From Pyropia yezoensis (Eukaryota > Rhodophyta > Bangiophyceae > Bangiales > Bangiaceae): 64,000 nucleotides of DNA. Under the pieces are notes generated by a model. It was not told the DNA's origin. It saw only the letters and a list, made by a program, of their open reading frames with translations, and did not search any database. The stretch is from NCBI GenBank assembly GCA_009829735.1, contig CM020619.1, positions 5,844,083 through 5,908,082 on the forward strand, in the 5' to 3' direction. Within the stretch, counting starts at the first letter, position 1, and every line of letters begins with the position of its first letter. Of this stretch, positions 1-64,000 are shown in pieces. The translations under genes and the position numbers were made by a program.

Positions 1-844
1 AGTGCTGGATATGTTGGGGGTTAAGGCAAACTATGCCACCCCCTACCACCCACAAACTAATGGGCAGGTGGAGCGCTTCAACAAAACTATTGTTAGGCAG
101 CTGCGCCACTATGTGAGTGAGCACGTGAAGACGTGGGACCAATACATTTCTATTCTCACTACCGCCTACAATTCGCAGGTTCACTCATCTACCGGGGAAG
201 TACCCCTCGCTTTTGTGACCCCCCGTCGTGTGCGGTCTATTGCCGTGCGGCGGTCGCTCCCAACTAGGGAGGATGGTGGCAGTACGCCTACTCCTACTGA
301 GAGTAAGGCGGAGTTCGCTGCTAGGCTTGAAAACCTCATCCCTAAAGTCAGGGCTGAGATGGACAAAGCACAAAAGCGCTACAAGCGTACCTTTGACAAA
401 AAGGTGCGCAATGCTAAGCATGTCCCCGAGCAGGGTGACTGGGTGCTGGTACACTCGCACACCCCAACTGGGGGTAAGCTGGTATTCCAGACGAAGGGAC
501 CGTACCAGGTCCTTCGTACTGATGGGCGGCGCTTCACCATCGAAAGTGACGATGGGGTCCGCACAGTGAACGGAGAGGACGTGGTCAAAGTTGCACCACC
601 GCCTGCAGGCGACCCAGCTTGGGCGCGTGCTTTGGAAGCGTGGCGCCTCCCCTCACTGCCTGCGGCCAAACAGGGCCCGCAGGAGTACGTGTTCGATAAG
701 TTCATCGACCACGGATGGGATGAAGACACTGACCGCCTCATGTTGAGGGTGCGTTGGTTTGGCTACAAAGCCAAGGACGATACGTGGGAGTATGTGGAGG
801 ACCTTCCCGCTGAGAAGGTCCGGGCGTACTGTGCCCCGGAATGA
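1..844 (+). CDS. Ty3/gypsy integrase C-terminal part and chromodomain (element 1, copy A; 5' truncated by window)
   Basis: This is the 3' end of a chromovirus pol gene, which inserts element cDNA into chromatin. The reading frame enters from outside the window. It has the last acidic residue of the integrase D,D35E triad (in NGQVERFN), a basic integrase tail, and a C-terminal chromodomain-like segment ending in WEYVEDLPAEKVRAYC. It matches 4224-5066 base for base except for one extra C near 835, which moves the frame and replaces the last residues with a premature stop at 842-844. Because all copy differences I found are single-base indels, I think this break is technical or very recent. Confidence 0.9.
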   Translation, partial: VLDMLGVKANYATPYHPQTNGQVERFNKTIVRQLRHYVSEHVKTWDQYISILTTAYNSQVHSSTGEVPLAFVTPRRVRSIAVRRSLPTREDGGSTPTPTESKAEFAARLENLIPKVRAEMDKAQKRYKRTFDKKVRNAKHVPEQGDWVLVHSHTPTGGKLVFQTKGPYQVLRTDGRRFTIESDDGVRTVNGEDVVKVAPPPAGDPAWARALEAWRLPSLPAAKQGPQEYVFDKFIDHGWDEDTDRLMLRVRWFGYKAKDDTWEYVEDLPAEKVRAYCAPE

Positions 845-986
845 GATAGACCCTAACAGCCCTCCCTCAACGTGAGGGAAGGCCGAGCAACAGTGCCAAG
901 AGAGTGCTTCAAGTCGAAGTGGTACGCAGAGTGGCTTTTAACTACAGCCCTAACCCTCACACTCTCACAACAAAGGCAGCTGCCAA

Positions 987-1738
987 CTAGGCACGCATGC
1001 TAGACTCTCCCACTCCACGGCCCTCGCCCTCACGTGGAGGCGAGCGGCGAGACCCACGCCGATAACGGTCTCCCACTGGTTGGGAGGGGCGGTGGCTCCA
1101 AGTCGGAACCGTCGCGCCCTTCACGGTCGCGCAAGTGGCGCCGACCGTGGCTACTCTTCTGCCTGGTCTTGCGCGCAAGTTTGCGACGCAGACGCTGGAC
1201 AGACTCCGTCTCCGACGGGGCAGAGGACTCCGAGACGGAGTAAGACAACTTGTCTTCCGACACGGAGGGAGAGCGCGCGCGAGTGTCGGCGACGACGGCG
1301 AGGAGGCGAGTATGCCCGGCTCGCGCGACGTTTGCCACGCCCAAGTGGGGCTGGCTGGGCATAATAGCCCCCAATGCGAGCCAACTCGGCTGTCATAAAC
1401 TCCGCCACCGACTCGCAACTCGCGGTCGCCACTGCAGTACGAACGTGCTCCTCAAGTTGAGGAGTCTCGGAACTTTGGAGGGTTGCGGTCGACGCGGCCA
1501 ACCAGGAAATGGTGCGCACCAACGTGGTGATCATCATCTCTGAGGTTAGAGGCGTGGGCGGTAACACCAACTTGGGGTATACCGTCAGGAGGGTGGCCCC
1601 CAAGTTGGGGACACCGGGTGGATGACTCCACGGCCACGCTGATCGGGATGTTCCCGTGAGGCTGGAAAGGAACAGGAGGAAGCGGAGGGCACGCCAAGGT
1701 GGGCGGTACCCGGGTGTAACTGCGACCCCGACTTGGGG
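987..1738 (-). pseudogene. Copy A of the antisense ORF, C-terminal part, broken by indels and cut by the gap
   Basis: This stretch corresponds to 5208-5960 and would encode the Arg/Ser-rich C-terminal half of the antisense protein described at 5208-7151. Unlike that copy, it is cut into several frames. I see single-base length differences near 1073, 1275, 1355-1370, 1588-1610 and 1685-1705, mostly in G or C runs, and no base substitutions. The sequence then runs into the 500-N gap, so the N-terminal half is missing. Confidence 0.75.
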
Positions 1739-2238
1739 NNNNNNNNNNNNNNNNNNNNNNNNNNNNNNNNNNNNNNNNNNNNNNNNNNNNNNNNNNNNNN
1801 NNNNNNNNNNNNNNNNNNNNNNNNNNNNNNNNNNNNNNNNNNNNNNNNNNNNNNNNNNNNNNNNNNNNNNNNNNNNNNNNNNNNNNNNNNNNNNNNNNNN
1901 NNNNNNNNNNNNNNNNNNNNNNNNNNNNNNNNNNNNNNNNNNNNNNNNNNNNNNNNNNNNNNNNNNNNNNNNNNNNNNNNNNNNNNNNNNNNNNNNNNNN
2001 NNNNNNNNNNNNNNNNNNNNNNNNNNNNNNNNNNNNNNNNNNNNNNNNNNNNNNNNNNNNNNNNNNNNNNNNNNNNNNNNNNNNNNNNNNNNNNNNNNNN
2101 NNNNNNNNNNNNNNNNNNNNNNNNNNNNNNNNNNNNNNNNNNNNNNNNNNNNNNNNNNNNNNNNNNNNNNNNNNNNNNNNNNNNNNNNNNNNNNNNNNNN
2201 NNNNNNNNNNNNNNNNNNNNNNNNNNNNNNNNNNNNNN
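1739..2238. other. Scaffold gap, exactly 500 N
   Basis: A run of exactly 500 unknown bases, the usual placeholder for a gap of unknown size. The true distance between copy A and the pol copy that starts at 2239 is therefore not known. Confidence 0.99.
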
Positions 2239-2715
2239 AACCGTATAGGGGAGGACCTCGTTCAAGGGCCCTCGTTAAGGAGCAAGTTGCTCGCATGGAG
2301 GCCCTCGATGTGATCGAGGCGAGCAACGCCGAGTGGGCGAGTCCGGTGGTTATCGTCCCCAAAGTTGATGGGACCCCCGGTTTTGTATCGACTACCGTAA
2401 GCTCAACGAGAGCACGGTGAAGGACAGCTATCCCCTGCCTAGGATGGACGACTGTCTGGACTCTCTGGGGGAGGCAAACGTGTTCTCTACCCTGGACTGT
2501 AACGCGGGGTACTGGCAAATTCCCATTGCCCCGGAGGACAGGCATAAAACTACCTTTACCTGTCACTGTGGTACCTACCAGTGCAAGCGTCTACCGTTTG
2601 GTCTGTGTAACGCGCCGGCAACTTTCCAGCGCGCTATGGACATGATTCTGGCCGGAGTACGGTGGCAGATCTGTCTTGTGTACCTAGACGATATCATTGT
2701 GTTCTCCCCGAAGTC
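2239..2715 (+). pseudogene. Ty3/gypsy reverse transcriptase, frameshifted (element 1)
   Basis: This segment copies element RNA into DNA. The frame opens straight out of the gap and shows the RT N-terminal block (ASPVVIVPKVDG), then FCIDYRKLN, then LPFGLCNAPATFQRAMD and the catalytic YLDDIIVFS. The reading frame changes twice: around 2374, inside a C run, and around 2712-2718, just after the YLDD block. Reading resumes in the 2697-5096 frame. Both breaks look like short deletions. Given the indel-only pattern in this region, they may be sequencing errors and not decay. The sister element at 58436-60679 is unbroken over the same blocks. Confidence 0.85.
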
Positions 2716-5096
2716 CGGAGGAACACATTGGCCATCTTGGCCAGGTGTTCAAGCTACTTGCTGACGCCGGTGTGTCACTGAAGGCGAGTAAGTGCCACCT
2801 CTTCACTCAAGAGGTGGAGTACTTGGGACATGTGGTCCGTCCGGGGCGTCTCAGTGTTAACGAGAAGAACTTGAGGGCCATCCGTAAGGCTCAGTACCCC
2901 CGGACCCAGACCCAGATGAGGAGCTTCCTCGGGATGTGTAACGTGTACCGACGTTTCACCAAGGGCTTCGCCAAGGTGGCGAAGCCGTTGAATGAGCTAG
3001 TGAGCTCAACGCTACCGAAGAACCTGCCTCCCCCAAGTCGGGTGGAGCAGGAATCCTTTGAGACTCTTAGGGACCTTCTGCTGAAGCCCCCCATCTTGAC
3101 TATTCCCAGGTTGGGAGGCCACTACATCCTGGATGTGGACGCTAGCTACGACCAACTTGGTTGTGTGTTGCTTCAGCAGCAGCCGGACAAGGAGTACTTG
3201 CCGGTGGGATACTTCAGTAAGGGGCTGAACTCGGCCGAGAAGAACTACGGAGTCACCGAGTTGGAAGGACTCTCAGTGGTGTGGGCGGTGACGTCACTTC
3301 GTCACTACCTAGAGGGTGAGAAGTTCCTCATCCGCTGTGACCACCGCGCGTTGCAGTTCATCTTCAAGACGGACTGTACGAACACTCGTCTCAACCGGTG
3401 GAGGGTGCGACTGGCACCCTTCAACTTTGACATTGAGTACCGACCTGGCAGGCAACATGCCCTTGCCGACGGCCTCTCTCGGGTACCTACCGAGGGGCTG
3501 GACACTAAACCAGTCGATGAGGACATCCCCATCGTGGGGGTAGTCACGCGCTCGGGTCAGGCGTTGAACCCCGAGGCGCCAGGGAACAAGAAGTACTTGC
3601 CCCTGTCCCTGGACGAGGTGGTGAAGGCCCAGGCCGAGGATCCCTTCTGCAAGTCTCAGAGGGATACACTGGATACAGTGGTGGAGACGCGTTTCTTTCT
3701 GGGGGACGATGGCCTCCTCATGAGGAGGGGGGTATTCCATGGGACTGAACAACTTGTCGTCCCCGCATCCCTCAAGGACAGTATCCTTGAGAGGGAGCAC
3801 AACGCTCCCACGGGTGGACACCTGGGGTCTAGTAAACTGTACCAGACCCTGAGGACCAGGTACTACTGCCCGTCCATGGTGGTGGACATCTACAGTTGGG
3901 TGGCTGCCTGCACAAGTTGTGCACAGAACCGTCTGATGGAACGGCGGCCTAGTACGGCTATGCTATTGTTCCCGGCCAAGGAGCCCTTCGCCGCGTTGGC
4001 GATGGACATCCTTGGGCCACTGCCAGTGACCGAGGAGGGCAACCAGTACCTCCTGGTCATCTGTGACCGTTTCACGAAACTTACGCGAGCGATCCCACTG
4101 GTAGAGATCACGGCCATGTCGGTCGTGTCAGCCTTCCTAGATCACTGGGTTGCCGCGTATGGCATCCCAGATAGTACACTATCGGACAATGGACCGCAAT
4201 TTGCGTCTGTACTGTTTCAGGGAGTGCTGGATATGTTGGGGGTTAAGGCAAACTATGCCACCCCCTACCACCCACAAACTAATGGGCAGGTGGAGCGCTT
4301 CAACAAAACTATTGTTAGGCAGCTGCGCCACTATGTGAGTGAGCACGTGAAGACGTGGGACCAATACATTTCTATTCTCACTACCGCCTACAATTCGCAG
4401 GTTCACTCATCTACCGGGGAAGTACCCCTCGCTTTTGTGACCCCCCGTCGTGTGCGGTCTATTGCCGTGCGGCGGTCGCTCCCAACTAGGGAGGATGGTG
4501 GCAGTACGCCTACTCCTACTGAGAGTAAGGCGGAGTTCGCTGCTAGGCTTGAAAACCTCATCCCTAAAGTCAGGGCTGAGATGGACAAAGCACAAAAGCG
4601 CTACAAGCGTACCTTTGACAAAAAGGTGCGCAATGCTAAGCATGTCCCCGAGCAGGGTGACTGGGTGCTGGTACACTCGCACACCCCAACTGGGGGTAAG
4701 CTGGTATTCCAGACGAAGGGACCGTACCAGGTCCTTCGTACTGATGGGCGGCGCTTCACCATCGAAAGTGACGATGGGGTCCGCACAGTGAACGGAGAGG
4801 ACGTGGTCAAAGTTGCACCACCGCCTGCAGGCGACCCAGCTTGGGCGCGTGCTTTGGAAGCGTGGCGCCTCCCCTCACTGCCTGCGGCCAAACAGGGCCC
4901 GCAGGAGTACGTGTTCGATAAGTTCATCGACCACGGATGGGATGAAGACACTGACCGCCTCATGTTGAGGGTGCGTTGGTTTGGCTACAAAGCCAAGGAC
5001 GATACGTGGGAGTATGTGGAGGACCTTCCCGCTGAGAAGGTCCGGGCGTACTGTGCCCGGAATGAGATAGACCCTAACAGCCCTCCCTCAACGTGA
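2697..5096 (+). CDS. Ty3/gypsy pol: RT thumb, RNase H, integrase, chromodomain (element 1)
   Basis: A long open frame of about 790 residues. In order: the RT tail (EYLGHVV, then RSFLGMCNVYRRF); RNase H starting near DVDASYDQLGCVLLQ with acidic residues in TELE and DHRALQF; the integrase zinc-binding HHCC (H in REH and GGH, C in CTSC, near 3797-3930); the integrase core with Asp codons at 4005 and 4185 and Glu at 4293, giving the exact 35-residue D-E spacing; a basic tail; and a chromodomain near 4906-5075. The chromodomain is expected to bind methylated histone H3 and steer insertion (family knowledge). The ATG at 2697 is internal; the real protein would be continuous with the RT upstream. 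Confidence 0.92.
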   Translation: MCSPRSPEEHIGHLGQVFKLLADAGVSLKASKCHLFTQEVEYLGHVVRPGRLSVNEKNLRAIRKAQYPRTQTQMRSFLGMCNVYRRFTKGFAKVAKPLNELVSSTLPKNLPPPSRVEQESFETLRDLLLKPPILTIPRLGGHYILDVDASYDQLGCVLLQQQPDKEYLPVGYFSKGLNSAEKNYGVTELEGLSVVWAVTSLRHYLEGEKFLIRCDHRALQFIFKTDCTNTRLNRWRVRLAPFNFDIEYRPGRQHALADGLSRVPTEGLDTKPVDEDIPIVGVVTRSGQALNPEAPGNKKYLPLSLDEVVKAQAEDPFCKSQRDTLDTVVETRFFLGDDGLLMRRGVFHGTEQLVVPASLKDSILEREHNAPTGGHLGSSKLYQTLRTRYYCPSMVVDIYSWVAACTSCAQNRLMERRPSTAMLLFPAKEPFAALAMDILGPLPVTEEGNQYLLVICDRFTKLTRAIPLVEITAMSVVSAFLDHWVAAYGIPDSTLSDNGPQFASVLFQGVLDMLGVKANYATPYHPQTNGQVERFNKTIVRQLRHYVSEHVKTWDQYISILTTAYNSQVHSSTGEVPLAFVTPRRVRSIAVRRSLPTREDGGSTPTPTESKAEFAARLENLIPKVRAEMDKAQKRYKRTFDKKVRNAKHVPEQGDWVLVHSHTPTGGKLVFQTKGPYQVLRTDGRRFTIESDDGVRTVNGEDVVKVAPPPAGDPAWARALEAWRLPSLPAAKQGPQEYVFDKFIDHGWDEDTDRLMLRVRWFGYKAKDDTWEYVEDLPAEKVRAYCARNEIDPNSPPST

Positions 5097-5207
5097 GGGA
5101 AGGCCGAGCAACAGTGCCAAGAGAGTGCTTCAAGTCGAAGTGGTACGCAGAGTGGCTTTTAACTACAGCCCTAACCCTCACACTCTCACAACAAAGGCAG
5201 CTGCCAA

Positions 5208-7151
5208 CTAGGCACGCATGCTAGACTCTCCCACTCCACGGCCCTCGCCCTCACGTGGAGGCGAGCGGCGAGACCCACGCCGATAACGGTCTCCACTGGT
5301 TGGGAGGGGCGGTGGCTCCAAGTCGGAACCGTCGCGCCCTTCACGGTCGCGCAAGTGGCGCCGACCGTGGCTACTCTTCTGCCTGGTCTTGCGCGCAAGT
5401 TTGCGACGCAGACGCTGGACAGACTCCGTCTCCGACGGGGCAGAGGACTCCGAGACGGAGTAAGACAACTTGTCTTCCGACACGGAGGGAGAGCGCCGCG
5501 AGTGTCGGCGACGACGGCGAGGAGGCGAGTATGCCCGGCTCGCGCGACGTTTGCCACGCCCAAGTGGGGCTGGCTGGGGCATAATAGCCCCAATGCGAGC
5601 CAACTCGGCTGTCATAAACTCCGCCACCGACTCGCAACTCGCGGTCGCCACTGCAGTACGAACGTGCTCCTCAAGTTGAGGAGTCTCGGAACTTTGGAGG
5701 GTTGCGGTCGACGCGGCCAACCAGGAAATGGTGCGCACCAACGTGGTGATCATCATCTCTGAGGTTAGAGGCGTGGGCGGTAACACCAACTTGGGGTATA
5801 CCGTCAGGAGGGTGGCCCCCAAGTTGGGGGACACCGGGGTGGATGACTCCACGGCCACGCTGATCGGGATGTTCCCGTGAGGCTGGAAAGGAACAGGAGG
5901 AAGCGGAGGGGCACGCCAAGGTGGCGGTACCCGGGTGTAACTGCGACCCCGACTTGGGGCCCCCGCAGTAGGTTGAATCATATGGTCATCATATGAGGGC
6001 ACAGCCATAACTATGGGCTTGTCCGGGGGTGGCGCAGTGTGGCGATCCACCCCCGGGGCATACGGGTAGTCCCCGATGCCCAACCCCTCTCGTAGGACCA
6101 CACGGCCGTCGTGAAGCTCACGAGCGACCCACACGAACTGGCGAAGTGCGCCATCGTCCTTGGGCCCACGAGTGGGGCGGCGCAACTTGTGCTCAATGCT
6201 CTCCCACCCGATGAACTTGTGGAGGCGGAGCATCTCCTCAAGTAGAGTGAGTTGTCCTGATGAGCACCCCTCAGCAACTAGCTGAGGGGTGAGCTGTTCC
6301 AAACCTTGGATGAGCCGGAGGGGGAGATGCCAGAGCATCCCCCGCCGCTGAACACAAGACACGCAGGTCGACATGACCTCGAGGAGCCACTGGGTGGCCA
6401 ACATGGCCCACACCAGGTGATCAGGGCCAGCCGTCAACATGACGGAGCCGAAGTGGTCAAGCAACCGTGGCAGCAACGCCGGGAACCCGTAGGGGACCTC
6501 AACTTGAGGCCACCACTCGGGCTTCTTCGGATAGTAGTGCTCCTTACTGGCAGCAGACTGTTGAAAAAACTCAAGTTGAGCCGAGGTCACCAAGTAGGGA
6601 CCTCGCCGGAAGTCCTTTTCCATCCGCACATCAAAGTGATGAGTGTGCGGATCGGCCTCGTGGAGGTACGGGGGGCGAGTTGCCACCGCGTCCCAAGTAA
6701 AGGTCGGCAAGTCGCCGGGACCCGGGATAGTTCCCCCGCGGTCCACCATGGCCTTGGCACGCTGAACGTCCTCAACCTCCTCATCGTCCAGGAAGGCAAA
6801 CTGGTCCGTCCTGAAGCCGGCAGGGAACCCGACCCTACGGGGATACTTCTCCCGTAGGCGGTCCCATACCCGACCCATCGCTGCGCCAAGTCGGCCACAG
6901 CGAAGAACAGTCAACCCCTCCTCATAGAGAGGCCAAGCGGGGTAAAACCACCGCCCCAAGGCCTCACGCGGGACAACTTGTCCCGCCTCCGGGGGAGACC
7001 CCGCCGTCAACCCAAAGCCGGGTGACGCGGGAGTCCCATCCCCCGGAGCGATCGCGGAGCCCCCACCGGAAGTCCCGGCGGGTGCTGCACCGTAGGTGGT
7101 GTCCTCCATACGCTCATCTAGAGAGTCCGTCTCCACTCCCGGTGTCGCCAT
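5208..7151 (-). CDS. Antisense gene inside element 1: 647-residue protein with globular core and Arg/Ser-rich tail
   Basis: I do not recognise this protein. It reads opposite to pol, between the pol stop (5096) and the polypurine tract (7477), so it belongs to the element. I chose the Met at 7151 (context CC-ATG-GCG); the frame continues upstream to 7322. Residues about 75-400 look like a folded, helix-rich domain with many Trp, Leu and Phe (for example LLPRLLDHFGSVML and HLVWAMLATQWLLEVM). Residues about 530-647 are basic and Ser-rich (SPPRRRRRHSRRS and similar), like an RNA-binding RS tail. No RT, protease or zinc knuckle is visible. The Gag-like architecture (helical body plus basic tail) is an inference. 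Extra antisense ORFs in this position are known from some plant Ty3/gypsy elements. The frame is intact here but broken in copy A. Confidence 0.65.
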   Translation of the reverse strand: MATPGVETDSLDERMEDTTYGAAPAGTSGGGSAIAPGDGTPASPGFGLTAGSPPEAGQVVPREALGRWFYPAWPLYEEGLTVLRCGRLGAAMGRVWDRLREKYPRRVGFPAGFRTDQFAFLDDEEVEDVQRAKAMVDRGGTIPGPGDLPTFTWDAVATRPPYLHEADPHTHHFDVRMEKDFRRGPYLVTSAQLEFFQQSAASKEHYYPKKPEWWPQVEVPYGFPALLPRLLDHFGSVMLTAGPDHLVWAMLATQWLLEVMSTCVSCVQRRGMLWHLPLRLIQGLEQLTPQLVAEGCSSGQLTLLEEMLRLHKFIGWESIEHKLRRPTRGPKDDGALRQFVWVARELHDGRVVLREGLGIGDYPYAPGVDRHTAPPPDKPIVMAVPSYDDHMIQPTAGAPSRGRSYTRVPPPWRAPPLPPVPFQPHGNIPISVAVESSTPVSPNLGATLLTVYPKLVLPPTPLTSEMMITTLVRTISWLAASTATLQSSETPQLEEHVRTAVATASCESVAEFMTAELARIGAIMPQPAPLGRGKRRASRAYSPPRRRRRHSRRSPSVSEDKLSYSVSESSAPSETESVQRLRRKLARKTRQKSSHGRRHLRDREGRDGSDLEPPPLPTSGDRYRRGSRRSPPREGEGRGVGESSMRA

Positions 7152-7476
7152 GGCTCTCCCCAAGTTGGGGAGAGACGCTCTGGCTATCGCGGCACGAGAC
7201 CCGCCTCGAGTTGAGGGGGACTCGGATCGTGGGTATACGGGTGGCCTCCCCAGCGTGAGGCGGCCCAGTAGAAGGTGAAGGGGAGGTGGTGGTGATGGTG
7301 AAGTGTGAACTGAGGAGAGCAAGCTGCCGAGTGGGCAAGCTTGAGGAGAGGGGCGGTCAACGTGACCGCCTCCACATCCGCGTTACGTACTCGAGGGGGG
7401 ACAGCAAGTCGCGCCCCCAACGCCGAGACGTGCGTTTACGCACCCCCTCACAGGGCCGACCGGGTCGGTCGGAACT

Positions 7477-7489
7477 GAGGAGAGGGGAG
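7477..7489 (+). other. Polypurine tract of element 1
   Basis: The 13-base all-purine run GAGGAGAGGGGAG sits directly before the TGTGGC start of the LTR. This is the expected place for the primer of plus-strand DNA synthesis. Confidence 0.75.
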
Positions 7490-7959
7490 TGTGGCAGTAT
7501 TGACCCCCAGGTAGGGGGGCAACACGTGCCATGCAAGGGGCGGCAGGCCACTAGCCTGATCCGTTCCTCCCCCTGCATTTGGGTCCATATTCCCTAAGTT
7601 TGGGATAGTTAGCTTAGTAGTAAATCCAACTTGGATTTGAGGGTTTTCTGCATTTATCCTCTTGAATTTTCGTGTGGCCCGGTGGGCAGGTGCTGGGGTG
7701 GGAGATTCTGAGTGGCGAGATTCTGAGTGGACCCTGGGGGGATAAGGGGAGGGACAGCGGGGCTTGGCCCTGCGTCCCCGTCCCGACCAAGAAACTGTTG
7801 GACCACACACCATCCTCTTGTTTGTCCGTGGGGGGGTTTGCCCCACAACAGGGACAGAGTGTGTGCGACTTGCACTTCTTCCGGTTCCCCCGACACGGGA
7901 GGCAGCCCTTGCACACCGCCCCAACTTGGGTGCCGTGTGTGCATGTGGTGTTTGCCACA
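7490..7959 (+). repeat. 3' LTR of element 1 (470 bp)
   Basis: The boundaries are set by the purine tract on the left and by perfect 6-bp terminal inverted repeats, TGTGGC at 7490 and GCCACA ending at 7959. This is the same design as the element 2 LTR (TGTAGC...GCTACA). The partner 5' LTR is not in the window, so the right end rests on the inverted repeat alone. Inside, a 17-base perfect hairpin lies at 7622-7638. A promoter here could also drive the antisense gene, but I see no clear TATA box. Confidence 0.7.
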
Positions 7960-10017
7960 CCCCAGATACACGTTAAGAGGGACAGCGAGGCGCCCTTGGC
8001 CCGCGCCCTCAGGGAAAAAGACAAATGCGCGTTTGCTTTCCTCTTCCCCGTGTGCACTACCGTGCGTATCTGTTTGCTCTGCGAGCAGGCACGTAAGGCA
8101 ACAGGCATACTGTTTTGAGTCTGCGATTCTTCGGGTAACCGGTCCGTCCGTTTTGTTTTGTCGGTCGTCGCGCGGCGGGGCGCGGCGAGCCGACCCGGGG
8201 GAGCGGGCGTAAGTGCAGCGGCGCCCCGGCGGGCGCCCACCTCTGTCGGTGATCCGACGTTGCGCCACGACGACCCGCTCTCTCCCCCGGCCGTGCGTTG
8301 CGGCGCCCACGCTGGAACCTGAACGCACCGCCGCTAGGGGAGGGGGGTGCCCCCCCCCCCCCCGGCGCGTGACGGCACGCCACGCACCGCTGGGGTCGCA
8401 CCCCCCTCTCTCCCTGCCTTTGGCTGCTCTCGGCGGCCGCTTCCGGCGGCTGCGTTTGCCGCCCCTCTCCTGTCGGTCGGCGGCCGCGCGCGGGGGGCGC
8501 TGATGCGCCCACACTCGCGGCAGCGGACTGGCCCTGCACCCGTTTTGGCCTGCACCAACCGGCTCCCGTGGGGGGGCGGCTGGCTGCGGCGCGCGAGCCC
8601 CCCCGCCACTCCTTAAGCGGCGGGGGTCGGGCGTCCGCCGCCGACCAGCTGGGTCGGCAGCGTCCGTTTCTTCTCGCGCTCCCACCCGTCCCGCCCTCAA
8701 ACATCAAGTGCTGCCACGGCATCCCGGGGTCAAGCGCCCACTCATCTCACACAACCAAGCCGGAACGAGCCTTCCCCGCGGCGCCAGCCAACTGGCGCGT
8801 GCTCAACCGCCGTTGGCGGGCCCAGAGGGCGGTCTCCAAGCGGACGCGGGAGCCAACGTCGTCGTCTTCCTGGACTCACCGCTTACGCCGTGCCCGCCAA
8901 GGCGCGGGCCGCTCGTCCGGACCATCTCTGCTTGCGTCCTGTACCTTGAATTCTCGCTTCTCTCCTGTGGGGACGGCTTTGCCGTTCAACTGGCAGCTTT
9001 GGGGGTGCCAGTCTAGCCCACACGGAATAAAAAGTCACGTTACTGGCGCGTCCTGCCCCGGGCTCCCTTCCTGGTTACACTCTCGTAGTTACCCTTTCTG
9101 TGTTACCTGTCCCCTTCCCCCGAGGGATATTGACACGTGTCTGAGAGGATCGAGTTTTATATCAAATGTGGGTACCTCCACGTGGGTCGCCGACCCACAA
9201 TTTACCCACGTTTGGTACCCACGTCGCAGTTGCCGAAGCTCTCTAATGCGCTGTGACCGTTTCTCCCGTACGCCCGTTTCGCTCGCACGGCGGCATGGCT
9301 CCTGCCCTGTCTCGAACGTTAACTACTTCAGTTGTAATTTGGATGACGGAAGCTCCCCCCGCTTTCCCCGCCTCCGGTTGTGGACTGGCCGTGGGCGACG
9401 GCGACCGCGGCTGCACCGCGGCTGCCGCGGTGAGGCGCGGTGAGGCCGCTCGCACCCCCCCCCCCACCCGCCCGACGGGGAGGCCCTCGGCTCATCGGCC
9501 ACGGTGGCAGTCGCCGGTCGGCACCCCGCCGCCCCGAGGCGGTCGCCCGCGTCCCTCGCTGGTCACAAAGAAAAGGGCGCGCCCGCGGTCGGCGTCCCCC
9601 GCCACCGAGCGTCCCCCCCCCCATCACCACCACGGGCGGGCTGCGGCGGGGCGCGCGTCCCGCCTGTGGCGCCCGCTGCCCGCGGGCGCGGCCAAACGCG
9701 GCCGCTCCGCCGTGCCGCCCGCCCGTCAGAGGGACGCACCGCCGCGCCCACTCTGGGCTGACGCGCGCAGCCGCTCCTCGCCCACGTCCCCACCCCCCCG
9801 TCACGCGCGTCTCACGGTGCCTCGGCTTTTGCGTCCGCCGTTGTCCCTTCCCCCCCACGACGCTGTCCATTGCGCCGCCACCGCTCTTCCTTCCGTCCTC
9901 CAACCCCCCCCCCCCCCCCCCCCCCCACACCGTCGTTAGAAGCCCAAGCTCCTTGTTTTCTCACCTTTCCCCCCCTCGCCACCACCACCACGACCACCAC
10001 CTCCCCCCCAAAAAACG
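7960..10017. other. Intergenic; no supported gene; possible retroelement remnant at 8.7-9.25 kb
   Basis: Long frames here are GC-driven and of low complexity. Around 8780-8830 and 9168-9222 there are short perfect hairpins like those inside the LTR elements, which suggests a decayed fragment. From 9.4 kb the DNA becomes C-rich with long C runs leading into the next gene. Confidence 0.5.
9168..9222. repeat. Nested hairpin block
   Basis: An outer pair of 9-base arms, GTGGGTACC (9168-9176) and GGTACCCAC (9214-9222), encloses an inner perfect hairpin GTGGGTCG-C-CGACCCAC (9182-9198). The block is AT-richer than its surroundings. Function is unknown. Confidence 0.6.
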
Positions 10018-11334
10018 ATGAAGTCGACCAGTGGCGTTGGTGGCGGCGGGGACCACCACCTCCCCCCCACGCTGCTGCCGCTCCCCCCCCCCCACCGGCG
10101 GCGGACGCACCTCGGCGCCACCGCCCGCGCGCTGGGCCGGAGGGTGGTGGGCCTGCTGGGCGCGGCGGTGCTGTCCAGGCGGCCGCCGCCGTCGGCCACC
10201 GCCGCGGCGGCCGCCCGCCTCGCCGCGTCCGTCGCCGCCGCCGCCGCCGCCGTCACCGCCGTCACCGCCGCGGTGCTGTGGGCGGCCGCAACGGCGGGGG
10301 GATGGGCCGGCGCCGCGGGGGCGCCGGGCGGCGGCGGCGCGGTGCTGGGAGGGGGGCGGGGGGGGGCGGCTCCCGCGGTGGCCATCTCACTGCCGTCCCT
10401 GTCGGTTGCCACAGCTGGGGGTGCCGCCGCCCCTGGCGCCTCACCCCGGCTCGGCGCGGCGGGTGGGGTAGGAGGGCCGGCGTCGGCGGCGGCGGCGGCA
10501 GCGGCGGAGGCGGCGGCGGCGGCGGCGGGGGTGCCTGGGCCCGCCGCCTGGGCGGCGTGCGTGGCGGCGGCGGCGGCGCCCCGGTGGCTGGTCGGCTACG
10601 GCCTCCCCGACGGGTGGTCGCTGCTGCACGCCGCCAATGGCAGCGCCGCCGGCCCCGTGGCCGCCGCCGCCGGTGGTGGAGGCTGGCCCGGTGGTGGTGG
10701 TGGTGGTGGTGGCGCCGGCGGTGGGAGAGCGGGTGGTGGCGCCGGCGGCGGCGACGCGGCCGCCGCCGCCGCCGCCGCGGGCGGCGTCGCCGCCGCCATG
10801 CTCCGCGTCGCTGCCGCGGCGGCGGCGGCAGCCTCCCCGCACACGGCGGGCCTAACCTGGACGGCCGCCGCGCTGTACGGCCGCCCCGCCCGGGGGACGG
10901 GGGAGCCCCACTACATCCTCCTCGCCGATGGGGCGTGGCCGGTGGAGCCGCCCCCACCCACCGGCAACGACGGCAGCGGCGGCGGGGGGGGGCGCCCCCC
11001 CCCGCCCGCGCGCATCAGCGTGCTGGCACGCCCGACGGACGGCACCGCGGCCGCCGCCGCCGTCGAGGTACCCGCCGCGCCCACTGGCGGCGGCGGCGCG
11101 GCGGCGGCAGCGGCAGCAGCAGCGGCGGCAGCGGCAGCAGCAGCGGCGGCGACGCCACCGTCGTGCATGGTGGGCGTCCTCCACGGGCGCCCCCGCCCGC
11201 CGTCGGGGGCGCCCAGCTATGGCTTTCGCGGCGGCGGCGAGCCGCCGCCGGCGGGGGCGGGCGACGCGCTTGGCGCGGCGGGCCTCGCCGACGAGGTGCA
11301 CCTGCTGCTGCCGCTGCCGCCGCCTCTGCCGGGA

Positions 11335-11366
<32 letters not shown>

Positions 11367-11977
11367 TGCCGCCGATGCCCCCGCGACGGCGACGGTGGCG
11401 ACGATGACAACGACGACGACGGCGACGGCGGCTGCGGCGGCGGCGGCTGGTGCCCCCGTCGGCGGCGGCGGTGGCGGGGTTGGGGGGAGGGCGGCGGTGG
11501 CGGCCGCCGCCGGCGTCCTCCGCCGCCCAGAGCGGCTGGCCGCGGCGGTGACCGCGTTTGGGAAACTGGTGCTGGCGCCGCCGCCGGGCGCACCCGCGCT
11601 GGGCCTGCTCCTCGCCGCCAGCCGCGGGGGTGCCGGCCGGGGGCCGGCAGCCGCAGCAGACGCTGCCGGCCCGACGACGGGGGTGGGGGGCGGGGTGGTG
11701 GGGGCGACCCCCTCCCCGGCCGACGTGGCCGCCACCGCCGCCGCCGTGACGGCGGTGGTGCACGACGCGGTGGCGGCGGCGGTGGCGGCGGTGCTGGGCT
11801 CTGCCTCCGCCGCCGCGGCGGCGGCGGCGGAGCGGGGGCGGGGCGGGGGGGCCCCCTCCCCGTGGACGCCAGCGACGGCGTCTGCGTTTGTGCACAACGC
11901 CATCCGGCAGGTGGGCCCGCCGCCCGCCGACGGGGCAGCGGCCACTGCCGCCGCCGCCGCTGCCGCTGCCGCCGGCG

Positions 11978-12015
<38 letters not shown>

Positions 12016-12242
12016 GCCGCGAGGGCGGCGGCGGTGCGGTGGGCGGCGCGGCTTGTGCCCCCCGCCGAGGTGCTGTTTGTCCTTGACGCGGACGTGCGGC
12101 TCGCCGGCGGCTGGGCGGCCATTGACCGCTGCGTGCGGGCGGCGGTGCTCGACGGGCAGGCGGTGTTTCCCATTGTCGCCGCCTCCTTCCCACCGCCGCC
12201 GCCGCTGTCGCCGCTGTCGCCGCTATCATCGCTATCATCGCT

Positions 12243-12292
<50 letters not shown>

Positions 12293-13279
12293 TGCCGTCG
12301 TCGCCGGTGGGGGCGGGGGCGGCGGGGGCCGCCCCGGCGGCCGGCGGCGTGCTGCAGCCGCAGCGCGGCGGGGGGGAGGGGGGGGGCGGGGGGGGGAGGG
12401 GGGGGGCTGGGTGGCTCACCCGCAGCTACGGTGTGATGTGTGCACGGCGCTATGACTATGACGAGATGCTCTCGTGGGGCCGCCCGCAGGGGCTGTTCCG
12501 TGGATGGGGCGCAGGTACGTTTTGACGCAGGGGGTGGGTGGTGAGGGGGGGAGAGGGGTGGGGGGGGGATGGGTGCCGCAGACACGCCTGGGGACAGCCT
12601 CGTAACGCCGCCGTCGTAGGCTGGCCCCGGGAGGGGGGGTCTCAAGAGGGGAGCGGCGCTGTACTGTACCAAGGAGGGGGGGGGGGCGTCAAGAGGGGCG
12701 GCCGGCGCGTGTGTGTGGGTGGGCGAGGTTGGCCGCACGGCTAGGCGGCCGCCCCCGCCGGGTGTGCCAGTGACTGACCGCGACCGGCCGCACCATCCCC
12801 GGTGGTGGTGCCCCCGTTCTCCCCGCTGACGCCTTGGAGCCCCCCCCACCCCCCCACCCCCCCTTGCCCCCTCCCCCATCCCTCCCCCAACCGCTCCTCC
12901 CCCCTCTCCCCTCTGCCCTCGCCCCCCCCAAACAGAGGCGGACGAGCTCCACACCGCTTTCACGGCGCACCCCCACTACACGGCCTTTCGGCCGCGGGAG
13001 CCGGGCCTCGTCCACGACTGGCACCCGCCCGACGCGCCGTGCGGCGGCGGGGCGCCGCGTGCGCGCGGCACCGGCGGCGGGGGGGGGGGCGACGGCGGCG
13101 GCGGCGCGGAGCCGCCGCCGCCACTGTCGGCGGCGGCCGCCGCGTGTGCCGCCCGCCAAGCAGAGGCGGCGGGCGCCGACGCGGCGGGGGTGGCGGCGGC
13201 GGTGGCGGCAGCGGTGGCCGCGGCGGCGGCGGGGGAGGGGGGGATGCTCCGTCACCGCGTGGCTGCCATGCGATTGTAG
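10018..13279 (+). CDS. Chondroitin N-acetylgalactosaminyltransferase-like glycosyltransferase (two exons)
   Basis: Predicted Golgi glycosyltransferase of the CSGALNACT/chondroitin synthase family, which transfers a sugar from a UDP-sugar. Exons are 10018-12514 and 12936-13279, joined in phase 1 (donor GTACGT, acceptor AACAG), giving 946 residues. The conserved C-terminal part has the metal-binding DAD at residues 690-692 (LFVLDADV), then FPIVAASF, then SYGVMCARRYDYDEM. Across the splice junction comes RGWGAEADEL, followed by FRPREPGLVHDWHP. Only splicing brings these blocks together in family order, which supports the intron. Oddities: the N-terminal two thirds is dominated by Ala/Gly/Pro runs, including about 18 Ala in a row near residue 365, and the family motif WGGED reads WGAEA. 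The acceptor in an alga is unknown; sulfated galactans or glycoproteins are possible. The start was chosen as the first ATG in frame. Confidence 0.75.
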
Positions 13280-13967
13280 AAAAAAAAATAATGGGGAACG
13301 AGGGGGGGGGGTGGGTGGGGCCGCCGCCGTCGTCATTGTCGTGGCGTCGGGCATTGACACCACGTGGCCATGTCCATGGTGGTGGTGGCTGCGGGGGAGT
13401 GCCAATGGGACACCCGCCCAGGAAGCCCGGCGGCCGCCGCGGTGGTGGGGGGGGGCGGGAGAGCCCCTGCCGCGAGTGGTGCGGGTGCGTTGACCGACCG
13501 GCGGGCGTCCGGCAGCGAGACGACAGGGGCGGGACCAAGGCGCGAGAGGAGTGCTAGCAGGGACAGCGATACGATAAAGACAGCGGGCCGTCTCAAGGGC
13601 AGGCGGGCATCACGAGGACAATAGTCATAGCTATGGCGCATCGCGGGAGGGGTGCAACGGGGGCGTTCGTGACAGATACGGCACGGCGAGCCAAAACGTT
13701 GCTCTGCCGCCGAGCCTCAACCGCCCCCACCCGTGCGTGACTGCCATACACACCAGAAGGTCTCCTACGACGTGGAACGACCACATTATCAACCGGAGCA
13801 GCCCAGCGCCTGGGAGCCCATCGTATCGCGTGCTCGGCAGCAACCCTACTCAAGGGGCAACGCGCATCGGGACGGGGACAACAAAAAGGAAGAAAAAAAT
13901 AAAGCGTCATACAGGCAAACCCACGCAGCAGCTCTCGACATGGTGCTCACACCCACCCGGGGCGCGC
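13280..13967. other. Intergenic, no gene seen
   Basis: Contains G runs and short direct repeats of GTGGTGGTGG type, then more balanced DNA with A-rich stretches near 13885-13905. That stretch could hold the polyadenylation region of the minus-strand gene starting at 13968. No coding signal found. Confidence 0.5.
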
Positions 13968-15579
13968 CTACTTCTTGGCAAAGGGGTTGGGCAGCTTGAT
14001 GCCTGCCTTCTTGGCCGGCGCTGCCGCCTTGGCAGCTACCTTTTTGGCTCCCGCCTTGACCGGCGCCGCCGAGGGCGCGGCCGGAGCGGCGGCAGCGGCA
14101 CCCCGCAGCATGGCGTTGTACTTGTCGACACTCCGCGGGTCCGAGTAGGCGTTGAGCTGATCCCCGCCGCTGACGCTAAAGTCCAGCTTGAGCCCGCCAC
14201 CCGCAGACGGCACCAGGCTTGTTTGGATATCGCCCTTGGGCACGACCGCCAGCGCGGGAAGGCCCTCCACCTCCTCCATCTTGAGCGACACGCTCGCAGT
14301 GTTGAGGGCACCCGAGTAGAAAATGTCAATCTTGGGCGCCTTGTTCAGCGTCTCCTTGGGGTAAAACCGCTCGTAAAAGGCCGACTCGACAGGCGCCATG
14401 TTCATCGACACCTGGTTGTCAGCCTCAGACACGTTGATGTTGGGCGCAAGGTACCGCTTGTCCGCGGGGTAGTACTGCTCGTACAGTGCGGGGTCGGGGC
14501 CCTGAGACTCATCCGCGGCAGCCGCACCCACCTTCTTGGACACCTTCTTAACCGCCTTCTTGACGCCCGACGCATCGCCACCGGCAACGGCCGCAAGCGC
14601 CGCGCCACTCTCACTCGCCGCTTCAGCCACATCGTTCACGGCGCTCTCGACCGCCGAGCCCGCGGCGGATAGAAGTTCCGACACCTTGGGCTTGCTCGTC
14701 TGCCCCTCGGGCACGGGCACCATGTCCGCGTACCACTCGCGGGGGTCCACCTTGGGCTCGGGCGCCTCAAACTCGGTGCGCGATTGCAGCTCGTCGGGCA
14801 TGTCGGGGACGTCGCCCGTCATGCCCTCATCAAGCCACTGCTTGAAGAAGGCCTCACCGCCGGGGAAGCCACCCTTCCACTTGCCATAGCCGAGCGCTGT
14901 GAGGTTGTTATCCGCAGCATGACGCCAGCCAGACGCACGAGAAGCACGGGGTAAAACAAAAAACGTGATCACGCAGCGTAATCGAACGAGCGTTAGAGTG
15001 CTGGACACCAACACGCGGAGTCCAGAAACGGCCACAAGAAAAAGACAGCTCGAGAAGGCGCCAAGGCCAGGCAACCGTGCCATCCCGTCGCAGCATGCAA
15101 GACACCGCCCGACCGACCATTGGGTATCGACAGGGACGCCGGCCGCAGGGCCTCAAGCGAACGCCCAGCCACCGCCAAAACGTTCGCGCCAGGCACCAAC
15201 TCGACATCCCCACCCCCACCGCCTCCCCGTGCCACACCGGTCACAAGCCTCCCCCAGTGAACCCCCCCAGTCACCCCCCCCTTCACCGATTTACCCCATG
15301 TCACTCCCCACACGGCGACGAGCGAGCACCCCCGCTTCCCACCGGCCCCACCCCTCCCCTCCTGCCCCGCTCGCCCATCATGAGAATACAAAAACACAAA
15401 ACTGAGACAGATGACGCGCGGCGCTTACTCTGTCCCTTCATCGAGATGCCCGACACGGCCGGGCGCCCCGCCGCTGGCGGGGTGACCGTCGAAACGGTCA
15501 GCGGGCGGCCGCTGAGAGCGCCAGTCCGCAGGGAACCCCCCGCCGGCACAGACACGACACCCGCGACAAAGGCCGCCAT
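13968..15579 (-). CDS. Plastid-targeted protein of unknown function (two exons)
   Basis: I do not recognise the family. Proposed exons on the minus strand are 15579-15429 (ATG in GCC-free context CACC-ATG-GCGG) and 14896-13968, with donor GTAAGC and acceptor CTCACAG, phase 1 and in frame, giving 359 residues. Exon 1 is a typical plastid transit peptide rich in Ala, Ser, Thr and Arg, starting MAAFVAGVVSVPAGGS. The mature part opens GYGKWKGGFPGGEAFFKQWL. It later has two related motifs, DPALYEQYYPADKRYLAP and ESAFYERFYPKETLNKAP, and a Lys/Ala/Pro tail ending NPFAKK. A structural or linker role at the thylakoid is plausible for a red-lineage plastid but is only a guess. No Cys pair for bilin attachment is present in the mature part. 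Without splicing, the exon 2 frame runs on upstream to 15083 with a hydrophobic, non-conserved N-terminus. Confidence 0.7.
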
Positions 15580-16970
15580 GGTGAGGGGGAGTGGGGGCGC
15601 CGCGAGGCGGGTGAGCGTGGCAGGCACAGGTGAGACGCGGAGGAGGGAAGCGCGGGGGGGATGGGCAGAAAGGGGGTGAGCGGGGGAGGCGGGGTGGAAG
15701 CTGCGCGCACTGAGGACGACCGCGAGGCGATGGAGAGGGGGGGGTGTCGGCGGGGGAAGCGGCACGAGGCGGGTGGTGCGAGCAAATTTGGTACAGTAGC
15801 GCGACGGTGGCCGATGTGGGGACAGAGACGGACGGCCCCTCGCCGGAGGCGGCACCGCTCCGCACGCCTGCGCCACACACGCGCCGCGGGCCAAGCGGCG
15901 GCGGCCGGGGATTGGGTGGAGAGCTCGCGTCGATCTCGGAGGCCCCAAGCCGGCCCAGTGGGCGGTGGCTTCTCACCCATTCTAGAGCACATGAAATACA
16001 CTCAATCCGCCTCCTAATTGTTTGACACACAGGAGAACCCTGGACTTGGCATCAACACAGGGGGGCCCTCTCCAGAGTGGTCCCCCCTGAAGCCGCCATG
16101 GGGCGGGCACTGGTCATTGCTCTCTCGGCTGCGGGGGCCACTGTCTGCTAGCCACAGCCCACGCACGTGGCCGCCGTCGGGGCCGCCACGCCGGCGACGC
16201 TTCCTCCCCACTGCGGCGCTTCCTCCCCACGGGGCGGCTCGTCGTGGAGGGGGAGCCACTCCCGACCAGTCATGCGCGGTGGTCCCCGCCGTGGGGGGAC
16301 GGCGGCCCCTGCGTGCCCCCCCCCCGTCAGTCACATCGGCCCCTCCACTCGGAACGACGGTGGGCCGCTCGTGGGCGGCCGTCTCCCCCGGTCGCCTCCA
16401 TGACGGATGGCCCTCTATCGTTCCCCCTTTCCTCCCACTGGAGGGGGTGTCTCGTGGCGGTGGTCGCGTCAGCGGGGCGCAGGGGGGGCGTGGCGATGAT
16501 GGTGGGGGGGGAGGGGGCCGGGGAGCGGGGGCGTGGTTTGCCTAGTCGTCCCCCCCCCGCCCGCTCTGATGGGAGTCCTCAAAGGCTGCTGCCGCTTCCC
16601 ACAACCAGGGTGGCTTGCCGACAGCGGGTTACAGACGCCGACGCATTACCCACACTACCTAGTCCCCTTTGCAATAGCACGGGTGCTCCACCCTTTTGCT
16701 CCCCCGTGTTCCAACCTCTTTGGCTCCCCCTTGAACTGCTCCGCGCCGTGGGACGCTCGAGCAGCCCCCGCGCCGCGTTCAACCTGCTCCTGACAAGTGT
16801 CGTAGCGGTGGGCCTTCTCACCTCTTCCCCCGGCACGCCAGCTCGGGGCTCCCACTTCGATACCCCCCCGACAGGAGCAGGCGGTGGTGACCTACCGGAG
16901 AGAGACCATCCCTACCCACCTGCCGCCGCGCTCCCCGCCGTCCTCCCCCCCCCTTCCCCCCCGCGCCGCC
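15580..16970. other. Intergenic between divergent genes, no supported gene
   Basis: Separates the plastid protein gene (minus) from the membrane protein gene (plus), so it should contain both promoters. Several long frames overlap here but all are low-complexity Pro/Arg/Gly products on both strands. No clear core promoter motif was identified. Confidence 0.5.
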
Positions 16971-17465
16971 ATGACAACCCCGTACGCTCACTCGGCCGAC
17001 GGGGGCGCCCTCAAGACCACCCTCCACCTGGCTCACCTGGCTGCCGCCGCCGCCTACACTACCGTCATGGCCATTGACTGTGCCGCGGCGATCAAGACGG
17101 GCGGCGGGTGGCCCCTCTACTTCCTCGCCGTCGGCACGGTCGGCACGTCGATGGCGTCCTCGTTGGTCTTTGCGGTCGTCAAGGGCGCCGTCGTGACGCT
17201 GGGCTGGGCAGAGCTCCCTACAGTTACCGTCGCGGCGTTGTGGTGGTCCATCGGCTTTGTGTGCGTGGCGACAAAGGGGCCGCCCCCGTCGGTGCGCATT
17301 GGCGCGGCGGCCGCCGCGGGGGTGGTGTGGGTGCTGCTGGGCGCCGTGCTGCACGACCGGGTGGTGGCAAGGCGGGAGAGCGCCAAGCGGCTGGGGGCGG
17401 GAGGGGAGACGGGAGGGGGGGGAGTTCGGCTGGCACCAGATGCAGATGTGGAGGCCGTGGCGTGA
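16971..17465 (+). CDS. Small multi-pass membrane protein, unknown function
   Basis: A 164-residue protein from the ATG at 16971 (context GCC-GCC-ATG-ACA). The frame is open upstream to 16884 but that part is Pro-rich and I take it as leader. Four hydrophobic segments are visible: about residues 17-41 (HLAHLAAAAAYTTVMAIDCA), 46-72 (WPLYFLAVGTVGTSMASSLV), 79-98 (VTVAALWWSIGFVCVA) and 107-126 (IGAAAAAGVVWVLLGAVL). The C-terminus is short, Gly-rich and probably cytosolic. The spacing of hydrophobic helices and the lack of low-complexity runs argue that it is a real gene. No family motif recognised. Confidence 0.6.
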   Translation: MTTPYAHSADGGALKTTLHLAHLAAAAAYTTVMAIDCAAAIKTGGGWPLYFLAVGTVGTSMASSLVFAVVKGAVVTLGWAELPTVTVAALWWSIGFVCVATKGPPPSVRIGAAAAAGVVWVLLGAVLHDRVVARRESAKRLGAGGETGGGGVRLAPDADVEAVA

Positions 17466-17894
17466 GCACGGGAGATGTAGGCAGGGCGAGGGGAACGAGG
17501 AGGGGGGGGCAGGGCGGAGATGGCCTAGCTGAGGTGTTCATGAGAGAAGGTTGGACAAGGAGATACACGTACAAAACAGTAGCTGTAGAGGGCTTCTGTG
17601 TGCGGCGTGGCCTCGTGGGGAGCAAAACGGCCGCAGCGAGGCGGACCGCTCTGTGCGGGTGCACACCCATTTCCCGCTGAGCACGGCCGCTGTGTCCCCC
17701 CCCGCGGGTCCCACCGTCGGCCGCCGCGCCCTCACGCCGGCACTACCCAACTTCCCGCGCCGCCCTGAGTGCCCAGTCCGCACCATCCCACCTTGCCCGC
17801 AGACCACGTCGTTCCCCCGTACCGCGAGGCCCGTGCCTCGTGTGAATCTTTCTTTTTTTGCCCCCGTCTTTTGAGTGATGGACCTTCCCCCCTC
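17466..17894. other. Intergenic, no gene seen
   Basis: Short stretch between the plus-strand membrane protein gene and the 3' side of the minus-strand hypothetical gene. Mixed-composition DNA with C runs; nothing recognisable. Confidence 0.4.
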
Positions 17895-19100
17895 TCACGG
17901 GCGGCGCCTCCGCCTCCTCTCCCTCCCACGAACCAGAGGCGGCGGGCTCTCCGCGGGGTGGTCCATCATCACGCTCATCGGGCTGGTGGCGCCCCCCGCC
18001 GCGGCCTTGCCCCTCCTCCCCACCGGCGGGGTCGCCACGCCGTCGCCGTACCTCCGCCTCTCATCCCCCCCTCCGACGAGCGCGTCTGCGTCGCCCCCGC
18101 CGTCGTCGCCATGAACACTTCCCGCCCCCACCGACGCCGCCTCCACCGTCCCGGGCGCCCCCCCTCCCGCAGCCGCGACACCGCCGTGATGACGTGTGGC
18201 ACGCCCGCCGCCGGGCGGGCAGAGGCCGTCGCGAAAGACCCCCAGCTCGGCCCACAGCGACACTGTGTCGGCCCGCGCCCAGCGGGTGCCAAACAGTCGC
18301 CGCCGGCCGGCGGGGCCGCCCCCCACCGACGCGCGCGCCCAGTCGATCGCCGCCGCCAGCGCGGCCGCCAGGGCTGCTGTTTCGGCAGTCGCCGCCGCCG
18401 CCACCACCGCCGGCGCCGCCCCATCCGACACCGACGCAGTCGTGGCGGTGCCGGCGGTCGAGGTCATTGCGAGGCCGCCGCCACCCCCACCAACGCTGCC
18501 ACTGTCGCCGCCGCCACCACCGTCGGTCGACCAGGCGGCAACATTGCGGAGGAAGAGGAGTGGCCGGGAGGTCAGCATCACGTAGGCGGGCAAGGCGTCG
18601 TCGCAATCCTTGTAATTGTCGCGCGGGGGGTCGTGCTTGTCACTGGCGGTCGCGGCTGCACCGGGACCTGCGGCAGCACTGCCGTCGCCTACGGTATGGG
18701 ATGGGGACGGCGGCGGTGGCCGGGTCGCCGCGACCGCGAGCGCGCGGCCGTCCCCCCCCGCAACGGCGGCGGTGTACTCGAGCACCTGCCGGACGGCGCG
18801 GGAGAGCGCCGCGGCCGGAGACAGGATGTCGGCGTAGGCGGCGGCGGCGGGGCGGAGCCAGGCGGCGGCCGCCGCGGGCAGTGGCAGCACCACCGAGGAC
18901 GGCAGAGCGGCGGCAGCGGCGGCGGCTTGGGCGGCGGCCGCCGCCGTGGGTGGTCCCGGACCCGGGAGGCACCCGCAGCGGGTGGTGCCCCGACCACTGT
19001 CGGCGTCACGGACGGAGGAGGCATTGATGGTGGCCATGGTGCAAAAGATGGTCATGCACACGGGGACGGGGGGAGGGGGGACGGGTCTGACCAGAAACAT
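17895..19100 (-). CDS. Hypothetical protein, possibly secreted or membrane-anchored; 3' end uncertain
   Basis: Low-confidence gene. The frame is open from 20285, but the upstream 395 codons look like non-coding GC-rich translation; I prefer the Met at 19100 (MFLVRPVPPPPVPVCMTIFC), which gives a hydrophobic N-terminus. The most protein-like segment is near 18530-18625 (RDNYKDCDDALPAYVMLT, then RPLLFLRNVAAW) with another near 18220-18360 (DWARASVGG, then TRWARADTVSLWAELGVF). The rest is Ala/Gly/Thr repeats. The frame ends in an Arg run at 17895 that looks like intron translation; a possible donor GTTCGT lies near 17935, but I found no convincing next exon. The family is unknown. Confidence 0.35.
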   Translation of the reverse strand: MFLVRPVPPPPVPVCMTIFCTMATINASSVRDADSGRGTTRCGCLPGPGPPTAAAAAQAAAAAAALPSSVVLPLPAAAAAWLRPAAAAYADILSPAAALSRAVRQVLEYTAAVAGGDGRALAVAATRPPPPSPSHTVGDGSAAAGPGAAATASDKHDPPRDNYKDCDDALPAYVMLTSRPLLFLRNVAAWSTDGGGGGDSGSVGGGGGGLAMTSTAGTATTASVSDGAAPAVVAAAATAETAALAAALAAAIDWARASVGGGPAGRRRLFGTRWARADTVSLWAELGVFRDGLCPPGGGRATRHHGGVAAAGGGAPGTVEAASVGAGSVHGDDGGGDADALVGGGDERRRYGDGVATPPVGRRGKAAAGGATSPMSVMMDHPAESPPPLVRGRERRRRRRP

Positions 19101-21106
19101 GGTTGGGGGTGGTGTAGGGCGGGCAGGTAAGAAGTGCGGGGTGGAAATCAAGAGGGGGGGAGCACCGGAAGGGATATGAGGTGGGCTGGCCGTAGGCGGG
19201 GGTGGAAAAATAGATGGTGTCGGTCGTCTGGGCGTGCTTGCCCTTCGGGCTCGCCGGCGCCTGTGGGCCCGGTCGCCCTGGTGCGCACCTGCACGTATGC
19301 GTATCCTAGACGGGCGGTGGGCGTGTCCCCGTGCGAGTGGGCGGGGGGGCCGGGTTGGGGTGGAGGTGGAGCGGCGCTCGGCTGGCTTGCCAGGCAATCG
19401 ACCACGCCACCAGCGCCGGCGCCGTGGCCCGTGGGGAGGAGAACACGCCGCAACGGGCCTCTGCAACGGGCACTTGGGCGGGGAGCGCCCGCGGCGCGGT
19501 GGCCGCGCAAAGGTCTCGGGGCGGGCGCCGTCTGTGTGAATCGCACCCAAGTCGGGGGCCCTTGGTGAGGAGGCGCGCGTCACCCCCCTTGGGGGGGGGG
19601 GGGGCGCCGTCTGCCGGCACACGACAAGAGGGCGCACACGGTCGTTGAGGAGCGCGGGCTCGACAGAGGCGGGGGGCACGCCCTCTCGGCGGCCCAGGCA
19701 GCTGGCCAACCAGAGCACCTCCGCATCCCCCCCCTCGCGGTGGGAGGCCCCACGGGCAGGCGAGCCCCGTACATACACCGTGGCTGTCACGGTGGGGTGG
19801 GGACCAACGGGTCGGCAACGTGCAATGGGCGGTGGCTCGCGCAGTCGTCTCCCCCGAGTGCTGCGCACGTCGACCGCGGGCGCCGATGCGAACGGCGGCG
19901 ACAGCTGGGGCTGGCGCTGCGTCATCCCATTCCCGTCGTTGGCGGGCCGCTGCGCTGCGTGGCGGGCGGTGGGCGCTTGCCGGCGGGGCCCGGGGGGGGG
20001 TGGGGTGGGGTGGGCGTGGCCCCCCGGAGAAGGAGCGCCCCCACGCTCGCCCGCCCTCGAAGGTAGGACTCGTGACGGCCGACTCTGGGGTGTCGGGGCG
20101 GGGGCTTTGCCCCTTGATTGGTTGGCGACAGCACCAAAACAATTGCGTGACGTGTGGATGGGGTTGGGTTGCGAGGGCTGTGGCTGGCGCGAGAAGGAAA
20201 TCTGGAGTGGGCGCCCTGCCATCTGGGGGAGGGGGGGCCTGGGCATGGGCTCTCTTGCCGCCTGGGCCCAAAGAGGAGACGCCAACTGTCACGATTTTTA
20301 CCCTGGCTCGCATTCACGGGGACAACGGAGAAAATATCGGGGACGTAGGGAGCGTGGGAAACGTCTGGACAGGGCGGCTTTCGTGGGCCACACGATCCCT
20401 AAATCGCACACAATTCTAGCGGGGCAGCGGGCTCCGACGCGCTTCGCGCGAGGAAACGGCAAGCCACCGCACTGTGTCCCTGGGGGGGAGAAGCACCCGC
20501 CTGGCGGGTGCCGCCTGTCAGTTGGTCCAAAGGTGTACAGTACTCTGTCGCGGTTGTATGTACTGTACAGTACGTACAACAGGGAACGTCTTGTTGCCCG
20601 CATGCCAATGAGCGATCTCCTTCTTGTGCTGTCGTTTGTGCGACATGACAGGCCATTTGTGCACTGGATGGGTCCTTGTGACGCAGAAGGATGATCTATG
20701 TAATTACATATGACTGCATAGTATATTTCCCGCACATCCGAATTAAATCTTCTTGGCGGAGTGAGCTTGAAAGCGCTTACTGTGGAGTGCTCGCCAAAGC
20801 CTGCGCATAGGTAAGCTTTGCAATTGTCATCAGAACGTATAAATCTAGTTGTGTTTGACTCAGTGGACTTCAGTGAGTGGCAGCTGGCCACCGCACCACT
20901 CACACGTCGCCAGCTTTCCTCTTCTGACCTTCGTCACTTCCATCACCTGCCCACCCCCCCCTCACGTGCTCCTTCCCCCCCGACCCTAACCCCGTGCTTC
21001 CCCCCCCACATGCACACCCCCCCCCTCGCCCCTACCTTCCCCTTGCTCTTGCTCTTCAACGCAACCCCAAAAACTGTATCCTTCCTTCCCGCGACCATCG
21101 CGCACT
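19101..21106. other. Intergenic, no supported gene; GTAC-rich palindromic motif at 20533-20580
   Basis: 19.1-20.3 kb has long overlapping frames on both strands with Pro/Arg/Gly products, which I attribute to GC content. From about 20.5 kb the composition is more balanced. A TGTACAGTACT / GTACTGTACAGTACGTAC pair lies at 20533-20580, and a C-rich tract precedes the Pho88-like gene. Confidence 0.5.
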
Positions 21107-21988
21107 ATGGCCTCCGCCATGAGCAGCGTCAAGCACTTGGCAGTGATGTTTGGCGCCATGTCTCTGATGAAGGCGGTCGACCAGGAAGACCCGCAGGTTA
21201 TTGCCTACTGCCGGCTGCTGTTTGGTGCCTACCTATTCGCCACCTGGGCGCTCCATACGTACATCCACGTGGGGATTGCGCGCAATGGGGACAAGACCAC
21301 CCGCGTGACAGTACCTGCCAAGCCTCCTTCGCCCTTCTCCCTGCCCCCCCCACCGCCACCGGCGGCGGCCGACGGCGCCGTTGTGGCTGCTGCGGCGCCG
21401 CCACCCCCCGCGGCGCCCACCGTCCAGTCCGTGGGCGAGTACGACGCGGGCGTGCTGGCGGCGTCGAAGAAGGCGCTGCTGATGAACGCGGTCATCCTGA
21501 CGGGGGTGCACCTCAAGATGGGCACCGTCTCGCCGCTCGTCCTCACCTCCCTGACGGGCCTCACGCGCCTCGTCGACGAGCCACTGGTTCAGCTGTACGT
21601 GCTCGGGCGGGCGGCGGCGGGGAAGCTGGCCCGCCCGTTTGCTCCCGAGGTCAACCCGCTGATGGCCATGATGGCGGGGGGGGGCGCCGCCGGCACCACC
21701 GCCGCCGGCACGGCAGCGGCAGGCGCCGCCGCCGACGCGGGCGCGCCGGGTGCCGCGCCCCCACCGTCGGCCGGCGCGGGCACCGCGTCTGGCGGGGCGG
21801 CCGCGTCGCGCGTCGCGACGCTGCTTGGAGCGGGCACCGCCACCTCTGCCGACGACGACCTGGCCGGCAGTGACGATGACAGCGATGATGGGGGGCGGGG
21901 GGACCTGATCCCCGATGCGAGTGAGGATGAGGATGAGGGGGGGGGGGCGCCGGCAGCGGCTGCGGCGGCGGCCAAGAAGCGCCGGTAG
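21107..21988 (+). CDS. Pho88/SND3-family ER membrane protein
   Basis: Member of the Pho88 family, ER membrane proteins linked in yeast to phosphate uptake and, as SND3, to SRP-independent protein targeting (family knowledge). The 293 residues begin MASAMSSVKHLAVMFGAMSL. The family signature AVDQEDPQVIAYCRLLF (about residues 25-41) is followed by a hydrophobic segment (LFGAYLFATWALHTYIHVGI). The second conserved block runs about residues 107-190 (VGEYDAGVLAASKKALLM, then VHLKMGTVSPLVLTSL and RLVDEPLVQLYVLG). Relative to the usual length of about 190 it carries a Pro/Ala insert (residues 72-105) and a long Ala/Gly then acidic tail ending KKRR. Single exon. Start context ACT-ATG-GCC. Confidence 0.85.
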   Translation: MASAMSSVKHLAVMFGAMSLMKAVDQEDPQVIAYCRLLFGAYLFATWALHTYIHVGIARNGDKTTRVTVPAKPPSPFSLPPPPPPAAADGAVVAAAAPPPPAAPTVQSVGEYDAGVLAASKKALLMNAVILTGVHLKMGTVSPLVLTSLTGLTRLVDEPLVQLYVLGRAAAGKLARPFAPEVNPLMAMMAGGGAAGTTAAGTAAAGAAADAGAPGAAPPPSAGAGTASGGAAASRVATLLGAGTATSADDDLAGSDDDSDDGGRGDLIPDASEDEDEGGGAPAAAAAAAKKRR

Positions 21989-24790
21989 TGGGACTGTGGG
22001 CTACTGAGCAGTGCGGACTAGGAAGAAGTGGCGTTGGGAGGGGGGATGGGTAGGGTCCGAGGTGGGGGGGGGTGCGTCGCGGTCGAGGTGGTGGGGATGG
22101 TTTGGGCGTGTGTGGAGAGGGTTCAGGCGGGGGCTGTTTTTTTTTTTTTTTTTTTCCATGCTCTGGACGACCGGGCCGGCACGACGAGGCCAGCGGAAGG
22201 CGCTCGCGGGGGGAACCCGGCTCACCGCCAACCCCCCCCCCGCAACCACGACGGGCGGGCGTACTGTCCCCCCCCCGACGGCCGGCGAGGGGCCACGCCC
22301 GGCAAACGACGCTGGGGGCACGCCCGCCGTGCGCCGCGGCGGACCAACGTGGCGGGAGCCAGGTCGCGGATCATCCCGCCCCCCCCCCCCCGCCTTCCAT
22401 GCTGGGAGCCACCCACCCCCCCCACAGCGGCTGCCACTTGGGGCTGCTGCGGCCGATGGAAGCGGTTCCCCTCTCCCGCCCCTCCCCCCTCGACCTCCAC
22501 CGGGCTGCTGCGGCCGGTCGGCTGTTGCCCCCAGCTCCCTCGGCCGCCGCTGGGCTAGCCGCGGCACCGCTGGGGGCTGCCGCTCGCCCCCTCCCTGGCC
22601 GACGCTGCGCTGCTGGGGCAGGTGGGTGCTGGGCCCCCCGACACCCCCCAGAGCGAGCTGCTGGGCTGTCGCGGGTTCGTGGGGGCGCCCCTCCCCCCTG
22701 ACACGACCACCGCTGGGCTGCAGCGGTCCCCGGCGCCCGCCGGGGACCCCTCCGGGGCCGCTCTTTCTGCTCTTGGACCTGGCGCCGCTGCTGCAGCTGC
22801 TGGGGGGGGCGCCCCACGACCAAATCCTCCCCGCCCTGCGCCTCCCCCATTGGCCGCAGCCACTGGGTCGGCGGCAAGCGTCGCCTCCGTTTCGGGCTAC
22901 CAGACGGGGGCGGGCAGGCCCGGCCGGCCTGGCGGCGGCGGCCACCCAGCCCACCCCCCGTCGGGCCCTGTCGTCACCCCACCGTCGCCGCTGCCGCCGC
23001 CACGGCCACCGCCGCTGCTACCCCCGCCGTCGCCACCTCTGCCGCCGCGGTCGTCTCCGCGGCGATTGTGCGGCCGCAGGTACACGCAGCAGAGGACCAG
23101 CCACAAGCGCGGCCGCCGCGCAGTGGCGGCCGCCGGGACCATGGGGGGAGGGGATGGTGAGAGGGGTGGCGGCGGCGGGTGGGACCCCCCTGCGGACCAC
23201 CGGGGGGGGGTCGCCGCTGCGGCGGCCGCCGCCACCCGCGCCAGCCCCACGGCGGTGGCCCCCCATCGTGCCATCGCCCTAGCCGGGGAGGATGGCATCG
23301 ATAGTTGCCGGGACAAGGATACTGCGGCAGCGAGGGCGATGACGACGGCGGCAGAGGGGAGCGGTCGCCACCGCTCATGCCACTGCCACCACCACTGTCG
23401 CGACAGACGCGTGTCGGCCCAGACAGCGTGACGGCGCCCGCCCCTGCCGCCGCTCGCAACCCCTTCCCACAGCGTTTTCTCCAGATGAGGGGCATCCGCT
23501 GTACGTACAGTACTGTACAACGGCGGCGGCCGTAACCACGTGTGGCCGCTGCCGTCACCACGCTGCCCCCCCTCCCGCCCCGCGAGTGCGCGTCCTTCCG
23601 ACGCAGCTGCAGCTGCACCAGCTGGTGCCGTCGCTGCGGCCGCAGGCACGTCCAACGCTCGCAACCCCTTCCCAACGCGTTTTCCCCAGATGAGGGGCAT
23701 CCGCTATAAGTGCATGCAGTACCGTACCACGGCGGCGGCCGTAACCACGTGTGGCCGCTGCCGACCACCCGCCCACCAGCGGAGGCGAGCAGGCGGGCGG
23801 ACGGGCGGGCCGGCCGGCCAGCTGCCGGCCTGGGCGGGCTCGGCCCCCCAGCTCTCCCCCCTCATACCCGCGGTGGCAACCGCGGCGTCCCCACGCCCCC
23901 CCCCCGCCACGCCACCCGCTCCAGGGGCGACGCCCTTCCGCCTACGGCGGCGGCCGCTGCCATAAAAGGGGTGCACCGCCTCTTTTGTCGGCCCCCGCCC
24001 CCGCCACGCCGCCCGTCGCAGGGTAGGCGCCTTCTCGACGGCGGCGGCCACGGAAGCGATACATTGAATTATACCTTCTATGACCTGCAGCCGGCCGCAC
24101 GGGGTGGGCACACCCCCAGCCTAGCGCTCTAGGCGCGACGACCCGTCCTCCGCCCCCACACCGTCGCCGAAATTGGCGGGGCGGGAAGGAGATAGTGGAT
24201 AAGAGGGTGGCGAGGGGGCAGACGCCCACCGCAAGGGGGTGAGGCTGAGGCGCAAGGCCAGCGGTACCCCACCGCGATGAGGGTGTCTGCCCGAGGCCGA
24301 TGCCCCCCCCCCCTCACAGCCCAACCACCGCCGGAAAAGACAGTCACGCCCCCAGCTTCCCCCCCGCTACCGCTGCGCGCGAGTCCCCCTCCCAACCGTT
24401 CCATCCAAACAGTTTGCGCAGGGGGGGGCCGTACTAAAACTACATAGTCATACATAGTCATACATATCGTCGTGGTATTGTTTGAGGGGAGGTGCGCGGC
24501 TGCAGCACACAGCAAGCAGTGAGGGCCAAAAGCGACGTTGCCGAGAAGAAGAAGAACAAGAAGGAAAACCCTTCAGAAAACAGGCTGTCTCTCATACCGG
24601 CCGCGCGGCTGTCCGTCGCTGCCCCCACCACAGAGCTGTACCTTGAACGGCCTACCGACGCGGCACTCGCCGGTGTGCTCATCCGCCCCTCGCCCCTCAC
24701 CCCCCCCCCCCTCACCCCCATCAGTCGAGGCCTCGGGGTCGATTGGGGTCTTGGCGGTCCGTCCTACAGGCAGCGTATGTAGGTATCAAC
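21989..24790. other. Intergenic, no supported gene; imperfect direct repeat
   Basis: Starts with a T run (22137-22155), then GC-rich DNA with frames on both strands that I could not separate from composition effects. Contains the direct repeat at 23451-23766. 24.4-24.6 kb is AT-richer with CATAGTCATA repeats, probably downstream of the SOD gene on the minus strand. Confidence 0.45.
23451..23766. repeat. Tandem pair of imperfect ~110-bp repeats
   Basis: The block from GCTCGCAACCCCTTCCCA through GATGAGGGGCATCCGCT to CGTAACCACGTGTGGCCGCT occurs at about 23451-23557 and again at about 23657-23766. The middles differ: the first copy holds a GTACGTACAGTACTGTACAA palindromic motif, the second has AAGTGCATGCAGTACCGTACC. 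The start-to-start period is about 206 bp. Confidence 0.75.
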
Positions 24791-25636
24791 TCAATAGCTT
24801 GACGGCCGGTAGTAGGCGGGCCGCGGGGTGCGCGTCTCCCGAGGCGCACGCGTCGCCGCCGGCTTGTCCGTCGGCCGCGGCGCGCGGGTCGGCCGCGGCG
24901 CACGCGTCGTCACCGGCTTGTCCGTTGGCCGGGGCGCGCGCGTCGGCCGCGGCGCGCGCGTCGTCACCGGCTTGTCCGTCGGCCGGGGCGCGCGGGTGGC
25001 CCGTGGCGGGCGCGTCGCCGTCGCCGCCGGCACCTCCTCCTCCGCTGCCGCCACCCCCAGCACACACTGCGCCAGCCGCGCGCCCGCATTCCCCGTCGGC
25101 TGCCCCCCGTCGTCGGTGGCGGCGTGGATGATCAGCCCCCGCCCGCGCGCCGCCGCGGTGGTCAGCACCGACGTGACCTGCCCCCTGAGCGTCGACACGC
25201 CCCCGTGGTTGGCCGCTGGCAGGTTGCCCAGGTCCCCCGCGTGGCGCTCCCCCGCCGGGGGCAGCGCGTGGGGCACCCCCGCCGGGTTGAAGTGGCCGCC
25301 CGTGGCGGTGCCGTCGGCGGCAGAGACGTCCCCAAACTCGTGGACGTGCCACCCAACGACCGCCTCGGCGGGGAGGCCCGTCACGACGGCAGAGACGGAC
25401 GTGGCGCACCCGCCGGCGGTGGGGGTGAGCGTGACGGTGCCGCCCACCGACGAGCCCGACGAGGAGGACAGGGTGCACGTCAGGGGCACCGCACCTGGAC
25501 ACGAAGCCTTGACGGGCGCCCTGTACGAGTCGGCCGCCGCGGGCGACGCGACGGCCACGGCCACCGCGGCGGCAGCGGCGGCCGTGGCCACACCCACAGA
25601 GACGGTCTTCTTCATGGGGCGGAACTGGGGTGCCAT
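24791..25636 (-). CDS. Secreted Cu/Zn superoxide dismutase, copy 1 (Thr/Arg/Pro repeat tail)
   Basis: Converts superoxide to oxygen and peroxide. 281 residues. Start at 25636 (ACC-ATG-GCA). Residues 1-35 are a signal peptide (KKT then a long Ala/Val core, likely cut after SPAAA). Metal ligands are in order: H97 and H99 in GWHVHEFGD, H115 in GGHFNP, H123, H132, D135 in RHAGDLGN, H171 in LIIHA; the substrate-guiding Arg is R187 and the C-terminal disulfide Cys is C191. The usual disulfide partner just before GGHFNP is absent; Cys residues instead sit at 46, 54 and 77, so the disulfide must be rearranged. Residues about 205-281 are repeats of TRAPRPTDKP type, in a wall-protein style. The first ~197 residues are nearly identical to the copy at 31061. 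Confidence 0.93.
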   Translation of the reverse strand: MAPQFRPMKKTVSVGVATAAAAAAVAVAVASPAAADSYRAPVKASCPGAVPLTCTLSSSSGSSVGGTVTLTPTAGGCATSVSAVVTGLPAEAVVGWHVHEFGDVSAADGTATGGHFNPAGVPHALPPAGERHAGDLGNLPAANHGGVSTLRGQVTSVLTTAAARGRGLIIHAATDDGGQPTGNAGARLAQCVLGVAAAEEEVPAATATRPPRATRAPRPTDKPVTTRAPRPTRAPRPTDKPVTTRAPRPTRAPRPTDKPAATRAPRETRTPRPAYYRPSSY

Positions 25637-28075
25637 GGTGGGACGGCGCGACGGGCCGGCAGCAGCTCTAGCGCAGGCAGCGGCGGCGCGCCGTCGACAG
25701 GGGGGGATAACGGGCAGCAGCAGCGGCAGCGACAGCGGCGGTGGCGCCTCGTAAGCAGCGGCTGCAGCGGAGACGCCGTCGGTCGCGGGTGGCGGTCACC
25801 ACAGGCGGAGACACGGGCGTCGGCACAAGTCAAGGGCGGGAAAAAAGAACGACAGGGCGAGCGGCCGACCGGCAGCAGCGGCAATGCCGGTGAGTGCGAC
25901 GGGTGAGGGAGGGGAGAGGGGTGGGCGTGGCAGCGGCGGGAGGATGAAGAGATGGGATGGGGGTGCCGCCGGTGCGCCCCCTCCACCCGCCACGACGGGC
26001 GCCCCTTTTACACCACCACCCCCCTTCCCCCCCCCCCTCCCCCCCGCCGTGACACGGCGGCCGCCGCCACCGACCTTGCCGTCACGGCCGCTACCTCTGC
26101 AACGAGCCGCAGCGGCGGCGTGCCCCCCCCCCCCTCCCCCCCGCCGGCGGTGGCACCCGCCCACGCGCAAAAGCAGCCGCCGCACCGTACGGGCGGTGGG
26201 GGGTGGGCGTGGTGGGGGGGGGTGGTTGGGGGGGGAGGGGCTCCTGTCGGCCGCGGCGTCCCACCGCGTCGGCCGCCGCGAGGGGCGGCGGGTGGTGGCG
26301 GCGGCCGGGCGGCCGCACCCCCCCCCATCTCTCTCCACCCCCCCCCCCGCCCGCACCCTCCCGCGACCACTGCTGCTGCCGCCGCCGCCGCTTCCCCACA
26401 CCCGCCGGCAGTGCCGGCGGTGCCGGCCGTGGCGGGAGCGGTCGACCTCACGGGGCGGGGGTTGGCAACCAGGGGTACCCCCACCCCCCCCCCCCCCTCC
26501 CCCCTTTCCCCCCCCCCATCGTCCCCTCCACGCTCCCCAGACGGCCACTCCTCTCTTCTCTTCCATTCCCTACAGTGGCAGCCACACAGAGAAAACGTCG
26601 CCCCCCCCCCTCTCCCCCTCCTCCTCCTCCGCTCCTAGCCACCACCGCCACCGCCACCACCCTTTCCTCCCCCCCCGCCCCGCCCCCCCTCCCCCCCCCC
26701 TCCCCCACCAGCTCTCATACCAACCACCGCTACCGCCACCTCCTCCCCGCAGCGTCATCCCTCGCCTCCGCCCCGGCACGCCCCGTTCCTCCTCCGCCTG
26801 GCGGTGCGCGGGCGGCGCGGCGGGCAAAACACGCAGGTAGAAAAACACAGACGAGAAATTCAATGATGCCGTCAGCAGGACCGCGACGGGTGGGCGGGTG
26901 GACGGGCGGGTGGGCGGGAGGGCGGGCGGGACAGCAGACAAGTAGACGGCCGCGCGATGGGTGGGCCCGCCGACGGCGGGCGGCACCCCCCCCCCGCGAC
27001 CGCACCTCTCCCCCCATCCGCTGGCACCACCGTGGTGACCGCAGCTGCCGTCTCTGCCGCAACTCCCCCCCCCCCCCCCCCGCCCCGGAGACGTACAGGG
27101 GGGGGGGGGGGGGGGGGGGTGGCGGCCACCACACCCATGGGCCGCCCCGAAGGGGTGGCGACCACTGGCAGCGGGGGTGGAAGGGGAGCGGGAGGACCGA
27201 GGAAAGTAGGCGGAGGTGGTGGCCTGGGGGGGGGTCGCCCATCCGTACATACTGCCGGGGGCGAGGGTGGGAGGGGGGCGGGGCGGGGAGGAAGGGGACG
27301 AGGTCATCCACGGGGGGTCGCCATGGATGGCATGCCCCCCCCCCCCCCCTCACCACACCACGCACGGTCATGACGGCGGAGAAGGATGATCCCCCCCTTA
27401 CCAAACCGCTCTAGTGACTGTTTCCTCCTCACGAGAACCCCACCACTAGACGTGTGGGGTTGTCGTCCCCCGCGGCGGGGCCACTGCTGTGGTGCCGGTG
27501 CAAGGCCCTCTTCTCCGCGGAAGCGCAGGTACTGCTGTAGGTAGGTCGTTTGGCGGGTCACCTCTTTACAGCAATGCACCTGTGGCCCGCGCCCCCGCGC
27601 AAACAGTACCGCCGCCGCACACGCGCGACCGGCGCCGGTGGTTGTGGCCTTGACGTCTGTATGCCTCTGCCTGACACTCACGACCGCCGTGCGTGCGGGC
27701 GGCCGCGGGACCCGACGCCGTTTCCAATCCTAGCCATGGAGGGCTCAAGTCGGCCTGATGCCGCAGGTCAGGTCGGGCACCTGAGGACCGAGGGACTGCC
27801 GATGGAGCCCCTGGCCCAGTGGGCAGTCGGCTGGTAGAGGCCCCGCCCGCCCACCCGCGCCTCCTCCGCCGCGCCTCTCCCCCTGCCCCCCCCCCCGCCT
27901 ACCGGTAGGGATACACCCGACCGCGCGCCTCTGCCCCGCATGACGGGACGCGGCGCGTGGGAGGTCGCCGCCAGTCACTGGTCTGGCAGTGAAAGGCGCA
28001 CCGCGCGGCGGCGCGCGGCGGCGCGCGGCGGAAAACACCCGCGGCGCTCGCTGCGGCGTGACGCCGACACGAGCT

Positions 28076-28112
<37 letters not shown>

Positions 28113-29539
28113 CGGCGGCGACCATTGGGCGGACGAGCGGGCGGTGGCAGGGGGACCCTGCGGGCGGGCAGGCGGCGGAGGGCGGGCTTGGCGAGCCGAC
28201 GGGCCGGCGGGGGGTCTCGGGGCTGAGGCGTGGGGGAGGCACAGAGAGTGGGTGGGGGGGTCACGGCCGGGCTACCCCAGAGGGCCGGGCCCGTTTGGGG
28301 AGGGGGGGGCCTGTCGTTAAGGCAGGACGGGATGAGTCGTAGGGTGAGAGTCTTGGGGGGAGCGGGGTGTGGGGGTGGGCGGTTGCCCGCTGGGCACGGG
28401 CTGCTGTGCTCTAGGGAGGGACTCGCCGGGAGGCCCGGGGGGGGCGGGTGGGGGGCGCGGGGAGGGGGGGGGGAGTGCGTGCTTCCGCGGCTGTCACTGT
28501 AGCGAGGGAGGGTGGAGGAGGGGGGGCTGCTGTGGTGTGTCGGGAATGCGTAAGTAGACAGGCGGGAGGGTGCGGGCTGGGGGGGGGGGGGGGGGGGGGA
28601 ACGTGGTGTGTGTCTCCGCGCGTGGAGCTTTGGGGGTGGTTGTGGCCCGGGGGTGGGGGTGTCCCTGGTTGGGGGGAACCCGGCTCTGGTCCGGTAGCGG
28701 GGGTGACGGTGGGGGGAGAGGCCGGCGATGCTGCTCGTCTTGGGCAGGAAGCACCGGCCTGGAAGCGGGGGGGGGGGGGGGGGGGGAGGGGGGCGAGGTC
28801 GTTCCCGCCCCCGGCTGCCACCGTGGGAAGGAGGGGAGGAAAGTGGGGATGCAGCGGCTGGCCAAAAGAGGACCGCGGGGGTGTGGAGACTGGGGCGGGG
28901 GGTGCCGCTGGGCGGCCGCGTCGACCCGTGCGCCGTCCCTCTCGTCGCCCTTATTGATGCATCCATAGGGACGTTGCTCGGGGGAGGCGGTGGGGAGGCG
29001 GTGGGGGGAAGGGAGGGGGGGGGGGGGGACCGGAGCAACGTTCTGACCGACACAACCACAGCCGCCGCTCCCCCAACTGGCCGGACACTGCCGCCGCCTC
29101 CCCCGAACGCGGCGGCGGCGGCGGCTTGCCGGGGCGTGCCGCCCGAGCGCCGTCGTCCGCCCCTGCTCACCGCTGACCGGCAGGCGCCGACGCGCGTGCC
29201 GCCGCCGCCGCCGCCGCCGCGTCTGCCACCGTGGCCGTGGGGCGAAGGGGGGGGGCGGGGGCGGGGGGGGGTGGCCCGCCACCGCCGGTCGACCCGCCGT
29301 CGGTGGCGATGGTAGGCCTGGCGGCAGGGCGGGCGCTGCCCGCCAGAGGCGGAGGAGGCGGGGGGAGAAAGGGAGAGCAGGGGGGGGGGGGGGGGTCCCC
29401 CGGGGGGCCACGGGCTTCCCTTGGTGAGGCGTTCTCTGGCCTTGCGCGCAAAAGCAACGGCAAGGCGGGGATGGGGGGGGGCGAGCGAGGGGTGCAAGCG
29501 CCATGGGGGCGGGGCGGGCCAGTCGTGCGGGCTGCAAAG
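25637..29539. other. Low-complexity intergenic DNA, C-rich then G-rich, no supported gene
   Basis: 25.9-26.8 kb is rich in C runs on the + strand; from about 27.1 kb the + strand carries G runs instead, including 35 G at 28076-28110. Frames here are Pro or Gly artefacts. A minus-strand frame at 27304-27681 has a short protein-like stretch (VHCCKEVTRQTTYLQQYLRF), too short to call. Confidence 0.55.
28076..28110 (+). repeat. G homopolymer, 35 bases
   Basis: An uninterrupted run of 35 G on the + strand, one of many G or C runs in this window. It could fold as a G-quadruplex. The exact length is uncertain because such runs are error-prone. Confidence 0.8.
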
Positions 29540-30547
29540 CGAGAAATCACAGAAAGTCACCAGAAATCACAGATCGTAACCGGAAATCACATTTGGTTTT
29601 CACCGCCGGAACCCCCCCCGTCGAGGAATGTGAACCCAATTGTCATTGGTCAGTTAAACAGTCCAACCTCTTGTGACGGCCGCCACGCCGTGTTGTGCTT
29701 CGCAGAATCGAGTGAACGCTTCACTTCGATACGTGCGGGCATGATGTCGTTTAATGTCTTCTTCGGATGCTTTTCGTCGCGTGCAGTGGGCGTGTGCGCG
29801 GACAGTGAACGCTTCTTTTGGTGATGGCTGCGCCTGAAAACGACTGCACTGCTCCATACATCGCGGTGTCTGTTTGCCAGCCTGTATGGACGCAACACGT
29901 CAAATGCCCCAGATGGTACAGTGTGCCATCCACTCTGTCCGTGCGCATGAACACTCTGTTTCTCTCATCGTGCGGGTGATCACACTGGTTGGAGCTAAAG
30001 GAGCCTGCAAGAGCCCACGACACCCTGTACATGCCAGGAGAATAGAAGAAAAGCAAACGAGAGCCCGAGTTTCTACGTCAAGTTAGATGCCCCAGTTCTA
30101 TGTGGGACATGCTCTCAGGTGGAGCCTGATCTAAGGAGAGCAGCACGAAGACCCCTTTAGAGCTCCCTTTCGTTGTCCATTGTCCGTATAGATTCCGCCT
30201 AGAAGACTGCTACAGAGTCGTTCATTTCTACGGGGGTACACTCTGTGCTTTGTTGTCAGCCTCCGGCCTCGGGGGAGGATGCCCGACCCTCAGCCAATCA
30301 CACCCCAGGGTCGACGTTAGCCTATCGACACTGGGACACTCATGTCCCTAGAGAACGTGGACAACGGGCATGAATGAAAGTGAAGCACGCACTCAGGGAA
30401 GCACAACGTTGCGCCAGCCGTCATGAGGATGAATATTGTTCGGTGACCAATGGCGTGTACTGTCATTGACGTTTGTGCCGGGCGGCGATACGTGATCGTA
30501 ACCGAAATGGGTCAACATGATTTCTGGTGACGATCTGTGATTTCTCG
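29540..30547. mobile_element. TIR-bounded ~1.0-kb non-autonomous element
   Basis: The left end CGAGAAATCACAGAAAGTCA at 29540 and the reverse complement of the right end, CGAGAAATCACAGATCGTCA at 30547, agree at 28 of the first 30 positions by eye. GAAATCACA is repeated inside each end. The interior is less GC-rich than the flanks and has no long frame, which fits a MITE-like DNA transposon that needs an enzyme from elsewhere. I could not find a clear target-site duplication, so the class is open. Confidence 0.65.
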
Positions 30548-31060
30548 TTACCGCCTCTCCACGTGTGTGCTGCCGCTGGCAGGCAGCGCGTCTGTCACGG
30601 TGCTTCGCGGCGGGCAAGGGGGTTTGTGCCAGCGGCGCGGCCGCCGCTGCCGCTGCCGCGGTAGCTATGGCGGGCGTGGCGGGCTGGCGGCCGGGCGTGG
30701 GCGACAGCAGCGGCGGCGGGCGCCGCGGCGGCCCCCGCCTGGCCGCCTGACGGGCCAGGGCGCTGTGGCGCGTAAAAGGGGCCCTGTCCGCGGCGGTGGG
30801 GGGAGCGACCATGCCGCCGCCACACCAGCACACCCTCCCCACCACCCTCCGCGGAGACCATACAAGCCTCGCCCTTGTGCTCGCCTTCACACTCTTTTTT
30901 CGTCCCCTCGTGCTGAGGACAGCCGCGACAGCCGCGACCTCCCGTGCGACCTCTACCGCCGCCGCTGCTGCTGGTGCCGCCGCCACTGCCGCTGGTCCTG
31001 CGACGACCGCCCCAGCCGCCGTCGCTGGCGACGCTGCCCTACCCGTCGCGCCGTCCCACC
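30548..31060. other. Upstream region of SOD copy 2
   Basis: 513 bases between the TIR element and the SOD start. GC-rich, with Ala/Thr/Pro-coding-like repeats just before the ATG that I read as 5' leader. Similarity to the other SOD copy stops about 18 bases upstream of the ATG. No TATA box seen. Confidence 0.45.
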
Positions 31061-31804
31061 ATGGCACCCCAGTTCCGCCCCATGAAGAAGACCGTCTCTG
31101 TGGGTGTGGCCACGGCCGCCGCTGCCGCCGCGGTGGCCGTGGCCGTCACGTCGCCCGCGGCGGCAGCCTCGTACAGGGCGCCCGTCAAGGATTCGTGTCC
31201 AGGTGCGGTGCCCCTGACGTGCACCCTGTCCTCCTCGTCGGGCTCGTCGGTGGGCGGCACCGTCACGCTCACTCCCACCGCCGGCGGGTGCGCCACGTCC
31301 GTCTCTGCCGTCGTGACGGGCCTCCCCGCCGAGGCGGTCGTTGGGTGGCACGTCCACGAGTTTGGGGACGTCTCTGCCGCCGACGGCACCGCCACGGGCG
31401 GCCACTTCAACCCGGCGGGGGTGCCCCACGCGCTGCCCCCGGCGGGGGAGCGCCACGCGGGGGACCTGGGCAACCTGCCAGCGGCCAACCACGGGGGCGT
31501 GTCGACGCTCAGGGGGCAGGTCACGTCGGTGCTGACCACCGCGGCGGCGCGCGGGCGGGGGCTGATCATCCACGCCGCCACCGACGACGGGGGGCAGCCG
31601 ACGGGGAATGCGGGCGCGCGGCTGGCGCAGTGTGTGCTGGGGGTGGCGGCAGCGGGGGAGGAGGTGCCGGCGGCGACGGCCGCGCCGGTGATGACGGCCA
31701 CGCCCAAGGCAACGGCCAAGCCGGCGGCGACCGCCAAGCCGGCGGCGACGGCAACGCCGGTCGCGACGGCAACCCCGCGGCCGACGCGCGCGGACTACTA
31801 CTAA
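31061..31804 (+). CDS. Secreted Cu/Zn superoxide dismutase, copy 2 (Ala/Thr/Lys tail)
   Basis: 247 residues, inverted relative to copy 1, so the two genes start 5.4 kb apart and diverge. The signal peptide, all metal ligands (H97, H99, H115, H123, H132, D135, H171), R187 and C191 match copy 1, and the same upstream disulfide Cys is missing. Over the first ~197 residues I count only a handful of changes (for example A30T, D36A, A44D and E199G). The tail is different: repeats of the PAATA and TAKPA type ending RPTRADYY, with no TRAPRP units. This suggests a recent inverted duplication followed by rapid change of the repeat tail. Start context ACC-ATG-GCA. Confidence 0.93.
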   Translation: MAPQFRPMKKTVSVGVATAAAAAAVAVAVTSPAAAASYRAPVKDSCPGAVPLTCTLSSSSGSSVGGTVTLTPTAGGCATSVSAVVTGLPAEAVVGWHVHEFGDVSAADGTATGGHFNPAGVPHALPPAGERHAGDLGNLPAANHGGVSTLRGQVTSVLTTAAARGRGLIIHAATDDGGQPTGNAGARLAQCVLGVAAAGEEVPAATAAPVMTATPKATAKPAATAKPAATATPVATATPRPTRADYY

Positions 31805-32588
31805 GTTTAGGGACGTGCGCGTCCTTCCTTCAATCCTTCTGGCGGCGTGGCTGGGCCCGTGCGGTCTGGTCTGGGCGGCTGTTGGGAGGGGCACACGGAG
31901 GGGTCTTTGCGAGAGACCGCAGGGGGGGGGATGCGCGCGGTGGGAGCACGTTTGGTTTGGAGCGACCGACCGCGACCGCCGCGCGCCCGGCGTCGAAATT
32001 TATCTTTTCTTTTTTCTATTTCGTTTTTCCCTGCATTGCTACGGAGGAGCGACGGCCGCCGCTGTACGGTGTTGGCGTCGGCTGTCCAAAGGCGCGGTGG
32101 ACCAAGACCGCCAAGAAACGCCCACTCCCGCGGGAGCCGGGGGGGTGGACCCCCACCGGCGTCCGCCGTCCGACTGGGCATATGCGCGGATGGTCATCGT
32201 CGCGTTCGTTTTCACTCCCTGCCCCTGGGCCGTCCCGTCTCACGCAGGAGAGGCTGCCGCCACACCCACATGACGTACGGCGCAGACCCCCGAGGAGGGC
32301 GGCGCGCGGGCCACCACTCCGCTCCCCCCGCCCGGCGTCCCTGTTTGTCGTTGTGACCCCCGTCCCAGCCCATTTCCGTGTGGCAGCGCAGAACCCTGTT
32401 TACACGGGCGGGCAACAGGGCGCGGCCTGTCGACTCCGCAGTCCGGTGCCGTGCCCTCCTTTTGTGGTCCCCGCAGCCCCCCCCCCCCCCCCTTCCCCTT
32501 CAACAGCTCCTTCTCCTCTTCCCTTCACTCTCTCATCACCCCCCCAAACTCCCCCCCCCCGCCCCAACCTCCTTCTGTGGTCGCCTAT
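31805..32588. other. Intergenic between convergent genes
   Basis: 3' sides of SOD copy 2 (plus) and the SMP-30-like gene (minus). Mixed composition with an AT-rich patch at 31996-32040 and C runs at 32476-32565. No gene seen. Confidence 0.5.
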
Positions 32589-34700
32589 CTAGACCAGCTT
32601 GTCGGCGGCCTCGCCCAGCGCACGGCGGCTCATCTTGTACACCCCCTCGTCGGTGGTGAAAAAAAGGACCTTCTCGTGCTCGGACTGGCCCGGCACGGCC
32701 ACCTCCCCCAGCGTCGTCTCGGTGACGGCAATGGCACCCTCCGGGGTGGGGATGACGCCCTCGTACTTGAAGCCCGGGCCAAACAGCCAGATGCCGCCGG
32801 GGCCCGCCGCAAACACCCGGTCCTGGTTGTCAATGCACATGCCGTCGGGGCGGCCCTCGCGGCGGTCCGTGGGCGCCACCTGGTGCGCCACCACCTTGTT
32901 CCAGTCCCCGCTCTCCTTGCCGTTCTTCACGTCATACCGCAGCCAGCTGCGGGTCTGCCAGTCGGACACGTACAGGTACTCCTCAGCGCGGTCGAGGATG
33001 ACCCCCTGCGGGCGCTTGAGGGTGCCGTCAATGAGCGTCGGTTCGGTGTCGCCCTTGAAGAGCGCAAACACCTCCCCCGAGTCGTGCGACAGGCCCGACA
33101 TGTCTGACGAGTTGTAGTGGGGGGGGTCGGTAAAGTAGAGGTCCCCGCCCTCCGAGACGACCAGGTCGTTGGGGTCAGACAGCTTCTTCCCGTCGTGCTT
33201 GTCCACCACCACCCGCGTCTTGACGGTCTCGGGCAGGGCTGGGTCCTCCACGTTGAGCTCCACCACCCGCCCGACGACGCGCTGCGTGGCGAGGAGCTGG
33301 CCGGCAGTGCCCCAGGCGAGGCCATTGACCAGCCCCGAGTCCTTCCAAAACGGGCTCACCTCTCCCGTCGACGCGTTCCACATCAGCACCATCTTCTTGG
33401 GCGGGTCCGAGTAGAAGAGCACCCCGTCTTCGGGGCTCGTCCACAGCGGCGCGTCCGCGTAAATGGCGTCACAGACGCGCTCGACCTTGAAGCGCTCGGC
33501 AAAGCCCGGCGAGTGGCGCTTGGCGCACACGACGCAGTCGCCGTACGCCACCTCCCGCTTGAGCTCCTTCATGTCCACCCCCACCTCGTCTTTCCCCATG
33601 GGCTTGCCATGCGCGCCGGGGTGCTTCTTGCACGGCGTCGCCTTGGGGTCAGCCGGGTTGGGCGTCTCCCCCGCCTCGGCGGGCGGCTCCTTGCTCGCCG
33701 TCGCCACGTCCATCCCGCACGGCGGGTGCCCCTTTTTGAGGATAAACGTGGTGAGGCTGCGGTCCTTGGGCAGCGCCACCGTCTTAGCCTCGACAAACTT
33801 GACGCGCACGTCCAGGCCCGCGCCAAACTCGGGCGTCGCCGACACCTTGTGCAGCCCCGGCCGGAGGGTGGAGCGGCCCGCCCAGGCGAAGAAGCTGCCC
33901 CGCGTGTTGTCCCCCGAGATGGAGTAGGGGTAGTACTCCTCGGTGCGGATGAACTTGCCGGCCAGCGAGAAGCGGACGTCCCCAACGTCAAAGCCCGGCG
34001 ACGTGACCGCCTTGATGGTCAGCAGCGGGTCTTTGGGGATGATGTCCCCCTCCCGGAGGATGAACAGGTCCTTGCCCGTCTCCACGTCGACCAGCACAAA
34101 GCCAATGACCCCCGAGCACGACTTGTTGGTCACGGACTTGACAAAGTCCTCGGGCGGCGTGTACGGGCTGTCGGGCGGAGGCGTCTCTGCCGCCGGGGGG
34201 CGCGACGCTGCCGCTGCCGGCGGCGGCGGCGGCGGCGGCGGCGACGCCGACGACGACACCTCGGGCGCCGGCGTCCGTGCCTTGCACGTCTTGTCCCCGG
34301 CGGCGCACGTGGCGGGCGGCGGGCTCTCCGTCGGCGTCGGCTCGGGCGCGTCATACGGGGCGGTGGCCCCCTTGGCGGGCGGCGGCGCGCTCGCAGACGG
34401 CGACGGCGACGCCGTGGCCATCGGTGGCTCCGTGGGGCGGGGCGCCGCCGTCGCCGCGGGCTCGTACGTCGGTGGCGGCGGCGGCGGCGGGTCGGTCGGC
34501 GGGGCGGTCGTTGGCGCCGCCGTCGGCGCCATCAACGGCGCCTCGGTGGGCGGCGGCGGGGTAGCCTCCTCGGGCACCACCTCCTCCTCCTCCTCCTCCT
34601 CTGGCGCCGGCAGGCGGCGCTTGTACGTGGGCCGGTCCGGCTCGTCGGTGGGGTTTGCCGGCGACGACGGCGGCGGCGGCGACGACGGCGGCGGCGGCGA

Positions 34701-34759
<59 letters not shown>

Positions 34760-34949
34760 GCGGCGTGGCGTCGCGGGGCGCGGTCGCCACCGGCGCCGGC
34801 TCCCCGTGGTCGGCGTGGCACCCCTTTTTGGGCGCCGCCGCGGGGGTGGCGCCGACGGCGGCGGCGGCCACCACCGCCGCCACCACCGCCGCCGCGGCGG
34901 CGGCGGCGGTGAGCACCCGCCGGCGGCGGGGGGCCACCAGCGACGTCAT
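32589..34949 (-). CDS. Secreted Pro-rich protein with SMP-30/gluconolactonase-like beta-propeller
   Basis: 786 residues from the Met at 34949 (MTSLVAPRRRRVL then a hydrophobic Ala/Val signal sequence); the frame is open upstream to 35066 but that part is a Pro run. Residues about 50-245 are a wall-protein-like Pro/Ser/Thr linker with an SP dipeptide repeat and a run of Glu. A beta-rich domain (about 280-390) has the pattern FVLVDVETGKDLFILREGD then IKAVTSPGFDVGDVRFSL, like a domain found in secreted bacterial hydrolases. The C-terminal ~300 residues match the SMP-30/gluconolactonase propeller: VNGLAWGTAGQLLA, SDPNDLVVSEGGDLYFTDPP, LKRPQGVILDRAEEYLYVSD and RPDGMCIDNQDRVFAAGPGG, including the Asn and Asp positions that bind the catalytic metal in the family. 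It is likely extracellular, hydrolysing sugar-acid lactones or a related ester. Substrate unknown. Confidence 0.85.
34690..34757. repeat. GGCGAC hexanucleotide repeat inside the coding region
   Basis: Roughly ten imperfect GGCGAC units on the + strand, read on the minus strand as a Ser-Pro dipeptide repeat in the Pro-rich linker. The repeat stays in frame, so length changes would be tolerated. Confidence 0.8.
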
Positions 34950-35856
34950 CGTGATGGGCGCCGGTGGGGCAGGAGTGGGGGGGGGGGGGGTGAGGGGGGG
35001 GAGGGATGGGGAGGCGGGGGGGGGGGGGGGGAGGAGGAGGAGGAAGAGTTGGGCAGGCAACGGCACCGGCGCCGACGCGGGGGTGGCGGCGGGGGGCGCG
35101 GGGGGTAGGGGGGTGGGGGGCAGGGGGGACTGGGACCGGGACGGGCACCCACACGCCGGGTCGTCACAACGGCCGGGACGGTACGGGGGGGGCGGCCGGG
35201 CGGTCGGGCGGCTGGCGGCCGCGGCGGCGGCGGGCGGGTGTGCCTTAAGGGCGCGGCGCGGCGGCTAGCAAAAAAAAAACGGGGGCGCCGCTGCGCAGCG
35301 GCGGCCGCCCCGCCCCGCCCCCCCCCCCGCCGGCAGGCACCGCCATGGCGGCGGTGCGCCCCCTACGGCGGGTTGGCGGCAACTGACGGCGGGGCGCATG
35401 GGCGCACAGCCACCGTTGGCCGTAGCAGACGCAGGTGGGGCGTCGCCGCGGCGCGTGCGCCGCGGGCCGCCTCCCCCCCCCCCCCCCACCCCCCCACCCC
35501 GCCTTCCCCCCCCACACGACGACCCGATTTGGCGCTCCCCTCCCCCCCCACCCCCCCACCCACCCGCAGCACCGCCCGTTGCCGGTGCGGCGCCCCCTTT
35601 TTTTTTTTGGGGGCCCGTCCCCCCCCCTCCTCAACAGGATGCCCAAAACGCGACCACCCCGCGCGGGGGGGGGGGGGGGGTGTGGTGGTGTGTGTTGGCA
35701 CTCGGGGAAGGCAGGCAGTCGGGTTTGGGGGGGGGTGGGGGGGGTGGGGGGGGGCGGGGGGGGGAGGATCGGAGGAGGAGGAGGGGGGGGTGTGGCAGCG
35801 GCGAGTGCACCGCCGCCGCCGCCGCCCCCCACCGCACGTGGCGGCCGCGGGTGGCC

Positions 35857-35949
35857 GGGCGGGCGGGCGGGCGGGCGGGCGGGCGGGCGGGCGGGCGGGC
35901 GGGCGGGCGGGCGGGCGGGCGGGCGGGCGGGCGGGCGGGCGGGCGGGCG
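35857..35949 (+). repeat. GGGC tetranucleotide microsatellite
   Basis: About 23 nearly perfect GGGC units followed directly by a run of more than 20 G. On the + strand this is a strong G-quadruplex candidate. Confidence 0.9.
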
Positions 35950-36109
35950 GGGGGGGGGGGGGGGGGGGGTGGGTGGGTGGCAGACGCGATGGTGGGGGAG
36001 TGGCAGCCGGCCGCCACGCACGTGGGGGGGCGGGAGGCGGCAGCCACGCAATGGGCGGCGGCGGCGGGTGGGGAGGGGGGGGTGGGGAGGAGGGGGTGGG
36101 GGGGGGGGG

Positions 36110-36164
36110 GTGGTGGTGGTGGTGGTGGTGGTGGTGGTGGTGGTGGTGGTGGTGGTGGTGGTGG
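36110..36164 (+). repeat. GGT trinucleotide microsatellite
   Basis: About 18 GGT units embedded in G-rich DNA. Confidence 0.9.
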
Positions 36165-37180
36165 GCTATAACGGGTGGTGGTGTTGGGGGCGGGGGGGGG
36201 GGGGGTAGCTGCCTATCTATGTGGGGGAAAGGGGGGGGGGGTGGGGGGAGGGGGGGGGGGGGGGGGTGGGGAGGGTGTCGAGCGTTTTTTTTTTTTTTTT
36301 TGTCTTACCCGTGCGTTGGCGGCGCGCCAAACGGGTGCGTTTGGAGGGGACGCCTGGGATGGGGGGGGTTGGGGTGAGGGTGGGGGATGGGGGGTGGGGA
36401 GGGGGGGGAATCGGTGTGTGTGTCCCCACGTGTGGGAGGCGTGCGCGTGACGGGGTGTGTGTGGGGGGTGGGGGGGGGGTCGTTGCGGAGGGACCGCCGG
36501 GGGTGGTGGTGGGGGGAGGAGGAGTCGACACGCCACTCCCTTGGGTGGGCGCAGCCGCCGCCGCCCACCCGGGGTGTCGGGGGGCAGAGACGGGGGGGGG
36601 CACCGCAGGGGGGGTGTCGGCTCGGGGTGGGCGCCAGAGGGGGTTGGGGGTTTCTTTTTTTTTGGGGGGGGGGGGGGGGGGGTGGGGGGGGTGGGTGGAC
36701 CGCGCACCGGCGGCCACACCGTCGAGGGCCTCCTCTTCTTCCGGGGGGGCGCGGGTCCTGTGGGGGGGCGCGGCGGCGGCCGCCGCTGCCCCACCGGCCA
36801 CCCCCCCCGCCACGCAGTCCCCGCGGTGGAGGCCGCGCCGGCCTCTCTCTCTGCGGGCGCCAAGAAAATTTCGCCGTCGCGGCCGTCCGACCCCCCCCCC
36901 CCACGGGAGCGCCACCCCCTCCCCCCCCTCCAACCACCCCTCAGCACCCCCCCACCCCCCCCCCCCCGGCCCACACGAGCGCGTGTGGGGGGGAAAGCGG
37001 TGGCGGGGGGGCGGGCGGCGCGGTGGCGGGGGGGGGGGGGGGGGGGGGGCGGTAGGTGGGGGTGGGTGGGTGTGGGTGGCTGTGGGTGGGTGGGTGGGTG
37101 GCGGGGACCCCCCCGCTGGCGGCGGCGGCGGCGGCGGTGCGTCGGCGGCGGCGGTGCGTCGGCAGCGGACGGGCGGGCGG

Positions 37181-37226
37181 GCGGTGCGGTGCGGTGCGGT
37201 GCGGTGCGGTGCGGTGCGGTGCGGTG
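37181..37226 (+). repeat. GCGGT pentanucleotide microsatellite
   Basis: Nine GCGGT units in a row, preceded by GGGC-like units. Confidence 0.9.
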
Positions 37227-37993
37227 TGGCGGGGGGGGGGAGGGGGAGCGCTCTGCTCTCCCAGGCGGGACACGCCCCTGCAGGGGGGGGGGGGGCGCCT
37301 GCCGGCCGCGCGCGCGCACGCGCCCCGGATTATTCCCCCGCCATCCCGCCAAGGCCACACTGGGAGGGGGACTGGGGAGGGGGGGGGGGGGGTGGGGGGT
37401 GGGGGGGGGGAGGGGGGGTGGTCTGGGGAGTTGGGGGTGGTGGGGTGGGGGGCGGGGGGGAGGATCTGTGGACTTGCGGTCTTGTCGTGAGGGGGGGGGG
37501 GTGGGGGGTGGGGGGGGGGTGGGCGTGCGTGCGCCGCCCCCGCGGCGCGGCGGCCGGGGCGGTGCGTGGAGAGACGATGCGCAGCCCCCCCCCCCCGCCC
37601 CCCCTTCCCCTCCCGGCAGCGCTGCCGCGCTGCTGCTGCAGCAGCCCCCGCCGGCGCGCCCACGCCCGGCTGCCGTTGCCCGCACCGTCGTCGACGCTGC
37701 CGCTGCCGTTTGCCGCCGCTGCCGTTTGCCGCCGCCGCTGCCGCCGCGACCACCGCCGCTGCCTCGCCGTCGCCGCCGTCGCCGCCGCTGCCGTCGCCAC
37801 TGCGGCCGCAGGAGGGGGGGGGGGGGGGGGGATTCTCCCCCCCCCACCCCCCGTGCACGGCTTCGTGTCTGCGGGGACTCGATTCGGTGGGCGCGCCGCG
37901 CGGCGGCGGGCCTTGCGTGCGCGTCGGTTGGTACCGTACGTACGCGGCGGCGGCACCCGCAGAGGGGCGGCGGCGGCCCGTGATCGCTAGTGT

Positions 37994-37995
<2 letters not shown>

Positions 37996-38026
<31 letters not shown>
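37996..38026 (+). repeat. T homopolymer, 31 bases
   Basis: An uninterrupted run of 31 T in otherwise GC-rich DNA; similar shorter T runs lie at 22137-22155 and 36285-36301. Confidence 0.9.
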
Positions 38027-38027
<1 letters not shown>

Positions 38028-39488
38028 GCTTGCCTCTCGTCGCCAAGAGTGGCGGTGGCGGCGGCGGCGGCGGTGGGGGCCAGCAGCTGGCGGCGGCAGC
38101 AGCAGCAGCAGCGGCGGCGGCAGCGGCGGCGGTACCGGCGGCAGCGCGTGCGCCGGTGGCTTGCTCCCAACCCCCCCGTCGATGAGGGGGGTCGTCGGCG
38201 GCCGCGCCCCGTCAGGCGGTGCCGCCGCGGCCGGGCGGTGGAGGGGGTGGTCCCCGGGGGGGGGGGGGGACGGAGGTGTGCAGAGGGGGGGGGGGGGGGG
38301 GTTTGGGGTGCCGCCGCCGCCGCCGCCGCGGGGCTCTCTGCGCCTCCCCACTCTCCCACTCGTGCAGTGGAGGGGAAGGGGGGGGGGGCGGCAGCACGGA
38401 AAAGACGGGGGGAGGGTGGGGAGGTCCCTATCCGCTCTGACGGGGGGGGGGGGGGGGGGGCGGCAGGCCGAGCCAGCGGGCAGCGGCAGCGGCGGCTGCC
38501 CTTGCACCGCGTCCCCCCCCCCCTGCGACGCCGGCCGTCCCCACCCCCATCGCATCCGCCCGCGGGGAGCGGGTGACCGCGAGGGGGGGCGCTCCCCCGT
38601 GAGAGCGCCATGGGGCGACGCGCCGCGGCGACGGCGCCGCGGCGGCCGCCGTCGGTTTGAAAAAGAAGAAAAAAAAAAGAGCCGCGCCACCCCGTGGACA
38701 AGGGCGGGCTGGACAGCCCGCGCGGGGTCGTCTCCATGGGCGGCGCCACGACCCCGTCACCGCCGCCAGCCCGCTCCCCCCCCTCCTCTCCTCCCCCCCC
38801 CCCCCCCCCCCCCCCCTCCCCGCGAACTCCTCTTCCCCCCCCGCCGCTTCACCCCGGATGAGTGGTCGGCGCACCCCCTCCCCACGCCAGTGCCCTGGCG
38901 TACTCGAAGTGTGGGCGGGGGGGAGGGGTGCGCTCGTCGCCCTTCGCCGATGCGACAGGTACGTAGGAGGGCAGACCCACCGCGACACTGCCGTCCTGTT
39001 GGAAGGAGACATCCAGTCGTACTCCTCGAGCAGCCCGCGCTGCAGACTCCATCAGTTGGCGGGGATACTCGGTCCCTTCCGCCACGTGTTCGCTACTCTT
39101 CAAGGGCATTTCATGTTTGGTGTTCACCAATGTTCTAAAAATTACTGACAGAGAGAATAGAGGGATCTTGATGATTGCTGTCTGTGGCCCGATTGAAGGG
39201 GCGATTCACCAAGCACTCCGCTGGCCCGCTCGCTCTCCCCACCTTGACCGTCCCCCCGCGCGAGTCCCACCGGCCACCTCCGTCACCACCCGCGTCCGCG
39301 TCGCTCGCAAGGTCGAGCAGCCTACCCCCATTCCCCCCCCCCCCCCCCCAGAAGCGCAGGGCGCGCCCTTGTCCCCCTCTACCACACCCCGTTCCCCGCC
39401 GTTCCCCCCTTCTCGAATTCCTGGTGTCTCTACTTTCCTCTTTCCCCTCCCTCGTGCGCGTTGCGGAGGGTTGGCCCCGTCTGCTCCC

Positions 39489-42400
39489 ATGGCGGCGGCG
39501 GCGGCGGCGGCGGTCGCGGCGGCGTTTGCCTTTCCGCCGCTGCCAACGGCCGTCAGCTGTGGCCGCCGGCTGCCGGCGGCCACGCGTGGCGGCGGCCGGC
39601 GGCGGTCGCCGCCAGCTGCCGCAGTCGGCGGCGCGCCGGCGCCGGTCCCCCCCAGGCGCGGCAGCCCCGACCGCCGCCCCCCGCTGGCCGGCTCCTCCAC
39701 CGTCGCTGGCGCCGTCGCCATTGCCGACGGCGCTGCTGCCGCCGCCGATAGCGCTGCTGCCGCCGCCGACGGCGCTGCTGCCGCCGCCGTCGCGCATGTG
39801 TCTGGCGCTTCCTCTTCCTCCCCCTTGCTGCCGCGGCGGCTCGCCACCGCCGCCGCCCCCGTCGGGGGGGCCCCGTCGTCACGGGCGGCGGCGGGCGGGG
39901 GCGGTGACTCCAGTAGCGGACCGCACCAGACGCCCGGGTGGGCGCGTGCCGCCGCGGCAGCGGCGGCGGCCATCCTGGCCGCCGCCGCCAGCCCCCCGCC
40001 CTGCGCGGTGGCCGCGGGGTGGCCGGCGGGGCGGGGCCGTGGCGGCCCGCCCGCCCCCGCCGCGTCGGTGGAGGTGACGGCCGCCCGCCCACGGGGGAGA
40101 CGAGCCGGGGGCGCGTGGGCGGGTGTGGCCGCCCGCTCGCCGCCGGTCGTGGCCATTGCGGGCGGACCGGGGCGGATGGGGGCACGCCCGGCGGCGGCGG
40201 CGGCGGCGGGCGCCTGCCGTCTGCCACGGCTCGTGGGGGTGGCCGACGCCGCCGCTGCGGCGGCGACGGTTACTCCCACTGGTGGGACGGCCGCGGGCCG
40301 CGGCGCCGCCGACGGCGGCGGCACTGCCGCCGCCGCGGTCACGGTGCTCCCCCCCTGTGGGGATACGCTCATGTACGACGAGTGCTGGTGGGGGGTGGCG
40401 CTGGAGACGTGGGACGCCATCGCCTCCCAGTACCACTCGGGGCGGGTGCTGTCAGCCGCGGGGTGGGGGCCGACGGGCGAGCGGCTGCGGACGCAACTGG
40501 AGCTGCTCCTCGCCCAGCGGGACGCCGAGGAGGCGGCGGCGGCTGCGGCAGCGGTGGCGGGCAGGGGGGGCGACGCCCCCGGCGGCAGCGCGTCGCCGCT
40601 GGTGGAGGTGCGCCTCCCCGCGGGGCTCCCGCCAGTGCGGCTGCCACGCCTGCCGCCGCTCCCGTCGGGCCTGCGGCTGCCGTGGGCGGCGCCCGCCCCT
40701 CCCGCAGCCGCCCCCACCCCCGCGCCTGCCGGCGCGTCCACTCGGATGGACCCCCCCCCCACCGCCGCCACCATTGAGGCGATGGTGCAGTCGCTCGGGG
40801 ACCCCCACACCCACTTCCTCGACGCCCCCACCCTGTCCGCCACCCTCTACGACATGGACGGCGACGTGGACGGGGTGGGGGTGGTGCTGGCCGCCCCCCA
40901 TCCGATCACCTCTGCCGCCCGGGCGCTGCTGCGGCGCCCGCCGCCGCCGCCATCGGTGGTCGAGGTGCTGCCTGGCAGCCCGGCAGACCGCGGGGGGGTG
41001 GCCCCGGGCGACGCCCTCCTCGCCGTCGACGGCGTGCCCGTCGGGGGGACCGACCTGTGGGCAATCGCTGCCCGCCTGTCGGGGCCCCCCCGCACCGCGG
41101 TGACCGTCACGCTCGGCACCGGTGGGAGGCGTGATGGGGGAGGGGGCGGCGGCGGTGGCGGTGGTGATGGCGGCGCCCGTGCCCGACGAGAGGTGACCCT
41201 CCGCCGCGCGCGGCTGGCGGTGCCCACCGTCTACGCGCAGCTGGTGACGGTGCCGGCGGCGCGGTGGGGCAGCGACCACGACGCGGCGGTGGCCTACCTG
41301 CGGGTGACCCAGTTCTCCGCCCACACGGGAGGGCAGGTGCGCGACGCGCTCGCCCGCCTGCACGCGCAGCTGGCGGCGGCAGGGGCGCCCGCGGAACGGG
41401 GTGAGGCGGGGGGGGGGGCACGCCGCCGTGGTGGGGCCCCGCCTGACGCCGCCTTCGCCGCCGCCGCCGCGCCGCGGCACCGGCAGCGCGCCGCGGCGGT
41501 GGCGGCGGGCGCCCCTCCCCCCAACCCCACCCCGCGGCAGCGGCGGCGGTGGTACGGTGGGCGCCCGCCGCGCCCCCCCCCCGCGCCCGACGCGTACGTA
41601 CTGGACTTGCGGGACAACCCGGGGGGCATCCTTGACGAGGCGGTGGCCACGGCGGGGGCGTTCCTCCCCCACCGCTCCTCCCCCGTCGTGTCGGTCTACG
41701 CGCGCGACGGGGAGACGGTCCTCACCGCCGCCGCCCACTGGTGGTACCCGTCGCGGCTGGCTGCCGCGGCGGCCACGTCGCCGCCTGTCGCGGCGGTCGC
41801 TGCGGTCGCCTCGCACCTCCGCCGCACGCTCGCGGCGGTCGCGGCGGCGGCCGCCGCCCGTGGCCAGCGGGGGACACCAGCGGCGGCGGCGACGACGGCG
41901 GCGTTGGCGGGGGCTGGCGGCCACGTCACGGACGTCGGCGGCGCCCCCCCCGCCCCCCTCCCCTCGTGGCCGCCCCCATCGCGGTCCGCGGTGGCGGGCA
42001 CCCCCGTGGCGGTGCTGGTCAATGCGGGCACCGCGTCGGGCGGGGAGCTGGTCGCCGCCGCCCTCCGCGACGCGTGCGTCGCGACGCTCATTGGCGTGCC
42101 AACGTACGGCAAGGGCTCCGTCCAGGCGGTGGTGGAGGTGAGCCACGGCTGCGCCGTTGCCGTTACCGTTGCCGAGTACCGGCGGCCGTCAGGGGTGACG
42201 ATTGGCACTGGCGCAGGCGGGGGCGGGGGCGGGGGGGGTGCCGCCGCCCGCCAGAGCAGCGGCGGCCGGGGGGGGGTCGCCCCCGACGTGCGCCGGCGGC
42301 ACCTGCGCAAGGAGGCGGCCGCCGTGCCGGCGGCGCTGCGGGTGCTGACGGCGGCGCCGTCGTCTGTGGCGGGGACGGGCGCGCCGGGGGGGGGGCGGTG

Positions 42401-42623
42401 CGTGCCCGTCAGCCGCGCGGCGGTGCAACGGCAGGCCGCCGCGGCGCGGCGGCGGCGGCTGGGACAGGCGGGGGGGAGGGGGGGACGCCACTGGGCGAGG
42501 GGGCGTGCGTGGCTGCGGGGGAGGGGGGGGCGGGTAGTACTGGGGAGTGTGCGGGCGGGGGTGGGGGACCCCCGGGTCGGTGCTTTTCCACTCCACATGT
42601 TGGGCGGGGGGACGCCTCGATAG
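39489..42623 (+). CDS. ctpA: Plastid C-terminal processing peptidase (S41 family, CtpA type)
   Basis: Serine/lysine protease that in plastids trims the C-terminus of photosystem II D1 in the thylakoid lumen (family knowledge). 1044 residues from the ATG at 39489, after which a transit peptide starts MAAAAAAAVAAAFAFPPLP. Conserved parts: the N-terminal helical block (LMYDECWWGVALETWDAI), SLGDPHTHFLD, a PDZ domain around residues 470-560 (VEVLPGSPADRGGVAPGDALL), YVLDLRDNPGG, then the catalytic Ser850 in NAGTASGGE and Lys875 in TYGKGSVQ. The 25-residue Ser-Lys spacing equals that of known CtpA enzymes. The protein is more than twice the usual length because Ala/Gly-rich inserts sit in loops between the conserved blocks, including one of about 70 residues before YVLDLRDNPGG. 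Single exon. Upstream codons to 39117 are open but not needed. Confidence 0.88.
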   Translation: MAAAAAAAVAAAFAFPPLPTAVSCGRRLPAATRGGGRRRSPPAAAVGGAPAPVPPRRGSPDRRPPLAGSSTVAGAVAIADGAAAAADSAAAAADGAAAAAVAHVSGASSSSPLLPRRLATAAAPVGGAPSSRAAAGGGGDSSSGPHQTPGWARAAAAAAAAILAAAASPPPCAVAAGWPAGRGRGGPPAPAASVEVTAARPRGRRAGGAWAGVAARSPPVVAIAGGPGRMGARPAAAAAAGACRLPRLVGVADAAAAAATVTPTGGTAAGRGAADGGGTAAAAVTVLPPCGDTLMYDECWWGVALETWDAIASQYHSGRVLSAAGWGPTGERLRTQLELLLAQRDAEEAAAAAAAVAGRGGDAPGGSASPLVEVRLPAGLPPVRLPRLPPLPSGLRLPWAAPAPPAAAPTPAPAGASTRMDPPPTAATIEAMVQSLGDPHTHFLDAPTLSATLYDMDGDVDGVGVVLAAPHPITSAARALLRRPPPPPSVVEVLPGSPADRGGVAPGDALLAVDGVPVGGTDLWAIAARLSGPPRTAVTVTLGTGGRRDGGGGGGGGGGDGGARARREVTLRRARLAVPTVYAQLVTVPAARWGSDHDAAVAYLRVTQFSAHTGGQVRDALARLHAQLAAAGAPAERGEAGGGARRRGGAPPDAAFAAAAAPRHRQRAAAVAAGAPPPNPTPRQRRRWYGGRPPRPPPAPDAYVLDLRDNPGGILDEAVATAGAFLPHRSSPVVSVYARDGETVLTAAAHWWYPSRLAAAAATSPPVAAVAAVASHLRRTLAAVAAAAAARGQRGTPAAAATTAALAGAGGHVTDVGGAPPAPLPSWPPPSRSAVAGTPVAVLVNAGTASGGELVAAALRDACVATLIGVPTYGKGSVQAVVEVSHGCAVAVTVAEYRRPSGVTIGTGAGGGGGGGGAAARQSSGGRGGVAPDVRRRHLRKEAAAVPAALRVLTAAPSSVAGTGAPGGGRCVPVSRAAVQRQAAAARRRRLGQAGGRGGRHWARGRAWLRGRGGRVVLGSVRAGVGDPRVGAFPLHMLGGGTPR

Positions 42624-43259
42624 GACCATTGCTGGCTGCGGACATGGAACAACTGGCCTGGGGGGGAGGTGGGATGGTAGGGCGCGCCCCGCATTGGGCA
42701 CCGTCCGCCCAGCGGTGAGTGCCAGGCGGCCCGGGCGCGGGGGGGCGGGGCATTGGGACGTCGCCGTGCGGCGGAAGGGGGTTGGCGCCGCCCGGTCTGG
42801 CGACGGCGAGGGCCGGCCGGCCCGCCCGCCGTCACGACTGGCGGGTATGTGTTCGACGCCGCGCCGGGGCTGGCGGCTGTGACAAGGTCCGGGTAGGGGC
42901 GCGGGTGCAGAAGCCGACCCGCATGGCGCAACTGCGTCGGCCGCCACGCCACGCGTACCCGACCCTTCACGAATACAGGTACAGTGCTCGACGCTCGGCG
43001 TCCCCTTCCTCTCCTAGCCACCCGCTCCAAACCGTCCAGTCAGCACACGCACACGCTGCCACGCTGGGCAGCCCCCGCCGCCTACCCAACCCCTCGCACT
43101 TCGACGTCTGTCGACATAAAGTGTCACCCTCACACGTGCCATCTGCCCCGCCACCCCTCTTATCCCGCCATCCAACCCTTTCCCCCCCCCCGCCCCCTCC
43201 TCGCCGCAATCCCCGACTCCACCCGTCCCTGCTTTGTCAACCGCCCGCCACCGAGGCAT
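42624..43259. other. Intergenic between convergent genes
   Basis: 3' sides of the protease gene and the Cpn20 gene. No gene, strong repeat or RNA seen; C-rich toward 43190. Confidence 0.5.
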
Positions 43260-44078
43260 CTACCAGTGCGCGTAAATGTCTGTCACGCGCAGCATGACGT
43301 ACTCGTCCGCCCCAAACTTGATCTCCGTCCCCCCAAACTTGGCAAACAGCACCGTCGCGCCGGCGCCAAAGGTCATGGGCTCCACCTGCCCATTCTCCAT
43401 CAGCCGCCCCGGCCCCGTCGACACAACCTCCCCCGTGTTGCGGTCGCTGCCCGCCGCGCCAGCGGTGAGGACAATGCCGCCACCCGACTCGGCCGCCGCC
43501 GCCGCCTTCTTCACAAACACCCGGTCCAGGATGGGCACCACCGCTTCGGCAGTGTAGGCGCCGCCCTCCAGCTTGCACAGCACATCGTCCTGGGTGACCA
43601 GCGTCGTCTTGGCATTGTCATAGGTCAGCTCGGTGCCGCCATACTTGCCAAACAGGACCGTCTCGCCGACGGCCACGACCATCGGGATCAGTCCGCCGGC
43701 GGGCCAGTACGAGCCGGGGCCCGCCGCGAGCACCTCCCCGTACGTCGGCTTCTCCGCCGTCGCAGTCGACAGGATGAGCCCACCTGCCGTCGTTGTCGGC
43801 GGCGTCGCGGTCTTGACGAGCAGGTAGTTGCGGGCGGGGGTGAGGGGGCCGGGGATGGTCATGCCGTTGAGCTCGTGCGACGTCGTGGATGCAGACGCCT
43901 GGGCGTCTGCAGACATACAAGGCTGGCAGCGGGCCCCGCGAGCCGCGCGCGATGCCGTCCCGGCGGCGGCGGGCGTGGTGGCGGGAACGACCGCAGCCGC
44001 CGTCGACGTCCGCAGGGCAGTCGGCTGGCGCACCAGGCGCAGCGGCACGGCCGACGCAAATGCTGTAGAAGCCTCCAT
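43260..44078 (-). CDS. cpn20: Plastid co-chaperonin Cpn20 with two GroES domains
   Basis: Co-chaperonin that caps the plastid Cpn60 folding chamber. 272 residues from the Met at 44078; residues 1 to about 65 form a Ser/Thr/Ala/Arg transit peptide (MEASTAFASAVPLRLVRQPT). Two GroES-like domains follow. Domain 1 (about 78-172) has LTPARNYLLVKTATPPTTTA, TYGEVLAAGPG, VGETVLFGKYGGTEL and DDVLCKLEG. Domain 2 (about 178-272) has VVPILDRVFVKKA, NTGEVVSTGPGR, ATVLFAKFGGTEIKFG and YVMLRVTDIYAHW. The mobile loop of each is present. The fused double domain is the plastid form; mitochondrial Cpn10 has one. Single exon. Confidence 0.93.
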   Translation of the reverse strand: MEASTAFASAVPLRLVRQPTALRTSTAAAVVPATTPAAAGTASRAARGARCQPCMSADAQASASTTSHELNGMTIPGPLTPARNYLLVKTATPPTTTAGGLILSTATAEKPTYGEVLAAGPGSYWPAGGLIPMVVAVGETVLFGKYGGTELTYDNAKTTLVTQDDVLCKLEGGAYTAEAVVPILDRVFVKKAAAAAESGGGIVLTAGAAGSDRNTGEVVSTGPGRLMENGQVEPMTFGAGATVLFAKFGGTEIKFGADEYVMLRVTDIYAHW

Positions 44079-45018
44079 AACGGGGGGGAATGGAATAGAG
44101 AAGAGCGCCAAGGAAGGGATGCGTAGGGGCGACAGGGAGGGTTGGTTCACGGAGGAGAAGGCCACTAGCAAAGGTGCGAGGGTGGGGGACGGAGGGTGCG
44201 GTACGGACAAAACTGGCGGGGGAGAGGGAGCTCGGATCTCAACGTCGGTCGGCGTCGAGCAACCGTGGCTCGACGGATTGACTGTGTGGGACTACTTTGA
44301 GCGTCGCTCAGAAAGTAATTGTACGGGGGCCCTTTTGTCTGAAGCAGAGGTGGGTGCCAGGACAAGGGAAGCTGGCGGGGGTCGGCATCCAGGTCGCGGG
44401 GGTGGTGTCGGCAGATGGCGTTAAGGTTGGCCGCTGTCGATGTGGGCGGGAGGGTGGTGAAAGCCATGGGCTTTGGCGGCCGTTGGGGGCCGTTGGCGGC
44501 CGTTGTGGCGTCGGCCGGCTGTCGGCGATGGGGCTCATGCCGCGGGTGGGCCGTGGGACTGACCGGTTGCTGCAAGGGCGAGGGATTGACGCCGTCTTGA
44601 TCGTGGTCGGCAGAAGCTTTGGCGGGGGGGTAGTGGCGGCCATCTCCTTTGACTGCCGCCGCTGCCTCCTGTGTTGACGAGTGGCGCTAGCGGCAGTTGC
44701 GGTGGCCGTCGGCGGCAAGAACGGGGGGACGGTGCCTTCTCTGCTGAGGTGGCTGTTGCTGTATGTGTGGTGGGGGCGATGGACGCCAGTGTTCGCCGGG
44801 GGGTCGAGGTGGTCGCGATGGTCGTGGGCTACAGTTACACGGCGGCGGCGGCTGCCTCCGGCATCGGCGTGCGGACTGGGGTTTCAATTTTTCGATGGCG
44901 CGAGTCGTCTAGCAGGCGACTGCAACCGCCGGATGCACTGAGAATGCAGAACCAGAGGCAGCTGCCACTTGTATGGGCCTCGCCCCCCCCCCCCCCCCCG
45001 CGCCTCTCCCCCCATCCT
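44079..45018. other. Intergenic, no gene seen
   Basis: Promoter side of Cpn20 and 3' side of ClpP (both minus strand). Mixed composition with GGCCGTTGG direct repeats near 44480-44510 and a C run at 44987-45000. Frames present are short and without family features. Confidence 0.5.
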
Positions 45019-45843
45019 CTACAATACAAATTCACGCGACGGCTTGGGCAGCATCACCTTGGTCTTGATGACGTCATCAATGAGGCCGTACTCTACCGCG
45101 TCCTCCGGCGTCATGAAGTAATCCCGGTCCGTGTCCTTCTCAATCTTCTCCAGCGACACGCCCGTGTAGCCCGACATGTACGCGTTGAGGAGCCCGCGCA
45201 TGAAGAGGATCTCCCCAGCCTGAATCTCAATGTCCGCCGCCTGGCCCTGCGCACCGCCCAGCGGCTGATGGATCATGATACGCGCGTTGGGCAGGCTCTT
45301 ACGCTTGCCCTTGGTGCCCGCGCCAAGGAGGAAGGCGCCCATAGAGGCGGCCGTCCCAAAGCAGATGGTCTGGATGTCGCACGGCACAAACTGCATCGTG
45401 TCAAAAATGGCGAGGCCCGCCGAGATGGAGCCCCCGGGGCTGTTGATCCACAGTGTGATGTCCTTGTCCGGGTCCTCCGACGCGAGAAAGAGCATCTGGG
45501 CTACCAGCTGGTTGGCAACAGTGTCGTCGACAGCCGCGCCCAGCACCAAAATACGGTCCTTGGCCAGCCGCGAGTAAATGTCCATCTGACCATCGCCGAC
45601 GGCCACCATCGGCACGGGGGGGGGCGCCCCCCGCTTCGGCTCCGTCCCCGGGGGGGTTGGCTGCTCCGGCTGGTCGGGGTCGTCCGCTCGAGGGGCAGAC
45701 GCAGCCGCCATCCGCAGCGACGCCACCGGCGCCACCGCCCGGCGCCCACAGACAGCGGCAGCCGCGCGCGATCGAGGGGCGGCCGCGGCCAGGCGGCCAC
45801 CGCCAAAGCTGCCCACAAACGCCATCGCGGGGGAGGCAAACAA
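45019..45843 (-). CDS. clpP: ATP-dependent Clp protease proteolytic subunit, plastid type
   Basis: Serine peptidase that forms the barrel of the Clp protease with HSP100 partners. 274 residues from 45843; a second Met at residue 7 (MAFVGSFGG) is also possible. Residues 1 to about 75 are a transit peptide and linker; the catalytic domain (about 78-265) starts [17 protein letters not shown]. The triad is complete: Ser167 in [12 protein letters not shown], His192 in [11 protein letters not shown] and Asp241 in DRDYFM. The oxyanion and handle regions ([17 protein letters not shown], then [17 protein letters not shown]) are present. The domain length matches the family. Single exon. Confidence 0.95.
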
Positions 45844-46342
45844 ACGCTGGGTCAGCCGACAAAAAGGAAGTCGCAGCAGAGCTCAACGGCGGTGGGTGTC
45901 AGGGGGAGAGAGCAACTGACCACGCGGAGCCACGACAAAGTCAAACAACTGCCGCGGGCGATGGCGAGGTGATGGCATCGATGCGCGTCGGAGGGGCGGG
46001 TCGCCGGCCAGGACAGCATCGGCCAACGGCACCACCACGCGGGCGCGAGCTGGAAAGTAGCCTCGTGGAAGGTCGCCCTGCGAGGTCGCTCCCGGCTGGA
46101 AGATCGAAAGGATCGATGCGGGCGCAATCCAGATGCGCTCCGGAGCATAATTGCAAACGACAACCCTCAATTTGGGTTCCTGCGCACCGCCTGGCAGACG
46201 TCATGCTCACCATCCACTCCCCCTTCTCATCCAAGCTGCGCGCATTCTTCATCGCCTGTCCTCGCGGTCCGGGTCGTGGCACGCTCCGCTCTGTTTTTCT
46301 GTACGGGGAGCGCCCCAACTTTTCGTGCGGCGGGCCGCGAGC
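45844..46342. other. Divergent promoter region between clpP and the OCIA-like gene
   Basis: 499 bases shared upstream by clpP (minus) and the 46343 gene (plus). Balanced composition compared with neighbours. No clear TATA box or initiator was found by eye. Confidence 0.45.
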
Positions 46343-46870
46343 ATGGCGGACGCGGCGGCGCCGGCAGGCGCCTCCCCCACCCGCCCCTCTGCCTCTCCAC
46401 CCAGCGACACGGCGGCCGCCGACGGCGCTTCGCCTCCCCCCCCCGCCGCCCCGCACCCTGCGCGTCGGCTGCTGCGACGCCCCCCCCCCTCCCGCCCCCT
46501 CACCTGGGAGACCCTCACCCCCCCCGAGCGCGACGCTGTCACCGCGGCCGCCACCGACGCGGCCGCGCGCGCGGCGGTGGGCGTCGGCGCGTTTGCGACC
46601 GTCGCTGCCGCCGTGGCGGCCGCGCGGCGGCAGTCCCCGCCGCTGCCACGAGCGCTGCGGGTGAGTGCCCTCGCCGTCGGGGGGCTCGCCGCCGCCTATG
46701 CGGGCGCCGCTTCGGCAGTGCCGGCGCACGCGGCGGCGCTGATGGCGCTCCCAGACTCGCGGCTGGCCGAGGAGCTCCGGACGGCGGTGGGCGATTGGGG
46801 AGGGCGCATCAAGGTCAAGGACGTGGCGGAGGTGGAGCCAGACGCGTCGGGGCGGGAGCGGAGTGCGTAG
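46343..46870 (+). CDS. Small Ala-rich protein, possibly OCIA-domain-like
   Basis: 175 residues from the ATG at 46343 (AGC-ATG-GCG). The frame is open back to 46151. Residues 1-50 are Pro/Ala/Ser-rich. A weak match to the OCIA domain, found in small endosome/mitochondrial membrane proteins, starts at LTPPERDAVTAAATDAA. It continues through two hydrophobic stretches (AVGVGAFATVAAAVAAA and LRVSALAVGGLAAAYAGAAS) to the domain-end-like LMALPDSRLAEELR. The tail is charged. I am fairly sure it is coding but unsure about the family. Confidence 0.5.
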   Translation: MADAAAPAGASPTRPSASPPSDTAAADGASPPPPAAPHPARRLLRRPPPSRPLTWETLTPPERDAVTAAATDAAARAAVGVGAFATVAAAVAAARRQSPPLPRALRVSALAVGGLAAAYAGAASAVPAHAAALMALPDSRLAEELRTAVGDWGGRIKVKDVAEVEPDASGRERSA

Positions 46871-47246
46871 GGTGCGAGGGAAGGGGCGTGGGGGGAGGGG
46901 GTAGGGGAGGGTATGGAGGGGCCCGTGCATCGACGACTTCAGCGGCTGCAGTGTGGATCGCTAGCACATGCGCTGTCTGTGCTTTTCGTTTCTGATTTTT
47001 TTTTGAATTATCGACCTTTGTCCTCATTTCATTCAGACGTGTCATTTTCATGCTGTAGCACATCGTCTGCAGGGTACGCCGCGCAGGTCGACGTCAGCCG
47101 CCTTGGCCACTTCCTGATGGTGATTCGACTCCCGCATCGTTGAAGACGCTGGGCGATACGTCCTCGAGCCGAGCGCACCCGCTGACGACCAGGCTCCAAC
47201 TGGCCGACTGTTTCCCGCTGTAGCCTTTGTCATTGACCTTGGCAAC
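46871..47246. other. Intergenic, promoter side of the TrpRS gene
   Basis: 376 bases with a T-rich patch at 46975-47055, unusual in this GC-rich window; nothing else recognised. Confidence 0.45.
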
Positions 47247-49175
47247 ATGGCATCCAGCAACGGTGACGCTCTGCCCGCCCCTGCCGACCCGTCGGCGGCC
47301 ACAGCGGCGTCCGCTGACGGGACGCCCGGCGCGGGACCCCCCCCCTCCGCCGCCCCCGCGGACCCGTCTGTGGTGGTCACCCCGTGGGAAGTGTCGGGTA
47401 TTGTCGACTACTCCAAGCTCATCCAGCAGTTTGGGTCCACAGAGCTCACCCCCGCGCTGGTCGCCCGCCTGGAGCGGGTGACGGGCCGGCCGGCGCACCA
47501 CTTTTTGCGGCGGGGCATCTACTTTAGCCACCGGGATCTGGACAAGATGCTCGACCTGTACGAGGCGGGCCAGAAGTTCTACCTCTACACGGGCCGGGGG
47601 CCCAGCAGCGTTAGTTTGCATTTGGGTGCGTTGGGCTGAGGGGGGGGGTGGGACGCTGCGGGGGGTCGACGGGCAGGGGCTGGGTGGACGGTGGCTCAGC
47701 GGCATTAGGCTGCACGTTGCCGTGTTGGGCGGAGGGAGAGGCGCTGGGGGTGGGGGCGGGGGGGGCAAGGCACTGAGGGGAGGATGCCGGGCTGGGGTTC
47801 GATGGACACGAGAGTGCCGCGTCCGCGCCAGTCCTTGTTGCCTGCCCCTTTTGACGCGCCCGCAGGAGTGGTGACCTTCTCCGTGACCTCCCTCGCCGTT
47901 GGCCAGAGGGCTGAGCACTAACTGCCATGGCTCGGATGTCCCTGTTGCGCCTGCCCTCCTCTTCTACCGACGGCGCAACGCTCTTTTGTGTATTGTGCGA
48001 CGTGGTCCGCCTACTGGACTTGTGCAGGTCACCTCACACCCTTCATGTTTACCAAGTACCTGCAGGATGCTTTCGATGCGGTGGTAGTCATCCAGCTCAC
48101 CAACGATGAGAAGTTCCTCTTCTCCAAGGAGACCAAGCGCCCACTGGAGGAGTTCACGCGGTTAGGCAGGGAAAATGCTAAGGTACGTTGGCTGCTGTGT
48201 GTTGCAACGGCGTCTGGTGGCTTTTCTCGGCTCTGACGGCGACCGGTGACGGACGCGCCTCTCTATCACGCATCTGTGATCTCCTATCTGTACGTGTGGC
48301 TTTGAGTGCTGACTTTGTTGGCACCCGGAGCCTCTCGCTGTGGTCGTCAGAGCTTTGCCCCCCCCCCTTGTCATTGCTCTATCTGATTTCTGTATGTTCC
48401 CGCCGTTGTCCCCCCGTCGTCCCGAAAAACTCTGCAGGATATCATTGCGTGTGGCTTCAACCCTGAAAAGACCTTCATCTTCATGGACACGGACTACATC
48501 GGGTCCCTCTACCCCAACGTACTCCGCATCCAGCGGGCGGTAACGTACAACCAGGTGAAGGGGATCTTTGGGTTTACCGACTCGGACAATATCGGCAAGC
48601 ACGGCTTCCCCGCAGTGCAGGCCGCCCCCTGCCTCTCCTCTTCCTTCCCCGTCCTGTTTGGTGGCCGCCCCGACGTGCCGTGCGTGGTGCCGTGCGCAAT
48701 CGACCAGGACCCCTACTTTCGGATGACCCGGGACGTGACGCCCAAGCTGGGTGCCCGCAAGCCCGCCCTCTTGCACTCCAAGTTCTTCCCCGCCCTCCAG
48801 GGGGACAACACCAAGATGTCCGCGTCGGACCCGTCGTCGGCCATCTACCTCGACGACACGGCCAAGATGGTGAAGAAAAAGGTCAACAAGCACGCGTTTT
48901 CGGGCGGCGGCGCTACCGTTGAGGCGCACCGGGAGCACGGGGGCAACGTGGAGGTGGACATCCCGTACCGCTATCTCACCTTTTTCCTCGACGACGACGT
49001 GGAGCTGGACCGCATCCGCGCCGAGTACGCGGCTGGCCGGATGCTGACAGGGGAGATCAAGGCGGCGCTTATTGGCGTGCTGACGCCTCTGGTGGAGGGA
49101 CACCAGGCGCGGCGGGCAGCCGTGACGGAGGAGGTCATTGATCGGTTCATGGCGGTGCGGCCGATGGAGCTCTGA
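47247..49175 (+). CDS. Tryptophanyl-tRNA synthetase, eukaryotic cytosolic type (three exons)
   Basis: Charges tRNA-Trp. Exons are 47247-47625, 48028-48182 and 48438-49175, total 423 residues. Donors are GTGCGT and GTACGT; acceptors are GTGCAG and CTGCAG; phases 1 and 0. The N-terminal ~30 residues are Ala/Pro-rich. Then [20 protein letters not shown] opens the family core, with [15 protein letters not shown]. The class I HIGH-equivalent is HLGH at residues 125-128, and its Gly codon is split by intron 1. Later come [38 protein letters not shown] and the KMSAS loop at residues 304-308. The C-terminal anticodon-binding helices end [13 protein letters not shown]. The sequence is of the archaeal/eukaryotic subtype and no transit peptide is evident, so it is probably cytosolic. 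Confidence 0.95.
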
Positions 49176-50425
49176 GGGGTATCCGCCGTGGGGGACCGTG
49201 CAATGTAGGAGGTAGGAGGGGGTTGGTTGGATCGAAGAAGCAACGCAGGCGTTGGCCTCCCTTCCACACGATTGCGCACACAGGGTCTTCCACCTTTTGT
49301 GGTCTCTCCTCCTTTGGGAATGGTGTGCAGTCAACGGGTGGCTGGGGGGGGGATGGGGGGGGGACAGGGCACACGACGCCGAACGAGTGCTTGTCTCGGG
49401 TGTGGTGCTGAGTCCTGTACGCCATCTTAACGAGGTCAATGCGACTCCGGCCCCCCCCCGCCGCGAGGGTGCCAGGGAGGGTCTCTTGATATAGGAGTGA
49501 TTGCGCGGGGGGTACCGAAGCCGTTTGAGGTACTGGGTGGGCTCCTGGGGGGGTGCGTGTGCTGGCTGGCCGAGGCACTACACACGTAAAGAACACACAA
49601 CATCGTATTTGGGCAGGCGGCTGCCGCGGCGGCATTGGAGACGCTTTGTTATGCGCAGATATGTTTTTTTTTGCGTGGGCATGTCCATGCAAGAGATACT
49701 AAATCCGGATGAGTGTAGAGAGACGCATTACAGAGCACCGCTTTGGTCATCTGTCGTCGCATGATTCCATCTGTCTTTCATCATTATTTTGGGTCTTCGT
49801 TTGAACGGAGCTTGCTTGCTCTACTCCCTGACCGTGTCTGCCCGGTTTGGACAAGATAGCTAGACAGGTGGCCTTGGGTGATCTTGCAAGCTTCTTTCTT
49901 CTCTTGAGAGTGGTAGTCGTGTCGCTCCCTTCTCGTTTTGGCCAGCTGAAGCGCCTCAGGCTGGCTGCGCGTCCTCCTTCGTTTCGGGTGTCGGCCCAGA
50001 CTGCTGCGCTCGAGCAAACGGCAGCCCGGCATACATGGACCCGGTTTTTCCGCTCTTGCACAGAAGTAGAGTGTGCCTACGTGTATGTAGGGACTCAGGG
50101 ACGTCTCTTCCTCCACTGCAGCCTAAACGAAAAGGATCTTGCTACCGCCATGGAGGTCCTGGGGGGGAAGAAAGAAGGTTCATATGCGTACTTGGTGCGC
50201 CCCATTTTCCAGCTCTCCACAACTTGTACTGTACAGCGCGCGGTGGGTTACACATTGTCCACACCCTACAACGAGGGTTTGGGTTTCACATTGTCCACAC
50301 CCGGCGCGCGCTCCGCCATGTCGCCAGAGCCACGAGCCGCCCAGCCCAGCCGAGCACATCCACGCTCCACTCCACTCCCCCCCCCCCCCTTTCTACCCCG
50401 CGCCCCGCAGCAACCCCCATCCCAC
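49176..50425. other. Intergenic, no supported gene
   Basis: More balanced composition than the rest of the window. Contains a TTGTACTGTACAG motif near 50225-50237 and a direct repeat TTTCACATTGTCCACACC / TTACACATTGTCCACACC at 50249-50301. No gene or RNA recognised. Confidence 0.5.
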
Positions 50426-50665
50426 TCAACAGCAAAGACTGCACAGGTCGTCGCACAAGCAGCAGGCAAACAGCTTATTGTCAGTTAGGCAGCCGCCGCC
50501 CTTGAGCCCCGCCGCGGCATCGTCTCCAACGGCCACCACCGGCGGCGCCGGTGCTGTCGCCGGCGGCGTCGGAGCCCCCGCCAATGCCTTGTCGAGGGGA
50601 GATGCGACGGCGACGGCCGCGGGGGCGGCGACCGTTTCGACAGCGCGGGGGGTGGCGTCCATCAT
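50426..50665 (-). CDS. Small protein with Cys-rich C-terminus, unknown
   Basis: 79 residues from tandem Mets at 50665/50662. The body is Ala/Val/Pro-rich (RAVETVAAPAAVAVASPLD). The C-terminus is distinctive: GGGCLTDNKLFACCLCDDLC, then SLCC and stop, with seven Cys in the last 22 residues. Such a tail could be palmitoylated or bind metal; it also resembles the Cys-rich transmembrane tails of small stress proteins, but I cannot assign it. The frame continues upstream to 51106 with low-complexity sequence that I take as leader or intron. Confidence is moderate because the gene is short. Confidence 0.42.
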   Translation of the reverse strand: MMDATPRAVETVAAPAAVAVASPLDKALAGAPTPPATAPAPPVVAVGDDAAAGLKGGGCLTDNKLFACCLCDDLCSLCC

Positions 50666-51524
50666 GGAGGGGGTCAGCAAGTCCGCTGCGCCTTCAGGAG
50701 AGGGAGGAGAAGATGGGTGGGGGGGGGAAGGAAGGGATGGAGGGGAGGGGGAAGGTGGATGAGGGGAGAAGGCTGAGGAATGCGAAAAAATGCAGCTCAA
50801 GACAGAGGCAGGAAAAGGATAGACGCCACAGGGGGGGCGGGGAGGGGGAAAGAGGGGGGCAGAAAGAGGGGGGAGGGTGCGCAACGCATGCAACCACGCG
50901 GGACATATACGGCGACAGATTAGAAAGGTTAGATAACTGCGCGACCACAGGGTGACCACGCGGCGACCACTGGGCGACCATCCGACGGTGAATAGAGAGA
51001 GCGGCGCATCAGGCGCGGGGGGGGGTGGGGCGGCTTGACCGCGTTGCCACATCTTTTCTTCTGCCGCTCGTGTTGCTCCGCGCCACCCCATGGAGGCGCT
51101 TCCCACGACGCGGCGGCCGACGAGGGAGTTGTGAGGCGATCACGACCAACCAGCCGACGGGCCGAGGGACGGTGTCTTATCCCCCGCCTTTGCCAAACGT
51201 ACGTGTCGTCGTCACGGCTCCGGATGCGCCGCAGTCCTGATCAACCTACGGGTGTGTACGGACGATGACGGGCGTCGGCGGAGAAGGTGCGCTGGTGGGG
51301 CGCACCAGGTAATCAAATAGTGTGGGGGGTACTGATACTGCTGTACAGCAAGGAACATCTCGTTCAATCGTTGGCCCGCGTCCTGTAAAGCGCCGAGGAT
51401 GTGCATGCGAAAAAGAGCATGGACACGCCGACGAGGCACTGTACTGTACGCCCGGCCGATATGTTGGCCTCCGCTCAGATACGTTCCATCTAGAATGTTC
51501 CCACGAATGAATGAGTAAGCACAT
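50666..51524. other. Intergenic, no gene seen
   Basis: Upstream of the small Cys-tail gene; G-rich at 50700-50880, then balanced. A TGTACTGTACG motif lies near 51439-51450. Confidence 0.45.
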
Positions 51525-53089
51525 GTGACGGGTGACTAGAGAATCCTCATTTTTTTGGCACTCAACGTTTTGAGTTAGACATACCATTGTGATGAGGTGA
51601 ACGAGATCTCTCCGATGACGTTGGATTCGACTCCATCCGTCCTGATGTAGTTGACTTATCCGTCTGACACCAGTTTTTCACAAGTGACACCAGTTTTTCA
51701 CAACTTCCGCTTACATGGAAAACCCACAGTGTTTGCGTATGAGAGTCCCTTCCGAACGGCCGCAGAAGTCGGCAGCAGCCGCAAGGTAACTCGTACTAAA
51801 ATATGATCCAGTGCAACGTGAGTCGCACCGTTGGGTGCGCCAGCTCACAGGCTCTTCAACGATGTAAAGAAGAATAACATAGGAGCCCAGGTGCGCGACT
51901 GAAGCCTCACGGGCGGAAAAGCGAGCGCTCCTGCGGAGGTCAAATTGGTTCTAATTACCGCCCCAGAACGCTCATCTGACTGACTGTTGGCCCGAACCCG
52001 ACTTCTTTGTAACGCATCCGTGCGTCCCGCTCGCCCCACCTGTGCCCCGCTGCCCTCTTCCTCCTCCTATCCCGGGTTTGAGCTCCTTGGCAGAGTCACC
52101 AGAAGAGCAGAACACGTCTGTGGGCCTGTCTCGGCCTACCAGGACCTCTGGAATTGCTGCAGTGGGCAGACGGTGGCGCAAGCGCCTCTTCCCGCTTGCC
52201 CTCACCCTCCCCACCTTCCCCCCTTTAACCCCCCCGGCTGTTCTGGACAGGGCTTCGGCGGGAGCCAGCGGGCGCGCCCCAACAATAGTCTACCCCACAC
52301 TTTCCCCAGCACGGCCACCCCCCCTCACGGGCGCGTCGCTGTCAGCGAGGGGCGAGGGAGGTGCTATCATCAGGCTCATTGAAGTGGGACAAGAGCATCT
52401 GTTCCCGCGTTCTTTCAGACGTAAAGCCCTACCCGTTGAGCACGCGAGCATCTCTACCAGCCGCAAGTCCCAACGAGCTCCGTCGCTGTTGGGGGGCGAG
52501 GGGGGCGACGCGTAACCACCCCGGAGCAGGGGGGGACGCTCTTTGGAGCTCAGGGGCTGTGATGCCAAACGTCACGATCGCGAAGGGGTCGTGCTGCTTC
52601 AGCTCTCTTCGCTCTCATTGGTCGACGGACGTGAAAAGAAGCTCCACGATTACAAATACAATCAAGTTTTTTCTGCTGTATTTCTGCAAGAAGTGCCCCA
52701 GGTGGCTGCCCTGATATGTAAACGAGAGTTCTGACAAACTGGTGTACCCCCCCCAAACGAGGGTGCATGTCTTCCTACGCAACCAGGCATCGCCTGCAGA
52801 ATCGGACCAAACGACCGGGCTCCTGAGGTGCTGTCGAGCCCGCTAATATGTTTTTTGAGAAAAACGCAGCTTGGCAACCTTCCCTCATATGCGAGTTGTG
52901 AAAATCTGGTGTCAGACGGATATGGCGTAAAGAAAAATGCTAAACATTGCGGAGACTTTAGAAAACGCGCTCTCAGGGCCCTTCCAGGGCGCTTCTGGGG
53001 TGATTTTAGAAATTGCAAAATCTTCAAAGCCCGCTATCTCCGTTTGACTGTGCTCAAGAAAATGAGGACTCTATCGTCACCCGCCACAC
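51525..53089. mobile_element. Inverted-repeat-bounded element, ~1.6 kb, decayed
   Basis: Two blocks occur in inverted order at both ends. Block A (GGGTGAC, AGA.TCCTCATTTT) is at 51525-51563 and, reversed, at about 53050-53089. Block B (ATCCGTCTGACACCAG then TTTTCACAA) is at 51658-51682 and, reversed, at 52895-52922. A 20-base unit ending CACCAGTTTTTCACAA is also duplicated directly at 51668-51705. The interior has no long frame and is less GC-rich than the surroundings. This fits an old non-autonomous DNA transposon with long terminal inverted repeats; the outer limits are uncertain. Confidence 0.5.
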
Positions 53090-55020
53090 ATCTTTGGTAC
53101 GTTGCACAAAAAAGATACATGGAGGTTTTTCTCGGCTCGGGCCCGGGCGCCACACCGGCCGTGGCGGGGTCCACGGGCGCCATGCTGACAGAAGGATCAC
53201 AGAGCCCCATACGAACTCATGAGGTCCTTGGGTCCCCGGGACGGCGTACCGCTTTCAGGGACACCCTGGGTGGACCGGCTGCTGTCGACCCTGAAATGGG
53301 GGCATCCTTTTCGCATTGATTTGCCCGGCTCGGGGGTCGGTCCTGGCCTACGTGCTAACTGAAGCTTGGAAGAGGGGTAGTCGATTTTAGAGAGGAGCCA
53401 TGGGACGGCTGGAGGCCATTGTTTTGAGGACTTTTTTCCGTGTGCGGGTCACCGTTTTTGAGATCGCCGTTCTTGGGGTAAATGTTCCATGTCATGGGGT
53501 CGCCTGATTGGTCCACGAAGAAGCCTGGTCCTCATGTGTCCAGTGCCCGTTGTGGCATCTTGGGCAGGTGCCCCTCATGCTCCTGATGAAGCGGGCCTCT
53601 CCCCCCCCTTCCCCTCGTGGACCCCTCTCCTGGACCAGGCACATCAGGGAGGCAACCCCCCCCAGCCCGCTTCCCTCTGGCGGTTCCACCTTTGGCAGGT
53701 GGAGTGCAGTGCGGGGGGGCATGCCCAGGTGGAGTGGGTTCTCGACAGGCGCGGACAGTGCACGGGCCCAGGAGGCAAGGGGGAAAGCGTCTCACATGTG
53801 CGTGGCGTGGGGGGGGGTCATGCCTCGAGAAGAGGCGGAAGTGCACGACATCGCATCAAGGCACTTCGTGCTTTGAGCACGAAGTGCCTCGATGCTGTTT
53901 GGCCCATCGGGCAGACCATCCCATGCCCCCCCCCAAAATCGGCCCGCACGACGCCCTGCACCATCCCGACACCACCTTCCTCCCTGTCCTGCTGCACCAG
54001 AATTTACCCGCCCCGTCCCTCATATCCCTTCTGCCCGGTGGAGCCACCGCGCATGCCCCCCTGCGCCCGCAATGGAAAGAAAAGCGCCTGCGCTGACGCG
54101 GGCGCCGGCGCCGGCGGCTAGCACCAATGCCACTGTTGTCGCCGCCACCCGCTCCACTCCAATTCAAACAATGACTTTACCCTGCCCGTTTCTCCTTACG
54201 CCTACGGACCCCCCCCCCGCCCCCCCATCCAGCTATCGAACCGCCCGCCATCGCCGCAGCCGCCCTCGCCCAAACAAAACACCGCCGCCATGCGTCACTA
54301 GAATGCCCCCAACGCAGAAAGCCATCAACGTCCCCAGCCCGCCCCCTCCAAAAATGGGCAGCTACCAGCCCTTGAAACCCTCCCCCTCCACCCCCTGGCG
54401 CTGCTACCGCCACCACACCCCCCAGCGAAAAAAACCGACCCCGCCGTCCCCAGCGACCTGCCCGACCCCCTCACAAAGCGTCCCCACCGTCCCCCCACCC
54501 TCCCCCTGCGAACCGTCCCCGCGGCCGCCTGCCGCCCTGCTCTCCCTCTCCCACAACGGCTGCGGCACCACCGCGGCCCAAAAAAACGTGGCCACATCTT
54601 CCTGTGGCCTGCCTCACCCCCACCAAAAAGTCTACACGGCCGTCTGCCCGCCGCCCCCCCCCCCCCCCCCCCAAAACACCGTCCCCACCTCCTCCCTCCC
54701 CAAAACACGTTACCACAGCCGCCTGTGGCCAGGCCGTCTTTGCAACCGCCTCGATGGCTGCCGCGGCGGTCGCCGTGACCGCCGCCTCTTCAATGGCCAC
54801 CGCCGCCCCCGCGTCGACCGCCGCCGTGGTGACCGACGTCGCCACCGCCGCCGCCGCCGTCACCACTGCCGCGCTATCGCGGGCACCCTCCCTCGATTAA
54901 AGACCATCCCCACTGCCGCCACCAGGCGCCCTCCCCTACCCCCCAACAAAAAAGGCCGTCAACCTCTTCCCCTCTCCCCTCAAAAATCGTAGCCATCACC
55001 GCCGCTGCAGCCGCGGTCAA
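53090..55020. other. Intergenic, no supported gene; contains a strong hairpin and C-rich DNA
   Basis: 53.1-53.9 kb is balanced. A minus-strand frame has a zinc-knuckle-like string (GTCPRCHNGHWTHEDQ, near 53560), too isolated to call. From 53.9 kb the + strand is C-rich with Pro/Thr frames. 54.7-54.9 kb reads as an Ala/Val/Thr repeat resembling the tandem repeat that follows. Confidence 0.45.
53853..53895. ncRNA. 43-nt near-perfect stem-loop
   Basis: Arms 53853-53872 and 53876-53895 pair over 20 positions with one mismatch and a TTG loop. The inner 13 pairs (GGCACTTCGTGCT with AGCACGAAGTGCC) are perfect. It could be a small-RNA precursor, a transcription terminator-like structure or a foldback insertion; nothing in the sequence decides this. 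Confidence 0.4.
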
Positions 55021-55655
55021 CATGGCCGCCTCGTCGGCCACGGCGGCCGCCACCATGGGCACCGAGGTGCGCGGGGTCGCCGGCACCGCGGGCACCGGCA
55101 CAGGAAGGGTGGCCACCACCTCCGCCTCGGCCGCCGGGCCGGCCGCCACAGCAGCCGACGTCACCAGCGTCGTCGCCGTCCCCGCCGCCGCCTTCATTGC
55201 CGCCGCCGGCCCTCCCCCCCCCCCCCCTAAACACGCCGTCGTCGCTGCTGTCGTCCATTCCGCCGCCGCCGCTGACGTCGCCGCCGCCGTCCCCCCCCTC
55301 CCCCCCAAAAAACTCGTCGTCGCCGCCGCCACCGCCGCCGCCGCCATCGCCGTCGCCATCGCAGCCACCGCCATGGCAGCCTCGTCGGCCACGGCGGCCG
55401 CCACCATGGGCACCGAGGTGCGCGGGGTCGCCGGCGCCGCGGGCACGGGCACCGACAGGGTGGTCACCACCTCCGCCTCGGCCGCCGGGCCGGCCGCCAC
55501 AGCAGCCGACGCCACCAGCGTCGTCGCCGTCCCCGCCGCCGCCGCCGTCATCGCCGCCGCCGCGCCCCCCCCCCCCCCCCCCCCAACACGCCGTCGTCGC
55601 TGCTGCCGTCCATTCCGCCGCCGCCGCTGACGTCGCCGCCGCCGTCCCACCCCTC
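55021..55655 (+). repeat. Two-copy tandem repeat, ~355-bp unit, Ala/Val/Pro-coding
   Basis: The unit starting ATGGCCGCCTCGTCGGCCAC at 55021 recurs from about 55375 (ATGGCAGCCTCGTCGGCCAC) with near identity, and each copy ends in CCATTCCGCCGCCGCCGCTG... . Both units stay open as an Ala/Val/Thr/Pro frame, 55022-55630 on +, and also as a frame on the minus strand, so coding status is unclear. The LTR of element 2 begins directly after the second unit. Confidence 0.7.
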
Positions 55656-56018
55656 TGTAGCAATATGGTTGTCCGTATTGTGACCCTAATATTAGGGGGG
55701 CTACTTCTAATCCTTAACTTTCAATTTGAGAGTCCGTACTGGTCACGGTATCTATAAGTTACGTATGACCAGAGGGACTTGCATCTTGGGGTGGAGGGTA
55801 GTTAGTAGTGTCTCCGAGGGTTTATAACGAGGGGGCCGGTGGCGAATCCACCGCCGGCCAAGGTAGAACAACAAACCCCTCCCATTTGGGCTCCCATCTT
55901 GGTCCCGTGGCTTGCGCTCCAAGGACAGCAACCTTGGCCTCCCGGTGACGTTGGTGCCGATCCCCCTTGGTGAGTGTTCCCTGAGAGTGGACGTGCGACG
56001 GATTCCTATTGTGCTACA
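55656..56018 (+). repeat. 5' LTR of element 2 (363 bp)
   Basis: Bounded by perfect 6-bp inverted ends, TGTAGC and GCTACA, and followed after one base by the primer binding site. Contains hairpins CCTAATATTAGG (55684-55695) and a GGCCGGTGGCG...CCGCCGGCC pair near 55832-55859. Confidence 0.85.
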
Positions 56019-56019
56019 T

Positions 56020-56037
56020 TGGTGGAGCAGCAGGGGA
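56020..56037 (+). other. Primer binding site of element 2
   Basis: TGGTGGAGCAGCAGGGGA begins one base after the LTR. The leading TGG is the complement of a tRNA CCA end. It does not look like the initiator-Met primer site common in plant elements; the tRNA identity is not determined. Confidence 0.65.
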
Positions 56038-56237
56038 CGGGTTTCCGTCACCCTTGTGGTGACGCCGTCTTCGGCCCTGGCACACGGATAGGGATCCGGT
56101 CCTTTTCTTGTACTCGTGGTGTTGCGACCTGATCGATTGTGTTGAGCTTTTACCTGTGACGGTGACCTACTGTTACTCTCCCCAATCTACCCCCTCGCTC
56201 TCTTATTCGTGGTGATCGTTGCGTCGGTGGACTGATT

Positions 56238-58427
56238 GTGACTATGTCTACCCAAGAGACGGGGAACGTTCAAGATGACGGATCGGCGTCGACGCCGACT
56301 CCGGAGGTGACTACGGGAACCGGGATCGGGAACCCGATCGATAACATTGAGACGCCAATGCTTTCCGGTGCCGGATCGACGTTTGGCACGGCTCGGACGG
56401 CAGGAGGCGGAGGCCCGCCTCAACTGTCGTCGACCGACCTCACTCCGCCGCCTCCTTCACCAGGGGATTCCCTGATGGCATCATTGGCCCGCATCGAGGC
56501 CCGGTTTTCCGGGCTCGACGCCCGTCAAGATCGGACGGAGGACGCAATGGCAGTGTTGATGTCAACACGGCACACGACGGGACCCCGTCGTGTTCCTCCC
56601 ACACCGGTACGGTTCGAACCGGCCGGACTACTTTCGGAGTCCACCAGGGTCAATCCCGGGGTTGCTACTCCTGGACAACCCCCGGACACAATGGGATATG
56701 GGTCCGACTCGTCGGCAGAGTTGGAACGGAGTCACACGGAGCGATACTCTCGGAGCACCCGAAGCGGACTCCGCGGACACGACCCGGCGGATACTTACGC
56801 CGGGGGAGAGTCGGTTATTGGGGGAGGGGGTACCCTCTCGCAGTACCCCCACGACGAAGGAGGCCAGGCAACTCGGGTTCCCGAGGTGCCGACGCCTGAA
56901 GTACCATCTTCAGTGGTGGAAGCTATGACCGCGCAGGTCACTGCGAGCCTACTGAAGCGGATGGAGTCCGATGAGTTTGCTCATCAACTGGCTAAGCGAC
57001 TGGATATCCAGGACGCTGACACGGAGATCGTCAACGAAGTCTTCAGGTCGGTACTGACTCCCGAACGTTATCGTTTGGAGGACCGATCTACCACCGTATC
57101 GGAATCGATGCGTAATACGTCGCATCGGGCGATCCGCTCTATGCAGACCCTTATGAAGGGAGTCCCTATGTTCGGGGGGCCGAACGGACGCCCGTTGGCA
57201 GTCATCGGCTTCTTGACTAGCTTCAAGGCAGCCGCGGACAAGGCCCTCGTTAACGAGGGGCTGGCCCTGGAGATCCTCCCGTTCTTTGTTGATGAACGGG
57301 TGCGAGGCATTCTTCGCCAGGCATCCCCGATGCCGGGAATGAGGGTCGCGGCCACCCCCATGGATTACCGTGGGATATTGAAGGAGCTGCTGAGCAGCTA
57401 CCTCAGTGAGGACAAGTGCGAGGACCACTATCGGGCCCTTCGCACTGCCACCGCCCAGTCCTGGGAGGATGAGGAGATGTTTGGACGCCGGATGCAAGAG
57501 CTCGACTACGAGCTGGGGAAGCTCCTCGGAGAAGGGGAGCTACGGGCCATCCTGTTCGCAGGAGTACCCAACTACGTGCGGATATCCGCACGGGGCGCCA
57601 ACACGGCACGGACGAACTTCAGTCGACTGATGCATATGTGCAAGTCCCTAGGGGACGCCTACCGGGTTCTACACCCGGAGTGTGCCTTGGCCCCGAAGCC
57701 CAAGGGTGAGGGAGGAAAGCCCAGTCTTACCCCGGTACCGAGGCAAGAGAAGGTGGAACGTAAGGCCGCACCAGTACTGGTGGCGACCGAACATACCCCT
57801 ATTGGTGAGGATGACCCTCTAGTCGACCAACAGGGCCACCTGTTGCTACCGGCGACGCCGGTGATTGATGAACACGGTACGGTAGCGTACATCGCCCCGG
57901 CTGGAACCCAGTTCCAGGTCAACGAAGGAACGGGACGGCGCGTCCCGTATGTGCGGACTACGGGGTACTCCCCGGTGACGGGTAACCCTCACCAACCCTT
58001 GCCAACATGGGCGGTGCTCACGGAGGCACCCCCGCAGATTGCGGGCCGACCCAACCGGTTGGGGGAGTCCATGTTCCGGTTGACCCAAGGACCCAAGGCC
58101 TACCAGGGAGCAGGCACTCGGGCGCCCGAGGGAGGCAACCGTAGCTACGGGGCTACCCCGATGCGACCTCAAGGGGGGACCGGCACGTCCGGGTGTATGT
58201 TTTGTGGGGATCCCCAGCACTGGGTGTCTTCCTGCCCACTCATCCCCGAGGAGTCTCGGCGGGCAGCGGCGCAACGCAAGGCATCCACCGGGGGGTATCC
58301 CGCCCGAGCACCCGGACCCGCACCGGGTAGGCAGCCAGCTCCAGGTGGAGTACTGGCCGTCGAGGGGGCACCTCCTCAGCCGGATGTCCCGGCGGACAGC
58401 ACCCTACCAAGGGCGGGAAACGAGTAA
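56238..58427 (+). CDS. gag: Gag of Ty3/gypsy element 2
   Basis: Structural protein that forms the virus-like particle and packages element RNA. 729 residues from 56238; a second in-frame ATG at 56244 is equally good. Residues 1-200 are Ser/Thr/Pro/Gly-rich; residues about 285-480 form the helical capsid-like region (MQTLMKGVPMFGG, VIGFLTSFKAAADKAL, WEDEEMFGRRMQELDYELG). A single CCHC zinc knuckle, CMFCGDPQHWVSSC, lies at residues 653-666 with the correct C-2-C-4-H-4-C spacing. The frame is intact to its own TAA at 58425-58427, only 8 bases before the pol ATG. Confidence 0.92.
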   Translation: MTMSTQETGNVQDDGSASTPTPEVTTGTGIGNPIDNIETPMLSGAGSTFGTARTAGGGGPPQLSSTDLTPPPPSPGDSLMASLARIEARFSGLDARQDRTEDAMAVLMSTRHTTGPRRVPPTPVRFEPAGLLSESTRVNPGVATPGQPPDTMGYGSDSSAELERSHTERYSRSTRSGLRGHDPADTYAGGESVIGGGGTLSQYPHDEGGQATRVPEVPTPEVPSSVVEAMTAQVTASLLKRMESDEFAHQLAKRLDIQDADTEIVNEVFRSVLTPERYRLEDRSTTVSESMRNTSHRAIRSMQTLMKGVPMFGGPNGRPLAVIGFLTSFKAAADKALVNEGLALEILPFFVDERVRGILRQASPMPGMRVAATPMDYRGILKELLSSYLSEDKCEDHYRALRTATAQSWEDEEMFGRRMQELDYELGKLLGEGELRAILFAGVPNYVRISARGANTARTNFSRLMHMCKSLGDAYRVLHPECALAPKPKGEGGKPSLTPVPRQEKVERKAAPVLVATEHTPIGEDDPLVDQQGHLLLPATPVIDEHGTVAYIAPAGTQFQVNEGTGRRVPYVRTTGYSPVTGNPHQPLPTWAVLTEAPPQIAGRPNRLGESMFRLTQGPKAYQGAGTRAPEGGNRSYGATPMRPQGGTGTSGCMFCGDPQHWVSSCPLIPEESRRAAAQRKASTGGYPARAPGPAPGRQPAPGGVLAVEGAPPQPDVPADSTLPRAGNE

Positions 58428-58435
58428 GAGGAAGG

Positions 58436-60679
58436 ATGACCGGGGGGCGCTGGGGTCACCCAAGCAAGCCACCCCGGAGTACCGCGGGGAAAGCCCCACG
58501 GAGAGCGCGGTTGAGCCGACGCCGCATCAACCCCCGGGTACACCTTCCGGCCCCGACGACACGGCGTCAGGGGATTGATGACCAACCTCCAAGGTTGGGA
58601 GGAAAGGACGGGAAGCCCCGTCACGTTGAACCAGACAAGGGCCCTGTTCAGGATGCCCGAGCTACACCGGATATCGGTGTAGGACATGTGTTGTTTACCT
58701 TGGAGAACTTCAAGGTATCAGCCACACTGGGGGTTGACCCCCAGTCGACACGATCGTACTACCCTGTACTGGACACAGGGGCTGGACCCAACCTTATCCG
58801 GAAGGATACCCTCCCGGACAAGTGGCTTCCACGAGTCAGAGTGACTCGGGGACCCACCATCAAGGACGCGAATGGTCGACTCATTCGTACGACCGCAGCG
58901 ATGTCGCTGCAGGTTACCATCGGGGATCTCACCACGGAAGTTGACTTCCTGGTATGTGAAACGCTATCGGTGCCCTGCATACTGGGGTGCACCTTCATCA
59001 ACGTTCACGTTGATGCAATCCGGCCAGGCCGGAGGACCGTCGAGCTTCAAGAAGCCGACGGGACGAAGCGAGGACACACGGCTATCGTCAGGGACCTGAC
59101 GCTACAAGGAAGCCACGTTAACGTGGCTGAGGTGTACGCAAGCGTCGAGCCGAAGACACTTCGGTTGGCCAAGCGAACTCGCTTTGAGCCGTTGTCAGAG
59201 ACAGTCCTCCCGGTTAACTGCGACCTCGCAGGCATCTGCAGAGTCCAGTCCAACCTACGGACGTACAAGCGCCATGGGTTGACCATGGCCAACGGTCTCA
59301 TAGACCTCCCAGCAGGAGGGTCGTCCCTCCTAGTGATGGCGAACTATCGCCGTAAGGCAGTTACCCTCCCGAAGGGAACTATCCTCGGGATTGCCGAACT
59401 CTACGAAGGAGATATCCTTACCCCTGATAAGGAAGGTCAAGTGGAACCACTTGAAGTACTGGCGGTCGCCGAGACCACCGAGCGACAGCAAACCGATGAC
59501 GGGAAGCCTAACCCATCGGCGGCTCCGGCGGACCTGCCGCCAAAGGACCAAGAGGCCTTGAAGGCACTGGCCGAGGCTGACCTCGACCACCTTCCCCCTT
59601 CGGTAGCCGAAGGGGTACGACGGATGCTAAGAAAGCATGACGTTATGTGGACAGGCGGGGCCTTGGGGACCATTGGGGCAACCCAACATCGTATAGACCT
59701 GGTACCAGGCGCACGACCCGCCCGCTCACAACCGCACCGAGCGGGACCTATGCAACGAGAGATCGTTGATGGAGAAGTGAAGAGGATGAGTGAAGCTAAG
59801 GTGATCCGACCTTCGATGTCGGAATGGGGTGCCCCAGTCGTTATTGTGCCGAAGAAGGATCAAACCCCTCGGTTTTGCATCGATTATCGACGCCTCAACT
59901 TGGTTACCAAGAAGGACTCATACCCTTTACCAAGGATGGATGAATGCATCGACTCCCTGGGGGAGGCTACGGTGTTTACCACCATCGACTGCAATGCCGG
60001 ATACTGGCAGATCCCGGTGGCGGACGAGGATATCCCCAAGACGGCATTCGTCTGTCACAGTGGAGTGTACGAGTTCCTAAGGATGCCCTTCGGATTGTCC
60101 AACGCCCCCGCTACATTCCAGCGGGCTATCGACATCATACTGTCGGGGGTGAAGTGGCGTAACTGCCTAGTGTACCTCGATGACGTCATCGTCTTCTCGC
60201 GTAACATGGATGACCATGTACAACATGTTGACGAGGTACTCACCCTCTTGAGGAACGCCGGGGTAACCCTGCGTCTGAAGAATTGCACCTTCTTCCAACA
60301 GACGGTCGAATATCTGGGCCACCAGATAACCCCTGGTAAACTAGGGGTACTCGAAGCCAATACCCGGGCACTCCGGGATGCCCGGTTCCCTAACACCCAG
60401 ACGCAGCTCAAGAGCTTCCTGGGAATGTGCAATGTATACCGACGGTTCGTCAAGGACTTCGCTCGGATAGCTAAACCGTTAACGGTTCTTACGAGCAGTA
60501 CCTTACCCAAGGTACTCCAACCCCCTTCGCCTAGCGAAGAGGAGGCATTCGAGTCGCTGAAGCGAGCCCTACTAGCCCCACCCGTCCTTGCGTTACCGCA
60601 TAGACGGGGTACCTTCGTCATCGATGTCGATGCGTGTGATACACAAGTGGGATGCACCCTGTTACAGGAGAGACGTTGA
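58436..60679 (+). CDS. pol: Pol of element 2, first part: protease, reverse transcriptase, start of RNase H
   Basis: 747 residues. Aspartic protease with catalytic Asp at residue 113 in VLDTGAGPNLI; RT with PVVIVPKKDQ, FCIDYRRLN near residue 480, MPFGLSNAPATFQRAID and the catalytic YLDD at residues 580-583. RNase H begins at VIDVDACDTQVGCTLLQ, then the frame breaks near 60665-60679 and continues in another frame from about 60652. The pol ATG (58436) follows the gag TAA (58425-58427) across a purine-rich GAGGAAGG spacer, which suggests stop-and-restart translation. The DNA is unusually dense in short perfect inverted repeats. Confidence 0.92.
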   Translation: MTGGRWGHPSKPPRSTAGKAPRRARLSRRRINPRVHLPAPTTRRQGIDDQPPRLGGKDGKPRHVEPDKGPVQDARATPDIGVGHVLFTLENFKVSATLGVDPQSTRSYYPVLDTGAGPNLIRKDTLPDKWLPRVRVTRGPTIKDANGRLIRTTAAMSLQVTIGDLTTEVDFLVCETLSVPCILGCTFINVHVDAIRPGRRTVELQEADGTKRGHTAIVRDLTLQGSHVNVAEVYASVEPKTLRLAKRTRFEPLSETVLPVNCDLAGICRVQSNLRTYKRHGLTMANGLIDLPAGGSSLLVMANYRRKAVTLPKGTILGIAELYEGDILTPDKEGQVEPLEVLAVAETTERQQTDDGKPNPSAAPADLPPKDQEALKALAEADLDHLPPSVAEGVRRMLRKHDVMWTGGALGTIGATQHRIDLVPGARPARSQPHRAGPMQREIVDGEVKRMSEAKVIRPSMSEWGAPVVIVPKKDQTPRFCIDYRRLNLVTKKDSYPLPRMDECIDSLGEATVFTTIDCNAGYWQIPVADEDIPKTAFVCHSGVYEFLRMPFGLSNAPATFQRAIDIILSGVKWRNCLVYLDDVIVFSRNMDDHVQHVDEVLTLLRNAGVTLRLKNCTFFQQTVEYLGHQITPGKLGVLEANTRALRDARFPNTQTQLKSFLGMCNVYRRFVKDFARIAKPLTVLTSSTLPKVLQPPSPSEEEAFESLKRALLAPPVLALPHRRGTFVIDVDACDTQVGCTLLQERR

Positions 60680-62465
60680 TAGGTACCGACAACGTTATCC
60701 CGGACCTACGTCCGGTAGGGTACTTCAGCCGGACACTCAACCCGGCTGAGCGGAACTATAGTGCCACCGAGCGTGAATGCCTCGGAGTTATATGGGCAGT
60801 GCAACTGCTCCGTCCATACCTGGAGGGCTCCAGGTTCATCGTGAGGTCCGACCACGAACCCCTACGATGGCTCCTCAACCTTGGTGACAAGGATTCCGAT
60901 AGCCATGGGAGGCTAGCCCGATGGAGGCTGACGATGGCCGAGCACGACTACCGCACGGTGTATAAGGCTGGGTCAACCCACCACCTCAGAGACGCGTTGT
61001 CTCGACTCGACACCCCGAGCGGGGATACCCGCCCGGTGGACGAGGACATCCCGGTAGTACCGGTGTGCATGGTGGGTAATGCTACCCAGGGTATGGCTGA
61101 CCATACCATGGCACACCTTGCGTGCCCATTGACCCTCGCGGACTTCCGCGTGGCACAGGCCAACGACGATGACTGTAGACGTCATCGTGCTAACCTCCTG
61201 GCCGGTACGGCCGGCATCTTCTCCGAGAACGAAGACGGACTCATATACCGGCGGGCACCCGCCGATGGACGACATCAAGTCGTGGTTCCCGTGTCCTTAC
61301 GGCAAGCCGTCATGAAACGAGAACATGAGAACCCTACAGCCGGACACCCGGGGGGTTCACGTATGTTCGCAGCAATGCGAAGGTTCTTCTACTGGCCAGC
61401 AATGGCCGTCGACGTGGTCGACCACGTACGGGGATGCCACCCCTGTGCACGTAACCGCATGAGTCTACATAGGCGGGCGTCTGCCATGAAGCTATTCCCA
61501 CCTGATGGGCCCAACGAGCAAGTCGCTATCGACATACTCGGGCCACTTCCGATAACGGAAGAAGGGAACAGGTACATCCTTGTCATGTCTGACCGCTTCA
61601 CTAAGCTGTCAAGAGCGGCAGCCATCCCGAATGATACGGCATACACGATCATGAACGCAGTGGTTGACCACTGGATCAGTGCATACGGAGTCATGAAGCA
61701 ACTCCTCTCCGATAACGGAGCAAACCTTACGTCGGCATTCTGCACTAAGGTCCTGGGCATGTTCGGTATTGAACCACGTCGGGCATCCGACTACCACCCG
61801 CAGTCCAACGGGCAGGTGGAGCGGTTCAACTGCACCATCGTCAAGATGCTACAGTGCTACGTGGCCGAGCACACGAACACTTGGGACAGGCTTCTGTCCG
61901 TACTCACCCTGGCATACAATGCCAGGCCACATCGGAGCACAAACATTGCTCCGCTGGAGTGGGTCATGCCACTAGGCGTCGGTAACTTGACGCTGCCACC
62001 CGGCAGGTGCACTCGGTATGATACACCGAAGGGCCGACCCGCCGAACGCATCCACCTAGCTTGGTTGGCCAAGCTATCGTGGATGATTCCTAAGCTCAAG
62101 GGTGCCCTTGACAGAACACAACTTCGGTATAAGAAGAACTTCGACGCCCGACTACGGGTGCGCAACGCAACCCTGGTAACAGGTGACTGGGTCTATATCA
62201 GACACCAGAAGTTCCGAGGGAACAAGCTTATGCAACCGGTCAAGGGACCGTACCAGATCCTCCACAGAGATGACCACTCTGTTATCTTACACTCCGATAC
62301 GGAGATCCAACGCATCAGTATGAATGATGTCACACCTGCTCCGAAGCCGGAACAGCCTCAGCCGGTACCGGCTGGGTTGCTACATGAAGCTCTTACAACC
62401 CACCGGTCGGATGACCCGGTGGGACCGGATGGGATTCCATACCAAGTAGAGAGCGTGGTCGGACA
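60652..62465 (+). CDS. pol: Pol of element 2, second part: RNase H and integrase, 3' end in gap
   Basis: Continues pol after the frame change near 60670, probably a one-base deletion or error. RNase H residues include the Glu in ATERE and Asp in SDHEPLRW. The integrase zinc finger HHCC (H in REH and GH, C in CHPC) spans about 61318-61455. The catalytic core has Asp codons at 61531 and 61711 and Glu at 61819, which is the exact D,D35E spacing. A basic C-terminal region follows, ending in YQVESVVG, which looks like the first strand of a chromodomain. The 500-N gap interrupts it. Codons after the gap (from 62966) do not obviously continue it. Confidence 0.92.
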
Positions 62466-62965
62466 NNNNNNNNNNNNNNNNNNNNNNNNNNNNNNNNNNN
62501 NNNNNNNNNNNNNNNNNNNNNNNNNNNNNNNNNNNNNNNNNNNNNNNNNNNNNNNNNNNNNNNNNNNNNNNNNNNNNNNNNNNNNNNNNNNNNNNNNNNN
62601 NNNNNNNNNNNNNNNNNNNNNNNNNNNNNNNNNNNNNNNNNNNNNNNNNNNNNNNNNNNNNNNNNNNNNNNNNNNNNNNNNNNNNNNNNNNNNNNNNNNN
62701 NNNNNNNNNNNNNNNNNNNNNNNNNNNNNNNNNNNNNNNNNNNNNNNNNNNNNNNNNNNNNNNNNNNNNNNNNNNNNNNNNNNNNNNNNNNNNNNNNNNN
62801 NNNNNNNNNNNNNNNNNNNNNNNNNNNNNNNNNNNNNNNNNNNNNNNNNNNNNNNNNNNNNNNNNNNNNNNNNNNNNNNNNNNNNNNNNNNNNNNNNNNN
62901 NNNNNNNNNNNNNNNNNNNNNNNNNNNNNNNNNNNNNNNNNNNNNNNNNNNNNNNNNNNNNNNNN
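62466..62965. other. Scaffold gap, exactly 500 N
   Basis: Exactly 500 unknown bases. The 3' end and 3' LTR of element 2 are expected inside or beyond it. Confidence 0.99.
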
Positions 62966-64000
62966 AACTTTACCTCCGGGTGCACCCGGGTGTAGGGGGC
63001 CCTCTGTCTCAGAGGAACGGTGGACTCGGACCGTGTCATACGGATCGTCAGCCAACATGGCTAGTTCGGACCCCCCGTCGTCCGGGGAGTGCACGGGTGA
63101 CGCACGTACTTCAGTGCCTTTGAATACTGGTGAGACACAGGTGGGTTTACCTGGGGTCGCAGAGGGACTAGAAGGTCCCTCAAGCCAGCAGGACTGGAAG
63201 TGCGGGCGGGCAACAGGCCACCCCGACTCAGTCGGGAGTTCACTCGGGTGACACTTCTGATGTGGGTGGGCCGAAGTCTGGCCACCGCGTGGTACACTCA
63301 ACGGGAACGTCCCAAGGGGTGAGGACTGTCCCCGCGGGTTCCACTCGGGTTGGAGCCAACTTTGGCTTGGAGCCGTCGCCAACTAGGCTTTCGGAGGACG
63401 GCGGACTCCGTTGGGTCGGCGATGGGCTCGCGCCCATGCCCCGGTTGAGACCCCTTAGGAACGTGGTTACCCCTCAGGTGGACTCCCGGAGGCGGACCGA
63501 GACTCAACTGGAGTCGTCAATCCACTCCTCGCGGAAACTGTCCGTCGGGAGGCGACCAATGTGTTGCGGCAGACTTTGCCGGACCTGGTGGTCACGATGA
63601 CGAATACTATTCTGAATCAGATTGTGGCGAGTTTGCCAGATGGCCTTAATGTCCAGACCGGATTGGGGCTTTCGAGCCCGCAGGCGCAGGGGGAATCTCT
63701 CCTGACGCCTATTCCGGGTCGCCCCGAACAGGGGCGACCCCTGTGACTCCCAACGTGGGAGCCGCACCATTCTCGGTGGGGCGTACGCCCTTCACGGGGG
63801 AGTTCCCCCCGGCAACGCCGGCGGCTACACCAAGCTCGCCGCACCAGACTACAGGCGCTGAGGGTCAACTTACCCCAGTGCCACAGCGGCTGTTCCCTCA
63901 ACGTGAGGTGCCGCCCAAGATCCAGGTAGCCAACCCGGTCTACCGGGGGATCTTTGACTGTGAGACCTACGCCCTCCACAACAAGTCGGTGGTGTATGGT
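62966..64000 (+). pseudogene. Gag-like N-terminal region of another LTR element, frameshifted, cut by window end
   Basis: Protein-like stretches continue across frame changes: 63262 to about 63510, then 63510-63730 (REATNVLRQTLPDLVVTMTN then ILNQIVASLPDGLNVQTG), then 63731-64000, open to the window end (VPPKIQVANPVYRGIFDCET). The Thr/Pro/Gly-rich start and the position after another element suggest a Gag leader. The DNA shows the same micro-hairpins as element 1 (for example CTCCCA-ACG-TGGGAG near 63747, CCTCA-ACG-TGAGG near 63897), so I suspect a second copy of family 1. No zinc knuckle is in view. Confidence 0.5.

Follow-up and report, generated by a model that had tools for sequence, protein, structure and literature searches.

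The window considered here, a 64,000-nucleotide stretch of Pyropia yezoensis DNA, contains a retrotransposon, element 2, whose gag and pol genes are filled with short perfect inverted repeats (IRs). This raises the question of whether such a density exceeds what the encoded proteins and the base composition would produce and, if so, whether selection or a mutational process accounts for it and what the repeats might do.

Element 2 and its excess of inverted repeats

The relevant features are given below in window coordinates.

55656..56018, + strand: 5' LTR of element 2, 363 bp, TGTAGCA...TGCTACA; identical 363 bp in copy L059:3956-4318
56166..58427, + strand: gag-like open frame, 753 codons, stop to stop
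56283..62423, no strand: IR tract spanning gag and pol; 51 IRs (arms at least 7, loop 0-9) counted in 56166-62463
58194..58235, + strand: candidate CCHC zinc knuckle CMFCGDPQHWVSSC in the gag-frame translation, near the Gag C terminus
58331..60679, + strand: pol part 1, protease-like, reverse transcriptase and start of RNase H
58726..58745, no strand: example hairpin, arms 9, loop TG, core G-NNNN-C
59111..59128, no strand: example palindrome AGCCACGTTAACGTGGCT, centred between T and A
59595..59615, no strand: example hairpin, arms 9, loop 3
60178..60191, no strand: palindrome CGATGACGTCATCG within the YLDD region
60640..62465, + strand: pol part 2, RNase H and integrase (Pfam RT_RNaseH, Integrase_H2C2, rve)
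61933..61953, no strand: hairpin CGGAGCA-caaacat-TGCTCCG, absent from 6 of 30 copies

The element has the Ty3/gypsy domain order of protease, reverse transcriptase, RNase H and integrase: Pfam recovers RVT_1 (1.7e-34) and RT_RNaseH_2 (4e-9) in pol part 1, with gag-asp_proteas slightly below the cut-off. The 363 bp LTR is likewise accompanied by a 5 bp target duplication in 4 of the 7 copies that have both flanks, among 13 examined. The pol frame is disrupted between its two parts in the window copy and open in other copies, and part 2 enters an N gap (62466-62965). Gag has relatives in Pyropia vietnamensis, whose proteins show 62-74% identity across part of the queries, and gave no Pfam match at E<=0.001; near its C terminus lies CMFCGDPQHWVSSC, which we take to be a CCHC zinc knuckle. 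The product of the element 2 antisense ORF has one detected relative and no Pfam family above its cut-off. Structure models of both proteins were unusably poor (mean pLDDT 28.7 for the antisense-ORF product and 32.9 for Gag), and IMG/VR yielded no relatives.

A sequence-only reading of this locus had quoted twelve perfect repeats, all of which proved exact, the first being longer by one base on each side (58726-58745). It had also estimated at least 18 IRs in 58436-60679 (arms of 7 or more, loops of 11 or less), where 20 are counted and dinucleotide shuffles give 1.5. Both controls that it proposed bear it out. When codons and dinucleotides are kept (250 shuffles each, arm at least 7, loops 0-9), the shuffled density of the element 2 ORFs falls far below the observed one: gag (56166-58424) has 19 IRs versus 3.0 (z 8.9, shuffle maximum 10), the protease-reverse transcriptase part (58331-60676) 19 versus 2.5 (z 10.6, maximum 8) and the RNase H-integrase part (60640-62463) 13 versus 1.5 (z 9.9, maximum 5). 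These shuffles rule out composition, codon usage or amino-acid sequence as the cause. Window DNA of matched GC lacks such a density (48001-54000: 5 IRs versus 4.1 expected; element, 56001-62000: 47 versus 4.0). The LTR and leader (55656-56165) have 4 IRs with arms of at least 6 versus 1.0 in shuffles. Elsewhere in the window, IR peaks at 13-14, 39-40 and 42-43 kb are mostly GGC/GCC-rich repeats.

The excess is specific to inverted symmetry, as direct repeats (6 versus 5.4) and mirror repeats (4 versus 6.0) of the same size are not enriched. It extends to loops of about 9 and is gone at loops of 10 or more, and the longest perfect arm in the element listings is 11 bp (loops 0-12). Perfect stems of at least 8 pairs number 21 versus 0.9 in element 2, and those with one mismatch 8 versus 2.9; a further count of one-mismatch stems of at least 8 pairs gives 44 versus 12.2 expected, so that imperfect stems are in excess too.

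Distribution and family-specific cores

IR enrichment is present in all 6 sampled families of one Ty3/gypsy-like clade of this genome (clade I) and absent from 12 loci of clade II in the same genome; among the loci sampled, the trait is restricted to one clade. In a tree that carries a long-branch warning, a branch with 100/99 support sets the IR-rich families, along with two proteins without known repeat content, apart from the rest. The GC content of pol is 0.54-0.62 in clade I and 0.51-0.54 in clade II. A host-wide process is ruled out by the normal state of the GC-matched window DNA and of the clade II elements. IR counts inside one family are not independent of each other. Clade I also includes the second element of the window that concerns us:

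2688..5096, + strand: element 1 pol, 9 IRs versus 2.0 (loops 0-12), mostly with odd loops
5208..7382, - strand: element 1 antisense ORF, 724 aa, after pol, in a stretch that is itself IR-rich

The excess in element 1 is weaker than in element 2. Long antisense ORFs follow pol in 4 of 5 IR-rich families examined (win2, win1, L052 and L053), the L039 family having antisense frames of 274 and 262 aa only, and were not seen after pol in L031 and L035; this contrast sets five clade I families (without L046) against two of clade II, with five loci covered by 4 kb each.

Two lineages have distinct cores. The core of element 2 is G-NNNN-C, with G-C as the third inner pair at 13 of 24 coding centres and 7 of 14 centres in the 3' region (shuffles 10%). 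Element 1 and its sister family L039 share an A-C/G-T core with an odd loop, in which an A.T pair flanks the centre of 26 of 50 odd IRs, as against 5.4% in shuffles. No clear core is apparent in L053, L052 and L046. IR centres of different clade I families coincide at the same base 14 times versus 0.6 under rotation, within 2 nt 27 times versus 12.8 and within 5 nt 40 times versus 31.6, and show no surplus within 10 nt (61 versus 61.5). As codon-shuffled pairs likewise overlap above rotation, conserved amino acids account for part of the shared positions, and no conclusion was drawn on conservation of IR positions between families. For the most part the positions turn over while the density persists, as interchangeable sites would predict.

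Selection and its alternatives

The history of the copies, for which the genome gave 1,269 candidate matches, bears on how the IRs persist. Divergent stretches were masked before variants, third-position changes and neutral re-placements were counted, and L014, whose alignment to element 2 starts at base 1310 of L014, was masked upstream of that point; L066, L014 and L048 have 500 N each, and L066 was excluded from the analysis of older, tip and group-branch substitutions. Older substitutions cause 7 IR losses in 111, versus 14.2 expected (p 0.02), and third-position changes are modestly depleted in arms (0.137 versus 0.170, p 0.04). When substitutions are re-placed neutrally, with arms of at least 6, IR number exceeds expectation at P <= 0.03 in 17 of the 20 comparisons for clade I and in 1 of the 5 for clade II, a result with which decay from an IR-richer ancestor would by itself also be compatible. 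In this test and in the third-position test the compared pairs share sequences. With arms of at least 7 just 11 of 20 clade I comparisons reach P <= 0.03, which counts against maintenance for a hairpin reader, as does the number of IRs lost among the 30 copies, which does not differ significantly from random placement (30 versus 37.2, p 0.11). Double changes that preserve pairing number 4, where six slid controls gave 0, 0, 0, 0, 1 and 0. Under a looser definition, which counts pairs that occur in two Watson-Crick forms, there is no surplus (20/1,068 in clade I, 9/267 in the more divergent clade II). Taken as a whole, the IRs appear to be maintained by natural selection. The earlier suggestion, in which hairpin closure shapes the choice among synonymous codons, is supported, since codon-preserving shuffles abolish the excess and older substitutions avoid breaking IRs.

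The same reading had offered a mutational alternative, in which template switching during reverse transcription or repair perfects near-palindromes that have no function. This process is known to be able to create and maintain hairpins, for which it predicts perfect stems and paired changes (PMC8794818, from the part of the paper used here), it was considered for coding palindromes of hairworms (PMC6649704, likewise in part), and perfect stems here exceed expectation by more than imperfect ones do. However, the 232 variants of the 30 copies create 9 IRs and destroy 30, while random placement gives 8.4 and 37.2, so that recent variants, unlike the changes described for template-switch hairpins, create stems no more often than chance; gains and losses differ from each other (p 0.001). 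Gains on tips, in a second set, are also near expectation (5 versus 4.0), those on group branches being in slight surplus (8 versus 5.1), and clade II lacks the trait in the same host. A locus that could be read in its favor is 61938-61959, where two haplotypes differ by a cluster of six synonymous changes. The one that has the hairpin at 61933..61953 occurs in 24 of 30 copies and, when up to 3 mismatches are allowed, has 570 matches in the genome; the other, which lacks the hairpin, occurs in 6 of 30 copies and has 280 matches. The hairpin-less state, by which L061-L068 were chosen, is also found in L063, the most divergent subfamily sampled, so that the hairpin may have arisen later, perhaps through the cluster itself, the direction being unsure. 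Yet the changes affect both arms, the loop and one outside base, which a single arm-to-arm copying event would not yield, and recombination with a relative fits equally well. Across six such change clusters, IRs were computed for four; the window-type copy has an extra or stronger IR in three, and in one neither copy has an IR. Selection fits the repeats better than template switching, which the variant counts do not support and which we regard as quite unlikely.

A general folding of the genomic RNA, selected for compaction or for escape from RNA silencing without a specific reader, is consistent with the turnover of IR positions and with windowed folding energies far below those of sequence-preserving shuffles in nine clade I stretches (plus-strand z -4.8 to -15.2; -3.1 and -2.1 in two clade II stretches). 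These z values are rough, from 12 shuffles each that kept codons and dinucleotides in 8 of the 9 clade I stretches and dinucleotides only in one. It is nonetheless rather unlikely: the excess ends at loops of about 9 although longer loops could fold, the minus strand is over-structured to a similar degree, and family-specific cores are not what it predicts. G.U pairs, moreover, are not favored. One-mismatch stems of at least 7 pairs comprise 28 with A.C, 10 with G.T, 11 with A.G and 10 with C.T. Selection for a structured genomic RNA, one of the two causes offered in the sequence-only reading, is thus no more than possible: both strands are structured alike, G.T is not favored and the cores are strand-symmetric, so that plain plus-strand RNA folding is not established.

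The same mismatches suggest that the hairpins could act in minus-strand cDNA or an antisense transcript, for example guiding the binding of nucleocapsid to single-stranded cDNA or keeping antisense and sense RNA apart. A.C, which on the minus strand is a wobble, reaches 28 versus 6.3 expected where G.T reaches 10 versus 4.5 (for 28:10, p 0.016 given a mutation bias of 83:67 among variants of the 30 copies), it again exceeds G.T in a separate 3' region (9 versus 2), and the frequent long antisense ORF would suit such a role. A broader count, however, in which several mismatches of the same class are allowed, finds no class preference at 8 or more pairs (G.T 1.55, A.C 1.61, A.G 1.56 and C.T 1.57 times expected) and places G.T above A.C at 9 or more (1.78 against 1.48), and L052 (0 A.C, 2 G.T) and L060 (0 and 1) show the opposite trend; we consider this role fairly improbable. 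That the IRs are integration targets attracting new copies into old ones is brought to mind by L011, which sits antisense in a related element, 3 bases from the centre of a perfect IR (arms 7, loop 1) at the YLDD codons. But the target duplications have an odd length of 5 bp whereas most element 2 IRs are even-centred, none of 4 empty sites is centred on an IR with arms of at least 6 and 3 of the 4 have none nearby, which makes this idea very improbable.

A possible hairpin reader and its parallels

We tentatively favor the proposal, itself far from assured, that the IRs are dispersed recognition hairpins bound by a protein that the element encodes. They would be numerous small cis-acting sites spread along the element nucleic acid and kept, through synonymous codon choice, by purifying selection. 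The most likely reader would be a nucleic-acid-binding protein of the element, either Gag through its CCHC knuckle or the antisense-ORF product carried by most of the examined IR-rich families, and packaging, condensation or cDNA handling may be the step served; the molecule read may be RNA, minus-strand cDNA or an antisense RNA. Much as coat proteins recognize dispersed packaging signals, each family's protein would favor its own hairpin style: a G-C closed loop of about 4 nt in element 2, and an odd loop centred on A-C/G-T in element 1 and L039. Against this proposal stand the clear cores in two lineages only, loop-0 perfect palindromes, which are not hairpin loops as such, among the commonest IRs of element 2, and the strand symmetry of the odd-IR cores (C 15, G 11; n=26), which is odd for an RNA-binding protein. 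It is conceivable, if on the whole doubtful, that the clade carries in its synonymous codons a strand-symmetric, family-specific code of dozens of interchangeable hairpins per element, and that the element-encoded protein reading it targets either both strands or the cDNA while single-stranded.

The claim that no equivalent had been described was too strong. Coding palindromes, though long ones of up to 284 bp, are described in mitochondrial genes of Nematomorpha (hairworms), where, in the part of the report used here, there is no excess of imperfect repeats and the authors consider repeat conversion (PMC6649704). As there, perfect IRs occupy conserved coding regions and the protein is preserved; the present IRs differ in having arms mostly of 6-11 bp, in their high density on a retrotransposon, in the excess of imperfect stems, in family-specific cores and in signs of selection, and they lack the combination of long perfect arms with no imperfect-repeat excess. 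The dispersed packaging signals of RNA viruses, many small stem-loops sharing a recognition feature (PMC6281560, as far as the part used here goes), with hepatitis B and MS2 as further cases, are similar in that here too multiple stem-loops are spread over the element beyond chance. They are bound by coat protein, whereas here the reader is predicted, the carrier is an LTR retrotransposon, the core is strand-symmetric and G.U is not favored. Genome-scale ordered RNA structure, from the partial account used, is recognized, as the elements here are, by a coding-region folding energy below that of sequence-preserving shuffles, but what we observe is a narrow class of short-loop perfect IRs on both strands. 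Finally, Retand, a lineage of plant Ty3/gypsy elements, resembles the IR-rich families in its long region with antisense ORFs between pol and the 3' LTR and differs in its plant lineage and in a TRP28 domain (PMC11963269, in the part used), which our scans of two products did not detect; the words hairpin and secondary structure are absent from the main text of that paper (PMC11963269). Our literature search found no retrotransposon case of such coding palindromes.

If true, a protein-read hairpin code would be a mode of cis-signalling for which we found no description in retrotransposons, and it would place a second, structural message, maintained by selection, inside the genes of mobile elements. 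Clade II, without the trait in the same genome, serves as a natural control, and the family-specific cores make a hairpin reader testable by simple binding assays. With this system selection and template switching can also be weighed against each other as makers of coding palindromes, and comparison of related algae would reveal how such a code evolves.

Inverted repeats in element 2 and related elements

Element 2, a Ty3/gypsy-type LTR retrotransposon in a genome of 107.5 Mb (11 contigs), has the following layout in window positions:

55656-56018, LTR
56166-58427, gag frame
58331-60679, protease-like/RT (PR-RT) frame
60640 into the N gap 62466-62965, RNaseH/integrase (RNaseH-INT) frame

Pol of the window copy is broken between its two frames and is open in other copies. 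A CCHC knuckle lies close to the C-terminal end of Gag, and both Gag and pol have relatives in Pyropia vietnamensis, which makes a bangiophyte red alga the probable host. An 801-base RT piece gave 40 scored matches, each at 100% identity, among 1,269 candidates. Across 30 copies (L001-L030, window 58360-62160) the commonest variants are G>A (52/232) and C>T (37/232). The sequence CCCTC beside GCC-rich repeats forms the 5' flank of the window copy (55651-55655) and the 3' flank of another (L059:4319-4323), which may reflect a preferred insertion site in such repeats. Another element 2 copy has entered a related RT gene at its YLDD region, in antisense (L076, C3:746230-746630; L085); its target duplication of 5 bp reads CATCG, and the insertion lies 3 bases from the centre of a perfect repeat.

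The sequence-only reading had described pol as dense in short perfect inverted repeats (IRs), and all 12 of the repeats it quoted were recovered base for base. Each frame was compared with 250 shuffles that preserve codons and dinucleotides (arms of at least 7, loops of 0-9), and the excess stands, in gag as well: 19 IRs against 3.0 expected in gag, 19 against 2.5 in PR-RT and 13 against 1.5 in RNaseH-INT, each count exceeding every shuffle. It is absent at loops of at least 10, and direct and mirror repeats of like size show none. Window DNA of equal GC (48001-54000) is near expectation, with 5 IRs against 4.1, unlike element 2.

Pol loci for a wider comparison came from Pfam H2C2 hits (14 at first, then six more), from a protein search with element 1 (one) and from RVT_1 hits (7). 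The ratio of observed IRs to those in shuffles of the same kind is 0.0-1.7 at the 12 clade II loci (L031-L038, L040-L042, L044), 3.5 at L039, 2.9 at L043 and 1.6-5.5 at the remaining 14, all of clade I, the lowest of which (L050 1.6, L058 1.7, L048 1.9) have shorter open frames and overlap the clade II maximum. It is 5.2 for element 1 pol, 6.4 for the RNaseH-INT frame of element 2 and 4.9-10.8 for eight element 2 subfamily loci (90-99% identical), the top value being that of L066, which contains 500 N. In the RT tree, which carries a long-branch warning, a branch supported at 100/99 sets the IR-rich families apart, together with two proteins known at the protein level alone. Among the loci sampled, IR richness is a trait of one clade, and the density is a real, strong and clade-specific feature.

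Within element 1, a 480-base stretch of pol (3197-3676) is 97% identical to part of the clade I locus L046, the proteins of the two being about 58% identical elsewhere; recombination or a nested fragment is possible. Stretches 1-1738 and 4223-5959 (pol end and 3' region) are 99.5% identical in the same orientation, with an N gap (1739-2238) between them.

Repeat centres and the region after pol

The repeats differ in style between families. Element 2 favours even centres, which account for 64 of 102 IRs with arms of at least 6 (shuffles: 9.4 even, 9.5 odd). Of its 22 loop-0 centres, with the 3' region counted in, 20 are CG or TA (shuffles 56%), and where five outer positions pair around an even centre, 13 of 24 have G-C as the third inner pair, a preference repeated in the separate 3' region (7 of 14; shuffles 10% in both). 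In element 1 and the L039 family A and T flank the centre in 26 of 50 odd IRs (5.4% of 830 in shuffles); the middle base is C in 15 and G in 11, and this core is thus without strand preference. L046, L052 and L053 gave no clear core.

The region 3' of pol is likewise IR-rich, and long antisense ORFs follow pol in several families:

L059:925-3894, minus strand, element 2, 990 aa
window 5208-7382, minus strand, element 1, 724 aa
L052, 1,073 aa
L053, 880 aa

L102 and L103 are the loci that carry the 880 and 1,073 aa ORFs. In the L039 family the frames reach only 274 and 262 aa, and over the 4 kb covered downstream of pol at L031 and L035 no antisense frame is longer than 267 aa. The products of elements 1 and 2 are distantly related (E 7e-10 across 230 aa), and a Pfam scan of both gave nothing over the cut-off. 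Antisense ORFs are also described in the plant Retand elements (PMC11963269).

Turnover and apparent maintenance of the repeats

Among the 232 variants of the 30 copies, 30 destroy and 9 create IRs, and the same changes placed at random give 37.2 losses and 8.4 gains; mutation therefore unmakes more IRs than it makes, and no IR-making bias is clear. Substitutions among eight subfamily sequences were split into those shared by groups or fixed on the L064 branch (111) and those at tips (100). The former show 7 losses against 14.2 expected and 8 gains against 5.1, the latter 11 against 12.4 and 5 against 4.0; avoidance of IRs by older substitutions and hardly by new ones is as predicted by purifying selection.

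Neutral re-placement of changes from L064 to L063 leaves fewer IRs than observed (23.3 against 35 at arms of at least 6, 9.3 against 19 at arms of at least 7). In clade I, P is at most 0.03 in 17 of 20 such comparisons at arms of at least 6 (the other three 0.135-0.14) and in 11 of 20 at arms of at least 7; in clade II one of five reaches 0.01 and none does, respectively. Double changes that keep pairing number 4 (0, 0, 0, 0, 1, 0 in slid controls), and between families 9 of 12 in clade I against 5 of 15 in clade II, some pairs sharing a sequence. A less strict tally, of pairs seen in two Watson-Crick forms, gave no surplus (20/1,068 in clade I, 9/267 in the more divergent clade II). Third positions change less in clade I arms than outside (92/670 against 707/4171, p 0.04); the clade II figures are 72/294 and 1277/6179 (p 0.12). 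The feature appears to be maintained by selection.

At 61938-61959 six synonymous changes in 22 nt separate two common element 2 haplotypes, in the manner of a small recombination tract. A hairpin forms in the haplotype to which the window copy belongs (24 of 30 copies) and is absent from the other (6 of 30); allowing up to 3 mismatches, the genome holds 570 and 280 matches to them. As the latter also occurs in the most divergent subfamily fetched, the hairpin may be the newer state. Since both arms, the loop and one base outside differ, the tract could equally well stem from recombination with a relative as from template switching.

What the hairpins may serve

Template switching, described as both maker and keeper of hairpins (PMC8794818), was a cause proposed in the sequence-only reading; the near-random gain of IRs among variants, 30 of which destroy them, speaks against it, and we hold it improbable. 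The other proposal was a structured genomic RNA; folding energies are indeed low, on both strands alike. One-mismatch stems of at least 7 pairs contain 28 A.C (6.3 expected), 10 G.T (4.5), 11 A.G (5.9) and 10 C.T (4.5). These data argue against plain plus-strand folding, and general RNA structure is an unlikely cause. The A.C surplus favours a minus-strand function, weakly and not consistently: a broader count prefers no class at 8 or more pairs and places G.T above A.C at 9 or more. We rate this explanation on a par with general RNA structure.

The supposed lack of a described equivalent holds for retrotransposons as far as our search went, most subscription journals lying outside its reach; the nearest published case found is that of hairworm mitochondrial coding palindromes, much longer than these IRs, for which the authors weigh conversion or template switching (PMC6649704).

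Somewhat ahead of these alternatives, if still tentatively, we place recognition of the hairpins by a protein, either Gag or the antisense-ORF product. We infer the binding, the strand read and the step served. Many interchangeable hairpins that share a family core, and whose positions mostly change between families while the density holds, resemble dispersed packaging signals (PMC6281560).
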